From Actinomycetota bacterium (lineage in GTDB: Bacteria > Actinomycetota > Coriobacteriia > Anaerosomatales > JAUXNU01): 37,209 nt of DNA. Below, piece after piece: positions 1 through 37,209 of the stretch. The stretch is from contig JAUXNU010000056.1 of the NCBI GenBank assembly GCA_030682655.1, positions 1 through 37,209 on the forward strand. The letters are read 5' to 3'. The notes under the pieces were generated by a model that saw only the letters and a program-made list of their open reading frames with translations, was not told where the DNA came from and did no database searches. Position numbers and translations under genes: made by a program. Position 1 is the stretch's first letter, and every line of letters starts with the position of its first letter.

Positions 1-58
1 ACCTTGCTTGCGCCTCCTCGTCGTCGATCGGCCTGACGACTGCGACGCTACACTTTTC

Positions 59-116
59 GACGACATCTTTACGTGAGGCAACGAATCGGTTTGGACGACA
101 TTTCTGGTGAGGCAAC
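59..116. repeat. two direct repeats upstream of the hydrogenase promoter
   Basis: Two copies of GACGACAT followed 5-6 nt later by GTGAGGCAAC lie at 59-82 and 94-116. They are about 34 nt apart, on the same strand. The second copy ends 8 nt before a good -35 hexamer at 125. This placement is typical of sites for an activator or repressor, but I do not recognise the motif. Assigning a regulator is inference. Confidence 0.5.
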
Positions 117-124
117 TCGGCCCG

Positions 125-153
125 TTGACGCGACACGGGCGGCTCGGTACACT
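125..153 (+). promoter_or_regulatory. sigma-70-like promoter for the hydrogenase operon
   Basis: TTGACG (125-130) and TACACT (148-153) are separated by exactly 17 nt, directly after the direct repeats. Transcription would begin near 160, giving a leader of about 290 nt before the small-subunit start at 454. A second TTGACA at 219 has no convincing -10 partner. Confidence 0.5.
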
Positions 154-159
154 GCTCGC

Positions 160-453
160 TAAGGAAGTAACTGTTGTTACAAACTGTCTACAGCGAGGGA
201 TAGCTGCAGGCTCGGAGCTTGACAAGTTTGTTGTTCTTCCCACGGGTTGGAGCCGGCACGAAGGCCCGAGTGGGACGGGGAACGCGTCCGACCGTATGAA
301 CAGACGCGCGCCTGGTCTCACATCGAACCGAAGTACCGCTTTCACCCGTCGTCCGGGGACCCGGCACAGGATGGAGGTGGTACTTCTTGTTTCCCCGGCG
401 GGTCATGTTTCTCATCCCTGCGATTACAGGGTAAAAGGAGGTTGAGTAGCAAC
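160..453 (+). other. untranslated leader of the hydrogenase operon with a long-range inverted repeat
   Basis: No convincing gene lies between the promoter and the small subunit. GAAGTACC at 330-337 is perfectly complementary to GGTACTTC at 379-386, enclosing 41 nt that contain a GC-rich inner hairpin (CCGGGGACCCGG around 352-363). A strong ribosome binding site, AAAAGGAGG, sits at 433-441, 12 nt before the ATG. The region may hold a structured leader RNA; I do not recognise a known riboswitch class. Confidence 0.35.
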
Positions 454-1767
454 ATGGCAATTACCAGACGACAGTTCGTTACGCGCCTCTCGGCGCTGGC
501 GGCTGCTGCGGGTCTGGGCCAGTCTGACCTTTCTCAGGTCACCCAAGCGTTTGCGCACTGGAATGCTGCCGATGCAAGCGGTCTCGTGAAGCCCAAGGTT
601 ATTTGGGTCCACGGTGCCGAGTGCACCGGCTGTTCCACGTCCGCCCTCGGACTTCTCGAGGACTACCGCGCAGAGGCTGTACCTGGCACAGGCATCTCTA
701 CGGCCGCTGCTTTGACTGCTATTGCAGTCAACGCATCAATGGCTGATCCAGACACCACCCTGACCGGTGGCGTTCTCGACGACCCGCATGGTCACCGTAC
801 GCTTGACAAGTACGGTCTTGCACTCGACGGCACCACGTCCGTCACGATCGCCGACGTGCTCATCGACTTCATCGATCTCAAGTACCATGAGACGATCATG
901 GGCATGGGCGGCGACCTTGCTGCGAAGTACCTGTGGAATGAGTACAACAATGACGGCACGGACTTCATACTCGTCGTCGAAGGCGCTGTACAGCCGAGCG
1001 ATCAGGGCGGCTACTGGGGCGAAGACGGATCCGTTCCGTGGTGCTCCATCGCTGCGACCGATACCGGCCACGAGCTTGCGTTCGACGAGGTCGTCGAGAC
1101 ACTCGCTACTCGCAGCGAATGCCTGGCTACGCTCGCTCTCGGCCAGTGTGCTACCTACGGCGGCTATCCGGGTTGCGTTGGCTCCGGCCTCGTGAAGCAG
1201 TCTGACTCCGACTCCATGAGCCAGACCGGCGCGCTCGGTGTCTACGACTTCTTGAAGGACGTCGTCGGCGGTGGATACGAAAAGGTTGTCAACGTTCCCG
1301 GTTGCCCGGTGAACCCATGGTGGTTCGTGCTGACGGTCGTTCTGTTCCTGCACGACCTGGCCACCTCGAGCGGCGGCGCCCTCATCGGCACCGACACCTC
1401 TGGTCGCCTCAGCAACGTCTACAGCCACCAGCTCCACGGTCGCTACTGCCCGTGGTATGCCGACTACGCCCTGCGCGATTTCGCGGCGTTCCCCGGCGAC
1501 GATGGCTGCATGAAGGAGATCGGCTGCAAGGGTCTCTACACGATGACGACTTGCGGCATCCACGGTTGGAACGGCATGCAGGGCACGAACGCCAAGCTCA
1601 CGCTCGCCGGCAATGCCGCTGCGGACCTGTCCTTGAACGAGGCATTCTGCGGCGAGACGCCCGCGGGCGAGAAGACCAGCGGCAACTGCCTCAAGGCCGG
1701 ATCTCCGTGCATGGGTTGCACGGAAAAAGGCTATCCTGACCGTTTCGTTCCGTTCGTTATCCGCTAG
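454..1767 (+). CDS. [NiFe] hydrogenase small subunit, Tat-exported
   Basis: The product is 437 aa and is the iron-sulfur electron-transfer subunit of a [NiFe] hydrogenase (HyaA/HynA-like), working with the large subunit encoded 21 nt downstream. The start at 454 follows AAAAGGAGG and begins a twin-arginine signal (TRRQFV, then an Ala-rich stretch), so the folded dimer should be exported. An upstream in-frame extension is rejected because it lacks a ribosome site and would bury the Tat motif. The proximal-cluster cysteines are visible at C57 and C60 (ECTGC), C232 (GQCATYGG) and C284 (PGCPVNP). The His/Cys set of the distal cluster (SHQLHGRYC, GCMKEIGC) and the CMGC near the C-terminus for the medial cluster are also present. 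This architecture is that of membrane-associated or periplasmic group 1 uptake hydrogenases. The subgroup assignment is inference. Confidence 0.95.
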   Translation: MAITRRQFVTRLSALAAAAGLGQSDLSQVTQAFAHWNAADASGLVKPKVIWVHGAECTGCSTSALGLLEDYRAEAVPGTGISTAAALTAIAVNASMADPDTTLTGGVLDDPHGHRTLDKYGLALDGTTSVTIADVLIDFIDLKYHETIMGMGGDLAAKYLWNEYNNDGTDFILVVEGAVQPSDQGGYWGEDGSVPWCSIAATDTGHELAFDEVVETLATRSECLATLALGQCATYGGYPGCVGSGLVKQSDSDSMSQTGALGVYDFLKDVVGGGYEKVVNVPGCPVNPWWFVLTVVLFLHDLATSSGGALIGTDTSGRLSNVYSHQLHGRYCPWYADYALRDFAAFPGDDGCMKEIGCKGLYTMTTCGIHGWNGMQGTNAKLTLAGNAAADLSLNEAFCGETPAGEKTSGNCLKAGSPCMGCTEKGYPDRFVPFVIR

Positions 1768-1788
1768 CGAAGAAGGGAGGGAAAATAG

Positions 1789-3930
1789 ATGGCTCAGTAT
1801 CATGAAGTAGACCCGATTTCACGCATCGAAGGTCACCTGGGAATCAAGGTCGAGCTCGACGCCAGCGGCGAAATCATTGAGGCTAACTCGCACGCCAACC
1901 TGTGGCGTGGTTTTGAGAACTTCCTCATCGGCCGTGCCGCGAACGACGCGATTACCTTCACCCAGCGCATCTGCGGTGTGTGTCCGCTGCCTCACGCTAC
2001 TGCCTCGATGTTCAACGTCGAGTCGGTTCTTGGCGTGAGTGACGGCTACATCACGTGGGAGACGGCGCATGCTACGAACCAGAGCATGAAGGGCGTTCCG
2101 GCAAAGGCCGTCCTTATTCGCAACATCGTCTACGCGTGCGAGTTCCTGATGTCGAACATCACGCACTTCTATCACCTGGTCGCTCCGAGCTACGTCCAGG
2201 GCCCGGCAATCTCGCCGTGGACCCCGTACTTTCATGACACCCAGTACCATGGGCTTCTCAGAGGTGCGAGCGGCACGGACGCAACTGGCGGTCCTGATGC
2301 ACACGGCCTCGGCGGCCTCGGTATTCTTCCCGACGCCGATGCGACTGGCTCGACCGATCTGTGGTCGGCCGTCATCACGCAGTACGTCAAGGCACTGCGC
2401 ATCCGCCGCCTCGCGCTCGAGGCCGGCGCGCTGTTCGCAGGCCGCATGCCGATGGTTGCTTCCTTCGTCGCTGGCGGCGTCACCAACAAGACCGAGACCC
2501 AGGCAAGCTGGGAGGCCAAGTGTGACGCGTTCCGCACGATCATGGTTGAGGTCGCGAACTTCTGCGTCCGTGAGTACATCCCGCTCGCTGTTGCGCTCGG
2601 CTATCTCTATACGCCGTTCGACAACAACGCTGGCGCCAACGGTTTCGGAGCCGGCTGCGGCAACCTGCTCGCATGGGGTGCGTTCCCGAACACGGGTACC
2701 GGCGATGACACGGCTCTCGCCTTCTTGGGTGGCTACAGCATCACCGACGAGTTCGCGCAGGCTGCAGAGACGCACAAGTTCATGGAACAGCGTTCGGACA
2801 CCACGGGTCTTGCCGATCATGGTGTCGAGTTCGTGAAGAACAACCTTGTCGAGTACATCGTCCGTTCGAACTACAAGGACGAGCTTGGCGAGTTCGACGC
2901 AAGCGGCAAGGCATACCCGGGTGGCGTTATCGACGCCAGCGGCAACTTCTCTGCCGTCACGCGTACGATTCCCGACCGCACTGGCTCGGTGGGCCCCTTC
3001 ACGAGCATGGCCGCAGACAACGATGACGGCTATTCCTGGATGAAGGCTCCTCGCATCAAGTCGGTTGCCGACGGCGAGTACTACCCGATGGAGGTCGGCC
3101 CGTTCGCACGTATGAACATCAACGACGCGTACTTCTCGAACAACACCGGCAACGACCAGTACCTGTTCTTGAGGGGTTCTTCTCCGTGGCTAACCGCCTA
3201 CGGTAGTCTCTACGGCAAGGCCACGAGTGACCCAACAGCTGTTGAGCACGGTGGCGGCTGGTGGGGTCTCGACCCTGACGTGATCGGTCCGGACCTGGCT
3301 CACGCCTTGGTTCTTGAGGGCGCAGTCAAGATGTCTTCCGATGGAGCCGCCATCATCGATGATGGTCTGGATATCGTGACAAAGATCCTCACCATGAAGT
3401 GTGGCTACTCCACCATGGACCGCCTGCGTGCCCGTGCAATTGAGACCTTCTGGCTCTGCACCTGGATTCTCGGTGGAACGTTCAACAAGGGAACCAGCAC
3501 GTGGGTTCCGGCTATCGGCACAGCAGTCGGCGATGGCTGGATCAACCAGCTTGAGGCTCTCTACGGTGTGACCGGCTACAAGGCCTACGCTGTTCCCCCC
3601 GGCACCACCGTTGGCATGGGTGTAAGCGAAGCTCCTCGCGGTGCCCTGGCGCACTTCGCCTCTGCTTCCTCGGGCAAGATCATCGCCTACCAGTGCGTCG
3701 TTCCCACTACATGGAACGGCTCGCCGAAGGACGGCGCGACCGGTGCTTCTGGCACCAGGCGCGGCCCGATTGAGGCTGCAGTTGTCGGCGCCACGTTCGA
3801 AGAGGGACTTGCTATCTCAGTCACCAACTTCGAGTCTGGTGACGCTGGCGGCGCAACAGCCGAGAGCGGCGTTGAAGTCCTTCGTATTGCCCAGTCATTC
3901 GATCCGTGCATCGCTTGCGCGGTCCACTAG
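1789..3930 (+). CDS. [NiFe] hydrogenase large subunit lacking a C-terminal propeptide
   Basis: The product is 713 aa, long for a family usually near 550-600 aa, and carries the Ni-Fe active site that splits H2. The L1 motif RICGVC supplies C62 and C65. The L2 motif DPCIACAVH supplies C707 and C710 and ends at H713, the final residue before the stop. Most group 1 large subunits continue beyond this His with about 15 residues that a dedicated protease removes after nickel insertion. Here there is nothing to remove, as in regulatory (HoxC-type) hydrogenases. The extra length lies in internal insertions. The protein has no signal peptide and is presumably carried out with the Tat-tagged small subunit. 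The ribosome site GAAGGGAGGG precedes the ATG. No hyp maturation genes are in the window. Confidence 0.95.
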   Translation: MAQYHEVDPISRIEGHLGIKVELDASGEIIEANSHANLWRGFENFLIGRAANDAITFTQRICGVCPLPHATASMFNVESVLGVSDGYITWETAHATNQSMKGVPAKAVLIRNIVYACEFLMSNITHFYHLVAPSYVQGPAISPWTPYFHDTQYHGLLRGASGTDATGGPDAHGLGGLGILPDADATGSTDLWSAVITQYVKALRIRRLALEAGALFAGRMPMVASFVAGGVTNKTETQASWEAKCDAFRTIMVEVANFCVREYIPLAVALGYLYTPFDNNAGANGFGAGCGNLLAWGAFPNTGTGDDTALAFLGGYSITDEFAQAAETHKFMEQRSDTTGLADHGVEFVKNNLVEYIVRSNYKDELGEFDASGKAYPGGVIDASGNFSAVTRTIPDRTGSVGPFTSMAADNDDGYSWMKAPRIKSVADGEYYPMEVGPFARMNINDAYFSNNTGNDQYLFLRGSSPWLTAYGSLYGKATSDPTAVEHGGGWWGLDPDVIGPDLAHALVLEGAVKMSSDGAAIIDDGLDIVTKILTMKCGYSTMDRLRARAIETFWLCTWILGGTFNKGTSTWVPAIGTAVGDGWINQLEALYGVTGYKAYAVPPGTTVGMGVSEAPRGALAHFASASSGKIIAYQCVVPTTWNGSPKDGATGASGTRRGPIEAAVVGATFEEGLAISVTNFESGDAGGATAESGVEVLRIAQSFDPCIACAVH

Positions 3931-3952
3931 CCGAGAAAGGGAGGTGAATGCT

Positions 3953-5233
3953 GTGAGAAAATTAACTACTCTGTTTATTGCGGTCATCGCTATCATGCTC
4001 CTGTCGAGCGGAGTCGCCTACGCGAACTTCGGTCCTCATGGTGCCTATGTCGATGACACCGATGCTTGTGCTGCTTGCCATAGGGCTCACACGTCCTTCG
4101 CTGATCTCGGCTGGGTCGATCTGCAGGGCTACGAGCGCGATAGCGCGTTGCTCGTGTCGGATGCAGACACGATGACCGAGTTCTGCTATGCGTGTCACGG
4201 TGACGACGCCATTGGCGCGTCGACCAACGTTGAGTCCGGCGTCTTCGACACCGGCCCCACGACTGCGCTGAACGCGGTTCCAAGTCTTGGCGACTCTCCG
4301 CCTACGTCATACAGGTCGTTCTCTTCGTATGACACTACGCTGAACGGCGGTGGCTTCGAGGCTTTGGGCGCGAACCCTGCTGACGTTGCCTCGACCCACG
4401 GTATGGAGCAGGACGACGCTCCGATCTGGGCCTCGACGGTCACGGAGATTGTGAGCTTCCGCTGTACGAGCTGCCACGATCCGCACGGTAGCTCCAACTA
4501 CCGCATTCTCAAGGACAGCCTGCCGAATGGTGTCGTTGGCGGCTACGACGTCAACGATGTGCCCGACCCGTTCGTTATCTCGAACGAGTATGGCTATCCG
4601 CAGGGTGGCTGGCAGAAGGCTGAGGCCGGTGTCGTGCAGATGGCTGACTACCGTCCGAGCTACACGTCGTACCTCTGGGCAACCAACGGCAAGAACATGT
4701 CCGCATGGTGCGCCGGTTGTCACACTGGCTACGATGTTGCTGTCAGTAACGCCGACTACGCCGGGTATGAGCAGCTCACGCTTGCTGATCTCACCAATCC
4801 CACGAATGCCGACGTTGGCGAAAAGGAACGCCATCGCCACCTGGTTGACGTTCCGTTCAACCTGGGCGTTGGTCCCATGCGCGGGCTCAACGTGACGCTG
4901 GTCATGGATCCGGGTCTGCCTCTCGAGGCCGGTGCCGACAGCACTGCAGCAAATGGTGGCTATGCTTTTGCGTACTATCAGGACGCAAACACCTGGATGA
5001 ACGGTGCCAACAACGTGACGTGTCTCACCTGCCACTATGCTCACGGTTCTACCGCGACCATGAGTGGTTGGTCCGTCGCGCAGATGACGCAGGATCCGAC
5101 TGGCTCGGGCGCCATTGCCCCGGTCAAGGTCCCGTCGACTGCTACTACTCAGGGTGTCGATCCTAACCACTCTGAGGCCCTTCTCCGTTACAACGAGCGC
5201 GGCGTGTGCGAGCGTTGTCACAACAAGGGCTAG
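3953..5233 (+). CDS. secreted hexaheme c-type cytochrome of the hydrogenase operon
   Basis: The product is 426 aa, starting at GTG 3953 after AAAGGGAGGTG. It has a Sec signal peptide (hydrophobic core LFIAVIAIMLL, likely cleavage after AYA) and six CxxCH heme c motifs: CAACH, CYACH, CTSCH, CAGCH, CLTCH and CERCH, the last only three residues from the C-terminus. No other membrane segment is seen, so it is an extracytoplasmic soluble or peripheral protein. It lies 22 nt after the hydrogenase large subunit and before a terminator, so it is probably the electron acceptor of that enzyme in place of the usual cytochrome b subunit. This role is inferred from context. A longer reading frame starting inside the large-subunit gene lacks a ribosome site and would bury the signal peptide. 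Confidence 0.92.
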   Translation: MRKLTTLFIAVIAIMLLSSGVAYANFGPHGAYVDDTDACAACHRAHTSFADLGWVDLQGYERDSALLVSDADTMTEFCYACHGDDAIGASTNVESGVFDTGPTTALNAVPSLGDSPPTSYRSFSSYDTTLNGGGFEALGANPADVASTHGMEQDDAPIWASTVTEIVSFRCTSCHDPHGSSNYRILKDSLPNGVVGGYDVNDVPDPFVISNEYGYPQGGWQKAEAGVVQMADYRPSYTSYLWATNGKNMSAWCAGCHTGYDVAVSNADYAGYEQLTLADLTNPTNADVGEKERHRHLVDVPFNLGVGPMRGLNVTLVMDPGLPLEAGADSTAANGGYAFAYYQDANTWMNGANNVTCLTCHYAHGSTATMSGWSVAQMTQDPTGSGAIAPVKVPSTATTQGVDPNHSEALLRYNERGVCERCHNKG

Positions 5234-5246
5234 GTACGAGTTTGGC

Positions 5247-5309
5247 GCAGGCTCTCTGAGAGTCTGCGAAGAGGGGGTCCCGGGCCTTACGGGGTCCGGG
5301 ATCCCCTTT
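5247..5309 (+). terminator. tandem hairpin terminator after the hydrogenase operon
   Basis: Two hairpins follow the cytochrome stop. The first is GCAGGCTCT / AGAGTCTGC (5247-5267), with one G-U pair and a 3-nt loop. The second pairs GGGGGTCCCGG (5273-5283) with CCGGGATCCCC (5296-5306), with one mismatch, and ends in TTT. This marks the end of the hydrogenase transcript. Confidence 0.7.
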
Positions 5310-5379
5310 GTGTTCGGGCGGTATGATAGTCGTGTTTGGACGCAGTCTGGTGAGAGCTGATTTCAAGGAGATGTTGTTT

Positions 5380-6780
5380 GTGTCGACGCAGCAGGCAGGC
5401 TTCCCGGCTCTTGGATATGTCGCGAATCCGTTTCTTGTTCCCACCAAGGCTGGGATTGCCCCCTGGGAGACGCTCATCGTGGGGAGTTCGGTCAACCGGC
5501 TCATGCGTGCCTTGCACCGGGCCGTGGGAAGCGAGAAGCCCCGACCGATCTGGGTCGCGATCAAGAAGGACATCCCGTCCTTCTACGTGTTGCGCGCGAG
5601 CAACGCCTTTCTTGCCCAGAGCGCCCGCCCCGGCTCGATTGACGTGCTCGCTCTTGGGATTCCGCTCGAGACGATGCGCTGGGGTCGGACACGCGGCACG
5701 CTGACCGAGCTTGCGGAGACGGTCGCTGCGGTCGGTTTCGACCGGACTCTCGGGGCGTGGGCTCTCAAGGCTCTCACGGAGCCCGACGAGACGCTCGACG
5801 AATGGGCAGTACTCGATTCCGACGAAGTCACCACGATCGTTGCCGGACTTGAGAGTGATGTTGAGATGACGGTGACGGAGTACTTCGGTGTCGTCGTCTA
5901 CACACGCTCAGACGACAAGGCGACGGACATCGCGCTGCACAAAGAGCACCTACGCGATCGTGATCAGGAGACCGACCCGGATCGCGAGGACGAAGATGAA
6001 GCCGCCGACGAGCACGTCGAGGCACTGACTGTTGAAGACGACGGGCAAGTGCTGATCGACGACGATGATGCCGACCAGGTAGAGGGCTCGGAAGCAGATG
6101 AGGAAGCCCCAGAGGGACCGAGGTGGCATCCGGTTGTCGACTACGTCGTGGCGTACACCCGGGCGCACCTGTCTCCCGTTGTCGCACGTGCGATCAAGTC
6201 GTACGTCACGGACGGGACGGGTTTCGTTGCCCAGGAGCTCAAGGTCACGAAGGCTCCGCGCAAGACGATTCGTGCCATCACTGAGTTTGCCGACGCGCGC
6301 TGGGAACGGGTCGTGGTGCTGTTCAACCGCTTCGATCCCTGGCCGATGATGGACGACGAGGGTCGTAGCGTGGCGGTTGCGGGCCTGTCCGAGCTGCGTT
6401 GGGCGCTTGCGGAGCATGCCATCATGGCGCTCATCTTGGAAGAGGGTATCGCTCCCGAACTGGAAGAGCAGTTCGCGGCCGCCGAGCGCGTGGACTGGGA
6501 CTTTCCGGGTATCGAACGCATCTCGCAGGGAGACATGACCCTCGATCGCGGGGTCATCCAGGAGTGGCTCGATGCCGCAGCTCTCGAGGGAACGTCGCCC
6601 ATCGATGCCAACGGTCCGGAACTTGAGCCCTTCTACGAGCGCGCGAACAACGACATCGAGCAGTTCGGTGTCGCCGGTGGTGCCGCTTTCGCGGACGCGG
6701 CGGGGCGGGGCGCGACCACGCTTGACGAGGCGGCGATTGCTGCAGGCCTCGCGACGCTCGGCGAAGCTGCGGATTCATAA
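5380..6780 (+). CDS. hypothetical acidic protein, 466 aa
   Basis: I do not recognise this protein. It starts at GTG 5380, with AAGGAG about 9 nt upstream; an upstream in-frame ATG at 5308 overlaps the terminator and is rejected. There is no signal peptide or membrane segment, so it should be cytoplasmic. Two folded-looking parts (about 1-195 and 250-466) flank a very acidic, probably disordered linker of about 55 residues rich in Asp and Glu (around 200-250). The N-terminal part begins with an ALGYVANPF-type motif that faintly recalls some ATPase-like proteins, but no Walker A motif is present. It stands alone between a terminator and the promoter of the next gene, so context gives no function. 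Confidence 0.75.
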   Translation: MSTQQAGFPALGYVANPFLVPTKAGIAPWETLIVGSSVNRLMRALHRAVGSEKPRPIWVAIKKDIPSFYVLRASNAFLAQSARPGSIDVLALGIPLETMRWGRTRGTLTELAETVAAVGFDRTLGAWALKALTEPDETLDEWAVLDSDEVTTIVAGLESDVEMTVTEYFGVVVYTRSDDKATDIALHKEHLRDRDQETDPDREDEDEAADEHVEALTVEDDGQVLIDDDDADQVEGSEADEEAPEGPRWHPVVDYVVAYTRAHLSPVVARAIKSYVTDGTGFVAQELKVTKAPRKTIRAITEFADARWERVVVLFNRFDPWPMMDDEGRSVAVAGLSELRWALAEHAIMALILEEGIAPELEEQFAAAERVDWDFPGIERISQGDMTLDRGVIQEWLDAAALEGTSPIDANGPELEPFYERANNDIEQFGVAGGAAFADAAGRGATTLDEAAIAAGLATLGEAADS

Positions 6781-6802
6781 GGACTTTGTAACGCGGTGAT
6801 AC

Positions 6803-6831
6803 TTGACTGGTCGAGGGGTCCGTCCCATCAT
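6803..6831 (+). promoter_or_regulatory. candidate promoter for the membrane-anchored protein and CWB2 genes
   Basis: TTGACT (6803-6808) and CATCAT (6826-6831) are separated by 17 nt, 38 nt before the start codon at 6870. The -10 matches consensus at four of six positions. The next gene follows at 7699 with only 22 nt between them, so both may be read from here. Confidence 0.35.
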
Positions 6832-6869
6832 CGGAAGATGGAATACCACCCACGGGTGGAGGTTACCGA

Positions 6870-7676
6870 ATGACAGGCAATGCGAGAAACAAGCATGGCT
6901 TCAAGCGCTATCTGACACCCCGCGCCCTGACCTGGGCGATGGTCTCGGTCGTTGTGCTCGCGCTCGTCATCTTCGGGGTGGCTGCACTGAGCGCCACGGA
7001 TGAGGACCCGACCTCGGCGGTCGATCCCGCACTCGATCGGATCACCAGTCTGAATGCGCTGGCATCTGCAGCCCTTGAATCGGGGGAGACAACAGCGGCT
7101 CAGGAGTATCTTGCGCGGTCCACCGCTCTCGATCCCGCGAATGCGGAGACGAGGCGGCTCGTGCAGCAGCTACAACAGAAGACCAACACTCCGGAATCGA
7201 CCACACCCCCCACGAACGACACCACGCACCCGCCCGACGATCCGGAGCCGCCGGCGAGCGACGCGGACTACCTGAAGGCGTACGACAACGTCAAGGTCTT
7301 GCTCCCCACGAAGGCGGCGACTGGTTTCGCACTCGGTGTCCCTGATGGCGACTCTTTCAGCGCGGCGGTGTTGTGTCTACCGACGTCCGCGCAAGGCGTG
7401 GAGCGCGTCACTCTCACGGTCTTCGATCAGAAGGACCCCGCGAAGGCGAAGGCATTCGTGGACAGCATAGGCAAGGCCTACCCGCTCACGCCTGCGAATG
7501 TCACCGTTGGCTCGCTGAAGGGCAAGTACGGAACCGATTCGGGCGGTCTTGGGAGCGTTGCGTTTGCGCGAGGTCGCTTCTCTTTCGAGGTCATCGTGAT
7601 TGGAAGCGGCGCCTCGGCTGACTCGCTCAAGAGACTTGCGGTCTCGCTAGCCGAATCATTCCCAGCCGCGCGTTAG
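6870..7676 (+). CDS. membrane-anchored extracytoplasmic protein with TPR-like segment
   Basis: The product is 268 aa. The start ATG at 6870 follows GGAGGTT. A short basic N-terminus precedes one hydrophobic segment (about residues 21-41, AMVSVVVLALVIFGVAAL), so the rest should lie outside the membrane. Residues about 50-90 form a helical stretch with TPR-like spacing (SLNALASAALESGETTAAQE, then YLARSTALDPANAETRR). A Pro/Thr/Asp-rich linker (about 95-130) follows, then a mixed alpha-beta domain to the C-terminus that I do not recognise. It is 22 nt upstream of the first CWB2 surface protein and could be co-transcribed with it. No function can be assigned from sequence. Confidence 0.75.
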   Translation: MTGNARNKHGFKRYLTPRALTWAMVSVVVLALVIFGVAALSATDEDPTSAVDPALDRITSLNALASAALESGETTAAQEYLARSTALDPANAETRRLVQQLQQKTNTPESTTPPTNDTTHPPDDPEPPASDADYLKAYDNVKVLLPTKAATGFALGVPDGDSFSAAVLCLPTSAQGVERVTLTVFDQKDPAKAKAFVDSIGKAYPLTPANVTVGSLKGKYGTDSGGLGSVAFARGRFSFEVIVIGSGASADSLKRLAVSLAESFPAAR

Positions 7677-7698
7677 GCGCGCGACAGTAAGGCGAATC

Positions 7699-10600
7699 AT
7701 GACCCTCGGCAGACGTCATCTCACTCGAATCCTCGCCCTTGCGGTAGTCCTGATGATCTCCTCGGGGGCTGCAACGGCTTTCGCGGGCGATCCCCCCGCC
7801 GCCCCTGCGACCGTCCGCAGCATCGACTTCGAGTCGGCCATCCCTTCGGACATGAGCATCTGGGGCATCGTCTACACCTTCCCGCCGAAGGACCCCACCG
7901 CCTGGTGGGGGAGGATCACCAACCGCAAGTACGCGGGCAGCTACGGCCTGTGGTGCGCGGGAAACGTGTCGGCCAACTGGACCACCTACGGCGGCAAGTA
8001 CCCGGAGCGCACCCGCGGCATCGCCGACCTCTACCTGCCCCAGCTCGCCGACTACTACTCCTCGGAGTTCTCCTACTACTACTCCATGCCCAGCTACGGC
8101 CTGTACGACTCCAGCTCGTTCAACCCTATGTGGTACTCCGAGGCCGACCCGACCGAGAGGGACACGCATCCCTTCCGGCCGACCACGAAGTACGCGGCCT
8201 GGTCGCAGGACAGGTGGAACCTCTCCGCCACCGGCAACGACGTCAACCTCTCTCGGGAGTCGGGCTACTTCCGGTTCCAGTTCGTCGACAACGGCGAGGG
8301 CTATCTGCAGACCCCGACCACCGGCGAGGGTGCGACGGTGGACAACCTCGTGGTGACGGGCTACAAGTACGGCCCCGTGCGCACGCTCACCGGCACTCGG
8401 TCCACCGGCCAGGTCGTCCTGAACTGGCTGCGTCCGTACCGTTCGACGGCATCGGTCACGCTCGAGGAGCGCTCGATCACCTACCGCGTATGGCGCCGCC
8501 AGAAGCTGCCGACAGTCGGCGCCTGGGCCGAACTCACTGCGGCGCCGCTCCCTGATGGCACGCTTTCGTTCACTGATACGGCCGCTCTCCCGTTGTCCAC
8601 GACTCAGGAGTACCGTGTTCACGCATACGACGCCGCGGGATCGACGTATGGCGCGCCCGTCTCTGCAAGTGTCGTGATCTCGTCCGACAGCACGCCCCCG
8701 GTGCCGTCGGACAACGTCGTGGCCACTTACACGTCTGCGGCCGTGATCGCCTTGAGCGCCACCGACGTCGGCGGTTCAGGCGTCGCTTCGATCTCGTACT
8801 CCCTCAACGGCGCGGGGACCGTGACGGTCGCTGGCGCGAGCGCGACCGTGAACGTGTCCGCCAACGGGAACCATTCGCTCGTCTACTGGGCGACCGACGT
8901 AGCCGGCAACAAGTCGCAGAATGTCACACGCACGTTCCGCGTCGACACGATGGCGCCGACCGTCTCCGACGACTGGAAGGCGCTGTACACCGGCCCGGCG
9001 ACCGTCAAGATCACGTTCTCTGACGCCCTGTCGAGCCCGTCCACGGTCACCTACGTGCTCGACGGTGCCGCTCCGGTGTCCTCGGCCAGCTCGCCGCTCT
9101 CGGTGGCAATTGTCGGTGAGGGGACGCACACGCTGGTCTACTCGGCGACCGACGCTCTGGGCAACAAGTCTTCGACGGTCACGCGCGACCTGCGAATCGA
9201 CAGCACTCCCCCGGTGCCGTCGGACAACGTTGTGGCCACCTACACGTCTGCGGCGGTGATCGCCTTGAGCGCCACCGACGTCGGCGGATCAGGCGTCGCG
9301 TCGATCTCGTACTCGCTCAACGGCGCGGGGACTGTCACGGTCGCCGGCGCGAGCGCGACCGTGAACGTGTCCGCCAACGGGAACCATTCGCTCGTCTACT
9401 GGGTCACCGACGTGGCCGGCAACAAGTCTCAGAACATCACGCGCACGTTCCGAGTCGACACGACGGCACCGACAGTCTCAGACGATTGGAAGGCGCTGTA
9501 CACCGGCCCGGCGACCGTCAAGATCACATTCTCCGACGCGCTGTCTAGCCCATCAACCGTCACCTACGTGCTCGACAGCGCCGCCCCGGTGTCCTCGGCC
9601 AGCTCACCGCTCTCGGTGGCTATCGCCGGTGAGGGGACGCATACCCTTGTCTACTCGGCGACCGACGCTCTGGGCAACAAGTCTTCGACGGTCACGCGCA
9701 ACCTGCGAATCGACAGCACTCCCCCGGTGCCGTCGGATGACGCGAACACGCAGGCCGCGTACGAAGGGCAGGCTACGATTCATCTGTCCGCCACGGATAC
9801 CGGTGGGTCCGGCGTCGCTTCGATATCGTATCGATGGGACACAGGCAACGTTCAGACCGTGGCAGCGAGCACTGCGACAGTGACGCGCACGACGGCCGGC
9901 CCGATTACACTTGAATACTGGGCGACCGACGCGGCTGGCAACGTGTGCAGCCACGTGCTCAGGGCGATCTCGATCGTCGCGCCACCGGTGACCGAGCCTG
10001 CTACTGCCGAGCGGATCGCCGATGACACGCGGTTCTCCACCGCAGTCGAGATAGCCAAGGAGTCGTGCGATCCGGATGGCAACGGGACGTGGCCGGGCAT
10101 CACGCACGTGATCGTCGCGAGCGGGGACGACCGGGCGGCAGCCGATCCACTGGCGGCCGCGGGGCTGTGTTGGGCCTACGATGCGCCACTGTTCCTCGTG
10201 AGCGCAAGGTCGACGCCCGGCGAGGTCAAGGCGGCGATCAGGCAGATCGCCGTGGCGCGTTCCGAGAGGATCACGATACACGTCGTTGGCGGGCCGGCGT
10301 CTGTACCCGACGCGCGAATCTCTGACATCGTGGGATACATGGGAACAGCGCAGTTCGCTCCAAGCGATCGTGTGCTGTCCACCGGCGGACGCTACGATCT
10401 TTCCCGTGCGATTGCGTTGCGAATGAAGAGCGTGGCCGATTCGACTCCAGGCAAGACGATGGCGTCTGCCGTGCTGATCGCCAATGGCGCCGACTCGACG
10501 AAGTTCTTCGACGCTCTCGCCTTGTCGCCGATCTCGGCCCGTATCGGAGCTCCGATACTGCTCGTGAGTGCGACTGAGGTGCCGTCGGCGACGTCTTCGG

Positions 10601-10995
10601 CCATCGCGACGTTGAAGCCGACGACCAAGATCGTCGGTGGCGGTCCAAACACGGTTTCTGAGACGGTCCGTGCGAAGCTCGGAGCCGTGCGGTGGTCTGA
10701 TGCCAACCGCTACAGCACCGCGACCACTATCGCCAAGAAGGCGATCGACGAGAAGCACTGGCTGTCGGCCAGTGTCGTTGGGGTGGCGGCCAAGCTGCCC
10801 GACGCGCTCACCGGCGGGAGCATGGTCGGACGCTCGGGCGGTGTGCTATTGCTGACCGACACGGCCAAGCTGTCGTCAGATACCGCGACGTTCCTGAAGG
10901 CCCGGAAGGGCTCAGTGACCACGTGCTACGTTCTTGGAGGAGAGAAGTCGGTCTTGCCGTCCGTAAGGACTGCAATCAACAACGTTCTCAAGTAG
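7699..10995 (+). CDS. surface protein: shared N-domain, Ig-like repeats, CWB2 anchor
   Basis: The product is 1098 aa. A Sec signal (to about residue 30) is followed by an aromatic-rich N-terminal domain (about 35-240) with a jelly-roll-like look (IDFES, SYGLWCAGN) that is almost identical to that of the next gene. A fibronectin-III-like region follows (about 240-330). Two tandem 171-residue units (about 330-671) come next, each holding two Ig-like modules of the kind with a conserved YxATDxxGN motif (OmpL47-like); a fifth, more diverged module runs to about 760. The C-terminal part (about 770-1098) is a CWB2 domain that in Firmicutes binds anionic wall polymers noncovalently. Marker motifs are RFSTA, ANGADSTKFFDALALSP, VVGGPASV and RYSTA. 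It is probably an exposed adhesin or wall-structure protein; the substrate is unknown. Confidence 0.88.
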   Translation: MTLGRRHLTRILALAVVLMISSGAATAFAGDPPAAPATVRSIDFESAIPSDMSIWGIVYTFPPKDPTAWWGRITNRKYAGSYGLWCAGNVSANWTTYGGKYPERTRGIADLYLPQLADYYSSEFSYYYSMPSYGLYDSSSFNPMWYSEADPTERDTHPFRPTTKYAAWSQDRWNLSATGNDVNLSRESGYFRFQFVDNGEGYLQTPTTGEGATVDNLVVTGYKYGPVRTLTGTRSTGQVVLNWLRPYRSTASVTLEERSITYRVWRRQKLPTVGAWAELTAAPLPDGTLSFTDTAALPLSTTQEYRVHAYDAAGSTYGAPVSASVVISSDSTPPVPSDNVVATYTSAAVIALSATDVGGSGVASISYSLNGAGTVTVAGASATVNVSANGNHSLVYWATDVAGNKSQNVTRTFRVDTMAPTVSDDWKALYTGPATVKITFSDALSSPSTVTYVLDGAAPVSSASSPLSVAIVGEGTHTLVYSATDALGNKSSTVTRDLRIDSTPPVPSDNVVATYTSAAVIALSATDVGGSGVASISYSLNGAGTVTVAGASATVNVSANGNHSLVYWVTDVAGNKSQNITRTFRVDTTAPTVSDDWKALYTGPATVKITFSDALSSPSTVTYVLDSAAPVSSASSPLSVAIAGEGTHTLVYSATDALGNKSSTVTRNLRIDSTPPVPSDDANTQAAYEGQATIHLSATDTGGSGVASISYRWDTGNVQTVAASTATVTRTTAGPITLEYWATDAAGNVCSHVLRAISIVAPPVTEPATAERIADDTRFSTAVEIAKESCDPDGNGTWPGITHVIVASGDDRAAADPLAAAGLCWAYDAPLFLVSARSTPGEVKAAIRQIAVARSERITIHVVGGPASVPDARISDIVGYMGTAQFAPSDRVLSTGGRYDLSRAIALRMKSVADSTPGKTMASAVLIANGADSTKFFDALALSPISARIGAPILLVSATEVPSATSSAIATLKPTTKIVGGGPNTVSETVRAKLGAVRWSDANRYSTATTIAKKAIDEKHWLSASVVGVAAKLPDALTGGSMVGRSGGVLLLTDTAKLSSDTATFLKARKGSVTTCYVLGGEKSVLPSVRTAINNVLK
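7802..8493 (+). repeat. 692-bp direct repeat, copy 1 (shared N-terminal domain)
   Basis: This segment aligns without gaps to 11114-11805, offset 3312 bp. In the 240 nt from 7861 I count about 10 differences. It encodes the shared N-terminal domain of two neighbouring surface proteins and ends in the middle of the fibronectin-like region, after which the genes diverge. Recent duplication or gene conversion is the likely cause. Confidence 0.9.
8688..9713 (+). repeat. two tandem 513-bp repeats encoding Ig-like module pairs
   Basis: Units 8688-9200 and 9201-9713 are nearly identical in sequence and in frame (171 codons each). A third unit starts at 9714 with the same 25 or so bases and then diverges. 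Each unit encodes two Ig-like modules of about 85 residues. The near identity points to recent unequal recombination. Confidence 0.9.
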
Positions 10996-11013
10996 AGCAA
11001 CGAAGGAAGTGTC

Positions 11014-13014
11014 ATGATGTCACCTTGGATTCGAGCCCGTATCGTCGTACTTGTGGTCCTCGCGATGCTTGTCGCAGGAGTGCAGACGGCCTACGCCGCC
11101 GCACCTCCTACGACCCCTGCGACCGTCCGCAGCATCGACTTCGAGTCCGCCATCCCTTCGGACATGAGCATCTGGGGAGTCGTCTACACCTTCCCGCCGA
11201 AGGACCCCACCGCCTGGTGGGGGAGGATCACCAACCGCAAGTACGCGGGCAGCTACGGTCTGTGGTGCGCGGGCAACATGCCTGCCAACTGGACCACCTA
11301 CGGCGGCAAGTACCCGGAGCGCACCCGCGGCATCGCTGACCTCTACCTGCCCCAGCTCGCCGACTACTACTCCTCGGAGTTCTCCTACTACTACTCCATG
11401 CCGAACTACGGCCTGTACGACTCCAGCTCGTTCAACCCCATGTGGTATTCCGAGGCAGACCCGACCGACAGGGACACGAACCCGTTCAGGCCGACCACGA
11501 AGTACGCGGAGTGGTCGCAGGACAAGTGGAACCTCTCCAACGTCGGCAACGACGTCAACCTCTCGCGGGAGTCGGGCTACTTCCGATTCCAGTTCGTCGA
11601 CAACGGCGAGGGCTATCTGCAGACCCCGACCACCGGCGAGGGCGCGACGGTGGACAACATCGTGGTGACGGGCTACAAGTACGGTCCGGTACGCACGCTC
11701 ACCGGCACGCCCTCGACCGGCCAGGTCGTACTGAACTGGCTGCGACCCTACCGCGCCGCAGGTGCGACCACGCTTGAGGAGCGCTCCATCACCTACCGGG
11801 TGTGGCGCGCCTACGATGTGGTCAATCCGTCGTGGACGGAACTCACCACGGTTCGGCTCACGAGCCCGACGTTCACGGACAGCACAGTCGCGGAGGGCAC
11901 CCGATACCGCTACATCGTCCAGGCGTGGGACGATGGGACCGGTATCGGCTACGGATCGACCACACAGGTCATTGTCACCGCGAGCGGGGGAGGCGGTGGC
12001 ACGCTGCCTCCGACCGAGGTCGACCGTCTGGCAAGTGACACCCGCTTCTCCACGGCGATAGCTATAGCTCGCGAGGGATTCGACTCGGATCCGGTCGCTG
12101 CCGGCACGCAGTGGACGAGTGTCAAGGACGTAATCATCGCATCGGGCGAGGATCGTGCCGCGGCGGATCCGCTCGCTGCGTCCGGGCTCTGTGGCGCGTA
12201 CGATGCGCCACTGTTCCTGGTCAAGGAGGGTTCGACGCCAAGCGAAGTCAAGATCGCGCTCAAGGAGATAGTCACTCAGAACGGCACTGTGACTGTCCAC
12301 ATCGTTGGCGGGCCGGCATCGGTTTCTGACTCCCGCTACAACGAACTCGTGTCATACGTCGGCTCCGGCAAGCTCATCAAGGATCGCCTGCTTTCGACAG
12401 GCACTCGCTATGATATGGCCCGGGCCATTGCTGAGCGCATGAGGTCGCTCAACGGTGGCGTTCCGCCCTCGGCTGTTCTTGTTGCCAATGGTGCGGATCC
12501 CGCGAAGTTCTTTGACGCCCTTGCGCTCTCGCCGATTGCGGCGAGCAAGGGCTACCCGATCCTGCTCGTGAGCGCCACAGGCGTGCCTTCCTCCACCGAG
12601 TGGTGCGTCAAGACCTACAAGCCGTCGAAGGTCATCATCGGCGGTGGGCCAGCGACCGTTGGTAGCTCCGTGAAGTCGCGGCTCAAGACGCTTGCTGGCG
12701 TCACTCCAGAGCAGTGGTACGGGAAGACGAAGTACACCACCGCGCAGGTCATCGCGGACAATGCCGTTTCACGCGGCTATCTCACGCGCAGCGCGGTCGG
12801 CATCGCGGCGAAGCTGCCGGATGCGCTTACCGGCGGATCGGTCATCGGCAGGTTCAGCGGCGTGCTGCTCATAACGCCTGGTGACGCGCTTGCGGGCAAC
12901 GTCAGCACGTGGCTTACTGCGCACAAGGCCGAGATACACAACTGCTACGTCTTCGGCGGGACTGCTTCGGTCAAGCCGACTGTGTTGACGGCCATCACGA
13001 ACAAGCTCAAGTAG
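11014..13014 (+). CDS. surface protein: shared N-domain, FN3-like module, CWB2 anchor
   Basis: The product is 666 aa. It starts at ATG 11014, though ATG 11017 is equally possible and slightly better spaced from GAAGGAAG. A signal peptide ending near YAAA is followed by the same N-terminal domain as the gene before it (about residues 35-235), a fibronectin-III-like module (about 235-320), a Gly-rich linker (SGGGGGTLPP), and a CWB2 domain (about 335-666). Unlike its neighbour it lacks the tandem Ig-like repeats, so it is a short version of the same surface protein. It lies 18 nt downstream of its paralogue and is followed by a strong terminator, so the two genes probably form one transcript. 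Binding target unknown. Confidence 0.88.
   Translation: MMSPWIRARIVVLVVLAMLVAGVQTAYAAAPPTTPATVRSIDFESAIPSDMSIWGVVYTFPPKDPTAWWGRITNRKYAGSYGLWCAGNMPANWTTYGGKYPERTRGIADLYLPQLADYYSSEFSYYYSMPNYGLYDSSSFNPMWYSEADPTDRDTNPFRPTTKYAEWSQDKWNLSNVGNDVNLSRESGYFRFQFVDNGEGYLQTPTTGEGATVDNIVVTGYKYGPVRTLTGTPSTGQVVLNWLRPYRAAGATTLEERSITYRVWRAYDVVNPSWTELTTVRLTSPTFTDSTVAEGTRYRYIVQAWDDGTGIGYGSTTQVIVTASGGGGGTLPPTEVDRLASDTRFSTAIAIAREGFDSDPVAAGTQWTSVKDVIIASGEDRAAADPLAASGLCGAYDAPLFLVKEGSTPSEVKIALKEIVTQNGTVTVHIVGGPASVSDSRYNELVSYVGSGKLIKDRLLSTGTRYDMARAIAERMRSLNGGVPPSAVLVANGADPAKFFDALALSPIAASKGYPILLVSATGVPSSTEWCVKTYKPSKVIIGGGPATVGSSVKSRLKTLAGVTPEQWYGKTKYTTAQVIADNAVSRGYLTRSAVGIAAKLPDALTGGSVIGRFSGVLLITPGDALAGNVSTWLTAHKAEIHNCYVFGGTASVKPTVLTAITNKLK
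11114..11805 (+). repeat. 692-bp direct repeat, copy 2 (shared N-terminal domain)
   Basis: Second copy of the segment at 7802-8493, same orientation and frame, no gaps seen. Confidence 0.9.
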
Positions 13015-13058
13015 CGAGGTTCGTGCGGCGGCATCAGCCGCTCGCGATACCGCTTTCG

Positions 13059-13092
13059 AGAGGCGCGCCCATGTGGCGCGCCTCTTCCTTTG
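13059..13092 (+). terminator. rho-independent terminator after the paired surface genes
   Basis: A perfect 11-bp stem, AGAGGCGCGCC (13059-13069) with GGCGCGCCTCT (13075-13085), a CATGT loop, and a T-rich tail (TTCCTTTG). This is the clearest intrinsic terminator in the window. Confidence 0.88.
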
Positions 13093-13224
13093 TGCCGACG
13101 AACTGCCGGAATCGACCGTTGGAACGCCCTCCATCGCCCCAGAATAGCCACTTAGCGACGTCATTCATCGGATTTGGCGTCCTTCTGTCCCATGCGACAC
13201 ACTAATCGGCGCTCAGAGGCCGAT

Positions 13225-13247
13225 GAACGGTATAGGGAAAGCCGTTC
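13225..13247 (+). promoter_or_regulatory. inverted repeat overlapping a -10-like element before the S8 protease gene
   Basis: GAACGG (13225-13230) and CCGTTC (13242-13247) form a 6-bp inverted repeat around TATAGG, a -10-like hexamer. The start codon is 18 nt further on. No well-spaced -35 is seen, so both the promoter and operator readings are tentative. Nothing else is seen between the terminator at 13092 and this site. Confidence 0.25.
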
Positions 13248-13264
13248 AGCGGAAGTGAAGCGCC

Positions 13265-16200
13265 ATGTACACCAGCAAGACATCCGCTCGTCTGGTCGGG
13301 GTCGCAGGAGCCATCGCAATCGCGGCCTCACTCGTCTTCGCGGCCCCTGCGACGGCGCGGCTCGTCTCCGACGACAGTGGCGTGAGGTCTGTTCGCTCCG
13401 CGACCGCTCGTCCAGCTCTCCGCAGCTCACACGCGGGCAGCCTCGCCGCCGACCACGTGATTGTCCGATTCGCGTCGCAAGCGGGGGTGGCGGCCACCGC
13501 TCGTCGGCACGGCCTCGACATCGCGACCGACATCCAGCGCGACATCCAGGCCGGCGACTCGGTCTCCGTTGTCTCGGTCCCCGACGGCACCGATGCAGCT
13601 GCCTTCGCAAGCGAACTCGAGCAGGACTCCTCGGTACTGTGGGCTGAGCCCGACTACGTCATGACGGTTGACGCCTACACCTCGACCCCGAACGATCCGG
13701 CGTTCTCGGACACGGCCGACTTCTCCAGCGGTTCGCAGGTCTACCCGGACGCGCGGGCCTGGTGGCTCAAGGACCAGGCAGGGTCCACCAAGGCGAGCCT
13801 GGTGTGGCCGGACCTGGTTCGTGACGGTGCCGCCGGTCATGCGCGTGCGAGCGGCTCCCAGGTCAAGGTCGCCGTCATCGACACCGGCTTCTACTTCAAC
13901 CACCCCGACGCCGGCTCCAACATCGTCGCGGGATACGACTACTTCGAGAGCTACTCCTCGGCCACGGGGTTCGTGACCGACGGCGACGTCACTCCGATCG
14001 ACCCCTCGGCGCCGGGAACCGACATCTTCTCGTCGTCGCACGGGACCTGCATCGCCGGTCAGATCGCCGGAGCGACCGGCAACGGCGGCGGCACGAGCTC
14101 GGTCGGCTACGACAACCAGGTCGTCGTCTACAAGGTGCAGGGCCGCTATATGGAAGCGGGCGGCAGCATCCCGGTCGGCGCGGCGGTCATCTTCACGAGT
14201 CGAGTCGCCGCGGCCATCCGCGGGGCGGCCGATGACGGTGCCCGGGTCATCAACCTCTCGCTGGGGTCCTCGGCATACTCGCAGACGCTGCAGGACGCCA
14301 TCGACTATGCGTACGCGAACGGCGTGCTCGTGGTCGCGGCGGCTGGCAACGGCGGCAACAGCACGCTTTCGTACCCGGCGGCCGGCAACAACGTGCTCGC
14401 GGTGGGAAGCTACGACCTCGCGGGCGCGAGCGGCACCTCGATGGCCCGCAGCACGTTCTCGAACTGGGGCGAAGGCCTCGACCTCATGGCTCCGGGCCGC
14501 ATGATCTACGGCTTCATCCTCCCCGGATGGGACGAGGACGGCGCAGGCACCGACAGCCAGCCCGGATACGCCTGGTGGCAGGGCACGAGCATGGCGTCGC
14601 CGAACGTCGCGGGCATCGCGGCGCTGGTGTGGCGCTTCGTTCCCGATCTCTCCGCCGACGAGGTCGCCGACGTCCTCACCGCCTCCGCCGAGGACATGGG
14701 CGCAGCGGGCTACGACACCGGCACCGGCTACGGCGCGGTGCGGGCGCGCGCGGCAGTCGACGAGCTCGTGCGCCGCTACCCGGTGCTTGCGGCACCGGCG
14801 GTCTCGGCGCCGCAGATCGCGGCCGGGGCGCAGGTCGACATCGAGTGGAGCGCCGTCGGCGGCTACAAGGTGACCTACGACGTGCAGCTCGACGGCGAGA
14901 CCGTCGCGAAGGGCGTCACCGAGCGGAAGCTCTCGCTCCAGCTCGCCGAGGGCGCGCACGTGGTGAGCGTGCAGGCGGTAAGCCCGCGCAACTGGTCCGA
15001 CTCCCGCAGCACGGGCGTCGCAGTCGTCCGGCTCGACACCACGGCTCCAAGCGCGCCGCAGATTTCGGTGAGCGAGTCCTCGGCCAGCTGGATATGCGGC
15101 GAGACGGGAGTGCACGGGCACGAGGTTCGCATCGACGGTGGCGAGATCGTGGCGACGACGGGCCACTGGTACTCGCTCGCGGGGCTCGCGGACGGCGCGC
15201 ACGTGATCGAGGTGCGCACAACGGACGTCGCCGGCAACGTGGGACCGTGGGGCCGCGTTGATGTCGAGTGGCCGCTGCTCGCAGGGCTCGCGGCTCCGAC
15301 CGACGTGGCGCGGGTCGCCTCGGCCACGCGCTTCTCGACCGCCGTCGACATCGCGCGCAAGGCCTTCGACCCGGCCGGTGGCCGGACATGGCCGGGCGTC
15401 ACCGACATCATCATCGCGAGCGGCGAAGACCGCGCCGCGGCGGACCCGCTGGCAGCAAGCGGGCTCGCCTGGGCGTACGACGCGCCGCTCTTCCTCGTGC
15501 GGGCGGACTCCACGCCCGCCGAGGTCATCGCAGCAGTGCGCGAGATAGCGAAGGCAAGCGAGCGCAAGATCGCCGTTCACGTCGTAGGCGGTCCCGCGTC
15601 CGTACCCGACGCTCGTGCGCGCGAGATCGTTGCGGCAGCAGGAGTCGGTGAGTTCCAGCCGACCGACCGGCTACTTGCGACAGGCAACCGCTACGACCTC
15701 GCGCGTGCGATCGCGCTCCGCATGCAGCAGGTCGCGGGTGCAGATGCCGCGAAGGAGCTCCCGGGGACGGTGCTCGTGGCCAACGGCGCCGATCCGGCCA
15801 AGTTCTTCGACGCGCTGGCGCTCTCGCCGATCTCGGCGAACACCGGTGCCCCGATCCTGCTCGTGAGCGGCACGCAGGTCCCGGCGGCGACGCGGTCGGC
15901 GCTAGCGGCGCTGGCGCCCTCGCGTGTGATCGTCGGCGGCGGCCCGAGCACCGTCTCGGGCGCGGTTGTTCGCTCGCTGCAAGCCGAGCGCTGGTCCGGG
16001 GCCACCCGCTACTCCACCGCGATCGCCATCGGCGAGCGCGCCATCGCGGCCGGGATGCTCGAGCCCACCGCGGTCGGCATCGCCGCCAAGCTCCCGGACG
16101 CGCTCTCCGGAGGCAGCATGGTCGGCCGCGCACACGGCATCCTGCTCCTGACCTCCTCGGCAGGGCTCGACCCCGCTACCTCGGCGTGGCTCGAGGCGCA

Positions 16201-16291
16201 CAGCGACGACGTCCGCTCCTGCTACGTCTTCGGCGGCGAGCGCTCGGTCTCGCGCAAGGTCGCGGGCTCCGTCAGCCGCGCGCTGCGGTAG
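13265..16291 (+). CDS. secreted subtilisin-family (S8) protease with CWB2 anchor
   Basis: The product is 1008 aa. A Sec signal peptide (to about residue 32) is followed by an I9-type propeptide (about 60-135, starting ADHVIVRF and ending near WAEPDYV). The S8 catalytic domain has D206 (AVIDTGF), H259 (SSHGTCIAG) and S442 (GTSMASPNVAG), with the oxyanion Asn in AAAGNGGN. About 170 residues of Ig-like modules (about 510-675) lead to a C-terminal CWB2 domain (about 680-1008). The protein is therefore a wall-tethered endopeptidase. It may process other surface proteins of this array, but that is inference. Codon use here is more GC-biased at third positions than in the hydrogenase genes. Its stop is 13 nt from the convergent DUF1016 gene with no terminator between. 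Confidence 0.92.
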   Translation: MYTSKTSARLVGVAGAIAIAASLVFAAPATARLVSDDSGVRSVRSATARPALRSSHAGSLAADHVIVRFASQAGVAATARRHGLDIATDIQRDIQAGDSVSVVSVPDGTDAAAFASELEQDSSVLWAEPDYVMTVDAYTSTPNDPAFSDTADFSSGSQVYPDARAWWLKDQAGSTKASLVWPDLVRDGAAGHARASGSQVKVAVIDTGFYFNHPDAGSNIVAGYDYFESYSSATGFVTDGDVTPIDPSAPGTDIFSSSHGTCIAGQIAGATGNGGGTSSVGYDNQVVVYKVQGRYMEAGGSIPVGAAVIFTSRVAAAIRGAADDGARVINLSLGSSAYSQTLQDAIDYAYANGVLVVAAAGNGGNSTLSYPAAGNNVLAVGSYDLAGASGTSMARSTFSNWGEGLDLMAPGRMIYGFILPGWDEDGAGTDSQPGYAWWQGTSMASPNVAGIAALVWRFVPDLSADEVADVLTASAEDMGAAGYDTGTGYGAVRARAAVDELVRRYPVLAAPAVSAPQIAAGAQVDIEWSAVGGYKVTYDVQLDGETVAKGVTERKLSLQLAEGAHVVSVQAVSPRNWSDSRSTGVAVVRLDTTAPSAPQISVSESSASWICGETGVHGHEVRIDGGEIVATTGHWYSLAGLADGAHVIEVRTTDVAGNVGPWGRVDVEWPLLAGLAAPTDVARVASATRFSTAVDIARKAFDPAGGRTWPGVTDIIIASGEDRAAADPLAASGLAWAYDAPLFLVRADSTPAEVIAAVREIAKASERKIAVHVVGGPASVPDARAREIVAAAGVGEFQPTDRLLATGNRYDLARAIALRMQQVAGADAAKELPGTVLVANGADPAKFFDALALSPISANTGAPILLVSGTQVPAATRSALAALAPSRVIVGGGPSTVSGAVVRSLQAERWSGATRYSTAIAIGERAIAAGMLEPTAVGIAAKLPDALSGGSMVGRAHGILLLTSSAGLDPATSAWLEAHSDDVRSCYVFGGERSVSRKVAGSVSRALR

Positions 16292-16304
16292 CGAGCGCGA
16301 CGCT

Positions 16305-17333
16305 TCATCCTCCGCAGTCAGACGCGCTTCGTGCCGCGATCCGCTCCAATCCCGCGCGCACCTCGCCGGTCAGGTACTGCGCTGCCCGAACCTCGCCCGA
16401 GTCCAGTCCCAAGAGTGCGACCTGTTCCGGCCCCTTCTCGGTGCACAGAATCAGCCCAATAGGTGCCGAGTCACCAGCATGTCGCTGATGGCGGTCGAGC
16501 CAGCGCAGGTACAGCAACATCTGCCCGTAGTCGCCCGGCTCGAGCGGGCGCGTCTTGAGCTCAAGGCCGACGTAGCACCGCATGGTGATGTGGTATAGGA
16601 GCAGATCGAGCCGGTAGTCGCGCCCATCGACGGTCATGCGCTTCTGGCGCTCCACGAATGCGAAGCCGACGCCCAATTCGAGCAAGAAGCGCTGCATCTC
16701 ATCGAGGATCGCACGCTCCAAGTCTGCTTCGCTATGTTTCCTTGCCAGGCTGAGGAAGTCGAGCACGTATGGGTCGTGGAAGGCGAGAGAAGGCTCGACG
16801 GTGCCGGTGGCGGCAAGCAACTCGAGATCGGCCGCGAGGCCTTCAGTGGAGCCTCCTGCGGCGAGAGTGCGCTCGTAGAGTTTGGCGGCGATCTTGGCGC
16901 GCAGGGTTCGCTTGGACCACCGCTCGTGCACGCAGAATGCGAGGTAGAAGTCGCGTTTGGGCTGGTCGGAGATGGTGAGGAGTTCGGTGATGTTCGTCCA
17001 CGTCAATATTCTCGCCAGTGGCGAGAATATCTCGGCCTCGGGATACAGTTCGGCGGCTCGCATCATTCTGAAGATGTTCTGCCAACTGTACCCTCGCCCG
17101 TAGCGCTCGGTCAGTCGAGCCGCCAGGCGCTTCACGATGTCCTGCCCGTACGCCGCGCGCTCCCCGCCCAGGACTTCCTCACGCACGCGCTTGCCGATGC
17201 CCCAATAGAGCATGACGAGTTCGCTGTTGACCGAAGCGGCTGCGCGCTGACGAGCGCTGTCGATGAGGTCGGCGACATCGCCGAAGAGAGTGTCGTCGAC
17301 GGGCGTCACCGCTCTCAGATCATCGTTACCCAT
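16305..17333 (-). CDS. DUF1016/YhcG-family PD-(D/E)XK nuclease-like protein
   Basis: The product is 342 aa on the opposite strand to everything around it. The chosen start at 17333 (MGNDDLR) has AAAAGGG about 12 nt upstream; an in-frame ATG at 17438 would add 35 residues with no family resemblance. The N-terminal half is the DUF1016 helical domain (WGIGKRVREEV, LTERYGRGYSWQNIFRM, ITELLTI). The C-terminal half carries a PD-(D/E)XK-like core, with DLLLYH followed by YVGLELKTR supplying the Asp and ExK positions. Members occur in restriction-modification and defence-type accessory islands; a specific role here is unproven. Its last 20 codons are duplicated upstream at 17448-17506. Confidence 0.88.
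   Translation of the reverse strand: MGNDDLRAVTPVDDTLFGDVADLIDSARQRAAASVNSELVMLYWGIGKRVREEVLGGERAAYGQDIVKRLAARLTERYGRGYSWQNIFRMMRAAELYPEAEIFSPLARILTWTNITELLTISDQPKRDFYLAFCVHERWSKRTLRAKIAAKLYERTLAAGGSTEGLAADLELLAATGTVEPSLAFHDPYVLDFLSLARKHSEADLERAILDEMQRFLLELGVGFAFVERQKRMTVDGRDYRLDLLLYHITMRCYVGLELKTRPLEPGDYGQMLLYLRWLDRHQRHAGDSAPIGLILCTEKGPEQVALLGLDSGEVRAAQYLTGEVRAGLERIAARSASDCGG
16316..16374. repeat. 59-bp exact direct repeat, copy 1 (3' end of DUF1016 gene)
   Basis: Identical by eye to 17448-17506, offset 1132 bp. This copy is coding, inside the last codons of the intact DUF1016 gene. Confidence 0.9.
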
Positions 17334-17447
17334 CCTGTCGCCCTTTTGTTCGGAGGTACGCGTCGATTCGTGTGCGCGGTGCGACACTACAGAGATGGCC
17401 TTACCGGAATCTGAGCAGAGTCCAACGGCGGCTGGCACCGCGCTGGG

Positions 17448-17506
17448 AGTCAGACGCGCTTCGTGCCGCGATCCGCTCCAATCCCGCGCGCACCTCGCCG
17501 GTCAGG
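17448..17506. repeat. 59-bp exact direct repeat, copy 2
   Basis: Second copy, now attached to the N-domain fragment of a degraded DUF1016 gene and out of frame with it. The repeat pair brackets the intact gene and could recombine to delete it. Confidence 0.9.
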
Positions 17507-17675
17507 CAATACTGATGATTTCGGCGAAGTGGCTCCGGCTCAACTTACTCGACAGTGTCGAGCAAATCCCACAATCGGGAAACCACGCGGCGAAGCGGAC
17601 CATCCTCTCGAGATTCTGGCGACTCCACTCCCGTCCGTAGCGCTCCGTGAGCAGCGTGCTGCGGTAGATGGTCAT
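17448..17675 (-). pseudogene. collapsed second DUF1016/YhcG gene
   Basis: Read on the - strand from 17675, the translation contains a recognisable piece of the DUF1016 helical domain (LLTERYGREWSRQNLERM, then WFPDCGICSTLSSKL and HFAEIISI). It then jumps directly to the last ~20 codons of the family, out of frame, so a stop follows two residues later. Both the first ~60 residues and the whole nuclease half are missing. The N-domain piece differs clearly from the intact gene, so it came from a distinct paralogue, whereas the tail is identical to it. Confidence 0.8.
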
Positions 17676-17735
17676 CGTGTCAGTCACGGGCGTATGATTG
17701 GGATAAGCAGCCGGACAGCAGAGAGGCGAGCTGCT

Positions 17736-17960
17736 TTGACCATCGACGATCTCAAACGAGAAGCCCTTCAACTGGATCCTTCGAAGCGGGCCAGTCTCGC
17801 TCGGGATATCCTTGTTAGTCTCGATGACCTCTCAGAAGCGGAGGTCGAGCGGCTCTGGCTCGAAGAGGCCGTCCGCCGCGACGAGGAGATGGCTTCCGGC
17901 AAGGTGAAGCCGATCCCGATGGACGAGGTCTTCGCAGAACTGCGAGCTACCCGGGCGTGA
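17736..17960 (+). CDS. addiction-module antitoxin (PF09720-like)
   Basis: The product is 74 aa, small and charged, starting at TTG 17736 with GAGAGGCGAG just upstream. An in-frame ATG at 17694 would add 14 residues not typical of the family. The pattern TIDDLKREALQLDPSKRASL followed by ARDILVSLDD and a Glu/Arg-rich tail (EVERLWLEEA) matches unstable antitoxins that pair with RelE/ParE toxins. Its stop overlaps the toxin GTG by 4 nt, the normal arrangement. Because the toxin is broken, this antitoxin is effectively an orphan. Confidence 0.8.
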   Translation: MTIDDLKREALQLDPSKRASLARDILVSLDDLSEAEVERLWLEEAVRRDEEMASGKVKPIPMDEVFAELRATRA

Positions 17961-18078
17961 GCAGGCAAGTAGGATTCCATCCGGACGCCCGAAACGAGAT
18001 GCGTGACGCGGCGGAATCTACGTCTCTGCGGTCGCGCACACAAGTCGTCGGCCCTTCTACTGGCGAGATCGCGTCTAG
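17957..18078 (+). pseudogene. internally deleted RelE/ParE-type toxin
   Basis: Starting at GTG 17957, the first 20 codons read as a normal toxin N-terminus (RQVGFHPDARNEMRDAAE). Directly after, in a different frame from 18016, the toxin C-terminus appears (IYVSAVAHTSRRPFYWRDRV, stop at 18076-18078), matching the family ending AVAHxRRRPxYW. The middle, about 60 codons, is missing and the junction is out of frame. The gene is therefore a deletion remnant, not a short toxin. Confidence 0.82.
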
Positions 18079-18165
18079 CAGCGGTCGTGTGGCACCGGGC
18101 AGCAGGGTTCGTGCGTATGCATCTACCGAGGGGCCGTGCTAGATTCGGCTCCGGAGGTTGTCCCC

Positions 18166-18387
18166 ATGAAGCTTCAATTCACGGCTGTGTTCGAGAAGGT
18201 ACCGGAAGGCTACATCGGCTTCGTCGAGGAGCTTCCCGGCGCCAACACCCAGGCGGAGACTCTGGACGAGGCTCGCGCCAACCTCACAGAAGCCGTCGCA
18301 CTAGTCCTCGATGCGAATCGTGTTCTCGCAGAAGAGCGCCTCGGCAGCCGGAAGGTCATCCGCGAGCCCCTACGCGTCACCGCGTGA
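18166..18387 (+). CDS. hicB: HicB-family antitoxin, orphan
   Basis: The product is 73 aa. The start ATG at 18166 follows GGAGG with 7 nt spacing. The sequence has the partial RNase-H-like HicB fold signature: GYIGFVEELPGANTQAETLD, then EARANLTEAVALVL. A HicA toxin would normally lie immediately next to it. After the stop only a five-codon frame is seen (GTG at 18385), with no HicA-like double-stranded RNA-binding fold, so the toxin is missing or reduced beyond recognition. It may persist as a regulator or a relic. Confidence 0.78.
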   Translation: MKLQFTAVFEKVPEGYIGFVEELPGANTQAETLDEARANLTEAVALVLDANRVLAEERLGSRKVIREPLRVTA

Positions 18388-18529
18388 GTTCCGAGCCGTG
18401 ACGCCGGGCACCCTTCTGCCCCCCCAACGCTGGAGCCGGCGTGCTAGGCTTCCGATATGGGGAATAGGGGGTCTTGTCGGCGTGCCCGACGTGGCCTCGA
18501 ACGTGCCTGCAACCTGCAAAGGAGTGTGC

Positions 18530-21500
18530 GTGGCAATCGTGCCAAGGAACAGGACAGTACTCGGAGCCGTTTGCTCGCTTCTCATCGTGCTCTTGCTCGC
18601 ACCGATGACGGTTGTGGCGCTGCCTGCGCCTGCGCCCGGACGGGCGTCGTCAGGGCTGCGCGGGGGCGTGATCGGGGGCGCGGTCGAGGGTGCGCCTCCC
18701 GGGTTCGCCACGCCGCCGGCCGCGACGCCGCCGTCCACCGTGCAACCGTCCGCGACGCCGCCGTCCGAGCCCGAGGCTGACGGCCTGATCGTGCGCTTCA
18801 AAGACGCGCGCATCTCGGGCAAAGCGTCGGCCGCGGTGCACGCGCGTGCCGGTGGGCGAGCGGCGCGCAAGATCCGGGGTCTGGCCGGCGCCGAGGTCGT
18901 CGAACTCCCCGAGGGAGCCACTCTCGCTGAGGCCGTCGCCGCCTACGAGCGCCAGCCCGAGGTCGCCTTCGTGCAGCCGAACTACATCTCCCACATCGCC
19001 GCGATTCCCAACGACACCTACTTCACCGATCTGTGGGGCCTTCACAACACGGGCCAGAGCGACGGTACGACAGACGCCGACATCGATGCTCCCGAGGCGT
19101 GGGACATCACCACGGGCTCCTCGGACATAGTGGTCGCGGTCATCGACACGGGCGTCGACTACAACCACCCCGACCTTGCGGACAACATGTGGCGCAATCC
19201 CGGGGAGACCGCCGGCAACGGCATCGACGACGACCTCAACGGCTACGTCGACGACATCTACGGCTACGATTTCGTCAACGAAGACGGCAACCCGATGGAC
19301 GATCACGGTCATGGGACACACGTGTCGGGGACGGTCGGAGCCACCGGCAACAACGCGACCGGCGTGACCGGCGTGAACTGGGACGTCAGCATCATGGCGA
19401 TCAAGGCGGGCGACAGGCAGGGCGGATTCACGTCGGCCGATGAGATCGAGGCCGTCAACTACGCCCGCGCGATGGGCGCCGACGTCGTGAACTGCTCGTG
19501 GGGCGGGTCCGCCGAGGACCTGTTGCTCCGGAGTGCCATCTCCTCGGCAGGTATGACTTTCGCGTGTGCGGCCGGCAACCTGGGAAGGAACGCCGACACC
19601 TATCCGTTCTACCCGGCCGCCTTCAACCTCGGCAACATCATCTCGGTCGCCGCAACCGACCGCAACGATGTGAGGGCAAGCTACTCCAACTACGGTGTCA
19701 CGTCAGTCGACGTCGCGGCTCCGGGCTCGTCGATCTACAGCACCGTGCGCCAGGTCGTCTACGGCACGACGCCGCAGGCCCTTCTGTTCTCCGACAGCAT
19801 GTCCACACTCTCCAACTGGTGGGCTCCAACCCCGGGTCTCGGTACACCTTGGACGACGACCACGACCTCCTATGTCAGCCCACCGCGAAGCGCGTCGCAT
19901 ATGGGGTACCTCAACGGTGAGGTCGCGGATCTGATACTCATCCCCGAGTTCGACCTGACGAACTCTGGCGCCCTCCTGAGGTTCAACCTCTGGATCGACA
20001 TGAGCGAGGGTCCCGACCCGAACTCGTTGGCCGACGATGACATCATCCTGCTGTGGGTGTGGGATCCCTCGAACCCGGCAGGTTACGAGTGGGTGCCCTA
20101 CTACTACTTCACCGGCAACTCCGGCGGCTGGGTGCCCATTGAGATACTGCTGAACGACTTCGGCAGTTTGAACGGGGTCTCGATCGCCTTTCAGCTTCGC
20201 GGCGCCAACGCGAGCCTTCCCGGCCAAGGAGTGCGCATCGATGACGTTCAGATCTACTCGACTGCTTCCAGCGGGTGGCAAAGCGTGTACGGCTACAGCT
20301 CCGGCACGTCGATGGCCACGCCGCACGTCGCCGGCCTCGCGGCGCTGATGCTCGCCCGCAATCCCTCGCTGACAACCGCGCAGATTCGCAGCATCATCTT
20401 CGGCACCGTGGACAAGAAGGCCGGACTGACAGGCGCTATCGCCACGGGCGGCCGTGTCAACGCCTACAAGGCCGTCGTGGAGTCGGTCTACTCGCCTCCG
20501 GTGGTGACCGACAACGCCGCAGCGTACTACCTGACGCAGCCCGCGGTCATTCGCCTCACCGCGACCGACACCGCCTCCGGAGTGGCGAGCATCGCCTACA
20601 AGGTGGACGGGGCGGCGACACAGACGGTTCCTGCGTCAGCTGTCAACGTCTCGGTCTCGAACAACGGCTCGCATTCGATCCGCTACACGGCGACGGACAA
20701 AGTCGGCTACACGTCCGTTCCGGTCACCACGAGCTTCATCATCGACACGATCGCACCGACCGCCTCGCATACCCCCGTGACACCGCTGTACTCCTCCACC
20801 CCGGTAACGGTTACCCTCGACGGGGCTGACACCGGCGGCTCGGGCTTCGCGTCCATGAACTGGCAGGTGGACGGAGGTGCGCCGCAATCGTCTCCGACGA
20901 CGCCGGTGGTGGTCCCGCTTTCGACCGAGGCTGCTCACACCGTCTCGTACTGGACCATTGACAACGCGGGCAACACGTCGGTGGTCGGCAGCGCCGCCGT
21001 GACGATCGATGCGACGGCGCCGGGGCTCTCGGACGACGTCGTGGCCTCCTACGAGCAGTCCGCGACGATTCACCTGTCGGCGACCGATGGCGTGTCGGGT
21101 GTCGCCGAGATCGCCTACCGGCTCGACGACGAAGCGACACAGACTGTCGCCGGGTCGGCAGCGAGCTTCCACGTGGACACGGGCAATGCACATCACCTTG
21201 TCTACACGGCGACTGACCGGGCGGGCAACGTGGCGCCGGCTCAAGAGCACGACTTCATGATCACGGGAGCCCTGCCCAAGCTGTACCATCTGCCGGGCAC
21301 ACCGCTGTACTCTCCGCTCCCCGTCGACGTGACCATTGATGCATCGTATCTCGGTGACTTCGGAATTGGCTCGATACACTGGCAGGTGGACGGGGGGCTA
21401 GAACAGTCCTGGCCAGGCGTTCCGGCGACGGTGTCCGTTGCCGGCGAAGGTCAACACACGGTCTCGTACTGGGCTGTGGACGGGGCCGGCTTCCTGACAG

Positions 21501-22777
21501 TGCCCAAGACCGCCGACGTTACCATCGATTCGATTGCGCCGACCGCATGGACGAACGTCTCCTCCACCGCACGCTACGCCGATGCGGCGATTGTGAACAT
21601 CTCCACGTCCGACGGCATGGGTTCGGGCGTTGCCAGCGTCAGCTATCGCTGGGACGATGAGACCACCGTCACCGTGGCGGGCTCCTCGGCGACGGCGCCG
21701 ACCTCGAAGCCGGGCGCTCACGTGCTTCGCTACCGGGCAGTTGACCGCGCCGGCAACGTCGTGGAGGGCTCGAAGTCGATTGTCGTCTACGCGGTCAAGC
21801 GGCTTGCCGATGCGACCCGCTACTCGACAGCGATCAAGATCGCCCGCGAAACGTTCGCGCCGGCCGGCTCGCCTGCATGGGCCGGCGTGACCGACGTCGT
21901 CATCGCGTCGGGCGAAGACCGTGCAGCTGCCGACCCATTGTCCGCCGCCGGACTGTGCTGGCTCTACGACGCGCCGTTGTTCCTGGTCTCGGCCAAGTCG
22001 ACACCTGCCGAGGTGAAGGCGGCCATACGCGAGATCGTGCAGGCAAACGGCGCAGTGACGGTGCACGTGGTCGGAGGCACGACCTCGGTGCCCGACGCGC
22101 GGGTCGCCGACATCAAGGCCGCGTGCGCGCCATACGGGACGGTCACGAGTGCGCGGGTGCTCGCCTCGGGCAACCGCTACGACCTCGCAGCGACGATCGC
22201 GCGCAACGTGAAGAGCGAGGCGGCGGCTCACGGCAAGACGATTCAGAGCGCCGTGTTCGTCGCCAACGGCGCCGACCCGGCGAAGTTCTTCGACGCGCTT
22301 GCGCTGTCACCGATCTCCTCGGCCAAGGGGGTGCCGATCCTGCTCGTCTCGGCGACGAGCGTCCCCTCGGCCACGAGAAACGCACTCGTCGACCTTGCGC
22401 CCGCGGAGGTCATCGTGGGCGGCGGCGTGGCGACCGTGGACCCTGCGGTGTACAAGGCCGTTGGTGCCGACGATCGCTGGTCCGGCTCCACGCGCTACAC
22501 GACTGCGATCGACATCGCGAACAACGCGCTTGCTCGCGGCTGGCTGAAGGCCACCCCGGTCGCGCTTGCCGCCAAGCTCCCCGATGCGCTCACCGGAGGG
22601 TCGATGGTCGGCCGCGAGGGCGGCGTTCTCATGCTGACGGGCAAGTCAGCGATTGATTCTGCAACGGGTTCCTGGATAAGCTCTCACAAGGGGCCGATCG
22701 GATCCTGCTACGTGCTCGGAGGTACTGCTTCGGTCAGCGTGAGCGTGGTTACGGCCGCGCGCAATCTTCTCAAGTAG
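18530..22777 (+). CDS. large subtilisin-family (S8) protease with inserted domain, Ig-like repeats and CWB2 anchor
   Basis: The product is 1415 aa. GTG 18530 is chosen because AAAGGAG lies 5 nt upstream and a signal peptide follows (AVCSLLIVLLLAPMTVVAL); GTG 18524 is possible. After a Pro-rich stretch comes an I9-like propeptide (about 85-160), then the S8 domain with D206 (AVIDTGV), H261 (GHGTHVSG) and S594 (GTSMATPHVAG). Between APGSSIYST (about 397) and the Ser motif, about 180 residues form an extra beta-rich domain (SALLRF-type strands, DDIILLWVWD, VRIDDVQIYST), so the catalytic fold is interrupted. Five Ig-like modules (about 655-1085) lead to the CWB2 domain (about 1090-1415). It is likely wall-tethered and acts outside the cell. 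Confidence 0.92.
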   Translation: MAIVPRNRTVLGAVCSLLIVLLLAPMTVVALPAPAPGRASSGLRGGVIGGAVEGAPPGFATPPAATPPSTVQPSATPPSEPEADGLIVRFKDARISGKASAAVHARAGGRAARKIRGLAGAEVVELPEGATLAEAVAAYERQPEVAFVQPNYISHIAAIPNDTYFTDLWGLHNTGQSDGTTDADIDAPEAWDITTGSSDIVVAVIDTGVDYNHPDLADNMWRNPGETAGNGIDDDLNGYVDDIYGYDFVNEDGNPMDDHGHGTHVSGTVGATGNNATGVTGVNWDVSIMAIKAGDRQGGFTSADEIEAVNYARAMGADVVNCSWGGSAEDLLLRSAISSAGMTFACAAGNLGRNADTYPFYPAAFNLGNIISVAATDRNDVRASYSNYGVTSVDVAAPGSSIYSTVRQVVYGTTPQALLFSDSMSTLSNWWAPTPGLGTPWTTTTTSYVSPPRSASHMGYLNGEVADLILIPEFDLTNSGALLRFNLWIDMSEGPDPNSLADDDIILLWVWDPSNPAGYEWVPYYYFTGNSGGWVPIEILLNDFGSLNGVSIAFQLRGANASLPGQGVRIDDVQIYSTASSGWQSVYGYSSGTSMATPHVAGLAALMLARNPSLTTAQIRSIIFGTVDKKAGLTGAIATGGRVNAYKAVVESVYSPPVVTDNAAAYYLTQPAVIRLTATDTASGVASIAYKVDGAATQTVPASAVNVSVSNNGSHSIRYTATDKVGYTSVPVTTSFIIDTIAPTASHTPVTPLYSSTPVTVTLDGADTGGSGFASMNWQVDGGAPQSSPTTPVVVPLSTEAAHTVSYWTIDNAGNTSVVGSAAVTIDATAPGLSDDVVASYEQSATIHLSATDGVSGVAEIAYRLDDEATQTVAGSAASFHVDTGNAHHLVYTATDRAGNVAPAQEHDFMITGALPKLYHLPGTPLYSPLPVDVTIDASYLGDFGIGSIHWQVDGGLEQSWPGVPATVSVAGEGQHTVSYWAVDGAGFLTVPKTADVTIDSIAPTAWTNVSSTARYADAAIVNISTSDGMGSGVASVSYRWDDETTVTVAGSSATAPTSKPGAHVLRYRAVDRAGNVVEGSKSIVVYAVKRLADATRYSTAIKIARETFAPAGSPAWAGVTDVVIASGEDRAAADPLSAAGLCWLYDAPLFLVSAKSTPAEVKAAIREIVQANGAVTVHVVGGTTSVPDARVADIKAACAPYGTVTSARVLASGNRYDLAATIARNVKSEAAAHGKTIQSAVFVANGADPAKFFDALALSPISSAKGVPILLVSATSVPSATRNALVDLAPAEVIVGGGVATVDPAVYKAVGADDRWSGSTRYTTAIDIANNALARGWLKATPVALAAKLPDALTGGSMVGREGGVLMLTGKSAIDSATGSWISSHKGPIGSCYVLGGTASVSVSVVTAARNLLK

Positions 22778-22781
22778 CGCT

Positions 22782-22801
22782 CGGGGGGAATCGCTCCCCC
22801 G
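22782..22801 (+). terminator. GC hairpin between two surface-protein genes
   Basis: CGGGGGG (22782-22788) pairs with TCCCCCG (22795-22801) across a 6-nt loop, with one G-U pair. No T-run follows, so it may be a weak terminator or processing site. Confidence 0.4.
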
Positions 22802-22824
22802 CCAAGACACGGATGGGGACACAG

Positions 22825-24948
22825 ATGAAGCGAACGACCTTCCGGCCCGGCGGTCGTACCCGCGCCGCGTTCTCCTCGGCGATGGCCGCTTTGACGCTGG
22901 CCGTGGTCTGCGCGTCGGTGGCTACCGCTTTCGCGGTGCTCGCACCCGATGCGTACGAGCCCGACGACACCTACACGGCTGCGGCCACGATCGCCGTCGC
23001 GACCCCCCAGGTGCACACGCTGTTTCCTGCGGCCGACTACGACTGGGTCACGTTCGTGCCAACGGTAGACCAGCCGTACGACATCCGCACGTCCTCGGCA
23101 GGGGGCGTCGATGTCGACACGCTGATCACGCTCTACGTCGACGACGGCGCTGGCGGGATCACGTACGTGACCGAGAACGACGACTTCCTCGGGCCCTACT
23201 CCCGAATAGCCTGGACGCCGAGCACCGACGCGACGGCATACGTCGAGATCACGCATGTGGACACGCCGGGTGGCGGCGGAGACCCCGGCGACTATGAGGT
23301 CGCCGTGTACGACCTCGTGCCGGGTATCGCGGGCACGGTCACCGAGCAGGGGAGCGGCAACCCGCTCTCCGGCATCGACGTGACCGCCTATCACTACGAG
23401 GCGGGCATCTGGTTCGAGGACGCGTACGCACAGAGCGGCGCTTCCGGAGCCTATGGGCTCACGGACCTGGGAACGGGAAGCTACGCGGTCGGTTTCGTTG
23501 ATCCGTCCGGCGTCGATGGGTATCACGTGCCCGAGTTCTACGACGACGTTTCCGGCATCGACGATGCGACGCTCGTGGCGACCACTGAGTTTTCGACGGT
23601 TTCGGGTGTCGACGCGGCCCTGACACGCCTTGGCTATCTCGCGGGCACCGTGCGGGCGGAGGCCACCGGGCTTCCGCTTGCGGGCATGCGCGTGACCGCG
23701 TACGCGAAGCCGGGATCGAGCTGGATCTCGGTGGCAACGACGTCGACCGGCACCGATGGCACCTATCGCGTTGAGTCGCTCACGACCGGAACCTACCGGC
23801 TCAGGTTCAGCGACCCTGCGGCCGTCCCGGGCTCGCGGACATTCTACGTGTCCCAGTACTACGACGAGGTGTTGGATCTGGCCGGCGCCCATGACATCGA
23901 GTTGACGGCCTCGGGCTTCGTTGAGGGACTGGATGCGGATCTGGGCCGCGCCAGAGTGGCCCGGCTTTCGGGTCCCGATCGCTACACGACCGCCGTCCGA
24001 ATCGCGCGGTACGCGTTCGATCCCGATGGCGACAAGAGCTGGCCCGGGGTGGAGCACGTCATCATCGCTTCGGGAGAGGACCGCGCGGCCGCCGACCCGC
24101 TTGCCGCTTCCGGGCTGTGCTGGGCCTACGATGCTCCACTCTTCCTCGTGAGCAGGTCGAGCACCTCGGCGCAGGTCAAGGACGCCATCGTCGAGATCGT
24201 GAAGGCCCGCGGCTCCGTCGAGATCCACGTGGTTGGCGGTACGGCGTCCGTTCCCGACGCGCGCATCGCCAACATCAAGGCGGCGGCCGGTCCGTACGGG
24301 CTGGTGACGGCCGAGAGGCTACTGTCGGGTGGGAACCGCTACGACCTCGCCCGCGCCATAGCCGTCAGGATGAAGCAGGTTGCGGCGCTCACCGGGCGCA
24401 GCCTGCCCGGCACCGTGCTCATCGCCAACGGGGCCGACCCGGCGAAGTTCTTCGACGCGCTCGCGCTCTCTCCGATCGCGACTGACATGGGTGCTCCGAT
24501 ACTGCTCGTGGCCAAGGACAGCGTGCCTGCCGCCACCACAGCGGCCCTGAAGACGCTGGCGCCGACGCGTGTCATCGTCGGCGGTGGACCTGCGACCGTG
24601 TCTGCTGCCGTCAAGACCGCAGTCGGCGCGACCGGCCCGGACGACCGCTGGTACGGCGCGACGCGGTACTCGACCGCCTCCACAATCGCCTCCAAGGCGA
24701 TCAGCGCCGGGTGGCTGTCGCCGGGAGTTGTCGGACTCGCTGCCAAGCTTCCCGACGGCATGACTGGCGGCGCTATGGCCGGTCACCTCGGCGGCGTGCT
24801 GCTTCTGACGCCGAAGTCCCCGCTTGCGGCAGAGTCGGCGGCCGTGCTCACCTCACACCGGCTCGGGGTCGAGCAGTGTCTGCTCCTTGGCGGTCCGGCG
24901 TCCATCGCCGAGACGGTAGTAGAGTCGGCCGCGGCGAGGTTGCGCTAG
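22825..24948 (+). CDS. surface protein: PPC-like domain, two carboxypeptidase-regulatory-like modules, CWB2 anchor
   Basis: The product is 707 aa from ATG 22825, preceded by GGGGA; ATG 22813 is an alternative. A signal peptide ends near ATAFA. A PPC-like domain (about 36-165) opens with DAYEPDDTYTAA and contains DYDWVTF. It is followed by two beta-sandwich modules of the carboxypeptidase-regulatory or Cna-B type (about 168-260 and 270-365; GIAGTVTEQGSGNPLSGIDV and LAGTVRAEATGLPLAGMRV), and a CWB2 domain (about 377-707). No catalytic domain is visible, so it is probably a structural or adhesive wall protein. It lies 47 nt after the large protease gene and may share its transcript. Confidence 0.88.
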   Translation: MKRTTFRPGGRTRAAFSSAMAALTLAVVCASVATAFAVLAPDAYEPDDTYTAAATIAVATPQVHTLFPAADYDWVTFVPTVDQPYDIRTSSAGGVDVDTLITLYVDDGAGGITYVTENDDFLGPYSRIAWTPSTDATAYVEITHVDTPGGGGDPGDYEVAVYDLVPGIAGTVTEQGSGNPLSGIDVTAYHYEAGIWFEDAYAQSGASGAYGLTDLGTGSYAVGFVDPSGVDGYHVPEFYDDVSGIDDATLVATTEFSTVSGVDAALTRLGYLAGTVRAEATGLPLAGMRVTAYAKPGSSWISVATTSTGTDGTYRVESLTTGTYRLRFSDPAAVPGSRTFYVSQYYDEVLDLAGAHDIELTASGFVEGLDADLGRARVARLSGPDRYTTAVRIARYAFDPDGDKSWPGVEHVIIASGEDRAAADPLAASGLCWAYDAPLFLVSRSSTSAQVKDAIVEIVKARGSVEIHVVGGTASVPDARIANIKAAAGPYGLVTAERLLSGGNRYDLARAIAVRMKQVAALTGRSLPGTVLIANGADPAKFFDALALSPIATDMGAPILLVAKDSVPAATTAALKTLAPTRVIVGGGPATVSAAVKTAVGATGPDDRWYGATRYSTASTIASKAISAGWLSPGVVGLAAKLPDGMTGGAMAGHLGGVLLLTPKSPLAAESAAVLTSHRLGVEQCLLLGGPASIAETVVESAAARLR

Positions 24949-24969
24949 CCGACGCAGCCGGCCCAGGAG

Positions 24970-24987
24970 CCTCTCGTCTTCGGGAGG
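24970..24987 (+). terminator. hairpin terminator candidate after the CWB2 array
   Basis: CCTCTCG (24970-24976) pairs with CGGGAGG (24981-24987) around a TCTT loop, with one G-U pair. There is no T-tract, so it is only a candidate. Confidence 0.4.
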
Positions 24988-24998
24988 GGGGTGACTAG

Positions 24999-25163
24999 AT
25001 GACTAGGTGGAGCCAAAATGGTTGGCCGGGCGCGCACACCCAAGCCGCTGATACCCTCGAGCTCGAGGCCAACCTGCGTGAGGTCATCGGGATGCTGCTC
25101 GAAGACGGTGAGCCGCAGCTCGAGTCGGAATTCTTGGACGTTCGCAGCATCCAAGTCGCCTGA
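24999..25163 (+). pseudogene. truncated HicB-type antitoxin remnant
   Basis: A 54-codon frame from ATG 24999 encodes the C-terminal two thirds of a HicB antitoxin: PGAHTQAADTLELEANLREV, then LLEDGEPQLESEF and a normal ending IQVA. The usual N-terminal strands are missing, with only about nine residues before the PGxHTQ motif. It is followed within 2 nt by the HicA remnant, the expected antitoxin-toxin order for this subtype. Confidence 0.7.
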
Positions 25164-25165
25164 CA

Positions 25166-25284
25166 GTGGGCACGGTTCCGGTCCTCAAGGCTCGAGAGGT
25201 CGTTGCCCTCCTCATCTCTCTCGGCTTCGCAAGATCGTGGCTGATGTCCGCATGACGCTCGACGAGTTCCTTGCTGTGCGATGA
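25166..25284 (+). pseudogene. internally deleted HicA-type toxin
   Basis: From GTG 25166 the frame reads as a HicA N-terminus (VPVLKAREVVALLISLGF). From 25225, in another frame, the HicA C-terminus appears (LRKIVADVRMTLDEFLAVR, stop at 25282-25284). The centre, which carries the catalytic His-containing GSHxxF region, is absent. The bases CTTC at the junction serve both halves, suggesting microhomology-mediated deletion. Confidence 0.78.
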
Positions 25285-25311
25285 GAACGTCCGCACGCCC
25301 CGCGGAGCGCA

Positions 25312-25341
25312 TTGACGGGCGCCACCGCACACGGCTACGCT
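25312..25341 (+). promoter_or_regulatory. promoter for the tungstate and pterin-cofactor operon
   Basis: TTGACG (25312-25317) and TACGCT (25336-25341) are separated by 18 nt. The predicted transcription start near 25348 is immediately before the first hairpin of the structured leader. A second TTGACA at 25375 lacks a good -10. Confidence 0.45.
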
Positions 25342-25347
25342 GACCAT

Positions 25348-25560
25348 CTAGGGAGCGGTCATCGACCGTCCCGATTGACATCGGTCTCTTCGTTGCGCAC
25401 GACGACGGGACCTCGCGGCCGGACATACGTCCTGGCCGTCCATACCTCCGAGTCCGGAGGGCCTACCACGCTCGCGGCCTGTCGCGCGGCGTCACGGTCA
25501 CCGGACCGATAGGGCCGGCGGGGAAACCTTCCGACCTCCCGTGTTTGGAAAGGAGACCGA
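25348..25560 (+). promoter_or_regulatory. structured 5' leader of tupA, riboswitch candidate
   Basis: In about 210 nt without a gene I see at least four hairpins: 25351-25372 (GGGA-g-CGGTC / GACCGTCCC), 25415-25439 (GGCCGGAC / GTCC-t-GGCC), 25445-25460 (CCTCCG / CGGAGG) and 25495-25508 (CGGTC / GACCG). CCTTCC at 25527-25532 can pair with GGAAAGG at 25547-25553, which is the tupA ribosome binding site. The 3' part contains GGGGAAACC and CCGACCTCCC, which recall elements of the Moco/Tuco riboswitch class known upstream of molybdenum and tungsten genes. That match is from memory and needs a covariance search. Confidence 0.45.
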
Positions 25561-26442
25561 GTGAACGTGCGTATAGGTGCGCCTCGAATGAGGCGCGCGG
25601 TGGGGTGTGTGGTCGCCGCAGCACTCGCGCTCTCGCTGGTCGGGTGCGCATCATCTACCGGGGACGGAACGTCCTCGGACAAGGCCGCCGACACGCCCGG
25701 CGAGATCATCCTGGCGTCGACGACCTCCACGCAGGACTCCGGGCTCTTCGACGTCCTCATCCCGGCCTTCGAGAAGGCGAATCCGGCCTACAAGGTCAAG
25801 GTCGTCGCCGTGGGTACCGGGGAGGCGCTCAAGCTCGGCGAGACAAAGGACGCCGATGTCTTGCTCGTCCACTCCAAAGCTGACGAGGAGAGGCTCGTCG
25901 AGGCCGGCTTCGGTGTCGAGCGCCGCGACGTCATGTACAACGACTTCGTGCTGGTGGGACTGGAAGCGGATCCGTCCGGCGTGAAGGCCGCCGCAGATCT
26001 ACCCGGCGCCATGACTGCCATTGCAGCGGGAAAGGCGCCGTTCATCTCCCGCGGCGACGACTCCGGCACGAACAAGAAGGAGCTCAAGCTCTGGAAGGCC
26101 GCGAGTATCGCCACGCCCACTCCTGACGCGCAGAGCTGGTACGAGTCGACCGGCCAGGGCATGGGCGAGACGCTCACCATCACAACGAACAAGGGTGGCT
26201 ACACGCTTGCCGACCGTGCGACGTACCTGTCGATGGAGGACACGCTCGACCTGGTTATCGTGCGTGAGGGCGACAAGGACCTGCTCAACCAGTACGGAGT
26301 CATCGTTGTCACCGATGCGGCCAACCAGGAAGGTGGCCAGGCGTTCTTCGACTGGATCCTGTCCGAGGAGGGCCAGACGGTCATCGGCGACTACGGGACC
26401 GAGGAGTTCGGCCAGCCGCTGTTCATTCCGAACGCACAGTAG
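25561..26442 (+). CDS. tupA: tungstate ABC transporter, substrate-binding lipoprotein
   Basis: The product is 293 aa, starting at GTG 25561 after GGAAAGGAG. It is a lipoprotein with lipobox LVGC and lipidated C29. The mature part opens with STTSTQDSGLFDVLIPAFEK, the family's oxyanion-binding TTSTxxSG motif, followed by GTGEALKLGETKDADVLLVH and MYNDFVLVG, all typical of TupA rather than ModA. It captures tungstate (or related oxyanions) outside the membrane and hands it to TupBC. It is the first gene of the cofactor operon, under a structured leader. Confidence 0.93.
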   Translation: MNVRIGAPRMRRAVGCVVAAALALSLVGCASSTGDGTSSDKAADTPGEIILASTTSTQDSGLFDVLIPAFEKANPAYKVKVVAVGTGEALKLGETKDADVLLVHSKADEERLVEAGFGVERRDVMYNDFVLVGLEADPSGVKAAADLPGAMTAIAAGKAPFISRGDDSGTNKKELKLWKAASIATPTPDAQSWYESTGQGMGETLTITTNKGGYTLADRATYLSMEDTLDLVIVREGDKDLLNQYGVIVVTDAANQEGGQAFFDWILSEEGQTVIGDYGTEEFGQPLFIPNAQ

Positions 26443-26488
26443 GGGCGGCGGGCAACCGGGCGCGAGCGACGAAGGAGGCGAACCGGCA

Positions 26489-27202
26489 GTGCAGATCTAC
26501 ATCGATGCGATCGTCGAGGGCTGGCGCCTGCTGGTCACGGGCGCGCTCGATGTCTGGAGCATCGTGATCGTGTCGTTTCGCGTTTCCGGCGCGGCCACGC
26601 TCATCGCGCTCGTGCTGGGGGTGCCGGCAGGGTTCCTCCTTGGCACGTACAGGTCGGTGAGCAGGCGCGTGGCGCTCGTTCTCGCGAACACGGGCATGGG
26701 CCTGCCTCCGGTCGCCGTGGGGCTCGTGGTGGCGATGACGCTGTCGCGCCATGGGCCGCTCGGGGAGCTACGTCTGCTGTATTCACAGCCCGCGATGATC
26801 ATCGCCCAGGTCATCATCGCTCTGCCGATCGTCGCCGCCGTGACGGCGGCAGCGGTATCGTCGGTCCCCCGGGAGCTGCGTCTGCAGGCGCGCTCCCTGG
26901 GAGCTTCTCCGCTACGCGAGATGGCGCTCACACTGGCCGAGGCACGCATGGGGTTGCTCGCCGCCGTCGCCGCGGGATTCGGCTCGATCATCTCCGAGGT
27001 GGGCGCGGTGATGATGGTCGGCGGCAACCTCGCCGGCGAGACCCGCGTCATGACCACCGCGATCGTGCAGTACACGCGTATGGGGCGCTACGGGGCAGCG
27101 TTCGCGCTCGTGGTGATCCTCGTGTCGATCGTGTTGGCGGTCAACGTGCTCATCACCGGAATCCAGACTTCCGCCGAGCGCTACGAGGGAGGGACGCGAT
27201 GA
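26489..27202 (+). CDS. tupB: tungstate ABC transporter, permease
   Basis: The product is 237 aa from GTG 26489, with AAGGAGG 11 nt upstream. Five to six hydrophobic segments are visible (for example VSGAATLIALVLGVPAGFLL, IIAQVIIALPIVAAVTAAAV). The cytoplasmic coupling loop with the EAA-type motif RSLGASPLREMALTLAEA contacts the ATPase. The C-terminal region GSIISEVGAVMMVGGNLAGE is characteristic of TupB. It forms the membrane channel of the importer. It overlaps tupC by 4 nt, so translation is coupled. Confidence 0.93.
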   Translation: MQIYIDAIVEGWRLLVTGALDVWSIVIVSFRVSGAATLIALVLGVPAGFLLGTYRSVSRRVALVLANTGMGLPPVAVGLVVAMTLSRHGPLGELRLLYSQPAMIIAQVIIALPIVAAVTAAAVSSVPRELRLQARSLGASPLREMALTLAEARMGLLAAVAAGFGSIISEVGAVMMVGGNLAGETRVMTTAIVQYTRMGRYGAAFALVVILVSIVLAVNVLITGIQTSAERYEGGTR

Positions 27203-28305
27203 ACGTCGGTCTCTCCCTGGGAGCGCTCGGTCTGCGCCGCGACTACCGTGGCGGCTTCTCGCTTGCGGTCGACGAGCTGCATGTCCCCGCGGGCAGCACG
27301 CTTGCGCTGCTGGGGCCGTCTGGCTCCGGGAAGTCCACGCTGCTGTCGCTCCTTGGTCTGCTCGAGAAGCCGGACGCGGGCAGTGTGCAACTCGACGGGC
27401 GAGAAGTCACCACGCGCGACCATGAAGCCCGGCTCTCGATGGCGGCCGTCTTCCAGCGCCCGTACCTCATCAAAGGCACGGTGGCGGCCAACGTCGCCTA
27501 CGGCCTCGCCTTGCGCCGTGTACCTGCCGAGGAGCGTGCCCGCCGCGTCGATGCAGCTCTCGAGCGCGTGGGGCTGGACGGCCTCGGCGATCGTGCGGCG
27601 GCGGCACTGTCGGGCGGCGAGGCGCAGCGGGTCGCACTCGCGCGCGCGCTCGTGCTCGAGCCGCAGGTGCTGCTGCTCGATGAGCCGCTAGCCTCACTCG
27701 ATCCGCTGCTGAAACGCCAGCTCACCGGCGAGTTCGCGTCGATTCTGCGTAGCAGCGGCTCCACTGTCGTCTGGGTCACGCACGACCAGGATGAGACGCT
27801 GGTCGTGTCGGACTCGATTGCGGTCATGCGCGACGGGAGAATCGTGGCCCACGGGCCGACCGAGGCCGTGATGGCGCTGCCGAAAGACGAGTGGACGGCC
27901 AAGTTCCTTGGCCAGGAAGTTCCGATTCGCGGGCGCGTGGCGTCGGGGGGCGAAGGGCTCGCCGAGATCGTGTGCGGGTCCGCGACGATCCTCGCGGTGT
28001 CCGACGCCGAACCCGGGACCGAGGTGCTTGTCGCGGTGGCGCCGGAGGACGTGGTGCTGTTGGCGGGCGATGCGGAGATGCCGCCCTCCTCGGCAAGGAA
28101 CAGGCTGCGCGGGTTCGTCGACGAGGTGTCGCCGCGCGGCAGCACGTGGCGCGTAGTCGTCCAGATTGACGGGGTGCGCATCGCCTCGGTCGTGTCGCGG
28201 GCGGCGCTGGCGGAGATGGGACTTGCCCCGGGCGCTGCGGTGCAGGTGCTGTTCAAGGCAACGGCGGTCCGCGTTCGGCGGGTCGAGACGGAGCGCGTCG
28301 AGTAG
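27199..28305 (+). CDS. tupC: tungstate ABC transporter, ATP-binding protein with C-terminal TOBE domain
   Basis: The product is 368 aa. Walker A is GPSGSGKST (39-47), the signature is LSGGEAQRVALARAL, Walker B is VLLLDEPLASLD, and the switch His is in VTHDQDE. A C-terminal part of about 130 residues resembles a TOBE domain (SSARNRLRGFVDEVSPRG), which in ModC-type proteins binds the oxyanion and can inhibit transport. It powers TupAB. The start ATG overlaps the tupB stop. Naming as TupC rests on the neighbours. Confidence 0.92.
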   Translation: MNVGLSLGALGLRRDYRGGFSLAVDELHVPAGSTLALLGPSGSGKSTLLSLLGLLEKPDAGSVQLDGREVTTRDHEARLSMAAVFQRPYLIKGTVAANVAYGLALRRVPAEERARRVDAALERVGLDGLGDRAAAALSGGEAQRVALARALVLEPQVLLLDEPLASLDPLLKRQLTGEFASILRSSGSTVVWVTHDQDETLVVSDSIAVMRDGRIVAHGPTEAVMALPKDEWTAKFLGQEVPIRGRVASGGEGLAEIVCGSATILAVSDAEPGTEVLVAVAPEDVVLLAGDAEMPPSSARNRLRGFVDEVSPRGSTWRVVVQIDGVRIASVVSRAALAEMGLAPGAAVQVLFKATAVRVRRVETERVE

Positions 28306-28342
28306 AATACGCATCACTGTCGTACGTATAGGGTGGTCGCTG

Positions 28343-29779
28343 ATGGGACGAAACGATAGCGTGCAGATGCTCCCGCTCACCGCGGCGGTGCTCGCCGGCG
28401 GGCGCTCCTTGCGCATGGGCGTCGACAAGACGCTCTTGACCGTCGACGGCGAGCCGCTTGTCGGGCACGTGATCGATGTCGTTGGCGAGGTGTGCGAGCA
28501 GGTCATCGTGGTGACGAACCGGCCCGAGGCTCTCGATGATGTCGCCCTGCCACCCGACGTTGCCGTCGTGACCGACGAGATTGCGTACCAGGGCCCCCTC
28601 GGCGGTCTTGCGACCGCGCTGGCGGCGGCCGGGCACGAGTGGGTGCTTGCGGTTGCCGCCGACATGCCGTGGCTGCAGTCCGGCGTGGTGCGCGCGCTGT
28701 GGGCGGCGCGCGAAGGCGTCGACGCCGTCGTTCCCGTAACCGAATCCGGGCTCGAGCCGCTGCTCGCTCTCTATCGCGTCGAGCCGTGTCTGCCGGCGGT
28801 GCGCGCAGCTCTTGCGAGCGGTCGCAGGCGAGTTGTGGGCTTCTTCCCGCAGGTCAACGTGCGCGAGATCCCGACCGAGACGCTGCGCGCGGCCGACCCC
28901 GGTCTCCTGAGCCTCGTCAACGTGAACACGCCCGGCGACCTCGCCGAAGTGCGCGCAGCCGCCTCGGATATCGCTGCTGCCGAGGATCGCGCTCCCGGCC
29001 GCTCGCGCGACGTGCGGTTGCAGATCGTCGAGGTCGGCACGCGCCGGTCGCGTGGGATGCCGTCCGAGCGCCCCATCACGCTGCATATGAACGACGTCGA
29101 GATCGCCACCATTCAGGCCAGCCCGGAGGACCTTGAGGAGATGGCGGCCGGCTTCCTCCTCGCCGAGGGGCTCATATCCGATCGCGACGCACTTACGGGC
29201 ATCGACACCGATGTGAAGCGCGGGATGGTCTACGTGAGCACGACCGAGGAAGTGCCGGACGATATGGTCCACAAGACCCGCTACGTCACCAGCGGCTGTG
29301 GCAAGGGCGTGACCTTCTCGACGATCGGCCACGCCCGAGATCTCGCCCACATCGAGTCGGACGTGCTGGTCGACAGCGAGGCGCTCTACGCGATGATGGG
29401 GCAGATGGCCCGCGCGGCCGAGCGCTATCGCGACTCCGGAGGCACGCACGCGTGTGCGCTCGGGCGCGACGGCGAGGTCGTGCTCGTGCGCGAGGACGTC
29501 GGTCGTCACAACGCGCTCGACAAGCTCCTTGGCAAGGCATGGCTCGATCGCATTCCGACAGACGACGCCGTACTGCTTACCACCGGCCGCATCTCCTACG
29601 AGATGGCCGTCAAGGCCGCCAAGTCCCGGGTTCCCATCGTCGTGTCGCGCACCGCCGTCACCGACCTGGCCGCCGATATCGCCGCGGAGCTGGGGATCAC
29701 CGTCGTCGGCTACGCGCGCGGCGGCAAGCTTGTCGTCTACACACACCCGTTTCGGGTGCGCATTGCCGAGGAGGACTAG
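28343..29779 (+). CDS. mobA-fdhD: fused MobA (cofactor nucleotidyltransferase) and FdhD (sulfurtransferase)
   Basis: The product is 478 aa from ATG 28343, with GGGTGG upstream. Residues about 10-205 are MobA: LAGGRSLRMGVDKTLL nucleotide-binding motif, AADMPW metal site and NTPGDL near 195. This part joins GMP to the metal-pterin to make the dinucleotide form. Residues about 225-478 are FdhD: TSGCGKG with C319 (a single Cys where E. coli has CxxC), GGTHACAL with C371, and EDVGRHNALDKLLG. FdhD moves sulfur from a cysteine desulfurase onto the bis-guanine dinucleotide cofactor for formate dehydrogenase. No stop or frameshift lies between the halves. A cysteine desulfurase at the operon end could be the sulfur donor. 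Confidence 0.93.
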   Translation: MGRNDSVQMLPLTAAVLAGGRSLRMGVDKTLLTVDGEPLVGHVIDVVGEVCEQVIVVTNRPEALDDVALPPDVAVVTDEIAYQGPLGGLATALAAAGHEWVLAVAADMPWLQSGVVRALWAAREGVDAVVPVTESGLEPLLALYRVEPCLPAVRAALASGRRRVVGFFPQVNVREIPTETLRAADPGLLSLVNVNTPGDLAEVRAAASDIAAAEDRAPGRSRDVRLQIVEVGTRRSRGMPSERPITLHMNDVEIATIQASPEDLEEMAAGFLLAEGLISDRDALTGIDTDVKRGMVYVSTTEEVPDDMVHKTRYVTSGCGKGVTFSTIGHARDLAHIESDVLVDSEALYAMMGQMARAAERYRDSGGTHACALGRDGEVVLVREDVGRHNALDKLLGKAWLDRIPTDDAVLLTTGRISYEMAVKAAKSRVPIVVSRTAVTDLAADIAAELGITVVGYARGGKLVVYTHPFRVRIAEED

Positions 29780-29784
29780 TGGGC

Positions 29785-31047
29785 GTGCCAAAGACCATGA
29801 CCGTGGAGGAGGCCCGCGAGCTCGTGCTTTCCGGCGTGCCGCGGCTCGAAGCCGAGCAGGTCTCGCTCATCGACGCTCTCGGCCGGGTGCTAGCGACCGA
29901 CGCTGTGAGCGACATCGACGTCGCGCCGTTCGACAACTCCGCGATGGACGGGTTCGCGGTACGTGCAGCCGACACGGCTGGCGCGACCGCGGATGCTCCG
30001 GCCGAGCTCGACGTCGTCTCGCTGATTGCGGCAGGCGACTTCTCCGACCGCGAGATCGGTCCCGGTGAGGCCGCGCGCATCATGACCGGCGCGCCGGTAC
30101 CGCCCGGGGCCGACGCGATCGTGATGGTAGAGTACTCGCGTGCGCTGACCGGCGACGGCGGCGTGGGGTCCCGGGTCGTTCTCGAGCGCGCGGCGGCCTG
30201 CGGCGATCACATCAGGCGTCGCGGCGAGGAAGTACTCGCCGGGGACATCGTGATGGCAGCGGGCGAAGTCATCGGCGCTGCGGGAGTCGGCCTGCTCGCC
30301 TCGACCGGACACGCTACCGTCGCGGTCTATCGCCGTCCACGCGTGGCGATACTCTCGACCGGCAGCGAACTCGTCGAGGTCGCCGAGACACCCGGGCCGG
30401 GCAAGATCCGCAACTCGAACTCGTACTCGATCGCCGCGCAGGTCATTGCTGCCGGCGGCATCCCCGTGCGTTACGAGATCGTCCCCGATGACCTCGAAGC
30501 CACGCGTGCAGCGTTCGCCCGCGCCGCCGAGGAGACCGACTACATCACGACCAGCGGCGGCGTCTCCGTCGGCGACTTCGACTACGTGAAGCCGGTTCTC
30601 GAGGAGATGGGCGAGCTGGCGTTCTGCAAAGTCGCGATGCGCCCGGGCAACCCGCAGACGATGGGATCGATTAGCGGCGTGCCCTTCTTCGGCCTGCCCG
30701 GCAACCCCACCAGCACCTATGTCGGCTTCGAGGTCTTCGTGCGTCCGGCGCTCCGGCTCATGCAGGGATTCTCGGCGCTCGACCGCCCGGTCACGGTTGC
30801 CGCGCTCGCGCACGATGTCCGCAAGAAGCCCGACCGCCGCTACTACTATCGCGCTCGCATCGAGCCCGCCGCCGCCGGTGCCGCACTACCCACAGTGGCG
30901 CTCACCGGCAGCCAGTCCTCGGCACTGCTGACCGCCGCGCATCGCGGCAACTGCCTCATGGTCCTGCCGGAGGGCGAGTCGCATTTCGCCGCTGGCACGC
31001 AGGTCGCATGTATGAGACTCGACATGGAAGAAGGGACGCCGCTATGA
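29785..31047 (+). CDS. moeA: molybdopterin molybdotransferase (metal insertion)
   Basis: The product is 420 aa. GTG 29785 is chosen as 10 nt after GAGGAGG; GTG 29779, overlapping the previous stop by 1 nt, and ATG 29797 are alternatives. MoeA inserts molybdate or tungstate into adenylylated pterin. Family motifs are DNSAMDGFAVRAADT, RIMTGAPVPPGADAIV, TGSELVEV with IRNSNSY, TSGGVSVGDFDYVK and GLPGNPTST. The C-terminal domain IV is present, so the protein is complete. It overlaps the next small gene by 4 nt. Confidence 0.93.
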   Translation: MPKTMTVEEARELVLSGVPRLEAEQVSLIDALGRVLATDAVSDIDVAPFDNSAMDGFAVRAADTAGATADAPAELDVVSLIAAGDFSDREIGPGEAARIMTGAPVPPGADAIVMVEYSRALTGDGGVGSRVVLERAAACGDHIRRRGEEVLAGDIVMAAGEVIGAAGVGLLASTGHATVAVYRRPRVAILSTGSELVEVAETPGPGKIRNSNSYSIAAQVIAAGGIPVRYEIVPDDLEATRAAFARAAEETDYITTSGGVSVGDFDYVKPVLEEMGELAFCKVAMRPGNPQTMGSISGVPFFGLPGNPTSTYVGFEVFVRPALRLMQGFSALDRPVTVAALAHDVRKKPDRRYYYRARIEPAAAGAALPTVALTGSQSSALLTAAHRGNCLMVLPEGESHFAAGTQVACMRLDMEEGTPL

Positions 31048-31262
31048 GCTCCGGAGCACCCAAAGAGGTCGACCCCCGCTGGGCCGAGCAGGTCACGTCC
31101 GAGCTGACCGAGGCCGTGACGGCCAAGGCTGCCGACGGGCGCGTCAACTGCGCCGTGCTGCGCAAGCTCGCCGAGGATACCGGCGTGCTCTACAAGGTCG
31201 CCGGTGCCGCAGCCGACCAGGCGGGCATCAAGGTCCACAACTGCGATCTGGGCTGCTTCTAG
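31044..31262 (+). CDS. small conserved-looking protein with Cys-rich C-terminus
   Basis: The product is 72 aa. Its ATG overlaps the moeA stop by 4 nt, which strongly implies it is translated. It is mostly helical (VTSELTEAVTAKAAD, LRKLAEDTGVLYKVAGAAAD) and has three Cys: one in RVNCAVL and two in the terminal HNCDLGCF. I have an impression of similar helical domains ending in LGCF near molybdenum genes, but cannot name a family. The Cys pair so close to the end suggests metal binding or a thiol role in cofactor assembly (inference). Confidence 0.75.
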   Translation: MSSGAPKEVDPRWAEQVTSELTEAVTAKAADGRVNCAVLRKLAEDTGVLYKVAGAAADQAGIKVHNCDLGCF

Positions 31263-31304
31263 CGCCTCACTGACGGCAGTCCCGACACTACGACAGGACA
31301 ACAC

Positions 31305-31844
31305 GTGACAGATCGTCACATACCCGCACACACGGGCGACCTCCGCATCCCGGTCGTGTCCGTCGTCGGCAAGTCCGACTCGGGCAAGACCACCTTCCTC
31401 GAGAAGCTCATCGCCGAGCTGACCTGCCGAGGATGGCGCGTGGGGACCGTGAAGCACCACGTGCACGACTTCGACATCGACGTGCCGGGCAAGGACTCGT
31501 GGCGTCACGCGCACGCGGGTGCTGCCGTGACCATGATCAGCGCTCCCGACAAGTTCGGGCTCATCCGGCGGGTCGAACGCGAGCTCACCCTTCCCGAACT
31601 CGTCGAGCAGGTCGGCGACGTGGATATCCTGCTCACCGAGGGCTTCAAGCGGGCGGGCAACGTGCGCATCGAGGTCTGCCGCGCCGCGCGCTCCCGGGAG
31701 CTCATCTGCGCCGCCGAGGAGCTGTACGCCGTTGTGACCGACCAGCCGGATCTCGTGCCGGAAGGCGTTGCGGCCTACGGGCTCGAGGACGCATCCGCGA
31801 TCGCCGACGCGATCGAAGCCGATTTCCTTGGCGGTGGTCGGTGA
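31305..31844 (+). CDS. mobB: molybdopterin-guanine dinucleotide biosynthesis GTPase
   Basis: The product is 179 aa from GTG 31305 (weak AGGA upstream). The P-loop is VVGKSDSGKTTFLEKL, followed by RVGTVKHHVHDFDIDVPGKD, the typical MobB KHxxHxF-DxxGKD signature, and LLTEGFKR. MobB is a GTP-binding helper of MobA. The stop overlaps the moaA ATG by 1 nt. Ends with a short Gly-rich tail. Confidence 0.92.
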   Translation: MTDRHIPAHTGDLRIPVVSVVGKSDSGKTTFLEKLIAELTCRGWRVGTVKHHVHDFDIDVPGKDSWRHAHAGAAVTMISAPDKFGLIRRVERELTLPELVEQVGDVDILLTEGFKRAGNVRIEVCRAARSRELICAAEELYAVVTDQPDLVPEGVAAYGLEDASAIADAIEADFLGGGR

Positions 31845-32875
31845 TGGCCACCGACGCGCACGGGCGTCGCATAGACTACCTGCGGATCTCGCTTACCGAC
31901 CGGTGTAACCTGCGTTGCGTGTACTGCATGCCCGAGGAGGGTGTGGCCTGGAAGTCTCCGGAATCGATCCTGACGCTGGAGGAGATCGAGCGGTTCGCGG
32001 GAATCGCGGTGGGCGAAGGCATCGGCAAGATCCGACTCACCGGAGGCGAGCCGCTGATCCGGCGCGGCGTGGTCGACCACATCCGGCGGCTGAGGGCGAT
32101 CACCGGTCTCGAGGCGATTGCGCTGACCACCAACGGCACGCTTCTGCCGCGGTTTGTCGCCGATCTGCATGCCGCCGGGCTTTCCCGCGTGAACATCTCG
32201 CTCGACTCGCTCGACCCCGAGGTCTTCGCGACCATCACCCGTGGCGGGCACCTCGCCGACGTGCTTGCCGGCATCGACGCGGCGCTGGCAGCGGGCTTCG
32301 ATCCGGTGAAGATCAACGTCGTCGTTGTGCGCTCGCTGGGCCAAGACCTGCTCGACTTCGCGCGACTCGCCCAGGACCGCCCGCTGCACGTGCGCTTCAT
32401 CGAGTACATGCCGGTCGGCGACGATGCCGAGGAGGGTGCGGGCTGCGCGGGCGACGGCGGAGATTTCCACTGGACGCGGGCCGACCACATCCCCAGTGAC
32501 GACGTCCTCGGTGAGCTGCGCGTGCGGGGCGCGCGAGCCGGGTTCGGCGAGCTCGTGCCGGTGGCCCGCGACGCCGCTCCCGGCGGGTGGGGGCCGGCGC
32601 GCTACTTCCGGTTCGAAGGGGCTCGCGGTACGCTCGGGGTGATTTCCCCGCTGTCGCACCACTTCTGCGGGGAGTGCAACCGCCTGAGGCTGACCGCCGA
32701 CGGCATGTTGCGCACCTGCCTGTTCTCGGACGAGGAGATCGACGTGCGCTCCGTGCTTCGCGGCGGCAGCGACGACGATGTGAGAGACGTCGTTCGCGCG
32801 GCGCTTGCGGCCAAGCCCGCGAGTCACAGCGAGCGCATAGGGACACTGCGGCGCATGTCGCAGATCGGAGGCTGA
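31844..32875 (+). CDS. moaA: GTP 3',8-cyclase (radical SAM)
   Basis: The product is 343 aa. MoaA and MoaC make cyclic pyranopterin from GTP, the first step of the cofactor pathway. The radical SAM cluster is C21, C25 and C28 (CNLRCVYC); the substrate-side cluster is C275, C278 and C292 (FCGECNRLR then RTC). The GTP-binding segment [12 protein letters not shown] is present, and the chain ends in the conserved GG needed for activity. ATG 31844 is preferred; GTG 31841 is possible. An insert with Cys and Gly residues (about 195-215, [13 protein letters not shown]) is longer than in most relatives. Confidence 0.94.
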
Positions 32876-32877
32876 CG

Positions 32878-33417
32878 ATGGCTGGCACGATCCCGGATGG
32901 CGCCACCCGCGAACCTGGCGAGGGCGCTCCTCGGCTTAGCCATGTTGACGAGTCGGGAGCCGCGCGCATGGTCGATGTGGGTGCCAAGGACGTGACGCGC
33001 CGTGAGGCGGTCGCGGCGGCCTTCGTCGAGATGCGCCCTGAGACGCTCGAGATGATTGTCGCCGGCGACGCCCCGAAGGGCGACGTGCTTGCAGCCGCGC
33101 GTATTGCGGGCATCATGGCCGCCAAGCGCACGAGCGAGCTCATTCCGCTGTGCCACCCGCTCCCCATCACGCACGCGTCCGTGACGCTCGAGCCACAGCG
33201 TGGAGAGCGCACGGGGGTCGCGATCATCGCGACCGTTGCCGTGGAGGGCCGTACCGGGGTCGAGATGGAAGCGCTCACGGCCGCGGCGGTCGCCGGACTC
33301 ACCATCTACGACATGTGCAAAGCGGTCGATCGCGGCATGGTCGTGACCGGCGTCGGGCTGCTGCGCAAAGAGGGCGGCGCGAGCGGGCTTTGGACCCGCG
33401 AGGAGGGTGCGCTGTGA
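32878..33417 (+). CDS. moaC: cyclic pyranopterin monophosphate synthase
   Basis: The product is 179 aa from ATG 32878, 2 nt after moaA, with CGGAGG upstream. It completes the MoaA reaction. Family motifs are [61 protein letters not shown] and [11 protein letters not shown]. The N-terminus is about 18 residues longer than usual. The stop overlaps the next gene by 4 nt. Confidence 0.95.
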
Positions 33418-34025
33418 GCGAAGACGCGCTCAGTCCCCGCGACGCACCCGCAGGAGTCACGCTGCCCGGTCCGGGCGAGGTCGTCTCGGTGAACATCTCC
33501 GAGCGCAAGACCGTGCGCAAGCCCCCGGGCACGGCAGGTACGCTTGTGTTCGACCGTGGCTTCAAGGACGACGCCCACGCAGGTGACTGGCACCGTCAGG
33601 TATCACTGCTGGCAATCGAGTCCATCGGCACCATGGTCGCCAAGGGGCTCGACGTCGGGCCGGGGGACTTCGCCGAGAACATCACGACTCGCGGCATCGA
33701 CCTGCTTGCACTGCCGATCGGCAGCGTATTCGCCATCGGTGACGACGCGGTTCTCGAGGTCAGCCAGATCGGCAAGGTGTGCCACACGAAGTGCGCGATC
33801 TACTACCAGGCCGGCGACTGCGTCATGCCCCGGGAAGGGATCTTCGGGGTCGTGCGCGAGCCCGGTGCGGTCCGTGTCGGCGACCGCATCAAAGTCGTCT
33901 CCCTCGGCGACGGCACGTGCGACCGGACGCCAGAAGAAGCCGTCCGCGAGTTTCAGGAAGAGTCCGCCAAGGAGGCCGCGCTGCGCGAGCGCGCGGCCCA
34001 GGTCGGTTTCGAGACAGAGGAGTGA
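33414..34025 (+). CDS. MOSC-domain protein
   Basis: The product is 203 aa from GTG 33414. It has a MOSC domain fold: [14 protein letters not shown], a [15 protein letters not shown] segment, [14 protein letters not shown], and [24 protein letters not shown] with several Cys. MOSC proteins are sulfur or cofactor carriers in molybdenum metabolism. A charged helical tail of about 40 residues ([20 protein letters not shown]) follows and is not part of the domain. It sits between moaC and the mog-type gene, as in many anaerobe operons. Confidence 0.88.
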
Positions 34026-34029
34026 CGAC

Positions 34030-34512
34030 GTGGCGCAGCTGCGCGTAGGGATATTGACGTGCTCGGACAGCCGCAGCAGTGGCGAGGCCGAGGACACGGC
34101 CGGCGCCGCGCTCTCGGAAGCGGTGAGTGAGCTCGGCTGGGACCCGTTCGCGTGTGCGATCGTGGCCGACGACGCGGGTGTCATCGCGGCCGCCATCGGC
34201 CGGATGGCCGAGGACGGCGCCGACATCGTGCTCACCTGCGGGGGCACCGGCTTCGGCCCGCGCGATGTCACGCCCGAGGCCACGCTCTCGGTCTGCGACC
34301 GGGCCGCACCCGGCATCGCCGAGGCCATCCGGGCGCAGTCGATGGCCGTCACCCGACGCGCGATGCTTTCGCGTGGCGTGGCCTGTCTGCGTGGGAAGAC
34401 GCTCGTGGTGAATCTGCCCGGCAGCAGACGGGCCGCACTCGAGTCATTCGGGTTCGTGGCCGACCAGCTCGAGCACGCGGTCGACATGATGGCCGGAGGC
34501 GGCCACGGGTGA
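34030..34512 (+). CDS. mog: molybdopterin adenylyltransferase (MogA/MoaB type)
   Basis: The product is 160 aa from GTG 34030 after GAGGAG. It adenylylates the pterin before MoeA adds metal. Motifs are GILTCSDSRSSGEAEDTAG, LTCGGTGFGPRDVTPEAT, the nucleotide-binding GGTGxxxRDxTPEA, and VVNLPGSRRAALESF. Mog and MoaB cannot be told apart securely here. Stop overlaps the next gene by 4 nt. Confidence 0.9.
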   Translation: MAQLRVGILTCSDSRSSGEAEDTAGAALSEAVSELGWDPFACAIVADDAGVIAAAIGRMAEDGADIVLTCGGTGFGPRDVTPEATLSVCDRAAPGIAEAIRAQSMAVTRRAMLSRGVACLRGKTLVVNLPGSRRAALESFGFVADQLEHAVDMMAGGGHG

Positions 34513-35675
34513 GCGACCGACAGCCAAAGCAGCGCGCAGTCCACTACTTCGATCACGCTGCCACGTCCTGGCCGCGGCCGCCGGAGGTCGTGGAGGCCGT
34601 GGCCCGCGGACTCACCGAATACGGCGGCAGTCCGGGCAGGGGAGCGTACGAGCTAGCCATGCGCTCCGCACGGGCGCTCTTTGACGCGCGGCAGACGTTC
34701 GCGCGGTTCCTCGGCGCACCACATGCCGAGGACGTCATCATCGTCCCGTCCTGTACGTGGGCGTGCAACCTCATGCTGCAGGGGCTTCTGCGCCCCGGTG
34801 ACCGGGTCGTTGTCGGCTCGATGGAGCATAACGCGGTCGTGAGGCCGCTGTCCGCGCTTGCGGCCCTCGGCGTCGAAGTCGTCGTCGTGGACGCCGAAAC
34901 CACAGGGTTCGTCGATCCCGATGACGTCGAGCGGGCGGTCAAGGCGGCTCCGACGCGAGCGGTCGTCTGTCAGCACGCGTCGAATGTCACCGGCACCATC
35001 CAGTACGTGGGAGATCTCGCCGATATCGCGCACGAACATGACGCCGTCATGCTCGTTGACGGAGCGCAGGCGGTCGGACACATCCCCGTCGACGTGCGGG
35101 CGCTCGGAGTCGATGCGTATGCGGTCCCTGGTCACAAGGCGCTCCTTGGCCCGCCAGGCATCGGGCTTCTGTGGCTGTCGGAACGTGCCCAGCCCGACCC
35201 GCTCGTCCTCGGCGGTACCGGAAGCGGCTCCTCGGAGACCGAAGCGATGCCTACTCGCCGACCCGAGCGGTTCGAGGCCGGGACGGCGAACGTGCCCGCG
35301 GCGCTCGGTTTGGCGGCGGGGATGGAGGTTCGTGCGGCCGACCCTGACGCTTCCGCGCGGGAATCGGAGCTCGCGATGCGCGTGCTTGAGGGCCTGTCGG
35401 CAATCCCCGGTGTCAGGGTGCTGGGACCCGGATCGGAGGTCCCCCGCGTCCCGGTGGTGAGCTTCGTCCACGAGCGCGTCGAGGCCGACAGGCTCGCATT
35501 CGAGCTGGACCGGCGCTGGGGAATCGCATGCCGCGCCGGGTTGCACTGCGCGCCTTGGGCTCACCGAACGCTAGGGTCTTTCGAGGGTGGTGCCGTACGC
35601 ATAAGTGTGGGCTGGTCGACCACCGGAGCCGATGTCGACGCGCTACTCACCGCGTTCCGGAATGTGCTGGCATAG
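34509..35675 (+). CDS. cysteine desulfurase-like class V aminotransferase
   Basis: The product is 388 aa from GTG 34509. It is a PLP enzyme of the NifS/SufS group: DHAATSWPRPPEVVEA, SCTWACNLMLQGL, SMEHNAVVRPL, the PLP Lys K210 in VPGHKALLGPPG, and C347 in CRAGLHCAP, the position of the catalytic Cys that receives sulfur. It is the last gene of the cofactor operon and may supply the persulfide used by FdhD or the pterin dithiolene step (inference from place). No convincing terminator is seen after it. Confidence 0.88.
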   Translation: MSDRQPKQRAVHYFDHAATSWPRPPEVVEAVARGLTEYGGSPGRGAYELAMRSARALFDARQTFARFLGAPHAEDVIIVPSCTWACNLMLQGLLRPGDRVVVGSMEHNAVVRPLSALAALGVEVVVVDAETTGFVDPDDVERAVKAAPTRAVVCQHASNVTGTIQYVGDLADIAHEHDAVMLVDGAQAVGHIPVDVRALGVDAYAVPGHKALLGPPGIGLLWLSERAQPDPLVLGGTGSGSSETEAMPTRRPERFEAGTANVPAALGLAAGMEVRAADPDASARESELAMRVLEGLSAIPGVRVLGPGSEVPRVPVVSFVHERVEADRLAFELDRRWGIACRAGLHCAPWAHRTLGSFEGGAVRISVGWSTTGADVDALLTAFRNVLA

Positions 35676-35688
35676 TGCACTCGGATAC

Positions 35689-35720
35689 CGCGCCTGGCCG
35701 CGCCTGGCCGCGCCTGGCCG
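35689..35720. repeat. three tandem copies of a 10-bp unit
   Basis: CGCCTGGCCG is repeated three times without change at 35691-35720, with CG before it. It lies 5 bp upstream of the -35 of the cytochrome promoter, just after the end of the cofactor operon. Confidence 0.9.
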
Positions 35721-35724
35721 TCCG

Positions 35725-35753
35725 TTGACCCCATCCGCCGTGGGGCATATCCT
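35725..35753 (+). promoter_or_regulatory. promoter for the cytochrome operon
   Basis: TTGACC (35725-35730) and TATCCT (35748-35753) are separated by 17 nt. Transcription from about 35760 would give a leader of roughly 300 nt before the heptaheme cytochrome. Confidence 0.5.
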
Positions 35754-35759
35754 TCATGT

Positions 35760-36064
35760 GACCACATGCGCCTTTTCGCATTCTCCATCTCCGGCAGGAG
35801 TGATGGAATTGTCGCAAGCCCCCTGGCGCTTGGTCGCATATGGGGCAAGGATCACGGTCGTAGGGGGACGCAGTATGCTTGTCGGGACCACCGTTTCTCT
35901 TGGCGAATCCATCCGGCACCCACGCCGGGGTCTTGGCTTTGCGTGTCATGGTTCTCGCGTGTGCGCTCGGACTGGCGCTCCCCGGCGCGGTATACCGCCG
36001 GGAAGCCTCGGCAACGCCGGCATACACCAAGACTGACTGACCGGCGCTCAGAAAGGCAGGGACG
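35760..36064 (+). other. long leader of the cytochrome operon with a stem and a gene echo
   Basis: No convincing gene. TGGTCGCATA (35831-35840) can pair with TATGC (35874-35878) and GACCA (35886-35890), with a 7-nt bulge on the right, giving a 10-bp stem. From 35948 a 30-codon frame (MVLACALGLALPGAV then YRREASATPA) shares 26 of 28 bases at 35983-36010 with 36643-36670 inside the cytochrome gene, in the same codon phase. It is probably a relic of a related cytochrome gene rather than a working peptide. Confidence 0.4.
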
Positions 36065-36931
36065 GTGCTGGCCATGCGGCGCATCATAGTCGCGATAGCG
36101 ACCATGTTGGTGTGCGCGTGTATCGCGGCGCCGGGCTTGGCCTACGCTCAGGACTACGACCTGAACTTCAGCCTGCCCACCGCAGGCAAGTCAGGGTGCA
36201 TGGTGTGTCACGCCGACCCGAACCTGGGCCGGCTGCAAGGGAACCAGTTCGTGTCGTACTACGTGGACGGCACCGACCTCGACAAAGGGCAGCATGCGAC
36301 GATCATGTGCACCGGCTGCCATCTGGACTTCGCGTTCAAGGCGCCGCACAAGAAGACGCGGGAGGACTGGGTGCGCACGGCTCGCCTTGCGTGCAAGAAC
36401 TGCCATCAGGACCAGTGGGACCTGTACAGCAGGGGAGTGCACTCCATCTCGGTGCAGCCGGGTCAGACGGTCTCCGAGAAGGACGCGACCAAGCCCCTGT
36501 GCGGTGACTGCCACGGTCCGGTTCACGAGATCATGGCGCTCACGGACAACGAGGCCGGTCAGCGAGATCTCCACGAGCGGGGACAGGAGATCTGCGGCCG
36601 GTGCCACGAGGAGTTCTGGGACAATTACTCGGACTACTACCACGGCGCGGCATACCGCCGGGGAGCCTCGGACGCACCGGCGTGCTGGCAGTGCCACGGG
36701 GCGCACGACATCATGGAGTCGGACGACCGCGGATCGCGCGTCCACGAGCGGAGTCTCCTGGAAACGTGCTCGCAGTGTCACGACGGGGCCAACGAAACAT
36801 ATGTGAGCTACGCAGGACTTGTGCACCGTCGCACGGAAGTCTACGCAGAGAACCCCGTATACTCGTTCATCAAGGGGACACAGGAGTCGATCCAGGGCTT
36901 CTTCGGCAAGATAAAGTCCTGGTTCTCATAG
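36065..36931 (+). CDS. secreted heptaheme c-type cytochrome
   Basis: The product is 288 aa. GTG 36065 follows AAAGG by 8 nt; ATG 36074 is an alternative that keeps the signal peptide (IIVAIATMLVCACIAAPGLAYA). Seven CxxCH motifs are present: CMVCH, CTGCH, CKNCH, CGDCH, CGRCH, CWQCH and CSQCH, with additional His residues that could serve as distal ligands. It resembles cytochrome c3/NrfH-type multiheme proteins, but no membrane anchor besides the signal is seen. The C-terminal 30 residues are heme-free and amphipathic. It is followed by another cytochrome gene, so it is likely part of an extracytoplasmic electron-transfer chain; the redox partner is not in the window. Confidence 0.92.
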   Translation: MLAMRRIIVAIATMLVCACIAAPGLAYAQDYDLNFSLPTAGKSGCMVCHADPNLGRLQGNQFVSYYVDGTDLDKGQHATIMCTGCHLDFAFKAPHKKTREDWVRTARLACKNCHQDQWDLYSRGVHSISVQPGQTVSEKDATKPLCGDCHGPVHEIMALTDNEAGQRDLHERGQEICGRCHEEFWDNYSDYYHGAAYRRGASDAPACWQCHGAHDIMESDDRGSRVHERSLLETCSQCHDGANETYVSYAGLVHRRTEVYAENPVYSFIKGTQESIQGFFGKIKSWFS

Positions 36932-36980
36932 GGTGGGAAGCACAGTCCCGGTGACCCGGGGAAGGAAGGGGTAAGGCGAC

Positions 36981-37209
36981 ATGGCAGGCAGGCATGGAGG
37001 ACGCTCACGGAGAGTGGTCTCCCTCGTGGCGGCGGCGTTCGCGCTGGTGATCCTGTTCGGCGCAGGAACCGCCTTCGCCCAGGAGGCGACGATCGACGAC
37101 ACGAAGTTGATCATCGACTTCGGCGGCAAGGTCTACGAGGAGAACTGCGACCCGTGCCACGCAAACATCGCTAACACCGACAACTACGCCGGCGAGATCA
37201 TCTTCACTC
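36981..37209 (+). CDS. secreted c-type cytochrome, partial (cut by window end)
   Basis: From ATG 36981, with GAAGGAAGGGG upstream, 76 codons are visible. A basic N-terminus and hydrophobic core (VVSLVAAAFALVILFGAG) form a signal peptide ending at AFA. The mature part has one CxxCH motif (NCDPCH) after VYEEN. The remaining sequence lies beyond the window, so heme number and fold cannot be judged. It is 49 nt after the heptaheme cytochrome. Confidence 0.8.
   Translation, partial: MAGRHGGRSRRVVSLVAAAFALVILFGAGTAFAQEATIDDTKLIIDFGGKVYEENCDPCHANIANTDNYAGEIIFT

Follow-up and report, generated by a model that had tools for sequence, protein, structure and literature searches.

The window analysed here is a stretch of 37,209 bases in which the genes of a tungstate importer and of pterin-cofactor synthesis lie downstream of a leader on the forward strand. 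These genes are the following:

25561 to 26442, forward strand: tupA, tungstate-binding protein with a GTG start (best family NF041772 TupA, 223.6 bits, below the curated 400)
26489 to 27202, forward strand: tupB, permease (NF038017, 212 bits; NF041773 TupB, 158 bits, below the cut-off)
27199 to 28305, forward strand: tupC-type ATPase (best NCBIfam family WtpC, 247 bits, below the cut-off)
28166 to 29779, forward strand: open reading frame with a MobA-like domain (amino acids 73-224) and an FdhD domain (amino acids 300-531) in one frame
29800 to 31047, forward strand: moeA (molybdotransferase family), start approximate
31305 to 31844, forward strand: mobB (PF03205, 150 bits)
31850 to 32875, forward strand: moaA, start approximate (TIGR02666, 351 bits, above the cut-off)
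32930 to 33417, forward strand: moaC, start approximate (TIGR00581, 206 bits, above the cut-off)
33480 to 34025, forward strand: MOSC-domain gene (PF03473), start approximate
34048 to 34512, forward strand: mogA/moaB-type gene (MoCF_biosynth, PF00994), start approximate

Every TupA score obtained falls under the curated NCBIfam cut-off, and TupA, TupB and TupC all stay below the strict NCBIfam cut-offs, though Tup and Wtp families rank among their best matches. The best relatives of tupA are TupA genes of HGW-Actinobacteria (64-65%), and a search of plasmid records with tupA gave distant homologues only. In the case of the MobA-like/FdhD reading frame, the true start is probably near 28370; the nucleotidyltransferase and sulfurtransferase domains share one uninterrupted frame (28166-29779), apparently as a fusion protein. 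The original prediction had placed the leader upstream of a tungstate importer and a complete pterin-cofactor operon. The tupABC and cofactor genes are indeed there, but ‘complete’ was overstated, as neither moaD nor moaE was seen among the window reading frames scanned. Elsewhere in the window (247-5233), genes for the small and the large subunit of a NiFe hydrogenase are followed by a multiheme cytochrome gene, and the source DNA also encodes multiheme cytochromes and cell-wall-binding repeat proteins. These proteins, along with the TupA relatives, suggest a source in the OPB41/Anaerosomatales lineage.

The leader had been said to recall the Moco/Tuco class of RNAs, and a cmscan comparison of the window with all Rfam families bears this out. 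RF01055 (Moco RNA) was the sole family above threshold, with a match at 25434-25569 on the forward strand (50.4 bits, E=2.6e-9, the curated gathering score being 36 bits). The alignment spans the model from end to end (positions 1-135), with the P3 hairpin omitted. Additionally, a covariance model was built from 48 relatives with the window element excluded. This held-out element scored 91.9 bits (E=1.5e-26), while the next-best match of the relatives-only model in the window reached 13.8 bits; that second match, at 24867-24948 on the reverse strand, is regarded as chance. Every core position and helix of RF01055 is kept in the window element. Its helices P1, P2, P4 and P5 are conserved, with covariation in related leaders, and it precedes Moco/Tuco synthesis and tungstate transport genes, as membership of the family leads one to expect. 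On these comparative grounds we consider it practically certain that the element belongs to RF01055, and by the same sequence comparison window positions 25434-25569 are a P3-less, Tuco-type riboswitch of the Moco family in the leader of the tupABC/Moco-Tuco operon. As a member of its family the element is unremarkable.

The element is made up as follows (helices are placed by the RF01055 alignment and, from P2 to P5, by the relatives' model):

25434 to 25569, forward strand: P3-less Moco/Tuco (RF01055) aptamer enclosing the tupA ribosome site (cmscan and relatives-only model)
25446 to 25449, forward strand: P1 5' strand CUCC, pairing with GGAG of the Shine-Dalgarno
25452 to 25457, forward strand: P2 5' strand GUCCGG, pairing with CCGGAC at 25501-25506
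25462 to 25497, forward strand: distal P2 with a receptor-like internal loop
25507 to 25511, forward strand: CGAUA, a 5-nt linker between P2 and P4 in place of P3 (P3 positions are deleted in the Rfam alignment)
25512 to 25536, forward strand: P4 with a GAAA tetraloop at 25523-25526 (strands 25512-25522 and 25527-25536)
25537 to 25549, forward strand: P5, UCC 25537-25539 with GGA 25547-25549 (relatives' alignment)
25547 to 25555, forward strand: GGAAAGGAG, the tupA Shine-Dalgarno region, with GGAG 25552-25555 inside (from the sequence)
25552 to 25555, forward strand: P1 3' strand GGAG, pairing with CUCC 25446-25449

The resemblance had been read from two strings, GGGGAAACC and CCGACCTCCC. Both are present as quoted 5' of the TupA gene, like GGAAAGG at 25547-25553, and they correspond to the tetraloop arm of P4 (25520-25528) and to the P4/P5 junction (25531-25540) of the Moco RNA. 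The extent given for the structured leader, 25348-25560, has to be revised: a structured element does lie here, but it starts at 25434, and 25348-25433 is outside the aptamer. Two stable hairpins (25351-25372 and 25382-25412) were observed in this 5' segment, outside RF01055; its folding energy has a z value of -1.75, which 8 of 200 shuffles equalled or bettered. In the distal P2, CC 25462-25463 pairs with GG 25496-25497 and 25468-25471 with 25489-25492. Compared to the RF01055 model, 14 nt are inserted here in one block, giving a lineage-specific enlarged loop, and the receptor-like loop CCUA..CGG is a variant form. A GNRA tetraloop on P4 and the receptor-like P2 loop are thus both present, with putative docking between them.

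Within the class, RF01055 was matched in 68 of 199 genomes, 63 of which are from the order of the window itself. The 132 class matches above the gathering score were examined for P3 by script and by eye: P3 was absent in 126 and present in 6. Between P2 and P4, the P3-less members carry a short linker, mostly of the CGAU/CGAC type. Covariation was then assessed in an alignment of 48 P3-less sequences from which the window element was left out. In these relatives 94.0% of the cells pair, versus 80.3% after shuffling and at most 50.2% when the partners were slid; the slid control keeps the relatedness among the relatives, and the shuffles do not. Double-change cells numbered 190 versus 68.6, both sides change in 16 of the 28 pairs, and none of 500 shuffles reached the alignment on any of five pairing measures. 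The outcome named beforehand as contrary to a sensor of this class, neither a covariance-model match nor covariation in related leaders, is therefore not what was seen. Double-sided changes occur in all five modelled P2 pairs and in seven P4 pairs; P1 itself barely varies, with 98.4% of its cells paired. Applied to other loci, the relatives-only model gave 76-89 bits for P3-less copies and 21-54 bits for P3-bearing ones. A second RF01055 copy in the same genome scored 80.2 bits with this model and 61.7 bits with that of Rfam.

The evidence for the aptamer is comparative, and folding energy alone gives nothing. The aptamer segment has a z value of +0.58, its stability being matched or exceeded by 142 of 200 shuffles, and thermodynamic folding was for this reason not used as evidence. 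In unconstrained folding of the window sequence, the predicted energy minimum differs from the aptamer fold and the P1 probability is about zero. This would be compatible with a P1 that needs ligand or tertiary contacts, and proves nothing.

Regarding the expression platform, the GTG start of tupA at 25561 lies 5 nt after the GGAG of the P1 3' strand. Across the class, the start codon follows the P1-strand AAAGG by 7-10 nt in 58 of 60 tup leaders and in 0 of 42 formate dehydrogenase leaders. Therefore, a ligand-stabilised P1 probably hides the ribosome site of tup leaders, and by its start spacing the window element belongs to this ribosome-site type. A terminator-type platform, also considered for the window element, was ruled out, the start codon being 5 nt after the P1 strand. 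In the case of the formate dehydrogenase leaders, about 30 of the 42 show a T-run some 100-125 nt 3' of the aptamer with a foldable segment before it, as found by a simple rule and not a calibrated predictor; this pattern suggests a transcription terminator. The formate dehydrogenase leader copy of the window's own genome fails this simple T-run rule. Altogether, we consider masking of the tupA ribosome site by P1 very likely. A promoter had also been proposed 5' of the leader, but the scan of 24900-25700 gave no sigma-70-like promoter, and TTGACA at 25375-25380 comes without a good second hexamer.

The choice between molybdenum and tungsten had been left open in the original prediction, whose Moco/Tuco interpretation is otherwise supported. 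That P3-less RNAs sense Tuco was proposed from gene context by Regulski 2008 (PMC2408646). The genome of the window holds the tungsten genes that go with the Tuco subtype, namely one TupA gene (that of the window) and two AFOR_N/AOR-family genes, and ModA gave no match in it at E<=0.001. Its second RF01055 copy, also P3-less (L208:4489-4607, on G000:C54), precedes a Sec-formate dehydrogenase (L208:4857-8291) whose motif FGTSNVEHQARI-U-HSSTVAGL contains an in-frame TGA; this enzyme has a Tat signal, and ferredoxin and multiheme cytochrome genes follow. In the class, P3-less copies are associated with tup genes in 61 cases (window included), Sec-formate dehydrogenase in 42, AOR in 5 and modA in 1; another 17 are without assignment and include the distant targets, because contexts were assigned by tblastn with a limited query set (the window's own proteins, own-genome proteins and one ModA).

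In the order, G022 is the only genome with P3-bearing copies. It has four of them, ModA is present, and TupA and AOR were not detected. On its contig C2 (L220, L221), one P3-bearing copy lies before modA and another before an FmdE/FecCD-type ABC operon; the neighbours include DUF364 proteins in this operon as well as DUF3825 and DUF5648 proteins. A TupA match was absent in all six listed genomes of the order without an RF01055 copy, several of which are incomplete. As a whole, P3 loss, the tupABC context, ModA not being detected and the presence of genes for AOR and Sec-formate dehydrogenase speak for the tungsten form of the cofactor. That the ligand carries tungsten rather than molybdenum, a selectivity that we infer, appears fairly likely.

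The distribution of P3 also has exceptions. In six loci of other Actinomycetota (L269, L270, L277, L279, L281 and L283), P3-bearing copies precede tupA, and a strict rule by which P3-bearing copies mean molybdenum genes is therefore rejected at the phylum level. Single P3-bearing copies with terminator-like hairpins stand before tupA in L269, L277, L279 and L283, contrary to the published rule, under which P3-bearing copies go with molybdenum genes only. Two loci show tandems before tupA, with the P3-bearing RNA first and the P3-less one second: L270 (G374:C5, 1501-1650 and 1793-1912) and L276 (G293:C13, 1286-1431 and 1501-1619). In both, a strong hairpin and a T-run follow the P3-bearing RNA, and the ribosome site of the P3-less copy is in P1. 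Should P3 determine the metal, these tandems would be two-cofactor gates, with termination by one cofactor and ribosome-site masking by the other. In the order of the window, a P3-less copy on G019:C36 (L222:4028-4148) precedes a modA-type gene, at a distance of some 280 nt from the ModA match. Further P3-less copies were seen between divergent genes with AOR on the other strand (G047:C13:118030-118536, L123; G095:C54; G016:C1). They precede a gene for a GEGP-motif diheme protein in G095 and an ornithine racemase-like gene in G016, and on G047:C13 (L123) two P3-less copies are in tandem.

Some of these exceptions would fit the same riboswitch, with the same masking, if it bound the molybdenum cofactor, or the cofactor with whichever metal, and P3 absence were a matter of lineage. 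The P3-bearing copies before tupA in other Actinomycetota and the P3-less copy before modA in G019 point in this direction. The same holds for an experiment on the E. coli RNA, where deletion of P3 abolished regulation and did not switch specificity (PMC2408646). Against this stand the window's own genome, with TupA and two AOR genes and ModA not detected, and G022, the order's sole genome with P3-bearing copies, where the gene set is the opposite; we regard a molybdenum or metal-indifferent ligand as unlikely. Another explanation is that a protein, e.g. a cofactor-loaded regulator, recognises the RNA as a cis element and that the RNA is not itself a direct sensor. Direct binding was not demonstrated by Regulski 2008 because the cofactor is unstable (PMC2408646), and this would leave room for a protein. 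The core is large, multi-stem and highly conserved across phyla, however, and on the same grounds Regulski 2008 argues against the involvement of a protein (PMC2408646), which makes this explanation improbable.

The two remaining alternatives concern the RNA itself. The ribosome site had been predicted to be hidden by pairing of CCTTCC with GGAAAGG. Both strings are present and could pair with one bulge, but CCTTCC (25527-25532) forms the 3' half of P4 and was seen in just 8 of the 102 related leaders, which means that pairing with GGAAAGG lacks conservation; the hairpin would also destroy both P4 and a P1 that is almost always paired. Thus, hiding of the ribosome site stands as likely and the specific pairing was wrong: the conserved partner is CUCC 25446-25449 in P1, and we find the CCTTCC pairing highly improbable. 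Finally, the window element could be a decayed or non-functional copy, given its lower Rfam score (50.4 versus 61.7 bits for the other copy in the genome) and its enlarged P2 loop. With the relatives' model the order of the two is reversed (91.9 versus 80.2 bits), and core positions and helices are all kept; decay is hence scarcely credible.

The preferred reading is a Tuco-type riboswitch whose ligand-stabilised P1 hides the tupA ribosome site, and as a whole we hold this model to be likely. When plentiful, the finished cofactor, most likely in its tungsten form, would bind at the junction of P1, P2, P4 and P5, which the P4 GAAA tetraloop may hold together by docking into P2. The bound cofactor would stabilise the pairing of CUCC 25446-25449 with the tupA Shine-Dalgarno, GGAG 25552-25555. 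With P1 stable, translation of tupA would stop, and probably that of coupled downstream genes too. When the cofactor is scarce, P1 would open, and the tungstate importer and the cofactor enzymes would be made. Because the ribosome site lies inside the core fold, cofactor binding should shut off tungsten import and cofactor making, with the bound cofactor as the predicted repressor of tupA translation.

More tentatively, and with somewhat less than even confidence, we propose a tungsten-cofactor regulon of the Anaerosomatales (OPB41-like Coriobacteriia) on P3-less RNAs, in which the P3-less fold selects tungsten, with tandem two-cofactor gates elsewhere. If true, tungstate import and cofactor synthesis would be controlled at translation, and Sec-formate dehydrogenase by terminator-type control in most relatives. 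In the first strains of the order brought into culture, the formate dehydrogenases were reported to be molybdenum enzymes (PMC9686372); our observations suggest that formate dehydrogenases of this order may use tungsten. The 18-year-old question of whether P3 loss means tungsten cofactor sensing becomes easier to test: a single order contains P3-less copies with tup, AOR and Sec-formate dehydrogenase genes and a P3-bearing genome with modA. Moreover, the tandem P3-bearing and P3-less tupA leaders would offer a natural system for testing metal discrimination by RNA. Among tungsten-using anaerobes, Tup and a Tuco pathway are found in the genetically tractable laboratory strain of Eubacterium limosum (PMC13328260).

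Compared to the Moco RNA described by Regulski 2008 (RF01055, PMC2408646), the window element shares the full-length match, P1, the receptor-like P2 loop, the GAAA tetraloop of P4 and P5, together with the core CUCCGAG...AGGG...GGAAAC...CCUCCCGU...UUGGAAAGGAG; it differs in being without P3 and in its enlarged distal P2 loop. With the Tuco subtype it has in common the missing P3, the tungstate-transport and pterin-cofactor genes on its 3' side and the tungsten-enzyme families in the organism, whereas a whole tup-mob-fdhD-moe-moa operon and its place in the Coriobacteriia are different here. In the case of the E. coli moaA Moco RNA, for which a ribosome site in P1 was proposed by Regulski 2008 (PMC2408646), the position of this site and the predicted repression by cofactor are the same, but unlike the window element the E. 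coli RNA has P3, and it does not respond to tungstate.
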